Part shown: piece by piece, positions 1 to 64,000 of the stretch
Numbering within the stretch: position 1 is the stretch's first letter
How the letters are laid out: each line of letters begins with the position of its first letter
NCBI GenBank assembly: GCA_963971285.1
Contig: OZ020244.1
Span: 31,248,001 to 31,312,000 of the forward strand
Direction: 5' to 3'
DNA length: 64,000 nucleotides
DNA from: Astropecten irregularis
Lineage: Eukaryota; Echinodermata; Asteroidea; Paxillosida; Astropectinidae
Notes under the pieces: generated by a model
Database searches by the model: none
Seen by the model: only the letters and a program-made list of their open reading frames with translations
Told to the model about the DNA's origin: nothing
Made by a program: the position numbers and the translations under genes

Positions 1-270
1 TTCAATCCCATACGGTGCCCACTTTTTGAGAAAACAGTGAAAAATTGCCACAGTATTTCTTCTTTTATTTTTGATCTTTAAAAGATCTTTAAAAGATCAA
101 AAATCATTTTGGTCACTGGTTTTACTCTTTTCTGGATAAATACAGCATTTCAGGCAGAAAAATTGTAACGGTATGTTTCTACCATCACCATCTCTATACT
201 CTGTAAGTTGTAGGTAAATCTTTGAAGATTTCTGTTTCGGTATGCTACCCAAGTATGATAGTACCTTTAT
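1..270 (+). mobile_element. A-family inverted-repeat element, right part, cut by the window edge
   Basis: This matches the family from the CCCACTTTTTGAG segment through a doubled AAAAGATC centre to the right end CCAAGTATGATAGTACCTTTA. The left part lies outside the window. Confidence 0.85.
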
Positions 271-532
271 AACTACTGGATTACTACTGGTAATACTGAC
301 TAGCGCCCTCTTGTGATTAAACTCATACAAAAATAGTTACATGTTGTTTCCTTAAAAAACTTTGACACCAATTTGGATGATTTTTTTTTACAGGATAAGT
401 TTTATGCTGTGCATTTTCAAAACTTGATAAATAGGACAAAGGCTTACCGTCCCCCCCCCAAAAAAAAAAAAAAACCCCAAAAACGTGACCAATAATGTAC
501 AATTGTACATGTACTATCTACTGGTTGAAAGT

Positions 533-654
533 AATGGGAGATTTTTGAGAACCGGTCTTCCAAGTCAACAGCGCACGCAATTGTGAGCATGCGCGAGTTG
601 TTGTGCGCGTGCGCTGTTGACTGCTAGAAGACCGGTTCTCCAAAGTCTCCCATT
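533..654. mobile_element. F-family hairpin element
   Basis: The ends are near-perfect inverted repeats: AATGGGAGA...AGAACCGGTCTTC on the left, GAAGACCGGTTCT...TCTCCCATT on the right. The core is a GC-rich run of alternating GCGC/TGCGC. Related copies are at 42738-42881, 59122-59290 and, in part, 22142-22217. No coding capacity. Confidence 0.75.
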
Positions 655-1523
655 ATCTGCGTATTGATATTGGATTATTTATCTGTACATGGATCAGAAT
701 TAGTACTGTTCTGTAGCACTCCCTACAGATGCTCCCTAACAATTGAAGTTCAAAATGGCGACACCTCCGTCATATTTTGTGAATTTCTGGCTGTGCATGT
801 CATGTGTAAACGATAGCCCGCGTTCGACATATTAGGCCTTGTTCGTCTGCTGTTTAGTGTATTTCACTCAAAAAATTACATCGTCATTGACGTTTGCAAT
901 TCTACGTTAATAAGCCGCACGAATAATTTCTGACAAATCAGCAGCTTTAGACTACAATAGACGCTATATCCCGAGGGAAAGCACTCGAGGCTGAGATATT
1001 AAGAAGGATTTTGATTTTTCAGACATGACAGCGCAAAACCAAAAGTTTGATCACGAGCAACACAAATTCATTTTGTTTCGCTTTTTTTGTTGTGTATTGT
1101 TTGTTTGATTGTTTGTATTTGATCTGAAAGGGCAATTATGTAACTTTTTCCAGAGGGAATTGCTCCTGTTCCCCCTCATCCCAAAAATAGCTGAGCTTGT
1201 CAGTAAGAAAAATAAATGACTTGATACAGTGTCATAAAGAAATCCAATTATAGTACAATATGAGCCTTTTATTTGCCAACATGCCGGTGATAAGAGACAC
1301 AAATGACTTTGTGATGGGAAAAAGTAATGATTGTCTTATCAACGATTTGGCCAGTTTTAGACCTTTGCAAGGCTTGGTTGTGATTGCACCCAAAGGATTT
1401 GGGAAGATCACTTTATCTCTTCGCTGTCAGGATATGATGATGAATTTGCAAAGCATCTCTGGGGGGGGGGGGGGGGTCTGAGGACGTGTCTACGCTACTG
1501 GCCCCATATATCCTCTGTGATTT
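655..1523. other. No gene recognised
   Basis: Ordinary AT-rich sequence. The 83-codon and 73-codon frames here show no recognisable motif. A run of 16 G at 1461-1476 ends the second one. Confidence 0.5.
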
Positions 1524-1906
1524 TGGGGGCAGAGGTGGCAAAGTGCGTTAGGCACTTGCCTCTCACCAATGTGGCCGGCCCGGGTTTGATCCCGGCTTGG
1601 GTCATAATGTGAGAAGAGTTGTGCGTTTGGTTCTCTCCTATGCTACAAGTGTTTTTCTCTCCGGGTTGTTCGGTTTTCCTCCCTCCACAAAAAAACCAAA
1701 CACGTTTGCTCTTAAGCTGTGCTCCGTGGTCATATATGGGTTGATGTGGCTGCCTGCCAAAGGGCGCCCATGAAAGCCTGCTACTCGGTCACGTGTAGCA
1801 CCATCCTTCATAATTCATATTGTAATTGCTGGGCACCTCTGGAAAACAGTGTTTCACTGAGCAGGTAAACCCAAGGTAAACAAGAAATAAAAAAAATAAA
1901 TAAATA
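1524..1906 (+). mobile_element. tRNA-headed SINE (type 1)
   Basis: The head at about 1530-1605 has RNA polymerase III promoter boxes: GTGGCAAAGTGCGTTAGGC (A-box-like) and GGTTTGATCCC (B-box-like). A non-tRNA body follows and the copy ends in an A-rich tail with AAATAAATAAAT. Head, body and tail together mark a SINE rather than a tRNA gene. Confidence 0.75.
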
Positions 1907-2172
1907 GATTTGAGTTGAGTTTGCTTTAGGACTTAAATGGGTAATTGTATGACATTTGTTTTGATATAAAGCAGTATTTTATAAAAGTAATATTGCCATT
2001 GGCAAAGATCAATAAAAAGTGCCCACACTTTGTCCTAGGCCTTTTAGCATTGTAAATGAAATAACAAACTTGTGAAAGATTGAGCTCGCTCAGCAATCTG
2101 AATCTTGAGAAAATGGTACCAACATTTTTTTTTTTTTTTTTTCTGAGATGTAAAAATATTTGTTTTACTGCT

Positions 2173-2314
2173 TAAAGGTAATATCATACTTTGGTTTTTA
2201 TCAAAGAAATACATTTTTTGAGCAACCTGAACACCTGTGAGAGTTCTGAGTATTTTAAAATGAGTTTTGAAGTATTAGGGGTTATCACTGTTGTCTATGG
2301 GAGTTTGGTGCAAC
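2173..2314. mobile_element. A-family left end joined to a J-family fragment
   Basis: At 2173-2212 lies the A left end (TTAAAGGTAATATCATAC). It switches directly to a reverse-oriented J-family end (ACACCTGTGAGAGTTCTGAG ... GTTTGGTGCAAC). The join suggests insertion of one element into another followed by loss of the remainder. Confidence 0.6.
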
Positions 2315-2779
2315 ATCTACTGCATGGAAAATGTGTAATACTGCCCTCTGTTGTTTGTGAAGTGCCAGTTTCACAACTTTTGATGGTATGGTAACTTTTC
2401 AGTGAATGAGTACCGTCATCGCTGACTTGTGAAATGGCTGTCTTGGTCAACAAGTGGTCAAGCTCTGTGTATGGATGGTGGGCGTATGTTGATGTTTGTG
2501 GTCACCACTTGTATATTAAACAGGATTCAATTCCCTCCTGTCCCTATGGCACTCAAAGCAATAAATAGGGGATCACTGGGAGATTAGATCGGGCGCATAT
2601 AAAATCACATCATTCATCACACGGAACGCTTTCAAATATTAATTAGACTGTTGATCATTAAGTGTGGATGGAATAGGGAAGAATCTTTTGAAGGAAAACT
2701 CCTATTTATATGCCTAAAAAAAGACAAATCGTTCATGATTTGTAATTTTAATGGCTTCTTTTCTATTCTTGTCAACTTG

Positions 2780-3263
2780 GGTATGTTCAGACAACCTTTT
2801 ATTTAAAACCAATTTAGTTAAACCGCTCTGCAACTGTGGGGGGGGGGGGGGGGGATAAGCCGTAAGTTAATATTCTCTTGCGTCCATACAGCGTTTTAAT
2901 GTTCTCAGTTAAAAGTAAAACAGATTGGTTTTATTTTTGGTTTCAGCGCGCGGATTTAACTGTGTGCTGAATATAAACAAGTGTGTCACAACAGGTATTA
3001 CGTAACCAGCTGCCAGGCTTCGGTGCACTGAAACAGGATGTCGGAAAGTTATTCTGTCCCGACAGCGTTTTAGCAGTAAACTTAATCAGTTTTAAGCACG
3101 CAACCCTCCTCCCGAGCAGTTGTAACTTTGGTGTTTTAGTGGCGGATAAAACCGATCAGTTTTAAAAATAAAACCGTTTTAGAGTGTCCATACACAATTT
3201 GTTAAAACCGATAGGGATAAATCAGTGATTTTAGCGAATTTAAAACGCTGTCTGAACGTATCC
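2780..3263. mobile_element. Y-family inverted-repeat element
   Basis: The outer ends GTATGTTCAGACA and TGTCTGAACGTAT are inverted repeats, and AAAACCGnTTTA motifs recur inside in both orientations. A run of 17 G lies at 2838-2854. The 60-codon frame inside has no recognisable motif. About 480 bp, non-coding. Confidence 0.6.
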
Positions 3264-3822
3264 GTGTCCTGATGATAGTGCACTGGCTTTTATAGATTAG
3301 AACGTCTTTATTAGGCATTCATTGCTTGCTACATTTTATGTAGAAGGGAATCACAGTCCAAGGCTAGTTGGATCATGGACTATGTATAATGTCTAACTCT
3401 TCCATTTTAATCAGCGTTCCTTGCTTTTAAATTGAAATTTGAACGATATCTGTTTCACAGATGAATAATCAATTTACATCGCGAATGAGGTGGCTATGAG
3501 CAGTGAAGTATTTATTTGACCTTTGTATATGTTCCTACCTCACACAATGGCAGTGAAAATCCTACTAGGATTTCATTGTGTATGAATATTTATAACTAAA
3601 AGGTATACATAAGTGCTTCATCATGTGATTAGCATCAGAGTGCTTGTTGTACAGTGACCTCCGGTTTTTATAAAAACACGCTACGCTAGTGCCTTTATAT
3701 ACATTGCTCACCCATTTTAAACATTTGATTGTTGACGCTGCTTTTTCGGCTGTCTAATGTGCATTTGAGATTTTGAGATCGACTTAAAGCAAATTATATA
3801 TTGTTGTTTAAAGGGCAAAACA
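3264..3822. other. No gene recognised
   Basis: AT-rich sequence with no clear repeats, RNA genes or coding signal. Confidence 0.5.
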
Positions 3823-4140
3823 ATGATGAAAATTATGACATTGGGGAAAATGATGGAAATTATGATCGTGATGAAAATGATTAAAATGATGAAATTGATG
3901 AAATTTATGAAAATAATTAAATTTATGAAAATGATGAAAATAGTGAAATTTATGAAAATGAGGATAATGATGAAATTTATGAAAATGATAAAACTAATGA
4001 AAATGACGAAATTTATGAAAATTATGAAATTTATGAAAATTATGAAAATGATGAAAATTATGAAATTTATGAAAATGATGAAAAATTGTGAAATTTAAGA
4101 AAATGATGGAAATTATGAAAATGGCGAAAAATGATGGAAA
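3823..4140. repeat. Degenerate ATGAAA-type simple-sequence tract
   Basis: Imperfect ATGAAA, ATGATG and AAATTT units over about 320 bp. A methionine/lysine-rich 91-codon frame through it is a by-product of the repeat. Confidence 0.85.
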
Positions 4141-4377
4141 ATCATGTGATCACATAATGTACAGTATAGGCTGATTACCTGACTGGAGTGTGACTGTATC
4201 AAAGCAGCCAACTCAAGTGACATCATGTGCTTAGAAAATTTTCACCCCAGAAATTACGCAAGAAAGCAACAATAACTTTCATCTTGGGAATTTGAATGTA
4301 GAATGCTCACGTACATTCGCAATCAGTTAAGCGAAGTATTATTAACTTGTGCCATATCAGACCTTGTTTACCTAAGT

Positions 4378-4626
4378 CACTGCTTAAGCACCAACATTTG
4401 CTTTTAAAAGCACCAAAAACCTTGGTACAGTGTAAATAAAATCAGTATGCCAGCCAAAACTCCTTGTGAATGTTATGCTCAGCAAACAAATAGCCGAATA
4501 CAAGTCAAAAGCAGTAAACATCACATAAATATTTGCCTGGTAATGCTGTTTGATCAAGGAAGACTTTTCATGCTTAAGCAAATTTTGTGCTTATTTACTG
4601 CTTAAAGCAGCTCTATGAAATTGGCC
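4378..4626. mobile_element. D-family element
   Basis: It ends in GCAGCTCTATGAAATTGGCCCC and contains GCTTAAGCA, TGATCAAGGAAGACTTTTCA and TTATGCTCAGCAAAC, which recur at 8746, 12857 and 19802. Complete copies have complementary ends, the other end reading GGCCAATTTCATAGAGCTGC. Confidence 0.7.
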
Positions 4627-4954
4627 CCTTGACTTGATTACCCAAGATGTCAACATCAGACACCCCTCCAGCCCTCCCATCAATGTGATGTGCGCTTAGG
4701 CCTATATGATCATTTCATATGCGCCCACACTGTATTTGAGGATTGAGACTGCTCCAAACAAAAAAACAAAAACTGGGTCAAGTCCTTCCCCCTGTACGAA
4801 TGGAAAGAATCAAATGAAAGCTGGGGAAAAAAAATAAAAAAGAATGATAAGTTGGCGTGGTGAGAGTGGTCACATTCAGAAATTGCTGCAAGCTATGTAG
4901 TTAGTGTAGCTGGTTCCAACAGCATCAGAGAAAGTATGTGTAGTGTGTAGGAGT

Positions 4955-5408
4955 ATTTAATATCATACTTTGGTTTTTGTCAAAGAAATACAGATTCATG
5001 GGCACGAATATCGAGGAAGACACAGTAACAGTCATCTGTGAAAATTTCAGTCCCATACCCTGGCCACTTTTTGAGAAAACAGCAAAAAACGGCCACAATA
5101 TTTCTTATGTTTTTTCTCTTTTATTTTTAAGTCGTTGAAAAGTGAACAAAGAAAAATTTGACTGGAGCGGGATTCGAACCGGCGACCTCCTGAATACCGT
5201 ACAGGCGCTCTACCAACTGAGCCATCCAGCCCTACGTTGGAGGTGACCCCAACAGTCAACTATCCTTGTTCATTTGGCAGTCAGAAGCTATGAAACCACG
5301 CACACACCGCCACACCCCAGGGATCGTTTCAATGATACACACAACAATGCTGCAATCTTTAAAAGATCAAAAATCATTTTGGTCACTGGTTTTACTCTTT
5401 TCTAGATT
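4955..5408 (+). mobile_element. A-family element split by a SINE
   Basis: The left half (TAATATCATACTTTGG onward) breaks near 5128. The central AAAAGATC and part of the right half resume near 5355. The right inverted repeat is missing; a D-family element begins there. Confidence 0.8.
5129..5354 (-). mobile_element. tRNA-headed SINE (type 2)
   Basis: Read on the minus strand it contains a cloverleaf-like head: GGCTGGATGGCTCAGTTGG (A box), an anticodon-like loop ACGGTAT (GGT), and GCCGGTTCGAATCCC (B box). The flanks TTTCTTTGTTCACTTTTCAA and a TGGTTTCATGGCTTCTGACTG segment recur at 21382 and 31700, so this is a repeat family, not a single tRNA gene. It sits inside an A-family element. Confidence 0.8.
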
Positions 5409-5415
5409 AAAATAG

Positions 5416-5601
5416 CTTGCCCAATAAAACAAACCACCATTGAATATTTCATTTGATATTCATGGTCAGCAAACAACAGCCAAAGAACAATTGCAAGTGA
5501 TACACAACACACAGAAATTTGGTTGTTAATCACGTTTTTAGTAAGACAGAAATGTCATGGTTAGCAAATTTTTGTGCGAAGCAGCTCTGTGAAATTGGCC
5601 C
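5416..5601. mobile_element. D-family element
   Basis: It has GCTTGCCCAATAAAACAAACC, TTGATATTCATGGTCAGC and GATACACAACAC, and ends GCAGCTCTGTGAAATTGGCCCC. Close copy at 30288-30502. Confidence 0.7.
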
Positions 5602-6479
5602 CAGGTCTGAGCTATTAAAGGCTGGTGATTTTTGTCCTTGTGATGGCCGTGCACTGCCACATGTTCTGAGTATTCAGTACCAGTAACAAGTGGGAGTCAA
5701 GTATTACTTGGATTTCTGATGTCATGGATGATTTTCGATGTTTGTGGTATACAGTATATCTGAGTAGGAAGGTAGTGGGTGATGAGGTGGGCATACCCCT
5801 ATATGCTTTCCCTGTCCACACCCCTTCCCCCAACACCCTAAGCTCCCGCCAACATCAATCATCTCTCCTCAACCCTCAAGTGACCCCTTGAATCAATCCC
5901 ATCAACACTGAAGCTTCCTTCCTATCGACTTAAAACCCCAAAGTTGTAACAGCCCCCCTGGTGATTTATGTATTAATTCATGGCCAGAGAATTTTTGCAT
6001 TCGGGTGGAAGAAGTACTGGACTCTTGAGTTCAACCTGGACGTTGTTTGAACGGAAAATGTACAAATATTGACTGCCACCAGGGTGGCAAGGTTACAACC
6101 CGTCCACACTGGAGGGATCTCCTGATCTTCTCGTCTTGTATTTCTCAGGCTGCAGTTGCTCCGAAGAAAATAACCACTCCCCATGGGATCCCAAATTCTG
6201 ATTTTTCTTTTGCTCTGTGTCCTAATATTTGTTTTAAATGCTACACGCGTAGATTCCCGTGGAACGGGTAAATTGGAGGCCTATACCGTACCATCACGTA
6301 GTTCAAATAGTCTTATTTCCCATGGCTCCCTCTAATACTGAATTGATGGGAGTTCTATCAAATCTAAATGTTCTTTTGTGTCGCAGCACGTACCATATTA
6401 TGCATTTGCGCGGGTAGTGTTAGGAAGACGACATACCCCAAGACCATTGTTGGACTGCTTCTGTTTTGAACTCCGAGAA
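5602..6479. other. No gene recognised
   Basis: Two facing short frames near 5978-6271 are in repeat-free sequence but show no motif or convincing splice pair. Nothing else stands out. Confidence 0.45.
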
Positions 6480-6885
6480 AGCTTACTTTATATAATAATA
6501 ATAATAAAAATAAACCGTTTTTATGTAGCGCAATGATTTATGTAGCGCATATCACAATCAACGTATGACGTCTCTATGCGCGTATTACTATTATACCTGG
6601 TCATTGGGCTACGATTATTACATTCCTGAAACAATCTTAACTCCCTGGGGAGTATACAGCCCTGGCTGCCGTATTCAGTGCACAGAGGCTAATCAAACCA
6701 CAAAGCCATTTCTACCCTCACAGGTACCCATTTACACCTGGGTGAAGAGGAACAATATGTGACAAAGTGTCTTGCCCAAGGACGCAAGCACCATTAACCC
6801 ATGGCTGGATTCGAACCCACAATCTGCAGATTGACCACAAGACTTTGAGTTCAACACGCCAGACCGCTAGGCCACAGCACTCCAC
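6480..6885 (-). mobile_element. tRNA-headed SINE (type 3) with a LINE-like tail
   Basis: On the minus strand the head at about 6885-6800 resembles a type II (leucine- or serine-like) tRNA: GTGGCCTAGCGGTCTGGCG and GTGGGTTCGAATCCAGC. The body contains the GGTACCTGTGAGGGTAG motif. The end has CGCTACATAAA segments and an ATT microsatellite, as in SINEs sharing an L2/CR1-type 3' end. Confidence 0.75.
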
Positions 6886-7802
6886 GTGCTAATTACCCTT
6901 TTTTGAATTTGAATTATGTCTAGTACCTGTACAGTAGAAAGGCGCTATAATGAACATGGCGTGATGCACAGATATTGTCCAATACATGGTCGTTTGTGTA
7001 TCGGTTTGCAGAAACACTGTGTAATATTCATTTGTACTTTCGCACTTCTTATTTTGGTTGAGGTCTCAATGTTTCGACTAGCCTGCTCTATTCATATGAG
7101 ATATGTGTAGTTATAGTGGTCGTTTGTTATTTATAGTGACTTAAAAAGCATAAAAATTCTGTGTGTTTTGTACACAAAAGTTTGGAGCCAAGGATGATGT
7201 TCGGTATAGCCAATGTCCGGTATAGCAGCGGTGTTCATTATAGTGGTGTTCCACTGTACTTTGACTAGAATTGGTTGGACTTGAACAATCATTGTTGAAT
7301 TGAACATCTCCCGACTACTAAATCCCATTTTTTATTGTGTATGGAATGATTTGGGGCAAGCTCTTGCACAGTATCATCACGCTGCCTTCATAGGGAGGGG
7401 GTGTTGGACCACCTTCTAAGCACCATATTTGATATTTTGATAACATTATTTATTGCATATTTAACACATCATTTCCCATTGCAAAGGTAAATTTAGATGC
7501 CCCAGTTTTTACATTTTGTCTCGATAAATATAGCTGCCTGTTAGCCGGCGCCTTTGTGGGGTTTTTTTTCTTTTCATTTTTCTCTTTTTACTTCATTAAA
7601 GATTGAATTTTCATTTTTTTTTTTTTTACCCAAAATGTCAAAATTTTTAAATCATTACAAATTATGAGTGTGTCCTGAATCAAACAGTTCTCAACGGTCA
7701 TCGGGGATCTTGCATATCACCCTTACGGGAAGTCGCATATGGGTTAAGAATTGTGCGCAGTGAAGGTATTTTAGTCAAGCAGCATGGACCATGACAAAAT
7801 TT
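6886..7802. other. No gene recognised
   Basis: Contains a fragment related to the X family near 7350 (GATTTGGGGCAAGCT) and T-rich runs at 7560-7625. Frames are short and featureless. Confidence 0.45.
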
Positions 7803-8297
7803 GACTTCTCAACTCCGTCCACATCTAAGGTCTGACTAAAGAAATTGATGGAGCAGACCTCAGGGAACATTTCTAGGTACTATGTGACCTCAAATTGTGG
7901 TAGCACTTTTGTGTAATATCCCACAAATTATTGTAATATTTCCCCAACAAAAATTTAGAAAAACAAAAGAAAATTCACCAGATTGGGTTTAAGCTCTTGC
8001 TTCTGACTTATTTTTTTAAATGTTATTTCTCTGTGAATGGATTATGAATGATATAATCACGTAATCATTCACCAAAATACATATCAAGGACTTGGGCGGC
8101 AGAAAATACGACCACGCCCCTTTTTTCAGTTGCATTGTGGGAAAGTTATTCTTCAATTGTTGTTCCTCAAACGATACCACATTTTCTCAAACGTGATACC
8201 ACAATTTGAAGCCACATACTATTTAGCAAAGCTGTTAATGGTATTCCATTTTATGAAGTCAAACCATAGATGTAGTGGGTGTTGAGCTAACTCCTTA
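7803..8297. mobile_element. V-family long inverted-repeat element
   Basis: The outer arms are imperfectly complementary: CAACTCCGTCCACATCTAAG against GATGTAGTGGGTGTTGAG. Inner arms also pair: TATGTGACCTCAAATTGTGG at 7880 against CCACAATTTGAAGCCACATA at 8196. About 495 bp, no coding capacity. Confidence 0.65.
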
Positions 8298-8745
8298 ATA
8301 AGAGGGTTTTCAGAACTTTGCTCCTTGACTATTTCAGAGACCAATCGTTGCGGGACAGTTTGCACTCAATTTTGTGAACAAAATTGTGTAGGTCGGCTAT
8401 CCACGAAAGGGTCAATGCTGTTTGTACCAGCAGAGTCAAAGACCTTCTTGTGTTTGCTCTAGGTTCGGAATAAAGTCGCCGATAAGTTAAATTTCATGAG
8501 TTTTTGCTGACTTGTAATCTTGTCGCAAGGGTATTGAGCATTTTGATTGCTCTTTACTGAAAAGTCACATTAATGCATGGCATGGCTTGCTCATGATTTG
8601 GTTTTTCGTCGAGCCATGTTGCCATCGACATCCCCTGGAGTCCCGACAAAATTGATTACTCGATGTGCTTGCTATCCAAACATCATCCCAAGATTTGATG
8701 TACACTAATTTCAAATTGTTTTAGCAAATGGCAATTTATATATTT
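8298..8745. other. No gene recognised
   Basis: Unassigned sequence with no strong repeat or coding signal. Confidence 0.45.
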
Positions 8746-9005
8746 TTTATTTGGTGAAAGTGGACATCAATTGCAAATTGAACTGTTTACGAAATGCTGA
8801 TTTGCATTTTTCATAGCAACACACCTGGGACCAGCTTTTAAAAACATGAAAAGTCTTCCTTGATTCAAACAGGATTACCACCATTTGGGTGGTAATCCAA
8901 ATGGTGGTGATGTTTACTGCTTTTGACTTGTATTCGGCCATTGTTTGCTGAGCATAACATTATTAAGACAAGGAAATTTGGCTGGTATTCTGGTTTTATG
9001 TTTAC
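8746..9005. mobile_element. D-family element, diverged
   Basis: It contains ACATGAAAAGTCTTCCTTGA, GTTTACTGCTTTTGACTTG and TATTCGGCCATTG, shared with 4378 and 19802. A short palindrome, ACCACCATTTGGGTGGT, lies near 8877. Confidence 0.65.
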
Positions 9006-9029
9006 AATATTGGTGAAGGTGCTCATAAT

Positions 9030-9285
9030 AAAAAAAAAACCCTGTGAAATGTTCAGCTCAATTGCCCATTTGAAACAAGAAAACAGCAGGGAAAAATTGC
9101 AATTGTTGCACCAAATTGTGTGGGAATAGCTGTGTCAGTTGTTATCTATAAAATTCCAAGATCAAAAATTTTGGTGTTTGGTTGTTATCTTTTCTGGATA
9201 AATATAGCATTTCAGACAAAAAATACATGTACATAAATCTGTGAACATTTATATTTGGGTATGTTACCAATCCTGTACTGTACCT
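9030..9285 (+). mobile_element. B-family element, right part
   Basis: It matches the 28870-29237 copy from CTGTGAAATGTTCAGCTCA through a GGATAAATATAGCATTTCAG segment to ACTGTACCTTCAA. It abuts an A-family copy at 9287. Confidence 0.65.
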
Positions 9286-9286
9286 T

Positions 9287-9652
9287 CAAATGTAATATCA
9301 TACTTTGGTTTTTATCAAAGAAATACAGATTCATGGACAAAAATATCAAGACAGATACAGCAACTGTCATCTGTGAAACATTTCAGTCCCATACGTTGCC
9401 CACTTTCTGAGAAAACAGTGAAAAACAGCCACAGTATTTCTGAAGTCTTTTCTCTTATATTTTTGATCTTTTAAAAGATCAAAAAGATTTTTCGGGCGTT
9501 GTTTTACTAATTTCTGGATAAATACACCATTTCAGGCGAAAAACTTTTAACGAAATATGTTTCTAACACCATCATCTTCATACCCTGTATGTTACATGTA
9601 AATCTGTGAACATTTATGTTTGGGTATGTTACCAATCCTGTACTGTACCTTT
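9287..9652 (+). mobile_element. A-family element
   Basis: Full-length layout: left end GTAATATCATACTTTGG, central CTTTTAAAAGATC and right end with ACTGTACCTTTAA. The right end is of the 'accaatcctgtactgtacc' type shared with family C. Confidence 0.85.
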
Positions 9653-10166
9653 AAGCAAATTATGTTGATGCTTTTAGGTCTATGAAATTGGCCCTTGATG
9701 ATGTGTAGTGAGATAGCAGTACCAGTTGATTATCCTTGAAAAATGGCACTTCAATATATTAAATACAGATCAATTTAAATCCTTTTCACAAACACAGGCA
9801 GTATACTTTTAAAAGCTGAACTCAGTATAAAAAGGTCGGAGGACAGAATTATTTTGTCTTTCTTTGTCTGCATGATGATGTATATAATGCTGGACAGATT
9901 TCATGCAGACACATTCATTTCCATTATGGCAACGACAGCATATACACTGTATATGTTTTTTACCACGATGGCCTGAAAAAAAAACTAAATCCAAACTAAA
10001 AGTGAAGCGATGACAATCTAAGATTGCAAACCTTGAATATCTTTTCTGTCGCAGACATTTAAGACACGCCCCTGTGCTTTTTATTCCTATTTCTAAGCAA
10101 AATTAGTCCTGACAATGGACTTTTTCTAGTTTAAGTTAGATATCGTAAACATGGCAGACATCTGCA
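9653..10166. other. D-family remnant, otherwise no gene
   Basis: 9653-9690 is a D-family end (CTATGAAATTGGCCC). The rest is AT-rich with no coding signal. Confidence 0.45.
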
Positions 10167-10196
10167 AATAGGGAGACATTTCGGTGTCTCCCTATT
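10167..10196. repeat. Perfect short hairpin
   Basis: Arms AATAGGGAGACA and TGTCTCCCTATT are fully complementary around a six-base loop. The same GTCTCCCTA end recurs at about 10373, so it may be the end of the neighbouring W-family element. Confidence 0.7.
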
Positions 10197-10264
10197 ATAC
10201 CAGCTACCTTTAATAAAGGCTTATTTTTGCGGTCCATAAAAACTCTATATAATAGAAAGACAGG

Positions 10265-10385
10265 GAATGCGCTCAATATGTCAATTATGTCAATATGTCA
10301 ATTTCAAGTTCATTGGTTTGGAGGATGTTTAGAAATAGGTAAGTAAAGTTTGTGCACGACCCAATGAGAAAGTCTCCCTAATGAC
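10265..10385. mobile_element. W-family repeat
   Basis: AATTTCAAGTTCATTGGTTT and GGAGGATGTTTAGAA recur in reverse orientation at 23782-23895. No coding capacity. Confidence 0.6.
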
Positions 10386-10589
10386 CCATTCCCAGTATAA
10401 ACAGAATTATTATTACTATTATCATTTACAGTCAATTTTTGCATAATGTCTGAAGACAAGACATTGTCTTTTTTTCTCCAAGGGACTAAAAATAGACATT
10501 TCATTCCAGAATGATATTTGACAAAAGATCTGCATTTGCGGACAAAGCAAGAATTCTCATCATGTGACTTAAATTATTGAGTTTATTTT

Positions 10590-10771
10590 CAAATAGAAAA
10601 AACTAAGACGGAATTACCCAACCTCAAAACCTGATTTTCATCTTTCTTTCATACAGATTATGTGTGTATTGACCACTTATTTGATTAAGATTTATTTTTT
10701 AAGTGATAAACAGTATCATTTTAACATAATGGTTCCCGCCACAGTGTTATGTTTTTTTTGGGGACACCCTG
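10590..10771 (-). mobile_element. M-family mariner-type element, partial
   Basis: Shares its end GGGGACACCCTG (followed by TA) and GTGATAAACAGT with the complete copy at 40585-41027. Only one end is present. Confidence 0.7.
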
Positions 10772-10772
10772 T

Positions 10773-11468
10773 ACATAACATAGTACGCAGAACATGCATA
10801 AATTATAACCATAATAATATTATAATTGGGTACTGTACTGGCTTTTTGGTTGACTTGCGAAAGAAATTTCCTTTTCCCGATTTATTTAAGTCCCCCCTTT
10901 CTCCATTTCCTAAACCCCTCTCTAGCCAATTTCTGGACAAATGTTTCTCAACCCGAAGAATCAAATTATTGCTAATGTAAAATGATTCGCGGGCTTACAT
11001 TCTTCATTTTGTTGCCATGTTGACAAAGATGACAGACTGTAGATCATTCATTGTCCAAAATTTAACTTTTTAATTTTTCCAGTGGGGGATTGTTATGATA
11101 GCCCGTTACTCAAATGTCTTTTGAGTTAAAAACAAAGTCTCATTTGTCACGAGAGGGTTTTTTTTTCTTCGTAAGAGAAGATCACTAAACAAAGAGCTGA
11201 CCTGCAATTTAATTATAAAAAATTGAGGTTAGTGCTGAATTGTTGGAACATATTAGGCCTGTGAGTGGTTCTTGACCATATTTTCTTTAGTTCACTTGCA
11301 GTTAATTTTAAGAAAGAATCAATCATTTTCCGGCTGGATTGATAACTTGGGAGCTGAGGCCAAAACAGAGCTTGTTATTGTTTTAAATCTGCTCTGCTGA
11401 CCAAATTACTGACCTCAATATTTTGGTGTCAGTATTTGCCATAAACATCACCATTTTAGGGCCTTCTC
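10773..11468. other. No gene recognised
   Basis: Nothing beyond AT-rich sequence. The 106-codon frame starting at 10660 begins inside the M-family element and shows no motif. Confidence 0.45.
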
Positions 11469-11472
11469 TTAA

Positions 11473-11829
11473 ACGTAATATCATACTTTGGTTTTTGTCA
11501 AAGAAATACAGATTCATGGACAAAAATATCAAGGACGATACAGTAACAGTCATCTGTGAAATTTTCAGTTCCATACAGTGCCCACTTTGTGAGAAAACAG
11601 TGAAAAACAGCCACAGTATTTCTTAAGTCTTTTCTCTTTTATTTTGGATCTTTTAAAAGATCAGAAAGATTTTCGGTCGTTGTTTTACTAATTTCTTGAC
11701 AAATGCACCATTTCAGGCGGAAAAATGTTAACAGTATGTTTCTACCACCACCATCTTCATACCCTGAAAGTTATACGTAAATACGTGAACATTTCTGTTT
11801 TGGTTTCTTATTAAAGTATGATACTACCT
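11473..11829 (+). mobile_element. A-family element
   Basis: Complete, with TTAA immediately outside both ends (11469-11472 and 11830-11833). The central palindrome is CTTTTAAAAGATC. Confidence 0.88.
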
Positions 11830-11839
11830 TTAAGATGGC

Positions 11840-12357
11840 GTTGTAAAATGACATCTGCAAGGTGTTTACATGCTTTACCTGCGAACACTCCCTATCTTTA
11901 TATTTGTTTATATATTCATTATTAATTCCAAATCCCAAATTTATGCCAACTTCAAGTAGATCCTCCATAATTCATTACAGACAAAGCTCCATATCTGCAT
12001 TGGGGGTCTGTTAAATTACCATTCTGTGCCCGTAAACACCTCGTTGTTTTCTGACACACTCATCACAGCGTTGTTGAATAAATAATAGTTAATAAAATCG
12101 CAGCATTTGTAAGGCGCATTAAATCTGCAGAGCGTACGAATGCGTCAGCCAAGATGGCTAAGAAGAGAAGTTTCAATTTTGTAGTGGAGATGGACATCCA
12201 TGTCTGACAAGGTGTGTTCTGATTTGTTGTTGTATTTAGGTTAATGTCATTATTCACAATTTTCTAAGAAGGGAGTTCCACAGACGAAGGGGGGCAATGA
12301 TTGTAAAAGCGGTGTCCCCATAGCCACCATATAGTTTGGTGTGTCCACGGAACATGG
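11840..12357. other. No gene recognised
   Basis: Contains a minus-strand 64-codon frame (12063-12257) without motif. The sequence looks repeat-derived (GTAAGGCGCATTAAATCTGC) but I cannot place it in a family. Confidence 0.35.
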
Positions 12358-12358
12358 A

Positions 12359-12827
12359 GGTTGCACCCAAACTCCCATAGACAATAGTGATAAATCCTAA
12401 ATACTTCAACTATAATTTAAAAATACTCAGAACTCTCACAGGTGTTCAGGTTGCACAGAAAAATGATGATGAACATGTCACCTTTCATTTTCTTTAATTT
12501 TATGGTGGGTTGACCATCAATTTTTTTTATATACTCATTCTCAGCTGACCACCCCTAAAACAAGGAATGGTTCACTCCAGTTTAAAAAAAACATCCCTTT
12601 GCAAAGCCTTTTAGACCCTTTAGACCCACTTTCTCACCCGATTGCATAAAAAATGGTCACAAATGGAAGCCCAGAGTCCAGGCAGGAGGACCAGTGCCCT
12701 ATTTCTTCAATCCCTCAATTTCAGGGCTCTCAGAACTCTCTTATTTATAAAATATTGAGTGCTTAACTTTCATTGTTGAGCTCTGCGGACAGATTTTGCC
12801 GGGGACTATTTTACTTGGGTATGCACT
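12359..12827 (+). mobile_element. J-family element
   Basis: Starts GGTTGCACCCAA and ends ATTTTACTTGGGTATGCA, inverted repeats of each other. Over its whole length it matches 26812-27288, including CATTCTCAGCTGACCACCCC and CAATTTCAGGGCTCTCAGAA. Confidence 0.75.
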
Positions 12828-12856
12828 CTGGAGAGAATGGCTGGTGAAACCAATTT

Positions 12857-13048
12857 CACGGCTCATAACCATGAAATTTCTGTCTTGTTAAAAACAGGAT
12901 TAACAACCAAATGTCCATCTTTTGTGTATCACTTGCGATTGTTCATTGGCTGTTGTTCGCTGACTATGAATATCAAATGGAATTTTGTAATGGTGCTTTG
13001 TTTTATTGAGCAAGACATTTTGTGCTAAGCATTTTTTGTGTGTGTGTG
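12857..13048. mobile_element. D-family element
   Basis: Contains AAAAACAGGATTAACAACC, TGTTCGCTGACTATGAATAT and ATTTTGTGCTAAGC. It adjoins the A-family element at 13051. Confidence 0.65.
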
Positions 13049-13050
13049 CT

Positions 13051-13403
13051 TAAACGTAGTATCATACTTTTGTAAGAAACCAAAACAGAAATGTTCACAG
13101 ATTTACGTATAACTTTGGGTATGAAGATTGTGGTGGTAGAAACATACCGTTAAAATTGTTCCGTCTGAAATGGTGTATTTATCCAGAAATTAGTAAAACA
13201 ACGACCGAAAATCTTTTTGATCTTTTAAAAGATCCAAAATAAAAGAGCCTACTTAAAGAAATACTGTGACTGTTTTTCGTTGTTTTCTCAAAAAGTGGGC
13301 ACCGTATGGGACTGAAATTTTCACAGCTGACTGTTACTGTATCTTCCTTGATATTTTTGCCCATGAATCTGTATTTCTTTGACAAAAATCAAAGTATGAT
13401 ATT
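13051..13403 (-). mobile_element. A-family element
   Basis: Reverse orientation. It carries the variant AAAAGAGCCTACTTAA, seen otherwise only in the copy at 33968, marking the two as copies of one locus. Confidence 0.85.
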
Positions 13404-13520
13404 AAGCAGCTCTATGAAATCATTGTCCCCTGTTCTTTTGAAACCCATAAGACGACATGCAGTAGACTGCACGTTGAGGCAAATGACTTGTTACAGGATT
13501 CAAGGTGATGGCAGCAGAGA
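13404..13520. repeat. Flanking block duplicated at 34303-34420
   Basis: The block from AAGCAGCTCTATGAAATCAT to GGTGATGGCAGCAGA is essentially identical to 34303-34420. With the adjoining A-family element the shared unit is about 470 bp. Confidence 0.85.
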
Positions 13521-13890
13521 GATAATTAACAAAACAAAAGTTGATTGTTTCACAGGATAAGCCTCCAGTCAAGTTTCCATAATTGTTTTCCACTGTACAC
13601 ATTATCCTCCAAGTTATAGGTTGTAGTTAATTCAAATTAAAACAAATTAAAACAAATTCTGATTAATTGTTGCGGGTAATTGGACAATAAATCAGAATTC
13701 AATCTAAATAGAATCATGATTTTATTGTCCTTTTGATCGTCATTGTTCAGCCCCAACAAAAATTCAGAAGCTACTTTCAGATAATTTAGACAATGCTTTC
13801 GAGTAGTATGTAATTAATGTATCATATTATGATAAAGATAATTGATTTTGCGGTAACACCATGAGAGATAAATTATACTCTCTTTATGGT
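13521..13890. other. No gene recognised
   Basis: AT-rich. Contains close copies of AACAAATTAAAAC and AGAATTCAATC-type words but no element I can define. Confidence 0.4.
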
Positions 13891-13891
13891 T

Positions 13892-13957
13892 TAAAGGTAT
13901 ACTTTGGTTTTTGTCAAAGAAATACAGATTCATGGGCAAAAATATCAAGACAGATAC
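13892..13957 (+). mobile_element. A-family left end, truncated
   Basis: It runs from TATACTTTGGTTTTTGTC to CAAGACAGATACA and then stops at the G-rich block. Confidence 0.8.
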
Positions 13958-14096
13958 ACCGGCGCACCCAGGATTTTGTCTTGGGGGGGGGGGGGGAGAG
14001 GGGGCTCAAAGAAAACTTTTCTCTAGGCCGGGAAAAAAAACGCCCAACAAACAGTTTTTTTACTCCCCCTCCCCTCCTCCTCCTCCTCTCTTTTTT
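13958..14096. repeat. G-rich then C/T-rich block
   Basis: CCGGCGCACCCAGGATTTTG is followed by a run of 14 G and a pyrimidine tract of CTCCTCC type. The start resembles one end of an hAT-type element but no matching other end was found. Confidence 0.4.
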
Positions 14097-14834
14097 ATCG
14101 AGTACGGGCCAAGTACATTTATTTTCAAGTACTTTTTATCGAGTACGGGCAAAGTACATTTATTTTCAAGTACTTTTTATCGAGTACGGGCCAAGTACAT
14201 TTATTTTCAAGTACTTTTTATCGAGTACGGGCAAAGTACATTTATTTTCAAGTACTTTTTATCGAGTACGGGCAAAGTACATTTATTTTCAAGTACTTTT
14301 TATCGAGTACGGGCCAAGTACATTTATTTTCAAGTACTTTTTATCGAGTACGGGCCAAGTACATTTATTTTCAAGTACTTTTTATCGAGTACGGGCCAAG
14401 TACATTTATTTTCAAGTACTTTTTATCGAGTACGGGCAAAGTACATTTATTTTCAAGTACTTTTTATCGAGTACGGGCCAAGTACATTTATTTTCAAGTA
14501 CTTTTTATCGAGTACGGGCAAAGTACATTTATTTTCAAGTACTTTTTATCGAGTACGGGCCAAGTACATTTATTTTCAAGTACTTTTTATCGAGTACGGG
14601 CCAAGTACATTTATTTTCAAGTACTTTTTATCGAGTACGGGCCAAGTACATTTATTTTCAAGTACTTTTTATCGAGTACGGGCCAAGTACATTTATTTTC
14701 AAGTACTTTTTATCGAGTACGGGCCAAGTACATTTATTTTCAAGTACTTTTTATCGAGTTCGGGCCAAGTACATTTATTTTCAAGTACTTTTTATCGAGT
14801 ACGGACCAAGTACATTTTATTTTTGAGTACTTAG
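14097..14834. repeat. 41-bp minisatellite, 18 units
   Basis: Eighteen head-to-tail 41-bp units, nearly identical. The main variable site is C or A in GGGCCAAG/GGGCAAAG. Each unit holds three GTAC sites. A degenerate partial unit follows at about 14841-14857. Because 41 is not a multiple of 3 and no frame has a stop, the array gives apparent proteins of 321 and 307 residues with 41-residue periodicity; these are artefacts. Confidence 0.97.
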
Positions 14835-14857
14835 ATTTAATCGAGTATGGGCCAGGT

Positions 14858-15884
14858 ATTTATCTGCTCATTCAAAAGAATAATTGATCAAGGAATAGAT
14901 CAAAGTCACTTAACATGTAATACATGTACGTTACCATGGAATTGCCCATCTACATGTATGCATAATTTTGCTGTTTTGACATGGGTCCATTCCACTGAAT
15001 TCTACGTATACTGAAGTGGTTCTGCCCTTTATCCTCTGATCACCATCTGTCACCGGACCAGCTGTCATCACAAAAATGTCCGAGATTCTTGTCTAGTGCG
15101 ATTCGTGAAGACTGTCCTTTGCTCCACAGCCTTGTTAACAAATGTTCCCTTCCCCCTTGTACGTACTCTGTGCGTACTGTAGGACCAGAATACCGATATC
15201 AAGGTTCAATCCAATCAAGATTGGAACAACAATGTTGCCCACTTCCTCACCTTCAACACCCCCTAACCCAGATATAGTAGGTACTTTGCATATGCGGAGG
15301 CTCATTCTGCCAAACAGGTGTCAGATTTGTACGGTTTCTATGTCACATCGGCAGACGTGTATACCATTTTTTTTTACCTGTAAAGAGTGGCTCACTTTGA
15401 TCAAGTTCTTCTTCAATGAATTGTGTGTCAGTCTATGCACGCTAAAGGTTTACTGTAATCAAATTTGGGAAAGGTGTGAAAGTGCTTTTAGATTATTGCT
15501 TAATTGCATTATTAATAACTATATACATTTATGTTTTTATATACGGTAAGTGCTTAATTTTGACCCAAAAGTTACAAAATCAGTTCTTGTATGCCCCGCC
15601 CCCAAAAAAGTCCCCCTTGGAACCGATCCACGCAACAATAGCGTGTGAAGTCACCTACAGAACTAGTCTAGGTTGCGCCACAGTATACTGCATAGCGTTC
15701 TGCATGTGACGTAAGCAAGGTTTTTCATCACGAAAAGTGAGGTGCTAAATTATATGTCTAAAATACCTCCTTTTTCTAAATACAATATTTTTTAGCACAA
15801 ACAATGATAGACAGGTTGAGTTTTATAACAATACATATGTATTTATTCAACTTATGAGTTTTGATTACAGTAAACCTTTAAAGG
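14858..15884. other. No gene recognised
   Basis: About 1 kb without a placed repeat. Two overlapping frames at 15089-15549 have no motif. The stretch is slightly richer in C than its surroundings. Confidence 0.4.
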
Positions 15885-16222
15885 TACTACATGTATAATA
15901 AAACCACCTCTGTCCAAAGTCAAACGATGGGAAATGGAATGAATCTGAGGCCTAAATATTTATCTAGAAAAGAGTAAAACCAAAGACCAAAAACAGTTTT
16001 GATCTCGGGGGGGGGGGGGGGGGATCAAAACTCCTGTGAATAAATTTGAAAATACCGTGAGCGTTTTTCACTGTTTTCTCAAAAAGCAGGCCTGTTTTCT
16101 CAAAAAGCAGGCACCTTGTGGGACTGGGAATTTCACAGATGACTGTTACTGCATCTTTCTTGATACTTTTACACCTGAATAGACTGCATTTCTTTCTCAA
16201 AAACCCAAGTATGAAGTTACAT
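15885..16222 (-). mobile_element. C-type inverted-repeat element with a poly-G centre
   Basis: The centre reads AACAGTTTTGATCTC, then 17 G, then GATCAAAAC. In the C-family copy at 27865 the same place (reverse strand) is CTCGGGGTAAGATC. A 21-bp segment, CTGTTTTCTCAAAAAGCAGG plus C, is doubled in tandem. Confidence 0.75.
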
Positions 16223-16362
16223 TTAACTACTAGGAAAATGCAACAGCTCTCTTAACTTTTAATAGGAAATTATCATGAAAAGTGTGATAGAGTGGTTTAT
16301 GTAAACTGATGCTACGTGATAAACAACACTGTTCACCACACAAATTGTGAGACTACTTGACA

Positions 16363-16784
16363 AAAGCCCCTTTCACACCGGGCCTACGTAGAGTTGCGTA
16401 GTGGTAGTGTTGGGTATCGTGTACACCGAAATAAGGCGGCGTACTCAAGGTGGGCTTATGTGCGTAAATGTGCATATAGTGCGACGGTGCATGGTTGCGT
16501 ACCCTGTGCAGAGGCACCGCGTACCTACCAGAATGATATAATTGGCGTACAGGCGCGTAGGATAGCGTATAATGTAGGGCAGATCTAGGGTAACGCGTAG
16601 GCATGGCGTACAGTAGCGTAGTGTTGCACAGACTTGCGTAACAACTGCGTACTTCCGGTGTCCAATGCTCTATGCCTTCTGCGTACTCGGCGTATTGTTA
16701 CGCAAGCCAGCATAGGAACAGCGTAGGGCATCGTAGTCGCTACGCAACTGTACTGTACGTAAGGCCCGATGTGAAAGGGGCTTT
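16363..16784. mobile_element. H-family element saturated with GCGTA
   Basis: The ends AAAGCCCCTTTCACACCGGG and CCCGATGTGAAAGGGGCTTT are near-perfect inverted repeats. The interior carries dozens of CGTA/TACG words in both orientations. The two frames inside (16353-16604, 16394-16588) are by-products. Confidence 0.85.
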
Positions 16785-16799
16785 AGTGACCTTCACAAA

Positions 16800-16927
16800 G
16801 GATGCATTGGTTTAGCTCCCCTGGGTCGATACCAGTCAACCTCGTCCCCATTCTCTGGCTTGTTTTGTGTAGTATAACTCGACCATTCCCAGTACGGGCT
16901 GACCTGTGTTAGCTAAACGAATGCACT
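16800..16927 (-). mobile_element. G-family inverted-repeat element
   Basis: The ends GATGCATTGGTTTAGCT and AGCTAAACGAATGCAC are inverted repeats. Copies at 44823-44948 and 59135-59263 share CCCATTCTCTGGCTTGTTTT-type interiors. Confidence 0.8.
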
Positions 16928-17068
16928 TAGTCTTAGAGGTCTATCACTATAGTTACTACTGTAGTCTACAGTAACTATGGTGTAAAGGTGTTTTTTTCCC
17001 TCTTAAGTGCCAGAGTGTAATGCAGTCATCATACATCTAGATTTATCCAGCATACATTCACAAAATGA

Positions 17069-17230
17069 ATGGAGTTAACTTATTTTGGTCGGAGTGAATG
17101 CTTCTGCAGTAGGTTGTGTCTCTGCACAGAGCTTAACCGAGGTTTCGAGATACAGTTGGACGACCTCATAAAAAATATCAGGGATGAGGTGTTTAAACAG
17201 CTGTCTGGCAACGACGTATTTATCTCGTGA
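17069..17230 (+). CDS. Short open frame or possible exon, unknown product
   Basis: ATG to TGA gives 53 codons. The second half is protein-like, with RGFEIQLDDLIKNIRDEVFK reading as an amphipathic charged helix and then QLSGNDVFIS. A splice acceptor (TCTGCACAG) sits just before this better half, near 17129, and a weak GTGAAA donor near 17227, so the true unit could be an internal exon of about 97 bases. I do not recognise a family. It lies in a stretch free of the repeat families seen elsewhere, between a short element at 16800-16927 and an A-family fragment at 17405. It could be chance. Confidence 0.25.
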   Translation: MELTYFGRSECFCSRLCLCTELNRGFEIQLDDLIKNIRDEVFKQLSGNDVFIS

Positions 17231-17404
17231 AAACCTGGCAGCACTAGAAAAGGAATATCCTATTTTAGGTGCTGTTTATACTTTGTCCTTCTTTTTCGTT
17301 GACATGTACATGTAGTGAATATTTCAGTCTTGAACTGGTTCGTTGCCCCATCCCAGTGCATGTTGAAATTCACTGTTTTCTGTTCTTTGTTTTAAGTCGT
17401 TAAA
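17231..17404. other. No gene recognised
   Basis: Unassigned sequence downstream of the 53-codon frame. Confidence 0.4.
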
Positions 17405-17636
17405 CTCGTGAAAAACGGCCACAGTATTTCTGAAGTCTTTTCTCTTTTATTTTTGATCTTTTAAAAGATCAAAAACATTTCCGATCGTTGTTTTACCAAT
17501 TTCTGGATAAATACACCGTTCCAGGCAAAACATTTTAACGGTATATTTCCATACCACCACCATCTTCATACTCTGTAAGTTATACGTACATGTAAATCTG
17601 TGAACATTTCTGTTTTGGTTTCTTACCTTTAAACAT
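17405..17636 (+). mobile_element. A-family right part
   Basis: It starts at GTGAAAAACGGCCACAGTAT and includes the central palindrome. It ends TTTCTTACCTTTAA with an internal loss in the right inverted repeat. Confidence 0.8.
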
Positions 17637-18438
17637 ATTACACCGGCAACGGACAGCCCCTTCAATAGATCCTGGCCTCTATCCCATGTTAGCTGACACG
17701 ACACTTCAATTGACAAGAAGATGGATGTCTGACATCATCATCGCGTGAACGTTACTCTCACGAGATGAGAGACGATACTCCTTGTAGACTTATCTGCTGT
17801 GGAGGGCTTGCCTTGCCCCCCTCCCCCATCAGAAACAACAACAACGTTCCAGTTGTTCTAGTCGCGTTAGCGTGAAACAATTCGACTTAATGTCCAAAAG
17901 ACCTCATTTTTGAGTGGCAGACTTCCAAATAGTGTCATCCAAATCACTTGCAGATTTCCTTTAATGGTCTGTACTCACATTATTCATCACACAATTGTTG
18001 ACTTTACACTTTCAATTCTATTCAATTCAAGAACATGAAATTTTCATCTCTTCTGAGAATGAAAGTGCTGTACAAAATGAAGAAAAAGTGCAGATGGGGG
18101 AGGAAGTCACATGATTATAATAGCATGATCACTGTTGACAGATTTCCAGCATTGAGAAATGGAATAAATTAGAACACACAAACAAACAACAAACATGGAC
18201 TTGATAAACAAAAACAACGTATATATATATATATATGTAAGTAAACAAGCATAATATATATGTAAATGTATTAATGTATATGTAAACAAGCATAATATTT
18301 AAAGAAAAGAGGGAAAACATGGCATGCAGGGTAAAAACCTTTTCGCATAATGCTAAAAAAAAATGTGCAAGGCTTGCAAGTTTTTCTCACAATCTTGAGA
18401 AATTTCTCAAGGATTGACCAGGGACATCGCTCACTCTA
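17637..18438. other. No gene recognised; small TA tract
   Basis: Contains a TA run at about 18216-18236 and the word AAACAAGCATAATAT twice (near 18244 and 18287). Confidence 0.45.
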
Positions 18439-18560
18439 AGGGCCTGTTTGTTTAATGCACAGGATCATGAAAATTGCGGATCCGGATCCCATTTTAGCGT
18501 ACCCTGCATAGGAGGTGGATCCCTAAATATCGGATCCTTTGCTTTAAACAAACAGGCCCT
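18439..18560. mobile_element. I-family inverted-repeat element
   Basis: The ends AGGGCCTGTTTGTTTAATGC and TTTAAACAAACAGGCCCT pair. GGATCC words recur inside. A second copy is at 25881-25998. Confidence 0.85.
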
Positions 18561-19801
18561 AAGTCTCAAGCATTGACACTTTTGTAAGATTTGTCAAGCA
18601 TAAAAATTTTCATTTTTTTTAGCATCATATGAAAAGGCCTTAAAACAAGATAAAAAGAAAAATTTACCAGAGTTTTAGTGGTATAGTATGTTATACAAAT
18701 GGGAAAAATGGGAAATTAAAAATTTGAAATAACGAAACATTGTTTACGCTCAATTTATACTCATTATCATTTACATGTAATAAGTAGATCAACCACATTA
18801 TCATGAAAACAACATATATCTTAAAGAAGATAAACACAAACAAACAAACAATGAAATAGACAAACAGCACACAAACAGACAGCTAAAATTATGCAGTTAA
18901 TCAAAGCAAACCAACACAAATTGGCAAAACAGATTGGCACAGAGCGCTCAACTAAAATTAGTGGAAAGATCTGCCATTTAATAATTGGCATGATGTGTTG
19001 CTTCCTGTTTTCTAGACGATAACATACCATTTCAAACTGGAATATGCTAGGAAATTAGAAGAGTTCATTTTGTTACAAAGAAAAATGTAACTCAGGATAA
19101 ACAAAAGAATATACACTCTTTCCCAGACAAGCAAAATAACGGGCACATTCAAACACATATGAATAGCAAAGCAATCTGAAATGTCAATATATTGCGTTCA
19201 TGACTTTTGGTTATCTTAATTGAGTCCTGCATAACAACACATAGTAGACCAATCTTTATGCATGGTAGAGTGATGCGCCTTCTTTAACACAGGTCCCCCC
19301 CCTTGTCTAAGCCTTATAACTCTCTATCATCCAAAGTTGAAAATACAGGATGTTTTTCCCCCTATAATTTGAAACTCTGTTTTCTAGTTTGAAAAACAGA
19401 GTATCAGTGACGAAACTGTGACTAAATTAGGCCCATGTACTGATTGATACCTGTTTACTTTGAAATGAAATCTGAATGAAGTGATATCACACTGTATGAG
19501 CCAAATTAGCTTTAAATGATATGACATGATTTGATTAAACTATAAACACTTGTAAACAGCGCCTGCTTACCACTGAATTCGGCACTTACCATTCTCATAT
19601 TACGCTTACTGATTTAGCGTCAAATATTCTTTGCTTAGCCAAGTTTATAGCTGCAAGATAAATCCTTAGTTATGCAAACTATGCAAGCGCAAAACTAAAA
19701 ATTCCTTGCTTATCCATGGGATAGGATCTTGTAAGCAATTTCCTGCTTCAGTAAGCGCCAATTATACGCTTACAGTAAGCAGAGCCATGTAATTGGGCCC
19801 A
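18561..19801. other. No gene recognised
   Basis: AT-rich. The part from about 19560 has repeated GCTTAC/GTAAGC words (ATTACGCTTACTG ... TACAGTAAGCAGAGCC) and may be another short inverted-repeat element. Confidence 0.4.
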
Positions 19802-20034
19802 TGGGCCAATTTCATAGAGCTGCTTATATTTATGCACAAAATTTGCTTAAGCATGAAAAGTCTTCCTTGATCAAACAGGATCAGCAACTAAATGTTCATG
19901 TGATGTTTACTGCTTTTGACTTGTATTCGGCCATTGATTGCCGAGCATAACATTCACAAGGAGTTTTGGCTGGCATACTGGTTTTATATGCCAAGGTTTT
20001 TGGTTCTTAAGTAAATTTGGGTGCCTAAGCAGCA
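19802..20034. mobile_element. D-family element
   Basis: Starts GGGCCAATTTCATAGAGCTG and has both the TGAAAAGTCTTCCTTGATCA and TTGACTTGTATTCGGCCATT words. It ends near GCCTAAGCAGC. Confidence 0.75.
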
Positions 20035-20899
20035 ATCCATGATTCACTCATGTAGGTATTTTGTAGGATACAGTTTTCAATCCAGACTGGACTCTTGTTG
20101 TAATATATTGGGCAAAAGCTACTCCTGCTGTGCTGGCTTGAGTAGCATGTTGCAGACTTCCTATGAAAGTAAAAATAAAATAGTTTAAATGTTTCGTGGA
20201 TTTTAAACGCCATACACGTAGCATCAACATGTTTATATCGGATGGTCTTCATCGCTGACCTATGAACAACCAAACTTAGAATAAAAAATTGAACTCTTTA
20301 ACGGGAATTATGTTTGTATAAATATTTCCATCGGCCACTGGATACAAAATGCGTAAACATCTCAACATCTCGTGGCATGGACGTTCAGGAGCGTGATCAA
20401 GGAGGGATATGAAGGAGCAGAGAGTGTTCTCTCGTCAGGTTTTTGATCAAACCCGCTTCAGACTTTGATGGATAGAGGAGAGGGTCATCAGTCCTTTTGC
20501 CGATGACAACAGGATGCGGCTTGTTTTCATTTGATGCAATTAGTTGCCAATTTTTTACTGTTTTTTTTTAGCTTTAATACTCCCAGCTGTATGCATAGGC
20601 ACATCTGGAAAAATTAGCTTTGTTTGTGTATGTATTAATATAATAATACTAAGTGTTTTTTTGCTTGGATACACAAATATGACGGCAGTAATCTCAGTCA
20701 TTTCCCGAGGAGTGTTTAAGAGGAAAATCGGATTACCAGTTTATTGTTCCCAACAAAAAAAAATTGAAAGAGAAATCTGAATGCATTTTGAGTTGGAGTG
20801 CCATTTATACTCAGATTTGCAGTATTGTTACTAACTGTTGACAGTGTCTTAATTAATTGATCCTTGGGAGAAAGTGGTTTTATGGCTTCTGACTCGTAA
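20035..20899. other. No gene recognised
   Basis: No repeats placed. Several short frames without motifs. Confidence 0.4.
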
Positions 20900-21121
20900 C
20901 TTGACAAAGGCAATACACCGATCCATTAGGCCACGCCCACCATAGCAACGTCCAAGCAACAACGCGCACGCACATCGAGTGTCACGATCGGCCACACACG
21001 AAGCATTGCATACTCCCAACCACCAAACGAACCGATTTCTGTTGGACTTTGGTTTTGCAAAAGGCCAAAAATTTACATTTCCTCTCAGCCAGGGCATCGA
21101 GAGTCAGAAATATAATGTAAG
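20900..21121 (+). promoter_or_regulatory. GC/CpG-richer island with a donor-like end, possible promoter and 5' exon
   Basis: Against an AT-rich background this patch holds many CpGs, a CCACGCCC box and repeated GCAAC/GCAACG half-sites (RFX X-box-like). It ends at AATATAAT followed by GTAAGTAT, a strong donor. It could be the promoter and untranslated first exon of a + strand gene such as the ARH-like gene. Only composition and short motifs support this. Confidence 0.15.
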
Positions 21122-21381
21122 TATAAACACTGCTTGACCATGGTTCAGAATAAAACTCGGATTTGTCATAGAATTGCCTTGTACATACGAAACAAAAGTA
21201 AACTCAACGAAAAGTGTGTAGTAAAGAATACAAAATTAAAAACATTTTGAACTGCCATAATAACCTGGAGGTTGTACGATCAAATCCTGCTTTAGTCAGT
21301 TTTCGTTATTCCCCTTTATAATAGGATAAAAATGGAAAGAAATAAAAACAAAACAATGACGAACTACCTAAATGCAAGTAA

Positions 21382-21830
21382 TTGAAAAGTGAACAAAGCA
21401 AAAATGACTGGAGCAGAATTCGAACTGGCGACCTCCTGAATACGGTACAGGTGCTCTTCCAACTGAGCCGTCCAGCCCTGCATTGGTGGTGACCCCAATA
21501 GTCAATTATCTTTGTTCGTTTGATTTGATTTGAAAGGGTTAATTACGAAAAAAAAAATCAATTTCACAGCCAGAGGCTGAATTACATGATTTGTACAGGA
21601 TTTAAAAAACATCAAAATACCAAATAAAACATCAATTGAATAAACAAAAATAATATACCAACAACACACTAAAAAAAAAATTGAAAAGGCATTGTGGTAA
21701 AACAGGAAAATTAATCTTAAGAAGAAATACATATAAAAAACAAAAAAGGGGCAGAATTATGCCCACAAATTATGCCCTGTCAGAAGCCATGAAACCACGC
21801 ACACACTGCCATATCCCAAGGATATTAGAG
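21382..21830 (-). mobile_element. tRNA-headed SINE (type 2) interrupted by an AT-rich insert
   Basis: The head (21405-21480, minus) has degraded A and B boxes relative to 5129-5354. The 5' part of the SINE resumes at about 21781 (CAGAAGCCATGAAACC). The intervening 21520-21780 is an AT-rich insert beginning near GATTTGATTTGAAAGGG, perhaps another retroposed 3' end. Confidence 0.7.
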
Positions 21831-21937
21831 TACCGGTAGTTAGCTCCCCAAACCATGGACCAATGGCAGTCGTTTGAGACGTTAGCGGCAGGAACCTAAA
21901 GTCTCGTTTTGCTAGCTCTGAGCAGGCGTGCATAATA

Positions 21938-22142
21938 CACGGGTTTACACCATGGCGGCCATCTTAGATTTTGATCGCAACTTAAAAACGAGGCACTTCC
22001 ACGCATGCGCACTTTTCGAAGTGTAAGCCCGTCCATTGTCGAAGACAATACACGGGTTTACACTTCGGCGGTTTTGATCGCGACTTCGAAACGAGACACT
22101 ATCACGCATGCGCTTTTTTAGAAGTGTAAACCCGTGTATTGT
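21938..22142. mobile_element. E-family element, two-unit form
   Basis: It begins TACACGGGTTTACACC and ends GTGTAAACCCGTGTAT. It consists of two similar units of about 100 bp, each with TTTTGATCGC and ACGCATGCGC, joined by TCCATTGTCGAAGACAATAC. Same form at 42880-43084; single-unit form at 48768-48876. Confidence 0.8.
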
Positions 22143-22217
22143 GAGCATGCATACGTTGTTGTGCGTGCGCGTGCGCTATCAATCAAGTTCAAGACCCAGC
22201 TCCAAAGTCTCCCATTG
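22142..22217. mobile_element. F-family element, partial
   Basis: GTGAGCATGCAT through TGCGCGTGCGCT to AAAGTCTCCCATT matches the right half of 533-654. Confidence 0.65.
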
Positions 22218-22244
22218 ATGAATGACCTTAATTATTAAGGCTGT

Positions 22245-22367
22245 GTCCCAATTCTCTGGCTGCGACTGCAAATTACGCATGTACCTATGGCAGCCACTAG
22301 CCGGTGACTGCAGCCATTTCCATAGACTTGTGTGTTATTTGTGGTCGCAGCCAGATAATTGCTGGGA
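22245..22367. mobile_element. Small inverted-repeat element
   Basis: TCCCAATTCTCTGGCTGCGA and TCGCAGCCAGATAATTGCTG plus GGA are imperfect inverted repeats around a short core. Confidence 0.65.
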
Positions 22368-22779
22368 TGATCAGATTTCTCAAATTAAAACCTGATTTCA
22401 GATGTTTTTGTTTTGGAATTCAGATTTGTTTTTCCTCATAGGCTGTGTACAAAAGTATAGGAGATTTTCAGATTTCAGACATTTTATGCTCCCTGTCAGC
22501 TGTTTTCAGACATTATTATCATTGGTCAATCTCATCCCTGGAATTGGGACATGGCCTAATTTGCCAGCAGGGTATGTTTTTTTCGAAGACTTTATCTCTA
22601 CATGTTTCTCTGCTTTTCTTTAACAAGATGTGATTGTCATAATTGTATTCGATTTGGACACATCCTTATTAGTTTTTCTCGTCTCCTTTGTTTGAAAAAA
22701 AAGAGAAGCACGGACATAATGAATAAAAATGTAGATGATTTCTTTGATTTGATCAATTCAATTTGCTCACTGCACACTT
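22368..22779. other. No gene recognised
   Basis: Short overlapping frames with no motif. Confidence 0.4.
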
Positions 22780-23146
22780 TAAAGGTACTATTATACTTTG
22801 GTACCATACCGAAACAGAAATCTTCACAGATTTAACTTCCAGGGTATAAAGATGTTGATGGTAGAAACATACTGTCCGTTAAAATTTTTCTGCCTGAAAT
22901 GCTGCATTTTTTTTTCAGAAAAGAGTAAAAACAGTGACCAAAATTATTTTTGATCGTTTAGAGATCACAAATAAAAGCGAAAAGACTTAAGAAATACTGT
23001 GGCTGTTTTCACTGTCTTCTCACAAAACGTGGGCATCGTTTGGGACTGAAATTTTCACAGATGACTGTTACTGTATCTTTCTTGATATTTTGGGCCATGA
23101 ATCTTTATTTCTTTGACAAAAAACCAAAGTATGATATTGCCTTTAA
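22780..23146 (-). mobile_element. A-family element
   Basis: Complete in reverse, from AAAGGTACTATTATACTTTG to CAAAGTATGATATTGCCTTT. The central palindrome has decayed to GATCGTTTAGAGATC. Confidence 0.85.
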
Positions 23147-23639
23147 GCATTGCTTGACGGGAAACAGAAAGTTCAATGCTAGCAAGATCCAGTTTCGTGG
23201 AACAGCGAAAAAGTCTAATTGTGCACAGGCTTAATATGTATGATAAGGGATTTCACGCTAACGCAAGCTGCATATTGAAACTTGTCACGAACCCTAGAGC
23301 AAACGCAGAATATGATGTTGATTGTGTATTAAAGTTACCGGTACCCTGCAGTGGGCACCACCATTAAATTATGCCTTGCTTGCAGTGTATGTGCGTGGTA
23401 TATTGTCGAATGGGGGGGGAGGAATGGTTTTTTAATCACCCTTCCAAGTTCAAGTTATTAATAGCTGGCACTATAGATAGGCATAGTGATGTAGCCTGCC
23501 GTACCGAAATGAACTCAAATTCATTTTAGAGGACTACAACCGAGTACGCAAATAGCTCTCACCAAACGAATAGAAAATGGCCCAGGCATGTTCTTTTTCA
23601 AACTGATGATGTGCTCTTAAATTGGTTTTGTTCATTTTT
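23147..23639. other. No gene recognised
   Basis: Unassigned sequence. Confidence 0.4.
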
Positions 23640-23735
23640 TTTTCTTCACTGTGCGAAACTGTCGCAAACTGCTCATCAACCAGAAAAAAAATGACCTGAA
23701 ATACACAAAATGCTGAGTCAGGAGGGCCTGCTCAC
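23640..23735. mobile_element. L-family fragment
   Basis: AAACTGCTCATC, AATGACCTGAAAT and CAGGAGGGCCTG are shared with 32750-32900 and 42275-42440. Confidence 0.5.
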
Positions 23736-23781
23736 ACAAAGGCCAGGAACAAAACATCATGGGCCCTTCTAACTCTTTGAG

Positions 23782-23895
23782 TATGGGAGACACATTCCCA
23801 TTGGGTCATGCACAGTCTTTTACTGACCTAATTCTAAACATCCTCCAAACCAATGAACTTGAAATTGACATAATTATTCATATTGAGAGAATCCT
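23782..23895. mobile_element. W-family repeat
   Basis: Reverse copy of 10265-10385, sharing CATCCTCCAAACCAATGAAC and TTGAAATTGACATAAT. Confidence 0.6.
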
Positions 23896-23922
23896 CTGTC
23901 TAATATTAAAATGTGGACATTT

Positions 23923-24290
23923 AAGGTAGTATCATACTTTTGTTTTTATCAAAGAAATACAGATTCATGGGCAAAAATATCATGGAAGATACATAACAGT
24001 CATCTGTGAAAATTTCAGTCCCATATGATGCCCACTTTTTGAGAAAACAGTGAAAAACGGCCACAGTATTTCTTAAGCCTTTTCTCTTTTATTTTTGATC
24101 CTTTAAAAGATCAAACAGATTTCCGGTCGTTGTTTTACTAATTTCTGGGTAAATACAGCGTTTCAGGGGGAAACATTTTAACGGTATGTTTCTACCACCA
24201 CCAGTTTCATACCCTGTAAGTTATATGTAAATCTGTGAACATTTCTGTTTTGGTTTCTTACCAAAGTATGATACTACCTTTAAACTACAA
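23923..24290 (+). mobile_element. A-family element
   Basis: Complete, one of the clearest copies. Left AGGTAGTATCATACTTTTG, centre CCTTTAAAAGATC, right CCAAAGTATGATACTACCT followed by TTAA. Confidence 0.9.
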
Positions 24291-25100
24291 CTTAACAACT
24301 ACAAATCACAAAACAAGTAATGACATGAATGCTAAAATACTGTAAATGTGATTTTAAAGATCTCTTGATCAGGCACCGTTCTAGAGCCAATATTTTTTTC
24401 GGGGGCTAGACCCTTCTTCTAACACTCGCTTCTGTTGGTCTTATTAGTAGTAGAATATAGTTTAGCCTACACAACATGTCATGTTTCTCATGTAATTGGC
24501 TCGTAATAACTGAAAAGTCCAACAATTTTTTTTTTCAATTTAATTTTGAAAATTTAAATTTTTTTTTTTTTTTTTTTTTGGGGGGGGATGGGCTAGACAC
24601 AATTTGGGGGTGCTCAACCCCCTCCTCCCCCAAAAAAACTGCCAGGTGAACAAGATTACCAAACTAAATAACATTCTGTCCTGTATATAACCTTAGCAGG
24701 ATTGGGTAATTCTAAAGGAGAAATTGAAACGTTCGGCCTCCATACAAATGGAAATTGCATGTACACGTGTGCATTCATAATAAATGTACATGAGGATTTA
24801 ACACCATACATAACATGGCGAGCAAATTTGCATTACCGGTATACATAACAGCACCCGTGGGTTTACTTATATGTAAATGTTAAGTCAGGCGTACTCATAC
24901 TGTCTAATTTTAGTTTAGGTCAGAATTTTGATTTTAATTAACAGCTTGATTGAAATGAACCCCAAGAGAGTCTATATTTAAAAAAATAAAATTGTCTGAA
25001 ATTTGTTTATGCAACCTATGAATCAAGTTTAGATATATCTGACTACGTACATTGTATATATGGCATTATTTGGTGGAAATCAATTTTTGTGTAACTATAT
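24291..25100. other. No gene recognised; T- and G-rich patch
   Basis: 24375-24650 has a long T run followed by seven G, and repeated GGGCTAGAC. It may be a worn transposon but its ends are unclear. Confidence 0.4.
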
Positions 25101-25607
25101 AGTGGCCATCCATAAAGTATGTACGCACGAAGGGGGGAGGGGTTTGTTACCGATGCGTACACCATGCGTACAGGGGGGGGGGGAGGGGGGGGGTTGAGGA
25201 CAATGCGTACCGTATGCAAACAAAAAATCTGCATAATCATTTCGCGCGAAAAGATGAGAGGAAAAAACGAGAAAAAAACACCGGGATTGATTTGTTTTTT
25301 GTTCTTTTTGTCTTATTCAACATAACAAAAAATAGTCAAATATACATCTGTAAATGTATAAAAACCTGTTGGTCATTCATTTCAGAATTTGAAAGTGACG
25401 TCCCAATAACGGTACCGGCCCAGATTACTGTGACATTTGAATGATGCTAAAGCAAGGTACCACGAGAAGTGAAAAACTTAATGTGGAATGCGTATACGTA
25501 CAGGGGGGAGGGGGGTTGGGACCACTGCGTACGCCATGCGTACAGAGAGGGAGGGGGGGGTCAAAAAAGTTGGCATTTTGTGCGTATGTACTTTATGGAC
25601 GGCCCCA
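25101..25607. mobile_element. Q-family inverted-repeat element
   Basis: The ends GGCCATCCATAAAGTATGTA and TATGTACTTTATGGACGGCC are inverted repeats. Subterminal ATGCGTAC words adjoin G-rich runs on both sides. Frames at 25119-25325 and 25441-25668 are by-products. It ends about 33 bp before the first ARH-like exon found. Confidence 0.8.
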
Positions 25608-25639
25608 TATCACATTTCGCTTTTTCTGTTCTCACATAG

Positions 25640-25857
25640 GTTCTCACAAACCCGAAGTATACAAGTGATCCGCACGGAGCCTCACAGGGATTATGGGATA
25701 GGTCACATGACGACCTGGACAGCGAGTCTTGCGACCACCTTGCAGACAACGCAGCCATCGTGCGAGCGGCCATATTGGGTGTGCCGCAATTTCACAACCT
25801 GAAAGAGGTCGTGAACAACACTACGAGAATTTGCAAAGCTACACACTATGATCCTAG
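25640..25857 (+). CDS. ADP-ribosylglycohydrolase-like protein, internal exon (first one found)
   Basis: This exon opens after the acceptor TTCTCACATAG and closes before the donor GTATGT. It starts in phase 0 and ends two bases into an arginine codon. It encodes 72 complete residues. The middle reads NAAIVRAAILGV and the end THYDPR, matching the ARH/DraG-family landmarks usually seen as NGAxMRxxxLG and THxDPRC. Family members hydrolyse ADP-ribose links on proteins or small molecules using two Mg ions. The usual NG is NA here. The upstream exon or exons, with the glycine-rich start and the first acidic metal cluster (FTDDT-like), were not found in the window; a long intron or a start beyond the left edge would explain that. 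A 507-bp inverted-repeat element ends only about 33 bp before the exon. Frame continuity with the next three exons makes the call firm; the ARH subclass is not resolved. Confidence 0.85.
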
Positions 25858-25880
25858 GTATGTTCATCTGTGTCTAAGTC

Positions 25881-25998
25881 CGAGAGCATGTTTGTTTAAT
25901 GCAAAGGATATCCTGCGGATCTGGATCCCATTTAGCATACCCTGCATAGGACTTGGATCCGCAAATCCGGGATCTTTTGCATTTAACAAACAGGCCCC
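25881..25998. mobile_element. I-family inverted-repeat element, intronic
   Basis: Ends CATGTTTGTTTAATGCAAAG and CATTTAACAAACAGGCCCC. The interior matches 18439-18560 (CATACCCTGCATAGGA). It lies in the intron after the first ARH-like exon found. Confidence 0.82.
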
Positions 25999-26336
25999 AA
26001 TTGAACTTCATTTATCATTTCAAATTAAATTAACTGGAGATTATGGAGAGGGTATTGTTTTACAAATTTGATGGAAATGTAAGAAAAACTCGAGATCTGC
26101 GTCTGTCTGCAACAGAACATAACAAATTTAGCTTTTCTGCAACATGCTGTTTAAATAAAATTGTACATCTGCAACATTTTATACCAAATATGAATATGTA
26201 GGTTTTATTAAGGAAGTAAATAAAGACAGTGTTGATTTCTTTTATCTGTAACCTGATTGGTCAGAAGTTCTGCATTTAATTAGCATAAATTTCCTTCCAG
26301 TGCCTAGAGAGGGCAGGCTCATGTGCCCCCTTTTGT

Positions 26337-26395
26337 TAAAGGGTGCACCACACTAAATAGCTCCAAAATCAATGCACCGAGCTCATTATCATACT
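26337..26395 (-). mobile_element. J-family end fragment
   Basis: AAAGGGTGCACCACACTAAATAG followed by CCGAGCTCATTA is the reverse of the J right end. Confidence 0.5.
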
Positions 26396-26811
26396 GTGTG
26401 TACCCTCAAACGTTTTTAAAATATGCAATTTGGGGGGTCGTGCAATTAATATATTGTGTAATTATGACGGGTTATCACAACCTGGCGGTTCAGTGCTTCA
26501 GCTTGTTGTGGAGACTTGAGATATTTTGGCTTAAAATGTAGCCCTACATTGTTTTGAACGTGGAGGGTTGCTTCATAAAAACCTGCCGGAAGTTGGTTTG
26601 GGAAAGTGGACATTTTGGTTTTTTTTATTCCTTTGGGCAATCAGTACAAAATCTGATTGGCTAACGTACCACATATTGAAAGGAATCAGATAGATGAGGG
26701 TTCAAACTTTTTTTTGAATTATTGCACAAGACATTGAAAGACTTCTGAATGGGATTTTTTGAACTGTGAAGTTGAAGTATTTTACACTAATGTCAATAGG
26801 ACTCTGTGTAG

Positions 26812-27288
26812 GTTGCACCCAAGTAAATAAACTCCCATAGACAACAGTGATAAATGCTAACACTTCAAAAATCATTTAAAAATATACAGAACTCTCACAG
26901 CTGTTCAAGTTGCACAGAAAAATGATGATGTCACCTTTCATTTTCTTTTCATTTGATGGTGGGTTGACCATTAAATTTTTGAGATATACTCATTCTCAGC
27001 TGACCACCCCTAAAACAAGGTATGGATCACTCCAGTCAAAGAAGCCATTTTCAAAAAAACATCCCTCTGCAAAGAAGCTCAAATAGACCCACTTTCTCAC
27101 CAAGTTGCATCAAAAATGGTCACAAATGGAAGCAGAAAGTCCAGGCAGGAGGTCCAGAGCCATATGTATTCAATCCCTTAATTTCAGGGCTCTCAGAACT
27201 CTCTCATTTATAATATATTGAGTGCTTAACTTTTATTAATGAGCTCGGCAGATGAATTTTGGGACTATTTAGTTGGGTGCACCCTTTA
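26812..27288 (+). mobile_element. J-family element, intronic
   Basis: Begins GGTTGCACCCAAGTAAATA and ends TATTTAGTTGGGTGCACC, near-perfect inverted repeats. Matches 12359-12827 along its length. Confidence 0.82.
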
Positions 27289-27864
27289 TTGTTGTGGGTT
27301 TCCAAATAGCTTCATCACTACCTTAGAGGGTTGGATCTAGTAGACAGAAAAATCAACGAAACAAGAAATGATCTGAGATGTTTGCTCTGCAATTAAGTAA
27401 CATCCACCTCCCCCAGATCACAAGCAAGGGATTGAACTCACCTCAATCAAAAAAAACCTTCATTTAAATGGAAATAAACCAAGCTATCAATATTGCATAT
27501 GTGCTGGAAAGAATTATAAGGGATTTATCTGGGATTTTGCGTAGGGGATTTCTCTGTAGTAAACCTGTAAGAAAGATAGCGTAGCGATAGGGTAGATTTG
27601 AATATCATGAGGTATATAAACACTTGAGAAATGGACATATATTTATGCATGGGATTTACAATCCCATTTGGGTTAAACCAGGATGGTCGTGTTTTCATTA
27701 TTTGTTCATCCATTTTCCATTTTTCATTTTTCCATTTTGTTTTTTGATGGGGCAACGTGTTGAATTTCAGGATTGTCTGGCATGGAATCTCAAAGTAGAA
27801 ATCGAACTAGCGGTAAACTGTGATGATTACTGGCAACTTTCTCCCACCCCTTGCCCAAACTTAA

Positions 27865-28222
27865 AGGTATAATACACGATTGGTAAAGGTCACAGAAAAC
27901 AGCACGCACATCTAATCCAGCATGTACACGTATATAAAATAATAAACCTGTGAAAATTTGAGCTGAATTGGACATCTGAGTCCTGAGAAAATAGCAAAAA
28001 AAAAAAAAATTCTTAAGAAAGATGAAGAATGGTTTTGATCTTACCCCGAGATCAAAACTGTTTTCGGTCTTTGTTTGACTAATTTCTGGATAAATACAGC
28101 ATTTCAGGCGGAAATATTTCTGCGGTATGTTTCTACCAGCACCATCTTCATACTCTGAAAGTTATTTGTAAATATGTGAGCATTTCTGTTTGGGTATGTT
28201 ACCAATCCTGCACTCTACCTTT
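27865..28222 (+). mobile_element. C-family element, intronic
   Basis: Starts AAAGGTATAATACACGATTG. Its left half is unlike A, its centre is GATCTTACCCCGAGATC, and its right half (TCTGGATAAATACAGCATTT onward) is nearly that of A. It ends CTGCACTCTACCTTTAA. Confidence 0.75.
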
Positions 28223-28351
28223 AAAAAGCTTCAGTACTTGGCTATGAGTGGGCAGAAAGCTCACAGTGAGGAAGTTAACATTCTCGTCTCTCTTTGGGTT
28301 TTTTTAACTTGCTATGGTTTGATTGTCACAATGTCGTCTTTTGTTATCCAG

Positions 28352-28555
28352 ATGTCAGGCAAGCTGCGTGGTTTTGTCAGTTCTCATTGCCCTGTTACTC
28401 CAGAACAACCAAAACTTGTCCGCATCCTCCGAGTCGGAAGCATCCTTTCTGACTTCCATCGTTGACACGGCGACCGATATGGGAAGGAGGCATCTGTCGG
28501 AGGCTGCGCACCTGCAGGATTTTGACAGCTTCTGCAATCTGCTAGACTTTGCCAG
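28352..28555 (+). CDS. ADP-ribosylglycohydrolase-like protein, second exon found
   Basis: The acceptor is TTGTTATCCAG and the donor GTAAAG. The first base completes the AGA arginine left open by the previous exon, giving DPR followed by CQASCVVLSVLIALLLQ. That is the conserved ARH core helix after the THxDPRC motif, with the cysteine in the expected place. The rest (DMGRRHLSEAAHLQDFDSF and nearby) is the variable acidic helical region found in this part of ARH proteins. The exon ends in phase 2. The intron before it is about 2.5 kb and holds at least three inverted-repeat elements. No internal stop lies in the coding frame. Confidence 0.85.
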
Positions 28556-28740
28556 GTAAAGGTTATTGGGCGCTGTGGCTTGTGTGTCAGATTGGTGGTC
28601 GGGTGGGTCCCCTGCCGTCAAAACCTCCTGAGCTTGGCCTTAAATCCCCTACTTGAGTCCGCAAGATGTCTTTAATTCTAGATTGAAAGGTACAGGGTTG
28701 TTGAAGCACTTTTGAGGAAATCTTGGTATCATCACCAGGA

Positions 28741-29237
28741 TTTTAGGGATAACTAAATAACGAGTAATGATATGAATCGCCAATCTCTGTGCTATCATTT
28801 AGAAGTGCATCAAACAGCGAGGAAGTTCCGTGTTCATCATTTTGTGGAATCAAACAAATTATGACCATTAAAGGGCATGTACACCAGTGGTAAAGGTGAC
28901 AAAGCAGCTGCAGGCTTCTCATAATTTGATTTGCTATGGAATAAAAAACAAACGTGTGAAATTTTCAGCTCTATTGTTCACTGGAAACAGTAGAAAACAG
29001 CGAAAAACATTGCAATTGTTACGCTGGGAATAGCCGTCTAAATTTTTTTTTTTTCCAAGATCAAAAATGTGTTGGTGTTGGTTTTACACCTTTCTGGATA
29101 AATACAGCATTTCAGACAGAAACATTTTTACAGTATGTTTCTACCATTATTGTCTTCATACCCTGTAAGTGTAAGTTATATGTAAACCTGTGAACGCTTC
29201 TGCTTTGGTTTGTTTTCAGTATTGTATAGGCCCTTTA
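28741..29237 (+). mobile_element. B-family element, intronic, with upstream flank
   Basis: The element proper starts at about 28870 (TTAAAGGGCATGTACACC) and ends GTATAGGCCCTTTAA near 29237. Its left half is distinct and its right half A-like. The first 305 bp of this interval, flank plus left half, are repeated at 29662-29967. Confidence 0.75.
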
Positions 29238-29590
29238 ATGGTAGTATCATACTTTGGTAAGAAACCAAAACATAAATATTTAAAGATTTGCATATAACTT
29301 ACAGAGTATGGAGATGGTGATGGTAGATACATACTATTAAAAAATGTTCTGCCTGAAATGGTGAAAATCTTTTTGATCTTTAAAAGATGCTCTTAAAAGC
29401 TCTCTTAAAAGATCAAAAATAAAAGAGAAAAGACTTAAGAAATACTGTGGCCGTTTTCACTGTTTTCTCAAAAAGTGGGCATCGTATGGGACTCTTATTT
29501 TTACATATTACTTTTACTATATCTTCCTTGATATCTTTGCTCATGAATCTGTATTTCTTTGACAAAAGCCAAAGTATGATATTACCTTTA
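29238..29590 (-). mobile_element. A-family element, intronic
   Basis: Reverse copy with a partly doubled centre (AAAGATGCTCTTAAAAGCTC). Its end forms one arm of the hairpin at 29576-29662. Confidence 0.82.
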
Positions 29591-29662
29591 AAACACTTTG
29601 GATTGTCAAAACAGACTTGATGTCTGTTTTGACAATCCAAAGTGTTTTAAAGGTAATATCAT
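29576..29662. repeat. Perfect 41-bp-arm hairpin
   Basis: Arms 29576-29616 and 29622-29662 are exact reverse complements around the loop TTGAT. The outer parts are the A-family end sequences ATGATATTACCTTTAA and TTAAAGGTAATATCAT. Confidence 0.95.
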
Positions 29663-29967
29663 TTTAGGGATAACTAAATAACGAGTAATGATATGAATCG
29701 CCAATCTCTGTGCTATCATTTAGAAGTGCATCAAACAGCGAGAAGGTTCCGTGTTCATCATTTTGTGGAATCAAACAAATTATGACCATTAAAGGGCATG
29801 TACACCAGTGGTAAAGGTGACAAAGCAGCTGCAGGCTTCTCATCGTTTGATTTGCTATGGAATAAAAAACAAACGTGTGAAATTTTCAGCTCTATTGTTC
29901 ACTGGAAACAGTAGAAAACAGTGAAAAAACATTGCAATTGTTACGCTGGGAATAGCCGTCTAAATTT
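29662..29967 (+). repeat. Second copy of the 305-bp intronic block
   Basis: Near-identical to 28741-29045, with about six or seven differences by eye. It starts exactly where the hairpin ends and stops just after TAGCCGTCTAAATTT. Confidence 0.9.
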
Positions 29968-30104
29968 ATATATCTGTTTTGATGTACCATTCATAAACCA
30001 GTATTGGGTTTTTTTTAATCTGTGAGCAGCTGTGATAAATTGACATGGAAATGTCACTCTTGTCCCTCTGATTGTTTTCAATTTGGAATGTTGTCTGTTT
30101 CCAG

Positions 30105-30194
30105 CTGGTCCAGGCTGTGTCCTAACCGATGTAGTTATACATTCAAGCCCATGGCATCTGCTCTCATTGCCCTCAGGTCTGGTATGCACTTCAG
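30105..30194 (+). CDS. ADP-ribosylglycohydrolase-like protein, third exon found
   Basis: This 90-base exon lies between the acceptor TTGTCTGTTTCCAG and the donor GTAAGC, phase 2 at both ends. Joined to its neighbours it encodes SWSRLCPNRC followed by SYTFKPMASALIALRSG. The latter corresponds to the ARH segment normally written GYT[YF]KxxxxxxxALR, which precedes the C-terminal metal-binding loop. The exact phase match on both sides is the strongest evidence that so short an exon is real. The 1.5-kb intron before it contains a duplicated 305-bp block and a long perfect hairpin. Confidence 0.82.
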
Positions 30195-30287
30195 GTAAGC
30201 CAAAGTTTTTGCCGATTTGTACACTCGACCAAAATGTTATCTCAGAATCTTATAGTTTTAATACTCTGGGCATTGATATCGATGCTT

Positions 30288-30502
30288 AGCACAAAAAAAT
30301 GCTTAGCACAAAAAAGGCTTGCCCAAATAAAACAAACCACCATTGAAAATTCGATGTGATATTCATGGTCAGCAACGACAGCCAAAGAACAATTGCAAGT
30401 GATACACAACACATGGAAATTTGGTTGTTAATCCTGTTTTTTATTAAGACAGAAATGTCATGCTTAGCGATTTTATGTGCTAAGCAGCTCTATGAAATTG
30501 TG
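30288..30502. mobile_element. D-family element, intronic
   Basis: From GCTTAGCACAAAAAAATGC to TAAGCAGCTCTATGAAATTG. The interior matches 5416-5601. Confidence 0.75.
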
Positions 30503-30794
30503 ATGAGTCAAGTCGGAGTGGCTTGATTTGAGTTTGGTCATTTGTTGCTTGTGACCCGAGGGGAGGTGTTTGGCAATTGTAATTCAAGTCAACACACAAT
30601 TGTTGTTGACGTTGCGGATGATTTGTATTAGGGCTGATCAGGAAACCCTGGCATTGCCCTCCAAAAGTTTTAAACCTTTACTGTGATTAATCTTCCATGG
30701 TTATACTGGTATCCTGAAAAGCCATTTGCGAGTGAAATCTGAAAAGTATCTGGCTCACAGACTTCTTTCATTGCACATCAAACACCCCAGTTTG

Positions 30795-31012
30795 AATTTC
30801 CCAGACTAAAGGCTATTGCTATATCACATGATTTGGGGCAAGCTTATTTGCATAGGGGTACCCATCTCTGGAATGAACTGGTTCCTTTGTGCCATTCTTA
30901 TCCATTATGAATAGCGCATTGGTGCAGGACGTCTGTTATGTAACTAAGCAAAAGCTTGCCCCGAATCATGTGACATAGCAACATTGTCTTTAGTTTGGAG
31001 AATTTAGGTCCT
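30795..31012. mobile_element. X-family inverted-repeat element, intronic
   Basis: TCACATGATTTGGGGCAAGC and GCTTGCCCCGAATCATGTGA pair. The complementarity extends outward to GACTAAAGGCTATTGC against ACATTGTCTTTAGTTTG. Related fragments are at 7350 and 32025-32110. Confidence 0.75.
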
Positions 31013-31159
31013 TGATGTTTACATAGAGTAAAATAATTAAGTGTACTGGATATTGTTAAATTTTAACTCGCGGAAGGCTTATTGCCGATCTCAAGTCCAC
31101 TCTGCTGTCATCACTGGGATTAACGCGCAACTAAACATTAACGTGGTGGCGTGGGGAGT

Positions 31160-31453
31160 CAGGTTGGCGTTGGGGAGTTAGGTTGGCATAGCGGTTCTTT
31201 CCTCGCCTTGCACCTCTGTGGACCGGGTTCAAGTCCGGCTCGGTTCACAAGTGGATTTGGGTTTTCAGTCCATGCCTGATTCCGTGGGTTTTACCCAGAA
31301 TATTACTCTGGGGTTTTCCTCCCACCTCTAAAACTGTATCTTCTTCTCATCATCTTTCCACAACATGTTTCATCAGGCTTGCGAGCTACAGTGCCTTGGT
31401 CACTTTTGAGGAATCCTTGGTGTCATTACCAGAAATAAATAATAATAATAATA
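31160..31453 (+). mobile_element. tRNA-headed SINE (type 4) next to the terminal ARH-like exon
   Basis: The head is degraded but keeps a B box (ACCGGGTTCAAGTCC). The body has CATGCCTGATTCCGTGGG and TACTCTGGGGTTTTCCTCCC. The tail is AATAAATAATAATAATAAT, ending about 28 bp before the coding exon at 31482. Reverse copy at 56455-56670. Confidence 0.75.
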
Positions 31454-31481
31454 ACATTTTTGTCTCACATCTTCCTCCCAG

Positions 31482-31674
31482 GACGGCCATTTCTCAGCTT
31501 GTCATGTATGGACGGGACAGCCCGAGCAATTCCAGCGTGACCGGAGCCATCCTTGGCTGTCACTGGGGCTATCGCAGACTGCCCAAGGACTGGGTGTCGG
31601 GTCTTCTACCCAAACAGACCCAATGGCTGGACGTCAGGATCAACTCCCTGTTAGACATGATGGCCATACCCTGA
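31482..31674 (+). CDS. ADP-ribosylglycohydrolase-like protein, terminal coding exon with altered metal motif
   Basis: The acceptor is CATCTTCCTCCCAG, entered in phase 2, and the frame ends at TGA. The exon encodes TAISQLVMY then GRDSPSNSSVTGAILGC, WGYRRLPKDWVSGL and a WLD-containing C-terminus. ARH relatives have [EG]GGDxD[ST]NGAxAGALLGC here, followed by the aromatic and LPxDW segment, so placement is secure. The family's second metal-binding aspartate is proline here, and NG is NS. The first aspartate and the following serine are kept. Vertebrate ARH2 (ADPRHL1) is a known pseudoenzyme of this fold, so loss of catalysis is plausible, but the missing N-terminal cluster must be seen first. A SINE tail ends about 28 bp before this exon and another SINE begins about 25 bp after the stop. 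The first AATAAA I noticed downstream is near 33447. Confidence 0.86.
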
Positions 31675-31699
31675 TGCCATTCCGTCTGAAATTGAATTT

Positions 31700-31858
31700 A
31701 TGGCTTCTGACTGCCAAACGAACAAAGATGATATTGACTATTGGGGTCACCACCAACGTAGGGCTGGATGGCTCAGTTGGTAGAGCGCCCGTACGGTATT
31801 CAGGAGGTCGCCGGTTCGAATCCCGCTCCAGTCAAATGTTTCTTTGTTCACTTTTCAA
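31700..31858 (+). mobile_element. tRNA-headed SINE (type 2) just after the ARH-like stop
   Basis: It carries TATGGCTTCTGACTGCCAAA, then GGCTGGATGGCTCAGTTGG, an anticodon-like loop and GCCGGTTCGAATCCCGC, then TTCTTTGTTCACTTTTCAAT. The tRNA-like part (31763-31836) is well preserved and may be called as a tRNA by software. It probably lies in the 3' untranslated region. Confidence 0.8.
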
Positions 31859-32024
31859 TGAAATTGAAGAAGGCACAATCCCAACTAGTCCTTGGATTGA
31901 TGGACAATTTCTAGAAAAAATTTCCAACCCCAAAACTTTATGAGTTGACGAGGAAGTACATCCCTGGAGAAATTTCTTTGTGTATTTAGTTGGAAGAACG
32001 TCTGGTAAACTGACTTAATTTCAT

Positions 32025-32110
32025 TGCGTTTGCACAATCAAAACTCATATTTCCCTGACTAAAACAAACTGTTGCCATATCATGCAAGTCCAGTGTAATC
32101 AAGCTCTTGC
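32025..32110. mobile_element. X-family related fragment
   Basis: TTTCCCTGACTAAAACAAAC, GCCATATCATGCAAG and CAAGCTCTTGCCC resemble the ends of 30795-31012. Confidence 0.4.
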
Positions 32111-32234
32111 CCATTGTTGTTTTTTATTGTTGGTGTTTTTTGTTTGTTTGTTTGTTGTTCTGTGTGTGAGGGTAATTCAAACCCAATCTGGAAAGAATGT
32201 GTTTGGTCAGCTCTTACAGTATGCAACTGTACGA

Positions 32235-32354
32235 GGTGTCGATTTCACGAAGCCCGTTGCTGGAGTTACGAAGGATATAGCCCATCGTATCCAACATAGG
32301 GCTGCATTGGATCACATTGATGGCAAGTTACAATGAGTTTGGTGAAATCGACCC
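32235..32354 (+). mobile_element. P-family inverted-repeat element
   Basis: The ends GTGTCGATTTCACGAAG and GTTTGGTGAAATCGACCCC are partly complementary. Copies at 56690-56842 (reverse) and 63090-63228. Confidence 0.75.
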
Positions 32355-32749
32355 CAGTGTCCGTAGTCTGGGGAATTGTAATGTCATCTGTGCATTTGTA
32401 ATTAGTTTGGGTCAGTGTACCATACGGAAATCAGAATTGATTTGCATATTGAGGTATCTCGGCCATTCCATCTCTTCCTCAGCTGAAAGGAAAACAAAAT
32501 CATCTTGATTTCTGAATTTTGTTAGTTTTCTGATTTGTGTTGCTTTCAAAGCTGCCACTTGATGTGGTCATAAACTATATGTTACTATTCAGTACAAACA
32601 TTGAAGTTGTGTGTGGAGTTTACAGTAAGGGTAGGAAGGCCCCATACTGTTTGGATACATATCACAAACATACATGAATGTCCAGTTGTGGTATAGATTT
32701 GTTCTGTGGATTTTTGTTACACACTTACTTTTTACTGATAATGTACGTG

Positions 32750-32930
32750 TTTATTAGTAATCATTTTCAATACAAGTGATAAACTGCAGCTGCAAACTGC
32801 TCATCGGCCTAAATAATGACCTGAAATTTCTTGAAATGCTTGGACGGTTCGGAGGGCCTGACACGTTTCGATCCTAGCAGGATCTTTTTTAACATCGAAG
32901 GCTAATTGACAAAAGGATAGGAACATGCAA
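32750..32930. mobile_element. L-family element
   Basis: AAACTGCTCATCGGCC, ATGACCTGAAATTTC, GAGGGCCTGACACGTTTCGA and the palindromic GATCCTAGCAGGATC recur at 42275 and 42665. Confidence 0.65.
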
Positions 32931-33967
32931 GTAAAGGAATCATTATCAATAATATTATTTGATATTATTTTTTTTGTGGGGATGGTGGAGAATGTTGGCC
33001 TTTTTCTTCTTTATTTTTATTTCTGTTCTTTTATTTCTTATTCCTTTTTTAATTTTTGTATTATGTCTCAATTCATGTCCCCTCCCCCCATTTTTTTCTA
33101 TTTTGCTGTTGTGAAGCATGTAAGGAATCTTGTGTATGCCCCACTCTACCCCTTTACCCCAAATGTAAAAAAAAAAGGATCAAAATTCTCCTTTTTCTCT
33201 ATCAATTTTAGTTCATTTTATGAGTTTCTGGTTTTCTTATCTATTTTGTTTTAATAGGGAATTCCTTGAATAGTTTCAGGGCAATGATGGGTTTATAAAA
33301 ATATTTTGTGATTGTTTATTTACGAAATGCTGCTTCTTATTGCATAAACAATGTAAGTGTTTTTGTTTCTTTTCGTTTTGATGCCATTCTATTTTTCAAT
33401 TAATTCATAGTGCAATATGATTTGAATTCTTCCAGTTTGTATATTTAATAAATGAATAAGACAATGAATTTTTTAATTTATAATTTATCCAATCAAATTG
33501 TAATATTTTATTTCCATGTAGTAGAGGCACAAATTGTTTTAAGTTTGAAATAAATTTCTCGTGAAATCGTTTGGCGCAATCAGACGAGATCAACAATTGT
33601 ATTTCTCGTTTTGTTCTAAGAGATGGGTGGGATGCACTGACACCATTTTAGCCCCCCCAAAAAACATGTTTTTCTCCATTTATTTCAATTTTCTGACCTA
33701 ATTTTTTGTTTATGGAAAATGCAGTGCCTTTTATTTTCACGTCTCTAAAAAGCAGACGAAAAAAATCATGGCTACCTAAGTTCCAGAGAATGTATACGAT
33801 AGTGTTACATTCAGATGAAAAGCGACTGCATTGGTATCCATGGCAATGGTTTGCTTTCTTTGGGTTTAGCATCTTGCAATTCCAAAGGAGATTTCGTGGT
33901 GTTTGATTGGATAGTGAACTACATGTATTTATGGAGGTGAACATTCAACGGTATGGCGATGTCTGTT
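32931..33967. other. No gene recognised; possible 3' end of the ARH-like transcript
   Basis: Strongly T-rich in 32990-33260. The T-rich 109-codon frame there is compositional. AATAAA occurs at 33447-33452 and could serve the ARH-like gene, but that is nearly 1.8 kb past its stop. Confidence 0.4.
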
Positions 33968-34298
33968 TAAAGGTAGTATCATACTTTGGTAAGAAACCAA
34001 AACAGAAATGTTCACAGATTTACGTATAACTTTCAGGGTATGAAGATGGTGATGGTAGAAACCTACCGTTACAATTTTTCCGCCTGGAATGGTGCATTTA
34101 TCCAGAAATTAGTAAAACAACGACCGAAAATCTTTTTGATCTTTTAAAAGATCAAAAATAAAAGAGCCTACTTAAGACATACTGTGACTGTTTTTCATTG
34201 TTTTCTCAAAAAGTGGGCACCGTATGGGACTGAAATTTTCACAGATGACTGTTATTTTTGCTTATGAATCTGTATTTCTTTGACAAAAATCAAAGTAT
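33968..34298 (-). mobile_element. A-family element, twin of 13051-13403
   Basis: Shares the diagnostic AAAAGAGCCTACTTAA variant with the copy near 13 kb but has lost a short segment near its right end. Confidence 0.85.
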
Positions 34299-34302
34299 GA
34301 TT

Positions 34303-34420
34303 TTAAGCAGCTCTATGAAATCATTGTCCCCTGTTCTTTTGAAACCCATAAGACGACATGCAGTAGACTGCACGTTGAGGCAAATGACTTGTTACAGGAT
34401 TCAAGGTGATGGCAGCAGAA
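34303..34420. repeat. Flanking block duplicated at 13404-13520
   Basis: Essentially identical to 13404-13520, ending at GGCAGCAGA, where a further A-family half begins. Confidence 0.85.
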
Positions 34421-34580
34421 GACTTAAGAAATACTGTGGCCGTTTTTCCACGGTTTTCTCAAAAAGTGGGCACCGTATGGGGCTGAAATTTTCACAGATG
34501 ACTGTGACTGTATCTTCCTTGATATTTTTGCCCATGAATCTGTATTTGTTTGACAAAAACCAAAGTATGATACTACCTTT
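34420..34580 (-). mobile_element. A-family half element
   Basis: From GACTTAAGAAATACTGTGGC to CCAAAGTATGATACTACCT followed by TTAA. The rest is absent. Confidence 0.82.
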
Positions 34581-34969
34581 AATGTGCAAGGAGAAAAACG
34601 AAGAAGAAAAGCCGTTTGGTTTTGATTTCATCAGGATATCTCGTGCTGTTGCGTACACTCGGCTCATCATGACCGCTCTTGTGGATATTTGGCTCAAGGA
34701 AAAGCCCGAATCAGGCTGTGTTTCAGTTCGTGGAATTGCTCTTTTCTTCTGAGAGTCTGGAGGGAATCTAGGTTGGCAAGCTGGGCCTGGGATGATGTAC
34801 GGCTTGATGACGTGCCAATGTATAATCCTGGCCCAAAGTGGAACGTTGATTAGATTGTAAATGTTTCATTTGTCAGGCCTCAGTCATCAAACGGTTTCTC
34901 TTTCTTGTGCATCTTCTTTGTGTATGGGGGTCATTGTCTGGAGCTGAAATATTGCATTTCTTTGCTTAA
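34581..34969. other. No gene recognised
   Basis: A frame continues through 34581-34752 (GFDFIRISRAVAYTRLIMTA) without a known motif. Chance is as likely as coding. Confidence 0.3.
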
Positions 34970-35282
34970 ATGTAATATCATACTTTCTTTGTTTTTTTCA
35001 AAGAAATACAGATTCATGGGCAAAAATAGTCAAGCCAGATACAGTAACAGTCATCGGTGAAAATTTCAGTCCCATACGGTGCCCACTTTTTGAGAAAACA
35101 GTGAAAAACAGCCACATTATTTCTAAAGTCTTTTCTCTTTTATTTTTGATCTTTTAAAAGATCAAAAAGATTTTCGGTCGTTGTTTGACTAATTTCTGGA
35201 TAAATACACCATTTCAGGTGGAAACATTTTAACGGTATTTTTCTACTGTTTCGGTTTCTTACTAAAGTATGATATTACCTTT
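34970..35282 (+). mobile_element. A-family element
   Basis: Complete ends (TGTAATATCATACTTTC; AAAGTATGATATTACCTTTA) with a loss in the right half. A right-end remnant of another copy lies at 35327-35361. Confidence 0.85.
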
Positions 35283-35361
35283 AAGCATAATGTATGCAAA
35301 GCAAATTTGGAATTTAAGCAAATTTATGTTTCGGTATGCTACCAAAGTATGATTCTACCTC

Positions 35362-35759
35362 AAGTTAAGCATTTGATTCTATATTCTATTTGATTCAAAA
35401 CCCTTCAATCGTATTAATTATTTTTTTATTCCAGTGTTCGTTTTGAAACGTTCCTGGAAATATTATTATGCACGGAATTCTGAAATATTGAAATATGTTT
35501 ATAAATATAAATGAAGTTGCTGAAGAAGAATAATTCAGAACGTACACGTGGTATTAACTCGGGTATGTTCCCTGTAATTGGGATTTAACGAGTTGATAGC
35601 GGTCACGGAATATTAATTACAAATTTGACTGAGCCCGAGTTTTTCGAAAAAGATTGGAGCTGATTTGAAACAAGATGCCCCATTACATTATCTTATGAAT
35701 AGAATATGAAATAGGTGCGAGACGGTAAGCAGAAGCGGGCAAAACTAAGCATAATCAGT
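35362..35759. other. No gene recognised
   Basis: AT-rich unassigned sequence. Confidence 0.4.
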
Positions 35760-36115
35760 AAAGGTAGTATCATACTTTAGGTAAGAAACCAAAACAGCAA
35801 TGTTCACAGATTTACGTATAACTTACAGGGTATGAAGATGATGCTGGTAGAAACCTACCGTTAAAAGTGTTCCGCCTGAAATGGTGTATTTATCCAGAAA
35901 TAAGTAAAACAACGAACGAAAATTGTTTTGATCTTTTAAAAGATCAACAATAACAGAGAAAAGACTTAAGAAAAACCGTGGCTGCACTGTTTTCTCAAAA
36001 AGTGGGCCCCGTATGGGACTGAAATTTTCACAGAAGACCGTAGTGCATCTGTCTTGATATTTGTGCCCACGGAATCTGTATTTCTTTGATAAAAAGTATA
36101 TGTATATTACCTTTT
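35760..36115 (-). mobile_element. A-family element
   Basis: Left (in this orientation) AAAGGTAGTATCATACTTTA, central CTTTTAAAAGATC, far end worn to GTATATTACCTTTTA. Confidence 0.82.
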
Positions 36116-36682
36116 AGCATAATCAACAATTAGAACGGTGTTTGGTTATTATCTATACTCTGGATTTGAAAAATAAAACAAACTCTGACAAGTTTCTACC
36201 GTCACCATCTCCATATCAAGTAAAGGATGCTTAAAATTGAAGATTTGTTTGTCGATCTCGCCAATAAATATTGGATATCCCTTATATCCGGTAAAGCCTG
36301 GTAACTTTTACGATACGTTTACGTATAATAAGATTCCAATACTGCCCACCTGTCAGACAAGCTATCCTGATCCCTATAAAATATGCCATTTACGTCTATA
36401 ACTATGCATTATAATGCTCTCCTAGGACCGTACAACCTTAATTCCTTGTTCTAAATTGCCAAGTATTTGCCATCATTGGATTAGCTTTGTGATTTTTAAA
36501 GGTTTGATTGACATTCAAAAGAATGCGTGTCTGGCACCTTGATTGCTTAATCTGTAAGTAAAATGCAACTACGAATACTTAGGGATTATAAAACCTTTTA
36601 GATGTCTGCAAAAGATGTTGATTTTGACCGTAAAGGAACCGGCTGGATTAAGAAATGATCGTAGTATTAAATGATCGTAAGT
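36116..36682. other. No gene recognised
   Basis: Contains a few words reminiscent of family A (TTTCTACCGTCACCATC near 36195) but nothing definable. Confidence 0.4.
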
Positions 36683-36849
36683 TAAAGGCAATACCATACT
36701 TTGGTTGTCGTCAAAGAAATGCAGATTCATGGGCAAGCACCAGCAACAGTCATCTGTGGGAATTCCCAGTCCCATACGGCGCCCACCTTTTGAGACTAAG
36801 CAGTGAAAAACGCCCACGGTAAAACTTTTCACCGTTATTTTTGTTCTTT
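36683..36849 (+). mobile_element. A-family left half, truncated
   Basis: From AAAGGCAATACCATACTTTG to TTTTTGTTCTTTT, where the next copy begins directly. Confidence 0.8.
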
Positions 36850-36850
36850 T

Positions 36851-37430
36851 AAAGGTAATATCATACTTTCCTTTTTTTATCAAAGAAATACAGATTAATG
36901 GGCAAAAATATCAAGACAGATACAGTAACAGTCATCTGTGAAAATTTCAGTTCCATACGGTGCCCACTTTTTGAGAAAACGGTGAAAAACAGCCACAGAG
37001 TATGTCTTAAGTCTTCTCTTATATTTTTGATCTTTTAAAAGATCAACAAGATTTTCGATCGTTGTTTTACTGATTTCTGGATAAATAGGCCTACACAATT
37101 TCAGGTGGACAAATGTTAACGGTATGTTTCTACCAGCACCCAGTGGCGTCGCCAAGGGGGGGCCAGGGGGGGCACGTGCCCCCCCCCCCCCCCCCCTGGA
37201 AAACCTCGTGCCCCCCCGCGTGCCCCCCCATTTGAGATTTGGGTTGGTGAAAAAAAATACAATATATATTATTGTAGTGCCCCCCCAACAATTGCTAGTG
37301 CCCCCCTTGTGCCCCCCAAACTCAAAAGTCTGGTGACGCCACTGCCAGCACCATCTACATACCCTGTAAGTTATACGTAAATCTGTGAACAAGTTATGTT
37401 TTGCCGGTTTCTTACCAAAGTATGATTATA
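36851..37430 (+). mobile_element. A-family element carrying an hAT-type insertion
   Basis: A normal copy if 37141-37352 is removed. A right-end remnant of a further copy follows at 37433-37541. Confidence 0.88.
37141..37344. mobile_element. hAT-type non-autonomous element with 8-bp target duplication
   Basis: The ends CAGTGGCGTCGCCA and TGGTGACGCCACTG are inverted repeats with one mismatch. The host sequence CCAGCACC is present on both sides (37133-37140 and 37345-37352), and only one copy is expected in an intact A-family element. The 204-bp interior is almost all C and G runs, including 18 C at 37179-37196. Confidence 0.93.
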
Positions 37431-37974
37431 CTAATCCGTTTCGGTCATTGGTTTTACTCTTTATACCCTGTATGTAAGTTATAGGTAAATCTGTGAAGAT
37501 TTGTGTTTCTGTATGCTACCAAAGTATGATACTATACCTTTAAGGCCAAGTCGAGATTTGTTATACCACAATCCTGTTACCACGTGTCGATATTGGACAT
37601 GCTGACTAGGCCTCATACGTTTAACTGCACCTTCCATGATCGAGCGTTACATATTTGATTGAATAAATTGATACCGGAGTAAAGCAATGTTTGGGTGATG
37701 CTGTGCGTCGTAACGCGAGATGGCAGGTTTGGAACACCATAATGTATGTACACCCTACCTTCTAGAGCGTCTTGTAAACCGTGTGATGGTACAGCACCAT
37801 TCAGAGCTCATGTTGTTATTGACTTGGCAACAAGAGGCCTCCGTACAGCTCTCAAATTAATTTTTGTGCCACACATAATTTAAGCGCTTTTTGATATCTC
37901 GTTCCCATATTTCTTAGCTGCGCCACATTGAGTTTTCTATCTAGACGTCGACATTTCTTTTAGCTACAAACATT

Positions 37975-38258
37975 TGCTGGCATGGGCGGCCAAATGTTGC
38001 AAAATCAATTTGTCTTCTCGAAGGACGGCGTGACCAAATTCAACGTTTATTTTACCAACTTTCCACAGCTGTACAAAATACATACCATCATTGTATGTGT
38101 TGTTTCCATTACATTCAGTAATGTCTTTCAACGTTTATGAAATGTTGTGTACAAATTGGGTCCAATTTGTGGTTATTCATGGCTTTTGACGGCTCGCCAT
38201 AGTTTCCGCCATTTTGGTCGGCAAAAACTCGGGCTGTGACATTGCAAAAGAAAGATTT
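37975..38258 (+). repeat. O-family repeat, first copy
   Basis: Matches 60752-61018 through GCATGGGCGGCCAAA, GACGGCGTGACCAA, CATTACATTCAG and GGCTCGCCATAGTTTCCGCC. No open frame is shared, so a conserved coding origin is unlikely. Confidence 0.8.
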
Positions 38259-38260
38259 AT

Positions 38261-38493
38261 GGGCGTTTAAGAAACGGAGGCTCAGGCTCCGTTTCAGGCT
38301 CCGGCTCCATTTCGTGAATCCATTTTCAAATAACTGGTATCAAAATAGAGGCTTTTGGCTGCGGTACTGAAGTAGATTCTCTAGTTTTAAAAGGAAAACA
38401 GAGCTCCAGCTTCAATGAAAACCCACAGCCTATTATTTTCAGCATGGATGACAGAGCTGGTATGGAGCCTGAGCCTTCGTTTCGTAAACGCCC
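38261..38493. mobile_element. N-family inverted-repeat element
   Basis: The ends GGGCGTTTAAGAAACGGAGG and CCTTCGTTTCGTAAACGCCC pair, extended by GCTCAGGCTCC against GGAGCCTGAGC. It sits where the O-family repeat ends. Confidence 0.82.
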
Positions 38494-39845
38494 CATATCA
38501 TTTTTAATTGTTTTTTTTTTCTGTAGCAAGTTGTGTGGTCGTAACGAGATTGTATCAGTCATAGCCATAGGCCTACACCAATCAAATGGTTGGGAAATTG
38601 CAGCCTAAAAAAGATCAAACAACAAACAAGTTGATTAATTTATTAATTAATGCTTATTACCTTTTTATATAAGCATAAGTCTAAGGGGATGATGAATACA
38701 TTACCTCTTTTTATGTTTACAATGTCTGACAGAATTATTCATTGTTGATTGCAGTTGAGCCTACAAACTCAAAACCGCCAAAGAGAAAACAACAACTACA
38801 TGTACAGTACTGCTTGAAACGTGTGTGATTCCGTGACTATCTTGATAAGAAATATGTACGTCATACAACGTACATTATAAATGGATGAGTTCAGCTTTGG
38901 GACCAACTATATATGGCCCCTATGATACACCGTCGCCCTTTGCATTAATTCGCCAGTGGACTTTGACTGGACATTTCGAAGAATCTCCAAATGATTTTGT
39001 CGGTCCTTACTGTGCGGTATACTGATTGAGATTTAGTTGAGTGATGACGTCATGGCAGAAATGGCAGAGCGGAAGCAGTATAAATCCCTGAGATTTACCA
39101 GTTATTGCATGGGGAGTCTATAAGAGCCTGCGATTGAAATTTCAGCATCAAAATAACTTCCGTATCCGGATTGAGAGGCTTACAATGTTGATTCTTGTTC
39201 TCATGGTCCAGGAAAGTAAAACGTTGAATACTACAGGCATAAGAAATAATTTGCATCAAGGTAGCATAACACACAGTTGTTCTAAGTACAGTCGATACGT
39301 TTAGTTGAATCCAAATGAATTTTGGTGGAATACCACCTTTAACAAACTCGGCTTTTTACACCCTAACTTAGTCCGTAGCAAGTCAAAAGCCTAGCCGAAG
39401 CCGCTACCATTGACATCCGTTCATCAAGCTTCAAGCCGTATGTAAAAATGATTCTGACACATGCCATAATCATGTAGTAGGCCTACTAATTTAATCGTCA
39501 TTTGTATGCAGCATACATTGAAATTCGTTCACGGTGGTCTTGCAAGCATTAAATTTAGATAATATCTGACATTGAAAAGCTTAATACATGTAACTATGAA
39601 AAGACAACTAAAGATAATTGGAAAAACAATAAACGTCATCTACAATTTTAATAACACATACTATACATAAGAATGATAAAGAATAATATTGGTTAAAATA
39701 AAAATGACAATGAATAATACTACAAATACAGTATACAATAATACTTCAGATAAATTATGATTTCAAGGAGTTAAATACTATAGCAAATTTCGATTGGTTG
39801 AAGCATTATGGCCCCACTCCGTCCCTTGATACTATTTTGGTGCAT
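38494..39845. other. No gene recognised
   Basis: About 1.35 kb without placed repeats or convincing exons. The end (39540-39780) is very AT-rich. Confidence 0.4.
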
Positions 39846-39853
39846 GGACATTC

Positions 39854-40230
39854 TAGGGCTGTAAAATTGCAAATAATTTGGTAACCGGTTACCCGTCTGT
39901 TTTCTGTTACGGTTACGATTACCCGTATAACAAAGAAAACAAAGAATAACAAAGAAATAGTAAGTTTGGGTCTTTTTATAGGAACTTGGTTGACAACATT
40001 CTTTTGTCACAACATTTGGCAATGGTAGGCAAAATGTCTGGCCTTTGCTTTGCATAAGCCTGCTGGTCCAATTTTCGAAAGATCATTGACATTTTTTGTG
40101 AACTCTAGAAGTGTCTATGTTTCAAAATGAAGAGGCCATTAAAAAGATACTTTTCGATTAACCCAACTGGGAAAATGTACCCGGGTACCCACTTTGAACG
40201 GTCGGTTAACCGGTTAAAACTGCAGCCTTA
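39854..40230. mobile_element. hAT-type non-autonomous element with 8-bp target duplication
   Basis: The ends TAGGGCTGTA and TGCAGCCTTA are inverted repeats (8 of 10). GGACATTC flanks both sides (39846-39853 and 40231-40238). Subterminal GGTAACCGGTTACC and GGTTAACCGGTTAA palindromic words lie near each end. No transposase frame. Confidence 0.92.
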
Positions 40231-40584
40231 GGACATTCAGCAGTAGTACATATATACATATGTATAAGCCTATGGTATTTTGTCGTCTATTTTAGAAATT
40301 TCAGCATACCACCATACAGCATCGTTGTAATACTCCCTTGCATAACAATGTTTTCATTATAATGCAGGAAAACGAACGTTAAAAGCCTCACCTGTCTGTC
40401 TTTAGCGCATTTCTCATTCGACTTCAGTTGCAAAATCACGCGGGCGACGTGATTTAAGAGAGATTTACCAGCGAGGGATGAATTACCAGCGAACAAGATC
40501 TCGTCAGATCTCCAGCCGTTTTCATAGGGAAATCCCCTAGAGAAACCTACACGTCATTGTTATGATGTACGGCAGCTTCGGTTA

Positions 40585-41027
40585 CAGAGTGTCCCAGAAA
40601 AAAACGCAACACTGTGTTGGGACCCATTATATTAAAATTAAACTGTTTATCACTTCAAGATTTAGATATGTGATACAGCCATGTCTTGGCTATCACCATG
40701 TAGAATTTAAGCATATTGGGGCTGAAATTTGTGAAACTATGACCAATTGAAAGAGTAATCCTTAAAAACAAATTTGCAAGGATAACACTCATAATGGTCA
40801 ATATACACATAACGTGTATGAAAGAAAGATGAAAATCGGGGTTTTGAGGTTGGGTAATTCAGTCTTAGTTTTTTTCACTAAATTTTTGTTCAATTTTGCT
40901 CAAATTGTACATGGCGGATATAGCCAAGATACAGCTGTATCACATATCTGAATCTTGACGTGATAAACAGTTTAATTTTCATATAAAAGTTCTTGACACA
41001 AGTGTTGCGTTTTTTGGGGACACCCTG
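40585..41027. mobile_element. Mariner/Tc1-type non-autonomous element
   Basis: The ends CAGAGTGTCCCAGAAAAAAA and TTTTTTGGGGACACCCTG are inverted repeats, with TA immediately outside each (40583-40584, 41028-41029), as expected for the superfamily. No transposase frame. A partial copy lies at 10590-10771. Confidence 0.88.
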
Positions 41028-41494
41028 TAGAACAACTTTTTTATACGAAAAAGTTACATAATTATGACCACTGTTGATGGTAATTGGGTGGATAAGATCA
41101 TAAGCCAGCTAATGATCTCAAAACCTGTCAGTCCTTACCGACAGAAAACAACAAAAACAAGATTGTATAAAGTGATTTAAGCTTGTAATACTAGACATCA
41201 GTGATGCAATAACTGGGCTTATGCGTTATACAAACATCACATCCCACGACTGTGTAGACGACAGTGTTATGTGGACAGTGTTATGTGTTCCACCAACATG
41301 GATTAGTTTGACCCATCTCGGTGATCACAGCAAGGGAGTAGGAAATCGCCTTCTCCTACGCATTCTTGGGTTTCCTCGGCGTTTTAAGTCTTCTCGATAT
41401 CGATGACCGATTCTCCTCCTGTTTCGTAACAACAACGGCGTAAAGGAGTGGATGATGAGATTTAATTGTCAAAACTTTGATAACATCATCCTTG
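41028..41494. other. No firm gene; lead-in to a possible first exon
   Basis: Somewhat richer in CG dinucleotides from about 41350. The 61-codon frame at 41221-41406 has no recognised motif. Confidence 0.35.
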
Positions 41495-41538
41495 ATGGCG
41501 ATGTCCGATAAACTCGATCTGCTCCGAGCCACTGCCGT
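41495..41538 (+). CDS. Possible first coding exon, unknown gene
   Basis: An ATG opens MAMSDKLDLLRATA and is followed directly by a consensus donor, GTAAGT, at 41539. The start-plus-donor arrangement suits a 5' coding exon ending in phase 2. The 200 bases before it are fairly CpG-rich and lack recognised repeats. No matching acceptor with homologous coding sequence was found downstream, so this is only a candidate. Confidence 0.18.
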
Positions 41539-41544
41539 GTAAGT

Positions 41545-42274
41545 TATTCACTGTCTAACCGGTCCATCTCGATATACATCTATGGATAGATCCATGTATT
41601 GAATTATTTTTCCCATTCAGTTGAATCTAACTGTACGCCAAACATTGTGCTGAATATTAAAGGGTTTCTGCAGTGTTCTTTTTTTTTCAGTCAGGTTATT
41701 TTATTGCCTTCATACAGAGAATATACTGACAGATAATGAATGGCAAGTCTTAGTTTGGCTTCAAACTAGCATTAGGTTTTCATTTGAATGGCTTTGCAAA
41801 ATGAGGGGATTTTCATGCATGCTGATGTGGGAAACCAACAGCAAAAAATATAACTAAAAAACATACAAAATGAAGGCAATCTTGATCCTCAGAACTGCTT
41901 TGGCAAAAATATTACACCCCCAGTCGTGTGAAAGGAACATATTCGGCACAATAAAACTCATTGAGGGGGAAAAGGTCTGCCAGAAAACCTATAAAACAAC
42001 CCCAACTTTTCGTGCACAAAGCAATTGGGTTACTGCTCTCAGTTCCCCAGATGACATCACAATTTTGCTCATGAATATGGAAATGCTAATTATCAGTACA
42101 AACAAAAAACCTTTTGTTAATCCTGAAACAGTGTGAGGAAGTGGGTAATAACACAGAACCCATAAAACAGTCGCTTTTTGGCACATGTTCAAGCCATAAT
42201 ATTCCTATTGCAGAGACCCTTTATGTATATTCGTATAGTGAAAGTAACAACATTGTAATATTATGAGATGAGCC
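41545..42274. other. No gene recognised
   Basis: A frame (41870-42136) and its antisense (41989-42192) show no motif. Confidence 0.4.
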
Positions 42275-42440
42275 TTTGAGAAAGATCCTGCTAGGATCGA
42301 AGCGTGTCAGGTCCTCCTAACTCCAAGCATTTGATATATTTCAGGTCATTTTGGGTGTTTGCAGTTTGCAGCAGTTTATTACTTGTATTAACATTGTAAT
42401 AGGTTTGAAAAAGCACCACGTACATTATAATGCATGGTTC
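42275..42440. mobile_element. L-family element
   Basis: GATCCTGCTAGGATCGAAGC, GTGTCAGG, TCCAAGCATTTGATA and CAGCAGTTTATTACTTGTAT in the order seen in other L copies. Confidence 0.65.
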
Positions 42441-42737
42441 TGGAAAGGGGCCCAACGTTTCGAAACAGTATTCTTTGTTCGTCGTCTGCTGAACTTACAT
42501 GTACATTGGATCTCCATCATGCTAAGCAAATTCGTGACATCACAGATTCACAGTCACACAGGCCACATAATTATATTGTGAAATTTCTACCGTAATCCAT
42601 ATTTTGTTTTCATTGTACATGTATAAGCGATCTTTTGTGTTTAATGAGCATCTCACTTGGAGTCACGATGGCCTGACGTTTCGATCCTAGCAGGATCTTT
42701 TCTCAACTCCAAGCATTTTATTTATTTTTAGGTCATT

Positions 42738-42881
42738 AATGGGAGACTTTTGGAGAGTCGGTCTTGAGTCAACAGCGCAAGCGCACGCACGCGCAATACA
42801 ACGCGCGCATGCTCACAATTGCGCAAGCATGGTTTGCGCGTGCGCTGTTGACTCAAGACCGACTCTCCAAAAGTCTCCCAT
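42738..42881. mobile_element. F-family hairpin element
   Basis: AATGGGAGACTTTTGGAGAG pairs with CTCTCCAAAAGTCTCCCAT, and GACTCAAGACC, GGTCTTGAGTC and the CGCGCA core also pair. Confidence 0.85.
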
Positions 42882-43084
42882 ACACGGGTTTACACCATGG
42901 CGGCCATCTTGGATTTTCATCGCAACTTCAAAACGAGGCACTACCACGCGTGTGCACTTTTCTAAGTGTAAGCCCGTCCATTGTCGAAGACAGTACACGG
43001 GTTTACGCTTCGGCAGTTTTGATCGCGACTTCAAAACGAGGCACTTTCACGCATGCGCTTTTTTGGAAGTGTAAACCCGTGTAT
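42880..43084. mobile_element. E-family element, two-unit form
   Basis: ATACACGGGTTTACACC at the left and GTGTAAACCCGTGTAT at the right. Same two-unit layout as 21938-22142. It shares the bases AT with the end of the F element. Confidence 0.82.
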
Positions 43085-43124
43085 TGGTTGATGAGAAGTT
43101 AGCAGCAGTTTATTACTTGTATTA

Positions 43125-43478
43125 AAGGTAATATCATACTTTGGTTTTTAGCAAAGAAATGCAGATTCATGGGCAAAAATATCAAGACAGATACAGTTAC
43201 AGTCATCTGTGAAAATTTCAGTCTCATACAGTGCCCACTTTTTTTAGAAAAACAGTGAAAAACGGCCATAGTATTTCTTAAGTACTTTCTCTTTTATTTT
43301 TGATCTTTTAAAAGATCAAGATTTTTGGTCGTTGTTTTACCCTTTTCTGGATAAATACACAATTTCAGGTGGAAAATGTTAATGTTCCTACCACCGTCAT
43401 CTTCATACCCTGTAAGTTATACGTAAATCTGTGAACATTTCTGTTTTGGCTTCTTACCAAAGTATGATACTACCTTTA
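43125..43478 (+). mobile_element. A-family element
   Basis: TTAA precedes AGGTAATATCATACTTTGG, and CCAAAGTATGATACTACCT is followed by TTAA. Complete. Confidence 0.9.
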
Positions 43479-43961
43479 ATAAGTATCTTATTGTAGTATT
43501 TAGCAGTTCAGTCCGTGTAGTTACTTCTACATATAGAGATCATTTATCTAAAGCTTCGTAAGATGAGTTTAAGATAATTATGATTCTTGTTATAAATCAT
43601 TGGCTATAAAGATGATCTATAAAAATGACTATTATTTTGTTTTGTATTCGAAAGGGCAATTTATTATTCCATTCATGTGATGTTCATAATGCTTACCATC
43701 AGCCTAATTTGTAAACATTTCAGCGAAATCGGTGTTTCCCATTTTGAATAATGTCACCGATTATGATTGATCTATTATTCTACGAGTTCATTTATTAAAC
43801 ACGTGCCTATTATGTTCGTCATTCTGGTTGCTGCTGGCGAAAATTGCTATATAGGTTTTCAAATGAACGTTTCTATGGAACATGGTAGCATTTCCAAGAG
43901 ATATATCTAAATGGTATAATTATTGGTTCCACAGAACGAACTTCTTAGAAAGAAACATGTT
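43479..43961. other. No gene recognised
   Basis: AT-rich unassigned sequence. Confidence 0.4.
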
Positions 43962-44083
43962 ATAGTCCCACTTACTGTGCCGTTAGAGCTCGTTTTTAAC
44001 GACTTTTAACTTCATCTAGTGCATAAAATTTAGTCAAAAATCGTTAAAAATAAGCTCTGACGGCCCAGTGAGTGGAACTAAAA
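43962..44083. mobile_element. Small inverted-repeat element
   Basis: TAGTCCCACTTACTGTGCCG pairs imperfectly with CGGCCCAGTGAGTGGAACTA, and AGAGCTCGTTTTTAACGA with TCGTTAAAAATAAGCTCT. Confidence 0.75.
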
Positions 44084-44405
44084 GAAAACCTTCTCCAAGC
44101 CTGATAAGTTAATCGAATGATAATGTCTTTTATGCTTACATTTTTTACTATTCTGCTGTTGCTGTTGTTGTTTTTTACCATTATGCACTCTTCAATCTCC
44201 CCCGGGAATCAAATGAGTAGACGATTTCCGTCGTTGCATTTATTTTTTTGGTCCTTGAACATTTTAGCTGAGGATATCTCAAGGGAGTGAAGTCATGTTA
44301 GGGAGATTTGACTCGCAATCAGACGTCCCCTTTAATTAACCAAAAATGTGCACATGCGCTGTTGTAATCTCTGTTTATGCACAGACGCTGTGCGACATTC
44401 TGCGC

Positions 44406-44483
44406 TAGACTGGTTCCCGTCCCAATACATAACATTTCAGTGATGTAGACGTCAGGAGAATAGAAGAAACGGGAACCAGTCTA
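44406..44483. mobile_element. 78-bp element with perfect 15-bp inverted ends
   Basis: TAGACTGGTTCCCGT and ACGGGAACCAGTCTA are exact reverse complements. Confidence 0.75.
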
Positions 44484-44706
44484 CATTATGCGCAAGTTTA
44501 TAACGCACGCATTAGTACATGTAATATTATTTGACTCAAATCACATCAAAATGACTTCACTATGATAAGATTTTTGTTTTATATGCAAGAGTGTGATTAT
44601 TTACTGCGATTATTTTATAGATCTCACGCCAAACGTGTTCGAATGGGAAGGCACCACAAGGTTTTATTGACGGTGGCCTATGAAGTGCCCTCGTGTAAGT
44701 GAGAAC

Positions 44707-44800
44707 TCGGGGCTCTATTTCATAAAAGTTAGAAATATTCCTATCTTATGGACTTAGTCCAGGACATATCCTAACTTTAGGAACATTCCTATCTTCCTGG
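44707..44800. repeat. Short internal repeat
   Basis: The ATTCCTATCTT word occurs twice (44732 and 44784), with TAAAAGTTAG and CTAACTTTAG between them. Possibly a worn inverted-repeat element. Confidence 0.4.
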
Positions 44801-44822
44801 AACCATCGAATTCATTCCATAC

Positions 44823-44948
44823 GCTGCATTCGTTTAGCTAACACGGGTCAGCCCTTTGTGGGAATGGTCGTGCTATATGCACAAAACAGGCGAGAGAATG
44901 GGGACGATGTTGACTGGTGTCGACCCGTGTTAGCTAAACGAATGCACC
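44823..44948. mobile_element. G-family inverted-repeat element
   Basis: GCATTCGTTTAGCTAACACG and CGTGTTAGCTAAACGAATGC are perfect inverted repeats. Confidence 0.88.
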
Positions 44949-45015
44949 CTATAAAGATTTGTTCGGGGGACTCGGAGGAGATGAAATTTTGAAAATGTAC
45001 GGAGGAATATCGCTT

Positions 45016-45370
45016 AAAGGTATTATCATACTGTGGTAGCAAACCGAAACAGAAATCTTCTCAGATTTACCTATAACTTACAGGGGATGAAGATGGTGCT
45101 GGTAGAAACATACCATTAAAATCTTTCTGCCTGAAATGCTGTATTTATGGAGAAAAGAGTAAAAGCAGTGACCAAAATTATTTTTGATCTTTTTAAGATC
45201 AAAAATAAAACTAAAAGACTTAAGAAATACTGTGGTTACTTTTTCACTGTTTTCCCTAAAAGTGGGCACCGTATGGGACTGAAATGTTCACAGATGACTG
45301 TTACTGTATCTTCCTTGATATGTTTGCCATTGAATCTGTATTTCTTTTGACAAAAACGTATGATATTACC
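45016..45370 (-). mobile_element. A-family element
   Basis: TTAA precedes AGGTATTATCATACTGTGG, and CGTATGATATTACCT is followed by TTAA. Confidence 0.85.
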
Positions 45371-45540
45371 TTTAAAGGGGGATATAGGTGCAGTCAGGCG
45401 GGGGCGGGGGGTAATTATAAGTCCCAGAGGGGAATGAAACATCCGCCATTAATTCCAAATGGACATCGCCAATCAGCGGGGATCGCTCTCCCCATTTGTT
45501 GTTTTTCGTTCTGAACTGTTCTCGCTCGTCTCGCTTTAAA

Positions 45541-45900
45541 GGTAACTTCGTACTTTGTTTTTTTGTCAAAGTAATGGAGATTCATGGGCACAAATATCAA
45601 GGAAGATATACAGTAACAGTCATCTGTTAAATATTCAGTCCCCTACAGTGCCCACTTTTTGCGAAAACAGTGAAAAACGGCCTCAGTATTTCTTAAGTCT
45701 TTCATCTTTTATTGTTGATCTTTTAAAAGATCAAAACGATTTTCGGTCGTTGTTTTACATATTTTTGGATAAATATACCATTTCAGGCGGAAAATGTTGA
45801 ACGGTATGTTAGTACCACCACCATCTTCATACCCTGTAAGTTATACGTAAATCTGTGAACATTTCTGTTTTGGTGTCTTACCAAAGTATGATACTATACC
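45541..45900 (+). mobile_element. A-family element, first of an adjoining pair
   Basis: Runs from AGGTAACTTCGTACTTTG to CCAAAGTATGATACTATACC and TTTAA. It is separated from the next copy by only the border bases. Confidence 0.85.
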
Positions 45901-45904
45901 TTTA

Positions 45905-46235
45905 AAGTTAACTTCATACATTACTTTGGTTTTTGTCAAATAAATGCAGATTTATGGGCAGAATATTAAGGAAGAAACAGTCATCTGTTAAATTTTCAGT
46001 TCTATGTGGTGCCACTTTTTGAGGAAACAGTGAAAACCTTTTTTATCTTTATAAGATCAAAATTGTTTTTTGGTCAATTGGTTTTACTCTTTTCTGGATA
46101 AATACAGCATTTCAGGCAGAGACATTTGAACGGTATGCATCTACCATCACCATCTTCATACCCTGTAAGTCATAGGTGAATAATTATGTGGAGATTTCTG
46201 TTTCGGTATGCTGACCAAAGTATGACAGTGTACCT
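45905..46235 (+). mobile_element. A-family element, second of an adjoining pair
   Basis: Starts AAGTTAACTTCATACATTAC and ends CAAAGTATGACAGTGTACCT. More diverged, with a loss before the centre. Confidence 0.8.
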
Positions 46236-46677
46236 TTAAGAAGATGCCCTGTATGTCAAATCACTCAAATAGACGATGACATACTGTGTGATTTACAGCA
46301 CCCCTGGGACACTTCCAAGCACCTTTATAAGGTTCTTATCACTTTAATATGGAGTAATATCCGTACTAAAGTGCAGCACAGCGGGGTTTAAGCTTCTTCA
46401 CTTTGTTTTCCTCGAGATGTGACGTCTTTTTTGCAGCGAGATTGAAAGAAAATTGGACATTATTATTTGCATGTTCTTACATGGAACGATGTAGTATGCA
46501 TCAAGTTGCTGTCCTCGTATATACGCAGGTAGTATACATTAAACAGGGGCAGATCTAGAGGGGGGTTCGGGGGGATGCAACTCACCCACCTCACCCCTCT
46601 TCAGCCGCCGCGAGACCAAAGTTAATATTTATATCATTAACATTGAGAAAAAGAACCAAATATTAACCATATCATTA
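46236..46677. other. No gene recognised
   Basis: Contains a short G-rich patch near 46555-46575 (GAGGGGGGTTCGGGGGGATG), perhaps the end of a worn transposon. Confidence 0.4.
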
Positions 46678-47045
46678 AAGGTATTATCATACTTTGGTAA
46701 GAGACCAAGACAGAAATGTTCACAGATTTTCATATAACTTACAGGGTATGAAGATGATGCTAATAAGTAATAGAAACCTAGCATTAAAATTCTTTTTCCG
46801 CCTGAAATGGTGTATTTACCCAGAAATTATTAAAACAACGACCGGAAATCTTGTTGATCTTTTAAAAGATCAAAAATAAAAGAGAAAAGACATAAGAAAT
46901 ACTGTGGCTGTTTTTCACTGTTTTCTCAAAAAGTGAGCACCGTATGGAACTGAAATTTTCACAGATGACTGTTACTGTATCTGTCTTGATATTTTTGCCC
47001 ATGAATCTGTACTTCTTTGACAAAAACCAAAGTATGATATTACCT
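46678..47045 (-). mobile_element. A-family element
   Basis: TTAA on both sides. Centre CTTTTAAAAGATC. Well preserved. Confidence 0.9.
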
Positions 47046-47457
47046 TTAAAGACGAATTGGAGACCGTTAACGGCCATTACACGTCCCCTGCCTCGATAGT
47101 TTTTTCCAGTCTTTAGTTTTCCTTCCAGCTTTGATTGCGACTCAGTTTATACGACTCAATTTTGACCAAATTTCACATTTTTAAATTCAACTCTCTGTTT
47201 CCTGAAAATTACATCCGTCTTGCACTGTACAGCATTTTGATGGTTTACAAGTCGTGCATATCTAATAATGCGAGGCTTATTCACCGGGTGGTTGGCACTC
47301 GACTCAGCCGGCCCACCTGCACGCCACACCGGGCACCTGGTGGGCCTTGGCCCGCTGTCGATCGGTTTCCCAGGAATTGATTCCTTGGTGTATGGGTCAT
47401 CGAATTTACATGAGTCACGCCCCCACGGAAGTAACAAGGGGCACTTCTGGGTATTAA
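47046..47457. other. No gene recognised
   Basis: Overlapping sense and antisense frames of 81-106 codons across a GC-richer patch (47280-47380). No motif, and they run into the adjoining element. Confidence 0.4.
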
Positions 47458-47820
47458 AGGTAATACCATACTTTGGTTTTTGTCAAAGAGGTACAGACTC
47501 ATGGGCAAAAATATCAAGAAAGATACAGTCACAGTCATCTGTGAAAATGTCAGTCCCATACGGTGCCCACTTTTTGAGAAAACATTGAAAAACAGCCAAA
47601 GTATTTCTTAAGTCTTTTCTCTTTTATTTTTGATCTTTTAAAAGATCCAACAAATTTTCGGTTTTTGTTTTATTTTCTGGATAAATACACAATTTTATAT
47701 AAAATATTTTAACGGTGGGTTTTTTACCAGCACCATCTTCATAGTTCATATACCCTGTAAGTTATACGTAAATCTGTGAACATTTCTGTTTTGGTGTCTT
47801 ACCAAAGTATGATACTACCT
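47458..47820 (+). mobile_element. A-family element
   Basis: AGGTAATACCATACTTTGG to CCAAAGTATGATACTACCT, nearly complete. Confidence 0.88.
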
Positions 47821-47864
47821 TAATCCAAATCTTTAAAAATCAACAAACAAATTTGAGATACTAA

Positions 47865-48055
47865 GTTCATTCTTTCACCAAATATCAATGTTAGGCTAGG
47901 TCTAACTTTATGACACATTGCTTGACCTCTGTGACCTCTACTTCCGGTCAAACAGGAAGTAGCTCCTCATTTAAAAGTGGTAAGAGCTAGGATCACGATT
48001 CTTTCACCAAATGTCAATGTTAGGGATGGTCTTTCTTTGTGACATATTATTTAGA
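47865..48055. repeat. Direct repeat pair around an inverted core
   Basis: ATTCTTTCACCAAAT with TCAATGTTAGG and a following TTTnTGACA occurs at 47870-47920 and 48000-48050. ACTTCCGGTCAAACAGGAAGT lies between. Confidence 0.6.
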
Positions 48056-48457
48056 TTAAATGTTCCAAATACATAATCTAATTCAAAAAAACATGTAGCG
48101 GAAAAGACCTCTGTTCTGTTGCAAACAGACATAGATCTATAGTTTTACATTTTCAGGTTTGGCACGGTAATAGCAACGGCTTATAGTTTGGCCTTATTCG
48201 TTGGAATTGTTGTATGCATAAATTTTCACCCCTATGAAGAAGGCCGAACACCACTTTTTTGTAATAGGCTACGAGACGAAAAGAATAAAAACTCAAACAT
48301 AGGAGTGCTGACAGCCCATATGAATTGACATTAATTTCTCTTGAAACTTTCTTCAGAAGACGTTAGGAAAAATTATTTAAAAAAAATAAAAAAAATAATG
48401 CTATTAACTACTATTGATTTTATTACCGCAGTTAGTCATTACTCTTGTCATTTAGCC
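48056..48457. other. No gene recognised
   Basis: AT-rich, unassigned. Confidence 0.4.
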
Positions 48458-48725
48458 TTCGTTAAAGATCTTGCTAGGATCGGAACGCGTCAGGCCCTCC
48501 CTAACTGACCATGTTATTAAATTCCATGGGCGTAGATCCCCCGGGGGGGAGGAGGGGGGCCTAGGGGGGGTTGCAACCCCCCCCCCCCCCCCCCCAGGTT
48601 TTCACTTTTTATATATATATAAAATGATTTTGTGCACAAACGTATATGGAAGTACAACCCAGCTACACGATGAGCTGATGAGCGGCAGTTTTCAACAGTT
48701 TATTACTTGTATCAATGAATTTTCG
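48458..48725. mobile_element. L-family element with a G/C-rich insert
   Basis: 48458-48510 matches L (AAGATCTTGCTAGGATCGGA, GGCCCTCC) and 48672-48720 matches its other part (CAGTTTATTACTTGTAT). Between them is a patch with G runs and 19 C (48577-48595), beginning GGGCGTAGATCC like some hAT ends. Confidence 0.55.
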
Positions 48726-48767
48726 ATCGTTTCCAGTGTTCCCTGTGTCTCTATATAATAAAACATT

Positions 48768-48876
48768 GTGTATACATGGGTTTATACTTCGAAAAGTGCG
48801 CATGCGTGGAAGTGCCTCGTTTTGAAGTTGCGATCAAAATCTAAGATGGCCGCCGAAGTGTAAAACTCGTGTATTG
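48768..48876. mobile_element. E-family element, single-unit form
   Basis: TATACATGGGTTTATACTTC to AAGTGTAAAACTCGTGTAT, one unit only, with GCGCATGCGTGGAAGTGCCT inside. Confidence 0.78.
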
Positions 48877-49207
48877 GACCTTTTCGCTTTCAATTAAGGG
48901 TTGAGGATATTTGATGCTGACAGAACACGGGGGTCGAGAAATAAGGCGAGGGATATATGTGTATTTTGATACTGATACCGTAGACGTTGCTTCAAGAGGT
49001 AAAACAACAACTTTGGACTTGTGTCAGTGGGATGGATAGATGGAAATCTGAGAGGGAGGCTACGCGGGGCCCTTCTGGGCAAGCCCTGATGTCAGGACGC
49101 CGTGAGTTTCCGCTACTTCTCAAATTGTACAAGTCCGCATCACACCATTATCAACCCCTTAAGGCCATTTTAATTATACTGCAAACAACTTACGGTCTTA
49201 AAACCCT

Positions 49208-49518
49208 TAAAGGTGATATCATTCTTTGGTTTTTATCAAAGAAATACAGATTCATGGGCAAAAATATCAAGACAGATACAGTAACAGTCATCTGTGAAAA
49301 TTTCAGTCCCATCATACGGTGCCCATTTTTGAGAAAACAATGAAAAACAGCCACAGTATTTCTTAGTCTTTTCTCTTTTATTTTTGATCTATTAAAAGAT
49401 CAAAACGATTTTTGGTCATTGTTTTACTGATTTCTGGATAAATACAGCATTATAGGCGGAAACATTTTCTGTGAACATTTCTGTTTTGGTTTCTTACCAA
49501 AGTATGATACTACCTTTA
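49208..49518 (+). mobile_element. A-family element
   Basis: TTAA on both sides. A stretch of the right half after GGCGGAAACATTTT is missing. Confidence 0.87.
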
Positions 49519-49519
49519 A

Positions 49520-52500
49520 CAACACAGCAACAAAATGAATATCAAATCACACAATTCTTTCTCATATATTATATGCCGTGAAATTAAATATTGACATGAA
49601 ATCAATTATCTTTTTATTCATTTTATATTCCGTCGTGGTTTTTGCACAGTCAAAAATAATAATCAGATGATTCTTCGAAATATACAATAAATTTCAACCT
49701 ACAGCTTATGTAGTTAACAATGTCAATGCTTCACGTATAGAATAATATACACAGAATGTCGGTATACATTGCTTATAATAATAGCAGGGAAAACAAAGAA
49801 TATTACTAATATTATTATTATGCTACATAACAGAGAACGGGCAAGAATTGAAAGCATTTAATTATAGTGTACACTATTATCACAATTATTCGTTGGGCGT
49901 TTGAAATCATGAGCAATATCTTGCACAGTTATTTCCTTGACAGCTTAAGGGGCTTTGATCTTCTGGAACAATAGACTATTACATCGAAATAGTTCTGTGA
50001 ATTAACTATTATATGCTATTATGTGGGCTCCCTGAAATACTGTGAAATGATTGTCTCAGTGTTACATGCAGCGTTTCCTTTAAAGGCAGACTGAAGCCTA
50101 AATCTATAATATCGCATTTGAATGTATAACTACACTGATTTATATCATTTGAAATGTATAAAATAAAAGCAGACACAATTTATGTTCATCATTATTTTGG
50201 TCATTATTTGACCCCAAAATGAGCCCCACTCCCTCTTGCAGTTTTGGTTGTCGTTACAATGTTTGAGTTTGATTTATTATGCTTTACCAATGAAAAACCG
50301 TCACTCCGATGTCACTTTGCCATTGCAAGTTACCGAAATGTTGATTTATTTGTTGATTTTGGTATTTTTGTTTGTTTTGTTTTGTTTATTGTTTATTTGT
50401 TTTCGGGTATATTCCAGATTCTGACATGTTTATTGTTGCGCATCGCTGGGCTTCAATTACTTCAACGAAAGTTTTGACATTATAAAAGAACTACGGTTTC
50501 AGAGATTTTAGGTTAATATCCTGCTGTTACAGTATATCAGGGGTATATAGTTGTTTGTTATAGTAAGTCGGGGTGGTTGTTTGATTGTCTGTTTTAGGTA
50601 AGGGGCCAACCCACATTTTAGGTGGATCCTGACTGTGGCGTGTAAGTCCCAATTGGCGTATTTCAATAACACTGTTATCTTGATATTTCGTTCTTTGTTT
50701 CTATGTGGAGTTACGTCAGTGTTCCCGTAAGGAATCTGGGTAATCCTGTTTGTTTTACACGGATCATCCGGAACTCCGTCAATGATCCGGGTGTTGGTCC
50801 CCATAATAATACACCACATCCCGCCTGTTAGATGGAGGGAACCAGCGGCAATGACCGTCGGACCCGGATCTGAGTGGAACAAACAGTGTGAGTGACTTCA
50901 TAATAAAGGTGGAAGGGATTCAATATAAAGCCAGACAAAGATTCTTGTTCGTCAAAACAAAATCTTCAATCTCCACGGGCAAAATCACGTGTGAATTTTA
51001 CAGAAGAAGTTCAAATGAAAACGAGAATAATATAAATAAATAATTAATCAAATAATAAAAAAACATTGATATACTGTATTAAGTACAATTGTCAAGCATA
51101 AATACATTTTGATACAATATTTATCATTCTTGCGTTGAAAAACAACCGACAAGCGCCCTAAACTAAAAATTTAATCAAAATGATGCCACTTGAAAAGCAA
51201 TTATAATGACCGAAAAAAGACACTTTGTAATACTGGTAATAGATTAAGACTTTCTTTCAAGCGATAACATTGGTATCGTGTCCACCACATATTTAAATCA
51301 GAGTAATCAAGCCAAATTCGATTATCTTTTAACCGGATTGTTCTTGTATGTGAACGTCAAAGAATCGATTATTTTAACCGAGGGATAATTCATGGTATAT
51401 ACACCAAGGTATACTGAGTTTAAAAATACCAAGACTTCGCGTGACCCGATTGTAAGACAATTGTAAGACAAACTGCAATTACCTTAATATTAAAAATAAT
51501 TAATTGTGTCAAATTTAGTGTTACGTGTGACGTTCATAATCCTCAACGGAATTTACTCGACAATGAAAAGAGTTATTTCAATAATTTATTCCGAATTTCT
51601 GATTGAACTGCAGTTACAAACTTGACTGTTGAACCGCTAGATTTGAAAGCACCAGCACTTTAATAAGATCTCCCGAAGAATATACACGTGTGTCTTACCC
51701 CGATATAAAACATCGTCGTGTGTGCGTACGTATACATGAATATATATTTTCTTTAACAATTGAGCTTAGCTTTGCTTTGCTATCAAGAATAATCTTCCGA
51801 TTTCACTTTTCTATTATGATATTTATGTAAATGACGAAAAATAATATAATACTTCTCCCCGAGCATATGGTGGCTGGAAATAAAGAAATATTTTGGGGAA
51901 TAGGGCCTATCTGTATCTTACTGTTAGATTGTCTAATGCGTTCACAAATTGCGCTGAAAAACTATTTTTGGAGAATACGTACGCAAATGGGGGGATTTTT
52001 TTTTCCAATGGTAAATTTCCAGTTTGAGCATCAAGATGAAACTGATAACTTTTCGGTTTTTTTTTTAGTTTTTAGTTATTGCGATTACTTATCAATACGT
52101 AGGTCCATTGCGCACCCTTTAAAGGGCTTTAAATAAGAGTTCTGATCAAGTATACTCATATTAATGCAAGGTAAACTATAGCCTACAGAACAAGTTGGTC
52201 GTGTGTGCTGATACTTATTTAATAACCGTCTGAAATATTTACATCATTGCATGTCGTTACTAAGAAGAAAGCGCCCTCTGTACCCAGAATTAAGACAAGC
52301 GGCTTGGTACAAGCAAACATTTAATACCGCCATTTTCTGTATTATATTTCAACTCGAAATTAGAGTTTTTCCATCGCTGCCTTCACACGGCAAGGGTTTT
52401 GAAGGTATAACTCATTTGAAAACAATGCGTTTAACGGTGCGCACATCGAACCTATTTTATACGATTATATTCTTCTTCTTCTTTTTAGATTACAATAATG

Positions 52501-54080
52501 TGAGCAAGTTCGTTTCTATATAACTTCAAGATGGCGATTGCTGACTGGTGGTTTTTTATTTTGTAAACACCAGTACCTTTATAATAATCTTACATATCGG
52601 GGATATATTTTTTATATAGGAGGACAAGCTAAGCATTCTTGGATGAAAAGGCATGTCCATAAGCATAAACGATACTAAGCACTAAATCTAAGCGAAATTC
52701 TACAGCGAGTCCAAACTGTTCACAGTCCACTCATTCCCCGGTTGTCAAGTGCTTCAATTGGCGCTCTCGCCTGTTGAGTGCGCATTAAAGATCGTTGCAG
52801 TCTCCGTTATCCATAACGACCACTCGTACCAATGGTTTACTGTTGACCTATAAATCTTCTTGGATTGTGTGTGTTCTTCTTCACCTGCTCTAGCCCTTTC
52901 ATCATGTATGGCTTCTGGTGATATAACGGCTATAGCTAGCTGTGAGCGTGACGGATGTGCGTCCACACTGCTTCAGAGTAGTTACCCGTAGCTCCCAGGC
53001 CGCGGTAGCAATCGGTCACATCACGGGCTGTGTCAATTTGCTAGGATAGCGAGGTTTCATAAGCCGCTCTCTCCAAAATGTGAACTTGTTTCTGCCCATC
53101 TTACCCTAATCATTGTATCGGCATAGTTGGTTAGTCTCATAGCTAGCAGACTTAACTAGAGCTTTGACTTTGAGTGCGTTGTTGTTGTTGTTGTTGTTGT
53201 TTTGTCCGAGCAATAGTCGGTCCATTAGATTTACAAGTCACTGTTTACGTTGGGTGAGATATAGGGTGTTTGTTTGTTTGTTTTGTTGTTTGGTTTCTTA
53301 ATTGCTTGATTGTTTGGTTGATGTGTGTCATTGGTTTCATTTGGTTTAATTTGGTTTCTGTGGCTGTTGGGTCACTCCACACAATGGCACTTTAGCAGGT
53401 GGCATGTGGATGAAGTGTATGAACTTGAGCATTACCCATACACCAATTATACACTGTACTATATGGACGTCTGTTAAATGTCACAGTGAGTTCAACTTGA
53501 TTCATGATTAAAACTTGGTGGTAACAACACAGCACCGTCACGCACACACACACAATTATGCTGCTGAGTAGTTCAATGGAACGTCTGGCGTTACAAGTAA
53601 CATCAGTATTGGTACAGTCACTCCTCGTTGAAAACGACACTCCGTGTTGGTAGCGGTAACGAGTCACGCTTTCCCAACGTAACCGTTTGTGTCACGTATG
53701 CGTTGAAGTCCAAGTCGTAATAAGTGTTAGAATCCGGCAGTGGCCTGGGCGTTCGTGAGCGGCAACTCAGGTGTAGCTGGTGATTGCGAGAATAATGAGG
53801 TTACAGTGTCACATTGCAGGCAGCAGGCAGACAAAAACGGCGAAGCGGTGATTTAACTGAACGTTGGTCCGGGGCTGTCACGCGTCACGGTCACAAGTCA
53901 CAATTAACGTATAGCCGTCACCCCTTGTCCCGTGGGGGGTCGGGGTGAAGCCAGATGATCGGATAGCGATGGAACTATCATAATGATGTCGCTCGCAGTC
54001 CTTTGATTTATGATAATATTGATTGATTGATTGACTGATTTGGATGATATGAATTAATTGATTGATTGATTGATGTCGGT
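49520..54080. other. Repeat-poor stretch, no gene recognised
   Basis: About 4.5 kb with almost none of the repeat families that fill the rest of the window. The 124-codon minus frame at 50508-50882 and the short frames at 51831-52523 show no motif or good splice context. Simple tracts: GTT-type at 53179-53202, TTTG-type at 53268-53300, TTGA-type at 54018-54075. The part nearest 54080 would be 3' untranslated sequence of the cysteine-rich gene. Confidence 0.5.
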
Positions 54081-54320
54081 TTAGACGCACGTTCCCCTGC
54101 TCATAAATGAAGAACTGGAATCTGCTATGCACTCGAGGCCGGTCTCACACGGACAGTGTATCCCCAGTCTCTCTCCGCTCCACATGTGCGGCCGGCTGAA
54201 GGTGTTACACACGCTACCGATCTTGCTAAGGGGCTGGCAGAACCTGATGGAACTCTGGGGTAACGAGGCACAGCAAGAGGGTCTGTTACGTCCCACACAG
54301 TCCAAATCGGTATCGCAAAC
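54081..54320 (-). CDS. Ten-cysteine secreted factor, prokineticin/Dickkopf-Cys2-like, terminal coding exon
   Basis: The exon begins after a strong acceptor on the minus strand (TTTGTTCGTTTCAG) in phase 0 and runs 79 codons to TAA. It has ten cysteines spaced C-x5-C-x7-CC-x10-C-x9-C-x17-C-x1-C-x5-C-x13-C. From memory, human prokineticin 1 is C-x5-C-x4-CC-x11-C-x9-C-x17-C-x1-C-x5-C-x9-C, so the middle spacings agree exactly. Short motifs also fit: RFCQPLSKIGSVC and HCPCETGLEC. Dickkopf Cys-2 domains and colipase share the fold and are the main alternatives; the short tail after the last cysteine favours a prokineticin-type protein. The signal peptide and any AVIT-like N-terminus must come from an upstream exon at higher coordinates, not identified. 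Prokineticins are secreted ligands of G-protein-coupled receptors, but receptor and role here are unknown. A candidate minus-strand AATAAA lies near 52555. Confidence 0.7.
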   Translation of the reverse strand, partial: VCDTDLDCVGRNRPSCCASLPQSSIRFCQPLSKIGSVCNTFSRPHMWSGERLGIHCPCETGLECIADSSSSFMSRGTCV

Positions 54321-54394
54321 CTGAAACGAACAAAGAGAAAAGAGACAGAGAGTCAATTATTCGACCTGGTTTTGTGGTGTGAATACGTCACTAA

Positions 54395-54692
54395 AGGGGC
54401 TGATTTCACGAAGCACTTGACCTTTACGAAATTAGGCTTGGGGCAAGTGGCCAATTTCATCAAGCTGCTAAGCACAAAACTATTGCTTAGCACAAAATGT
54501 CTTGCTCAATCAAACAAACCACCATTCATTCCATTTGATATACATGGCCAGCGAACAACAGCCAAAGAATAATCACGAGCGATACACAAACCATGAAGGT
54601 TCGGCTTTTAATCCTGTTTTAATTAAGACAGAAATGTTCATGGTTTAGGCAAATTTGTTGTGCTAAGCAGGACCGTGAAATAATTAGCCCCA
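54395..54692. mobile_element. P-like fragment followed by a D-family element
   Basis: GCTGATTTCACGAAGCACTT is P-like. GGCCAATTTCATCAAGCTGC onward, with CAAACAAACCACCATTCATT and GTGCTAAGCAGGACCGTGAA, is D. It lies in the intron or upstream region of the cysteine-rich exon. Confidence 0.6.
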
Positions 54693-55094
54693 GTTCTATC
54701 GGTCGCATCACTTGACATAGATTCAGTTCGCTGTGTTAAAACAACCAATTCGTCGTGTGTATACCCGTATATACGGGTCGGTCAGCATCGCTAGACCGGG
54801 GGAGAGAAAGAGTAAAACACGGTGAATAAAAAATCTCACGGAATTGCATCCCAATCAACCGAAAAATGCTCGGGTATTTTGAGCGATTCAATCAGGCTAC
54901 GGTCTGACAAGAAGCCAGGGCCAAATTGAATCAGCTGGGGAGGTCCAATCCTTCATGCTGCCTGCTCACGGGAAAGGTTTGAGGTTGTGTATGGCATGTG
55001 TGTGTAGCCAGTGGCTTGGTGCAGCGAGACATTGCCTTTTTTTCAAATGGGGAAACGATGAGGTCCACCGATATAATACGTTTGCAACCAGCAT
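54693..55094. other. No gene recognised
   Basis: No signal peptide-like exon found on the minus strand here. Confidence 0.4.
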
Positions 55095-55384
55095 TTTAAA
55101 GATAGAATAATACTTTGGTTTTTATCAAAGAAATACAGATTTCATGGGCAGAAATATCAAGACAGATACAGTAACAGTCATCTGTGAACAATTCAGTCCC
55201 ATACGAAGCGCACTTTTTGAGAAAACAGTGAAAAACATCCACAGTATATCTTAAGTCTTTTCTCTTTTATTCTTGATCTTTTAAAAGATCAAAAAGATTT
55301 TCGGTCGTTGTTTTACTATAATTTCTGGATAAGTACACCATTTCAGGCGGAAACATTTTAACGGTATGTTTCTACCATCACCAT
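55095..55384 (+). mobile_element. A-family element, right end missing
   Basis: Runs from AAAGATAGAATAATACTTTG to TTTCTACCATCACCATG, then stops. An L-like bit (GGGAGGGCCTGACGC) is at about 55457. Confidence 0.82.
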
Positions 55385-55499
55385 GCCAAAATGAAGCACT
55401 TACATAAAAGTTTAAATTGATATAGTCATTAATTATGCATGAACTGCTTAACGTTGGGAGGGCCTGACGCATTAAGCAATATTCTGAAAGCACTTTTAT

Positions 55500-56454
55500 C
55501 CCTATTTCAGGAAACCTTTAAGGCCAGATGGAAATCGACTACATAGATGCATTATAAATGCACTGGCGACTTGCACATTTTCACTCCCACCTTTTCCTCG
55601 GCTTTTAGTTGGTTTGTGTTTTTCGTTCTTTTTTGCAACATTTTTAAAAGGAATGGCTTTCAGAAATGTTTCCATATTACATGAGTATGTAAACGAGACA
55701 TAAAAGATTCATCGGGAAATGGCGAGACAGTTGGGGTGGGGGAAGGGGTGGGGAGGAGGAGGGGTTACAAGTTCATGGTCTGACCGTGTTGTCAGCGAGA
55801 AATCATGATGAATGTATATGTGTGTATATACCCCAGTGCTATCGGTTTAATGGCTTTGTGTTTGCTTGCAGCTCACAACTGAGTAATCTACCATGCTTTG
55901 TCTTAGCTAGGACTGCATCTAATGACAGACGTGGGTTTCACGATGTAAGTTTACTCCACTTGAATCCTCATTCATCATGCGTGGAGCAGGCACGTCTATA
56001 CAATCACTGGACAATTTCGAACAATGCACAGGAAACAGCAGTTTCCCGCTTTTTTTTTTAATTGTGTCGTGTCCAAATTGAAAGTGTGTCGTTTCCGTGG
56101 CAACGTCTTAATGGAATAACAATTGTCGGTTGTGTCTATGCTTTTGTAGAATGTCAAGATGCAAAACACACGTTCAACCATCCATTAATGACGTTATGTA
56201 AGGTTCACGAGCGTTGTAATGTTTCATCGAGTGCCAAACTCGTAATTTGCTGAGAGCTTTTGATATATGAAACAGTCGTAGATTCGTATTTTATTGGATG
56301 GGCTCTAGACTATTGTTTGTGTAAATCGAACAGGCGTAAGATGACTGTGTGATAATTTGTAGGAAAGAAGCACGGTGGTCAGTTTGAGTTTCTTAGGGTC
56401 ACTAAGTTGATACGAACAGTTCGTTACTATTATGTATATCTTGGTGGTACTGAT
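55500..56454. other. No gene recognised
   Basis: Frames at 55786-56253 are short and motif-free. Confidence 0.4.
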
Positions 56455-56670
56455 TACTATCCATTTCTGGTCATGAAACCAAGGATTCCTCAAAAGCGCC
56501 CTAGGCGCTGTGGCTCAAAAGCCTGATGAAACCTGTTAGGGAAAGATGATGATGAGAAGAAGATACAGTTTTAGAGATGGGAGGAAAACCCCAGAGTAAT
56601 ATTCTGGGTAAACCCACAGAATCAGGTAGGGACTGAAAACCCAATCCACTTGTGAACCGAGCCGGACTCA
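56455..56670 (-). mobile_element. tRNA-headed SINE (type 4)
   Basis: Reverse copy of 31160-31453: ACCAAGGATTCCTCAAAAG, GGAGGAAAACCCCAGAGTAA and TTGTGAACCGAGCCGGACT. The head is incomplete. Confidence 0.75.
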
Positions 56671-56689
56671 CCAGCCTGACCAGGGGTCG

Positions 56690-56842
56690 ATTTCACCAAA
56701 CTGGCAAACTCTTTGTAACTTGTACTATCAATCGTAGGACTTTTGATGCATTTAAGCCCTACGTGGGATAGGCCCCCTACGATGGGTTATCCTTTGTAAC
56801 TCGAGTTACGATCGATCGCAGGGCTTCGTGAAATCGACCCCG
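56690..56842 (-). mobile_element. P-family inverted-repeat element
   Basis: GGGGTCGATTTCACCAAACT at the left and TTCGTGAAATCGACCCCG at the right, with TAACTCGAGTTACGAT inside. Confidence 0.85.
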
Positions 56843-57892
56843 GGAATACTTATTGCACTTTTCCTACTACATCCACACCTACGCGTTGGCAAGACTTCTT
56901 GAAGTCCGCGTTTCTATCCGGAACTTTTATGGCTATTAGTTCCGGAATTGTTTGCAAAAGTTCCCAAAATGGAGATTGAACAATCCATTAGGTTGATAGG
57001 TTCTGTTTATATAATACGACAGGGAGGGAAATACATGTCTATATGAGTGGGCTTAATTGTTTGTTCCATTTGTTCCAAATGCTGGGCATTTTTCTTTTTC
57101 AATTATGGGATGTTTGGTTTTCTCCTGCGGCACACACGGCTCTACCTACACCATGCCGGCTATTATCATCGTTCACCGAGCTAATGGCACGGGCCAAACT
57201 GCGTCGTGACCTGGCCATCAGCACAATGATTGTCATCGCAAACCACTTCCTTCCCACACACACCGAGCATGAGATGCTCATTACGGAAATTACTCCCCCA
57301 TCACACATCTTCACTTCACCTTTAATCATCTATTAACGTTTACAATTTCAATACTGTGATTTTGTTTTCTGTTAATAGTAGTACGGTGGGGCATTCCCTT
57401 CAGCGCCGTAGGTTACATTGAAAATAGCACATGCGAAATAATGGACTCGACCCAGTTAATGGATACTTCCGCACACGGTAAGACTTTTTGAGAGTTCTAT
57501 ACAAATTTCCTGCATACAAATATGGGTCAAAATGGAAAACAAAATTAAGAAGCTACAAATACACAGTGAATGACGATGCCAAGAACTGTAAAGAACAATA
57601 CAGCTTTGTGCAATTTGATTGTAATAAGTGCAAACAATTACATCTAGCAATTAACATGGCGGTTGAGGATAGGAGATTCTTGGTTGGTCAGCCTGATATC
57701 TGCTCTCATCCGATCTTTAAACGTCTTCCTCTTTATATCATCGGATTTCAAGTGACTTGGGAGTTATTTTATGATACGAATAACACATACGGCCGGCTAA
57801 TCTCCCTTATTGAGTATTGCTTTCCCTAGAATCTGGACAAACTCTGCGTACCATTAATTAATTGACAATACGTACGGTTTCATTGTCCGAAA
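56843..57892. other. No gene recognised
   Basis: A 113-codon frame (57488-57829) begins at TTG and has no motif. A minus frame at 57099-57329 is likewise plain. No splice-supported exon. Confidence 0.4.
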
Positions 57893-58255
57893 CTCAAACC
57901 AAGTCAAGCCAAGCCATACCAAACCAAGCCAAGCCAAGCCAACTGAGCCAAGCCTTAAGCCAAGCCAAGCCAAGCCTTAAGCCAAGCCAAACCAAGCCAA
58001 GCCAAGCCAAGCCAAGTCAAGCCAAGACAAGCCAAACCAAATAAAACCAAACACAAGCAAGCCAAACCAAGCCAAACCCAACACTACGACAAGCCAGACC
58101 AGACCAAACCAAACCAAACCATACCAATCCAATCCAAACCAAACCCAAAAAGGGCCAAGCCAAGCCAAACACAACTAAACCAAGCCAAACCAAACTGCAC
58201 CCAACTAAACCAAACCAAAAAAGGCAAACCAAACCAAAATTTATACCACGCCAAG
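57893..58255. repeat. CCAAG/CCAAA satellite
   Basis: Irregular tandem CCAAG units (AAGCCAAGCCAAACC type), almost G-poor and T-poor on this strand. Long tryptophan/glycine/leucine-rich frames on the minus strand are by-products. Confidence 0.92.
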
Positions 58256-59121
58256 AACTAAAAATGATTGTCACTTACACACCTACATGTATCCATTTAC
58301 ATTTGGTTCCATCTTTTAGGAACATTGGTAACCACAAATTCAAACATCGGTTAAACGGTAAATCACGATCGAGAGAAATTTAAGTGCAGAGATTCCCTTG
58401 ACATTGGAACATTGGATATCACGTTAAACTTATGCAAATTGTTGTGATATTATCACGGACCATTCCTGCATGTCAATAAAACTGTACACATTGACCATTT
58501 GGAGGACGCCTTTTAATCAGGTGACAGCGAAAACGGTCGTGGTCGCTATCTGTTCATCGTTTACTTTCTGCCGATGTCGGAGGTTACCCCCCTTCACTGG
58601 TTAATGCTGGAGTTGCTGCTGAAACAATGGCAACAAGCAGAGTGAACACTAAAGCAAACAGATGTCTCAAAGGTTCATTATAATGAAAGATACGTAACCA
58701 TGGTTATGTCAATTCGAAGAAAGAACAAAGCCAAGAAAAAGAAAGTAAAGACAATCCGCATTAAATGCGACAAATCTCGTCATTGGATAGCTATAGCTCG
58801 GTCTAGTATAAGAGACGTTAAAGCCCGTCCTGGATTGTGTTTCCATCAGCTGGAATTCGCAGACGTATTCTCCAGAATCCGTCTAGATTGTGAGTTGCGG
58901 ATTTTGTTGATGTATTGTCCTACCACAGTATACGATTGTAGATAGTTTGTTGGATAACCGACATTTTGGGTATAGCAGTTCAACCACCTGGTTCGTTTTC
59001 GTGTTCTCGTTTTTTGATCTGTATCATTCTTTATAGAAGTGGTTGTTTAATGTCTGGTATTAATTTTGCTGCCATATTTGATTCCCATATTCGCCTTCTT
59101 TTTGTTTAGAGTTCAGAAAGC
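58256..59121. other. No gene recognised
   Basis: The basic 81-codon frame at 58700-58945 has no recognised motif. Confidence 0.4.
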
Positions 59122-59290
59122 AATGGGAGACATTGGGTGCATTCGTTTAGCTAACACGGGTCAGCCCTTAATGGGAATGGTCGTGCTATACTGCACAGAA
59201 CAAGCGAGAGAATGGGGACGAGGTTGACTGGTGTCGACCCGGGGGAGCTAAACGAATGCACCCTTTGGAGAACCGGTCTTCAAGTCATCT
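59122..59290. mobile_element. F-family element interrupted by a G-family element
   Basis: AATGGGAGACATT before, and TTTGGAGAACCGGTCTTCAAG after, the G copy at 59135-59263. Confidence 0.7.
59135..59263. mobile_element. G-family inverted-repeat element
   Basis: GGGTGCATTCGTTTAGCTAA and AGCTAAACGAATGCACCC pair. The interior is close to 44823-44948. Confidence 0.88.
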
Positions 59291-59707
59291 TGATTTTTAT
59301 GCAACATGTGATGTTACACTACAAATCACTATTGGTGATACTGAACAACTCATCTCAAGATTTAATATGAGTGCTTAGTGTGAACTCCAGCACAGGTGGA
59401 GATATATTCCAGTGATAATTTTCGGAGAACGGTCTGGAAAATCATTAGATACGAAATCATTTGACATCAGAATCGCCGACAACATACAATTGCAATGGCG
59501 AATACTGTACGTACTTTCCCTAGATTCTGCAAAGGACAATCAACTTTTACACAGTCAGACATACGTTATAATGATGAACTGTCATCCGGCAATTATTCAA
59601 AAACTGGTCATTCTTTGGTATGATGGCTTACTTCATATAATTTCAAGGGGCCGGAATATGATAACGGGCTGACGCACTGCTGCCTTGGGCTATACCTGCT
59701 GGCTGGT
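59291..59707. other. No gene recognised
   Basis: The 86-codon frame at 59412-59672 is motif-free. Confidence 0.4.
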
Positions 59708-59978
59708 GTAGCATACCAAAACAGACATCTTCGCACGTTTACCCATAACTTACAGAATATAAAGATGGTGCTGGCAGAAACATACCGTTAAAATTTGTCT
59801 GCCTGAAATGCAGTATATATCCAGATAAGAGTTAAAACCGCACTGTTTTCTCAAAAAGTGGGCACCGTAGTATGGGACTGGACATTTCACAGATTACTGT
59901 TACTGTATCTTCCTTTATATTTTTGCCCATGAATCTGCATTTCTTTGACAAAAACCAAAGTATGAAGTTACCTTAAAG
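59708..59978 (-). mobile_element. A-family element, worn
   Basis: Reverse copy lacking its outer end and centre. It ends ACCAAAGTATGAAGTTACCT. Confidence 0.8.
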
Positions 59979-60751
59979 GACAAATTGTCTAAAGTGGACA
60001 GTACAATTATGACATTGAGGCCAATTAAAGAGGCATTCACTTTGATGTCTATTTGTTTGAATGTTGTTGGGTTGTGTGGGGCTACCGTTCTTTCACCCAT
60101 GCAGGTTTTGCAAAGAGCTTTTCTTACAACTTTTCCTCAAACCACATTTCTTTGCAACGGTCTGCCTGGATGTTCCTCCATCTTATATACAACTCTGACT
60201 GCGATTCAAGAGGAATACCAATTCATACCTTCCACACCACTGAGTTTGTTTCTATTCTTTTTGGCTAGTGTATTCTCACCTAGAATGAATAATAGAGAGG
60301 TTTCTCAAACGAACGGATACGGTTAGGGCGCCGGATACGTCACCGGTATACAGTATCTGTGTACTTATGGCGTCACGGTTTTTCCCGCTATCCGTTATAC
60401 GTCTTCGAGGTATGGATATCTTGCTCGATACGTGTAAATATTAAACGCGTACCGAATATCAGTATTTTCTCCGTTCATTTCTTGTCATGTGTATGATCAG
60501 ATTAAAGAGAAAGGATTTGCTGAACTCGAATATGTCATTTCTATGCATTTCAAAACAATAAGACTAAATTAGCCTCAAAGTCAGGTACAAAAGTGGTTCT
60601 CCGTTGTCGGATATAGACTTCACTATTGCGAAACATCGGATCGGCTGTTGACGTTTACGGATAGCTAAACGTACGCGCGCGTATATGCGTATCCGTTTGC
60701 ATGCGAAACATCCCTGTAGACCTTTCTTTTATTTACAAACACTGGTTGGCA
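59979..60751. other. No gene recognised
   Basis: Overlapping frames at 59985-60326 show no motif. The 60300-60470 part is CG-richer with repeated ATACG words. Confidence 0.4.
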
Positions 60752-61018
60752 AGGCATGGGCGGCCAAAAGTTGCAAATCATTTCTTGACAGACGGCGTGA
60801 CCAACTTCAACGTTTTTGTAAACTTTCCATACTATGTGCAAAATACATACCAGCATTGCTTGTGGTGTTTCCATTACATTCAGCATTATCTTTCAATGTT
60901 TATGAAATGTTGTGTACAAATTGTGGTTATTTTTTATGCCTGGCTTTGATGGCTCGCCATAGTTTCCGCCATGCTGGTTGGCAAAAACTCGGTCTGTGAC
61001 GTTGCAAAAGAAAGGTCT
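60752..61018 (+). repeat. O-family repeat, second copy
   Basis: Matches 37975-38258 in the same orientation, including AAACTTTCCATAC against CAACTTTCCACAG and the closing GACGTTGCAAAAGAAAG. Confidence 0.8.
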
Positions 61019-61029
61019 ATTATTAACCT

Positions 61030-61076
61030 TGAAAAATTGACTGGCGAGGGAATCGAACCGGCGACCTCCTTTGAAA
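61030..61076 (-). mobile_element. tRNA-headed SINE (type 2), fragment
   Basis: TTGACTGGCGAGGGAATCGA followed by ACCGGCGACCTCC matches the B-box end of the family. Confidence 0.6.
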
Positions 61077-62184
61077 TTAAGTCAGTTTCCCTTGTGGTTA
61101 TTTGATGATGATATTATAATTATAAACCTTGTTGTTTGGAGTCGAATAATGCATAGAAATCAAACCCTGTTATGACTTGTATACTATCCCCATCGAGAGG
61201 GTCGTTGGTATAGCCAGACTGTGGTTCTGACGGGATGGGTCTAAACGGCTGATCATTGGATCGTGACGGCCTAATCCAGGAAAGACTCACAGCTCCAGTC
61301 GCCTGATGAGTCGTTAGCATGATAAATGAGGCATTTAACCCATCCAAAACAATCATTAGGCCCAGACGCGATAGCTCAAAAATATAGACCGTAGGGTAAA
61401 TAAAATATGCCCACGGCACGAGCACAGTTGCACCGCAGGTCGGCCGTCTGACACCCACGACCAGACACCGTACTGCACCGCATTAAACCCCTTCCCTGAA
61501 TTTACTCGATAAATGACCACAACAATCGTTAGATGAGGCAATTAAATCTTGCGCAGGGAATGAACAAGCCATTAGCTTACTGAGTCAATAACCCATTCTT
61601 TCATGATTACCCAGCGACAAGCGGGGAAACACTGAACCACGAGGAAATATGATGAAATGAATAAATGCAAACGGAAGTCGTATATTTTCATAATTGTTGT
61701 AAATAGCGCTTATCCAAAGAAAGATTAGTGGTATAATCAGAACAGACTAACTGTTTGATCATCTCACTGACATGAGGTTGGACTTCAACATCTATAGTTT
61801 CGGCTGATAGTCATTAATCGTCCTTACAAGGCTATATAAACCAGAAAGTTCCAGTATACCATACCAGTGTTCTTGCTAGTCTGAGTATCACCCATTCTAC
61901 TCCGTGTCACTACGTACGAACGTCTGATACAATAAAATGTGTGCATGCAAATTGTATGCAACGCGGCATATCAGCCAATCAGATCTGTTTTGATAACATT
62001 TTCCGTCAGGATCGTGAAGGAGGATGTTGATTGGTCAATTTTGCGCGTCCGCGCGGCAGCAGCTATCTTTGTGATAGACGCACTCACCAAACTGTACGAT
62101 AGTAGATGCCCCCTGATTGGTCAAAACTTAGAGGTCAGTGCTGGGTTGGTTTGCATAATTAATCAGGAAATCTGCACGCATGAT
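61077..62184. other. No gene recognised
   Basis: A 112-codon minus frame (61120-61458) has a plausible amino-acid make-up but no motif or splice support. Confidence 0.35.
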
Positions 62185-62228
62185 TGTGATAGACGCTTGC
62201 TCGCTGTACAGCGAGTGCATCTATCACA
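62185..62228. repeat. 44-bp hairpin
   Basis: TGTGATAGA and CTCGCTG on the left pair with CAGCGAG and TCTATCACA on the right. TGTGATAGACGCACTC also occurs alone near 62070. Confidence 0.7.
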
Positions 62229-62557
62229 TAGACTAAGCTCTCGCCCCCTCCCACTATGAAACGATCACCTTTAATTTCCGGTCTAGCAAGCCACGCCCAT
62301 GCCTTTTTACACAAAGTCTGACCGGCATGTGTTGTTCTATTCAATTTTAAAAGCAGAATACCAGCTCCATAAAGTTCGCGTGGCATTTTGAATACTTTCC
62401 CGCGCTGTGCCTGTGACGGCAAAAAAAAAAAAACTTCTGGAAAAGTGTATGCAACTTTCTTGTACAATGCATATGCAATCTATCTTGGTATAAACGTGCG
62501 ACTGCATTCCGTATGGCAGTAAATGCGATGTCGTGAATACTGTGGGATTGCTATAGA

Positions 62558-62806
62558 CCGATCCGACGGCGCGACCATGTAGGTAGAAAACACCAGCCAT
62601 TACTGGAGTGTTCCCGCCCGCCTTTTGTCCGGCAACAAAAGAATTTACGTCCGCTGCACTCTATACTGCAGGGTGTACATACCCTAATCATGGGACGTAT
62701 ACCCTGCAATTATAGAGTGTGGAGGGCGTATATTCTTTTTTGCCGGACAAAAGGTGGACGGGGACACTGCAGTAATGGCGGACGGTATGTCATGCCGTCG
62801 GATTGG
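62558..62806. mobile_element. Foldback element with long imperfect arms
   Basis: ACCGATCCGACGG pairs with CCGTCGGATTGGT, GCCATTACTGGAGTG with CACTGCAGTAATGGC, GCCTTTTGTCCGGCA with TGCCGGACAAAAGG, and CACTCTATACTGCAGGGT with ACCCTGCAATTATAGAGTG. Nearly the whole 249 bp can fold on itself. Confidence 0.85.
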
Positions 62807-63089
62807 TGTATACGACACCCAAAGTCCATGACATACACAAGAAACAACAGAGAACCTTTAGGGGTATGTAATATTTATCGTTTGATATTTTCCCCAGATT
62901 GATATAATTATCAAGGATGTTAGTCTGGTACCTCGTGCAGAGCAACGGTAGCTGAAAACTAACTTCCCCAAGGAACCTGACTTATATCAATCAGATTCCT
63001 TTTAAAGGATGAGATAACAAATATATTTTTGTTTCGTAATATATATTCTGAACTTCTGAATAAGAAAACTAAGCTTCATCAACTTTAAT

Positions 63090-63228
63090 GACAATTTTAC
63101 GAAGCCCTACGATCTATCGTAACTCGAGTTACGAAGTATAATCCATCTTTTTCTACGGAGGGCTGCCATGCTTTATATAAGCATTACGATTGATAGTAAG
63201 TTACGATGAGTTTGGTGAAATCGACCCC
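63090..63228 (+). mobile_element. P-family inverted-repeat element
   Basis: TACGAAGCCCTACGATC, GTAACTCGAGTTACGAAG and the end GTTTGGTGAAATCGACCCC. Confidence 0.8.
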
Positions 63229-63794
63229 TGAGCGTCTCCATAACGGAGTCCTTGACCGCGCGCTCATAGCCAATCAAAACCTTCTTAACCGAACGCCCAA
63301 CCAATCAAATCCTTCATGGGCCTCATTATACATGTACCAGAACGTCACGTTGAGAGTGCGCATTTAACAAAAATAGGCCATTACCCAAAGCCGTATAGAC
63401 TAGCACAGCCATTTTAATATGATGATGCGGACTCCCAAAAGCGCACGTTTTGTTCAAGGTAACAGGTGTTTCAAGAGGGGTGAAGTATCTCAGTCAATTC
63501 TATAGCGAAGGAGCGGGAGATGTATTGATTCGGGAATGAAGTAGGCTCCACAGGGTACGGCCTGCATCCACGCCAACTCCGAAACACCGAGGACATTAAT
63601 TTTAAGGCCTTGAAGAAATCAACGGCTCAAGAGAGCATTTCCAAGAAATATGCCGATTAGAGGCAAGCTGGAACGATTCCTCACGGCCCTAAAATATTAA
63701 GACGTCTGTACGTACATAGAGGAGATCACTGCTATGTTGTTATCCCACTTCTGACACCAATGAGCACAAAACGTTCATTATAGAATTAATCTAA
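63229..63794. other. No gene recognised
   Basis: 63480-63690 is compositionally unlike the surrounding repeats and lacks a frame. It might be conserved non-coding sequence or part of an unrecognised transcript. Confidence 0.3.
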
Positions 63795-63895
63795 TGACAT
63801 AGCTCAGTTGGTAACAACGCTGGTACGGTATTCCGGAGGGCGGTAATATAAATACCGCTCCAGCCATTTGTTCTTTGTTCACTTTTTGATAAATA
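63795..63895 (+). mobile_element. tRNA-headed SINE (type 2), worn
   Basis: ATAGCTCAGTTGGTAACAAC, ACGGTATTCCGGAGGG and TTTGTTCTTTGTTCACTTTT. The B box has decayed. Confidence 0.7.
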
Positions 63896-64000
63896 ACATT
63901 AAGAAAAATTTCTTATAAAAAAAAGAAGTCAATTTTTGATTTTCGACTCTAAAGTTTCTGTAAACGCGCGTGTATTTTGGTTGGGTGGTTGTTGTTGTTC

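What the first reader, a model, noticed from the sequence alone, without database searches (positions are those of the whole stretch)
25640..31674. ARH-like hydrolase whose second metal-binding aspartate is proline
Seen: four exons in consistent phase encode an ARH/DraG-type C-terminus, but the metal loop reads G-R-D-S-P-S-N where the family has G-G-D-x-D-[ST]-N. Known: in ARH1, ARH3 and DraG both aspartates and the next S/T bind Mg. Inferred: a non-catalytic ADP-ribose binder, or an enzyme with changed metal use, parallel to but probably independent of the vertebrate ARH2 pseudoenzyme. NG to NA in the core motif points the same way.
Basis: partly seen in the sequence, partly recalled or inferred. 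Interest (0 to 1): 0.75.

Follow-up and report, generated by a model that had tools for sequence, protein, structure and literature searches.

The report
Animal ADP-ribose hydrolase turned pseudoenzyme
An apparently intact gene in this animal encodes a relative of enzymes that strip ADP-ribose off other molecules, but it has lost most of its metal-holding active site, so it has probably taken on a non-catalytic job, much as a heart protein of vertebrates did separately.

Summary
Confirmed and extended. Window 25640-31674 holds exons 3-6 of a plus-strand ADP_ribosyl_GH (PF03747) gene. Two further exons lie 0.16-1.3 kb upstream of the window, joined by a 25.8-kb intron. The six known exons have GT-AG borders, matching phases and no internal stop. 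Together they give 342 residues that fill the whole Pfam profile (E 1.1e-44). The first coding exon was not found.

The paired aspartates are kept in 31 of 31 aligned relatives and the fourth in 30 of 30 readable ones.

A paralogue with intact motifs lies about 285 kb away on the same contig. It is the window gene's nearest row (99/99), with one shared intron position. Grouping with an ARH1-type gene is rejected (p 0.0003), so the loss looks independent of vertebrate ADPRHL1.

Most likely: a translated, catalytically dead ARH-fold protein that binds proteins. "ADP-ribose reader" is possible but less supported. No RNA, orthologue or assay was available. A new member of a known kind.

The parts
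25640..25857 (+). Exon 3 of the known exons (VLTNPKY...THYDPR). Upstream exons 1 and 2 lie outside the window at C1:31246705-31246880 and 31247695-31247841 (the window starts at 31248001).
   Evidence: tblastn, splice borders and phases; Pfam PF03747
25748..25753 (+). Asn-Ala in place of the family's Asn-Gly (N145, A146 of the spliced protein)
25844..25846 (+). conserved His of the T-H motif, retained (H177)
28352..28555 (+). Exon 4 (CQASCVVLS...LLDFA)
30105..30194 (+). Exon 5 (SWSRLCPNRCSYTFKPMASALIALRSGMHF)
31482..31674 (+). Exon 6 with stop codon (RTAISQLVMYGRDSPSN...MMAIP*)
   Evidence: one search finds it independently by profile (E 9.6e-4)
31510..31530 (+). Degenerate metal loop G-R-D-S-P-S-N (family G-G-D-x-D-[ST]-N); Pro codon CCG at 31522-31524
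1..25639 (+). Window part of the 25.8-kb intron between exons 2 and 3; no alternative N-terminal exon found in it
   Evidence: tblastn of the intact paralogue and six-frame motif scan; intron length

Best explanation
The locus is a genuine protein-coding gene for an ARH/DraG-fold pseudoenzyme. It arose by an old duplication of an ADP-ribosylglycohydrolase whose other copy, with the tested catalytic motifs intact, lies about 285 kb away on the same contig. Shown: full-length family match, intact frame over six exons, loss of four of the five acidic active-site residues, coding-like third-position composition, closest relation to the intact copy. Inferred: with no carboxylate pair on the N-terminal side and Pro on the C-terminal side, the two Mg ions are not held and ADP-ribosyl hydrolysis is lost. 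The fold persists because the protein is used for protein binding (scaffold or partner regulation), as proposed for vertebrate ADPRHL1, rather than for chemistry.
For: Spliced protein fills PF03747 1-287, E 1.1e-44. At the six highly conserved columns matching Mg/ADP-ribose residues listed in PMC9738213 the window protein differs in 5 of 6, against 4 of 18 other columns conserved in >=95% of 29 relatives (Fisher one-sided p 0.015); the paralogue differs in 0 of 6 and 1 of 18. GC3 is 0.63, against 0.59 in the intact paralogue and 0.375 in the intron. In a simulation of substitutions alone (2000 runs each) 0.1 per site leaves no stop in 2.6% of runs and 0.2 in 0.05%, while the gene's end branch is 1.75 amino-acid changes per column. 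Pair with the paralogue 99/99, 100/99 with an added ARH1-type row; a shared phase-2 intron inside the Arg codon of D-P-R. Precedent: ADPRHL1 lost three of four Asp, has no comparable activity, and disruption of its former active site gives heart defects in Xenopus (PMC7390403, passages).
Against: First coding exon not found in 28.7 kb upstream. No RNA, no orthologue from another species, no selection test. If Ser for Thr is counted as kept (ARH1 has Ser there), the enrichment falls to 4 of 6 against 4 of 18, p 0.069, and the residue set was fixed after seeing the alignment. T53, D291, N145 and H177 are kept, so residual nucleotide binding is not excluded. The fold was not modelled. The relatives in the counts were mostly found by similarity to the intact paralogue or its bacterial relative, which favours intact motifs. 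GC3 would also be kept by a recently dead gene. Even the ADPRHL1 precedent is not uniform: mice lacking exons 3-4, not a complete knockout, are normal (PMC7390403, passages).
Confidence: 0.7

Rival explanations
1. Metal-free ADP-ribose reader: the cleft still binds ADP-ribose or ADP-ribosylated proteins without cleaving them, competing with the intact paralogue.
For: Asn of N-G, His of T-H, Thr of TDD and the first Asp of the C-terminal loop are retained.
Against: Most residues reported as critical for ADP-ribose binding in ARH1/ARH3 are changed (PMC9738213 passages); a conserved loop Gly is Ser and NG is NA; the ADPRHL1 model with a comparable loss could not be docked with ADP (PMC7390403 passages).
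Confidence: 0.15
2. Enzyme with changed chemistry: a hydrolase or other activity that works with one or no metal ion.
For: One Asp (D291), Ser in place of Thr after the Pro, and the His are retained.
Against: Paired Asp in 31 of 31 and fourth Asp in 30 of 30 readable relatives suggest that the known chemistry needs them. A replacement acidic cluster was not searched for beyond reading the alignment.
Confidence: 0.06
3. Young unitary pseudogene: the paralogue died recently and no stop has accumulated yet.
For: First coding exon not found; no RNA evidence; end branch 1.8 times the paralogue's.
Against: Active-site residues changed by several multi-base codon differences while frame, known borders and GC3 are kept over 1.03 kb; a gene neutral for long would be expected to show stops.
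Confidence: 0.09

Closest known systems
Intact paralogue, G000:C1:30954482-30962095, minus strand (L010/L011)
   Same: Same family, paired with the window gene in the tree (99/99), 32.5-36% identity, one shared intron position
   Different: Keeps DWTDDSDQ, NGG, THADPR and GGDADTNG; its other intron positions differ; its last exon was not identified
Vertebrate ARH2 / ADPRHL1
   Same: ARH-fold pseudoenzyme with three of four Mg aspartates lost (PMC7390403 passages)
   Different: ADPRHL1 belongs with ARH1 (46% identity to ADPRH, same paper) and keeps the first Asp of the N-terminal pair; here both of that pair are gone, the first Asp of the C-terminal loop is kept and the second is Pro
Tri1 ADP-ribosylarginine hydrolase (PDB 6dre) and DraG (2woc)
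   Same: Closest named profiles and structures: NCBIfam NF041672 E 8.8e-12 and TIGR02662 E 1.5e-9, both far below their curated cut-offs; 6dre E 1.1e-9
   Different: Those keep the TDD and DxD ligands (alignments)
MJ1187 (PDB 1t5j)
   Same: Best sequence match among solved structures, E 4e-14
   Different: Keeps WTDD and GGDTDS
mt-SAF23 (PDB 6sga chain FP), named ADP-ribosylglycohydrolase in 9hny
   Same: ARH-family protein with a degenerate metal loop (GGPVCQRS) that also holds a Pro (alignment)
   Different: Weak match (E 0.04); the Pro sits at the first Asp, not the second; that it is a mitoribosome assembly factor is recalled
Bacteroidota relatives: L024 (MAG titled Chitinophaga pinensis) and L052 (Prevotella plasmid)
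   Same: Nearest prokaryotic relatives; group with the animal pair 99/98
   Different: All metal residues intact

Membership tests
ADP_ribosyl_GH (PF03747) sequence family | Score over the Pfam gathering cut-off across the domain | tested here: met
   153.7 bits against 26.2, profile 1-287 of 287
Catalytic ARH/DraG hydrolase | N-terminal T/S-D-D metal ligands | tested here: not met
   T-T-A; 31 of 31 aligned relatives have [TS]-D-D
Catalytic ARH/DraG hydrolase | C-terminal D-x-D-[ST] metal ligands | tested here: not met
   D-S-P-S; 30 of 30 readable relatives have D-x-D-T
Catalytic ARH/DraG hydrolase | Mg-dependent removal of ADP-ribose | not testable with these tools
   no assay
ARH-fold pseudoenzyme | Catalytic residues lost while frame and family sequence signature are kept | tested here: met
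   by sequence only, no structure model
ARH-fold pseudoenzyme | Expressed protein with a non-catalytic function | not testable with these tools
   no transcript or protein data
ARH2 / ADPRHL1 orthologue | Member of the ARH1 subfamily | tested here: not met
   Tree with the window protein held beside the ARH1-type gene of this genome rejected, AU p 0.000326, both rows long; no ARH1 chain at E<=1 for the spliced protein, whereas the C18:16.42 Mb gene hits ARH1 at 2.1e-59
Selenoprotein J (name recalled) | In-frame TGA (Sec) and a SECIS element | tested here: not met
   No in-frame TGA before the stop in the six known exons; no SECIS in the window at Rfam gathering scores
Pseudogene | Broken frame or splice sites | tested here: inconclusive
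   The six known exons are intact, but the start exon was not found

The most novel reading that the evidence does not exclude
Within this one animal genome the ARH fold has lost or altered its metal site at three of six detected loci: the window gene, an ARH1-type gene on C18 and a gene on C20. The window product would be a metal-free ADP-ribose reader, or an inhibitor that partners or competes with its intact sister: an eraser turned reader on a non-vertebrate branch of the family.
Probability: 0.15. Interest if true: 0.65.

Novelty: new member of a known kind. Interest (0 to 1): 0.4.

Why it matters
ADPRHL1 shows that an ARH fold can become a non-enzymatic protein with a job in development. 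A second, apparently independent case with a different set of lost metal residues, and with its intact sister in the same genome, gives a natural comparison for what the fold does once catalysis is gone. It also warns that annotation by Pfam alone would call this gene an ADP-ribosylglycohydrolase.

Tried and rejected
Alternative N-terminal exon with an intact TDD inside the window: rejected. Below E 0.1 the intact paralogue matched only four colinear exons (exon 4 at 0.23, exon 5 not at all), and all 18 six-frame [WF]T[DN]D hits in window plus 10 kb looked like one dispersed repeat. Selenoprotein J reading: rejected. ARH2 orthology: rejected. First exon: not found. One search filtered for a last base G, a GT[AG][AGT][GT] donor and a family-like end, and gave one implausible candidate in 28.7 kb, within 8.7 kb and with stricter donors, gave four short unconvincing ones. 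An exon outside these filters could be missed. Phage relatives: none at E<=1e-5.

Literature: seven full-text searches listed no paper that, from title or start of abstract, describes this gene or an echinoderm ARH pseudoenzyme. The lists were capped in three: 20 of 53, 15 of 40, 15 of 5,094 (any two of five words, so it tests little). One search (ADP-ribosylhydrolase plus echinoderm) returned 3 papers. Two papers were seen as passages only (PMC9738213, PMC7390403); a third was not held.

Rows chosen and dropped: of 90 plasmid records with a match (30 listed) I fetched 8. Of 22 matches I used 20; L029 is the same gene as L024 and L050 a partial second copy. Of 3 matches, 1 was new. One search was given 32 loci; L043 gave no hit at E 1e-2, leaving 31. 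L054 lacks the C-terminal motif (its frame ends early). L025 and L026 are identical rows, both in the 31. L026 and L045 were dropped (two further pairs above 90% identity stayed); L026, L045, L041 and L044 before the trees.
Full report
What was checked. The window is C1:31248001-31312000 of an unnamed 476-Mb genome. The metal loop reads G-R-D-S-P-S-N at 31510-31530 and the NG motif reads N-A at 25748-25753.

The missing N-terminus. A profile search of the whole genome found the family's first 55 positions 1.1-1.3 kb upstream of the window, on the same strand. Reading that stretch gave two exons, C1:31246705-31246880 and 31247695-31247841. All known borders match in phase: 1-2 and 2-3 in phase 0; 3-4, 4-5 and 5-6 in phase 2. 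The intron between exons 2 and 3 is 25,798 bases. The spliced product (342 residues plus a missing start exon) matches PF03747 over 1-287 of 287 with E 1.1e-44, against 3.2e-25 for the window part alone. No rival N-terminal exon was found in the window. Exon 1 begins at a phase-1 acceptor. The listed frame upstream of it holds no in-frame ATG before the exon, and a filtered search for a start exon in 28.7 kb gave no credible candidate.

The active site. The FTDD question is settled: the cluster is W-T-T-A-F-D-Q where the intact paralogue has W-T-D-D-S-D-Q. I gave 32 loci (prokaryote genomes, plasmids, two viral contigs) to the alignment and 31 could be aligned. The two Asp of TDD are kept in 31 of 31, the Gly of NG in 31 of 31, the His in 31 of 31, and the two Asp of the C-terminal loop in 30 of 30 readable rows. 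Among 29 rows left after two near-identical ones were dropped, 24 columns are at least 95% conserved. The window protein departs at 9 of them: Glu to Ala (A17), Asp to Thr (T54), Asp to Ala (A55), Gly to Ser (S103), Gly to Ala (A146), Met to Val (V149), Gly to Ser (S259), Asp to Pro (P293) and Thr to Ser (S294). The paralogue departs at 1. A review lists Glu41, Thr76, Asp77, Asp78, Asp314, Asp316 and Thr317 of ARH3 as critical residues near Mg (PMC9738213, passages). By motif position these are the Glu, the TDD and the DxDT above; the Glu assignment rests on motif spacing, not on a structure alignment. Of the six in the conserved set, 5 are changed, against 4 of 18 other columns (Fisher one-sided p 0.015). 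If Ser for Thr is counted as kept, because ARH1 has Ser there, it is 4 of 6 and p 0.069. Kept are Thr53, Asp291, Asn145 and His177.

Where it belongs. A paralogue with intact motifs lies at C1:30954482-30962095 on the other strand, about 285 kb away; its last exon was not identified. It pairs with the window gene (99/99), and the pair joins two Bacteroidota proteins (99/98) in a 29-row tree. The window branch is 1.75 changes per column, the paralogue's 0.97, and the tool flags the window row as long. Adding the ARH1-type gene of this genome keeps the pair (100/99) and the data reject holding the window protein beside that gene (AU p 0.000326; that row is very long, so the test has limits). The two animal genes share the phase-2 intron inside the Arg codon of D-P-R, while the other intron positions differ, so the duplication is old. 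No other eukaryotes could be sampled, so its date is open and closeness to Bacteroidota is no evidence of transfer by itself. The spliced protein lists no ARH1 or ARH3 chain among solved structures at E<=1; a profile of its relatives does reach both, as expected of one superfamily.

Gene or pseudogene. The frame is open over 1.03 kb. Third-position GC is 0.63, as in the intact paralogue (0.59) and far from the intron (0.375). In a simulation of substitutions alone, 0.1 per site leaves the frame without a stop in 2.6% of 2000 runs and 0.2 in 0.05%. The three changed Asp codons differ from the paralogue's at two or three bases each. This favours a maintained gene, but there is no transcript and no orthologue to prove it, and the missing start exon counts against it.

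How it most likely works. Shown: the family sequence signature is intact and most residues that hold the two metal ions are changed. Inferred: no Mg-dependent removal of ADP-ribose. The best-supported role is non-catalytic protein binding, by analogy with ADPRHL1. That protein lost three of four Asp, lacks comparable enzyme activity, and in Xenopus disruption of its former active site gives heart muscle defects, although mice with an incomplete deletion are normal (PMC7390403, passages). The pattern here is different: both Asp of the N-terminal pair and the second C-terminal Asp are lost, whereas ADPRHL1 keeps the first Asp of the N-terminal pair.

Wider picture. The genome has at least six ARH-fold loci (grouping its 10 matches). 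Three have intact motifs where readable: the paralogue, an ARH1-type gene on C11 and an ARH3-type gene on C18 at 9.76 Mb. Three have altered ones: the window gene, an ARH1-type gene on C18 at 16.42 Mb (G-Q-N for S-D-D, and G-D-G-S-S-S) and a gene on C20 with GGDNCSR (its N-terminus was not read). As for the organism: the mitochondrial COX1 on C168 has AAA at two sites where I recall Asn as expected, and ATA opposite Ile in 6 of 10 sites aligned to a bacterial COX1. Of the five AAA codons aligned there, only one faces Asn and one faces Lys.

Noticed in passing
L012 (G000:C18:16416001-16426000), about 5220-6050 and 7190-7330: ARH1-subfamily gene (ARH1 chains, E 2.1e-59) with G-Q-N in place of S-D-D and A-G-D-G-S-S-S in place of G-G-D-N-D-S-T: a second, separate ARH pseudoenzyme candidate in this genome.
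   Followed up: partly
L017 (G000:C20:16851001-16861000), 4888-5037: ARH-fold C-terminal exon with GGDNCSR; best solved-structure match is mt-SAF23 (E 1.6e-4). Could belong to the J1-crystallin/selenoprotein J-like branch (names recalled, not tested).
   Followed up: partly
window 31762-31834 (+) and 5159-5231 (-): tRNA-Thr(GGT) predictions, one starting 88 bp after the gene's stop codon; a third, weaker tRNA match at 21405-21477 (-) from Rfam only. Possibly tRNA-derived repeats.
   Followed up: no
window 14092-14858: Tandem array of a 41-bp unit, 18.6 copies at 97% matches, inside the large intron; it gives long open frames in three frames that look like the repeat alone.
   Followed up: no
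window 28740-29007 and 29661-29928; 29576-29662: 268-bp direct duplication at 98% identity and a perfect 41-bp inverted repeat in the intron between exons 4 and 5.
   Followed up: no
window, both strands (e.g. 16132, 23054, 34491, 45287, 55188): A dispersed repeat that translates as EIFTDDCYCI..., 18 motif hits in the window plus 10 kb upstream; its FTDD is a false friend when hunting the ARH motif.
   Followed up: no
G000:C131:32162-33484 (L060): A COX1 read by the standard code without internal stops on a small-numbered-size contig of this animal assembly, beside the mitochondrial COX1 on C168 and a partial copy on C25 with TGA codons: looks like a bacterial contaminant or symbiont contig.
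   Followed up: no
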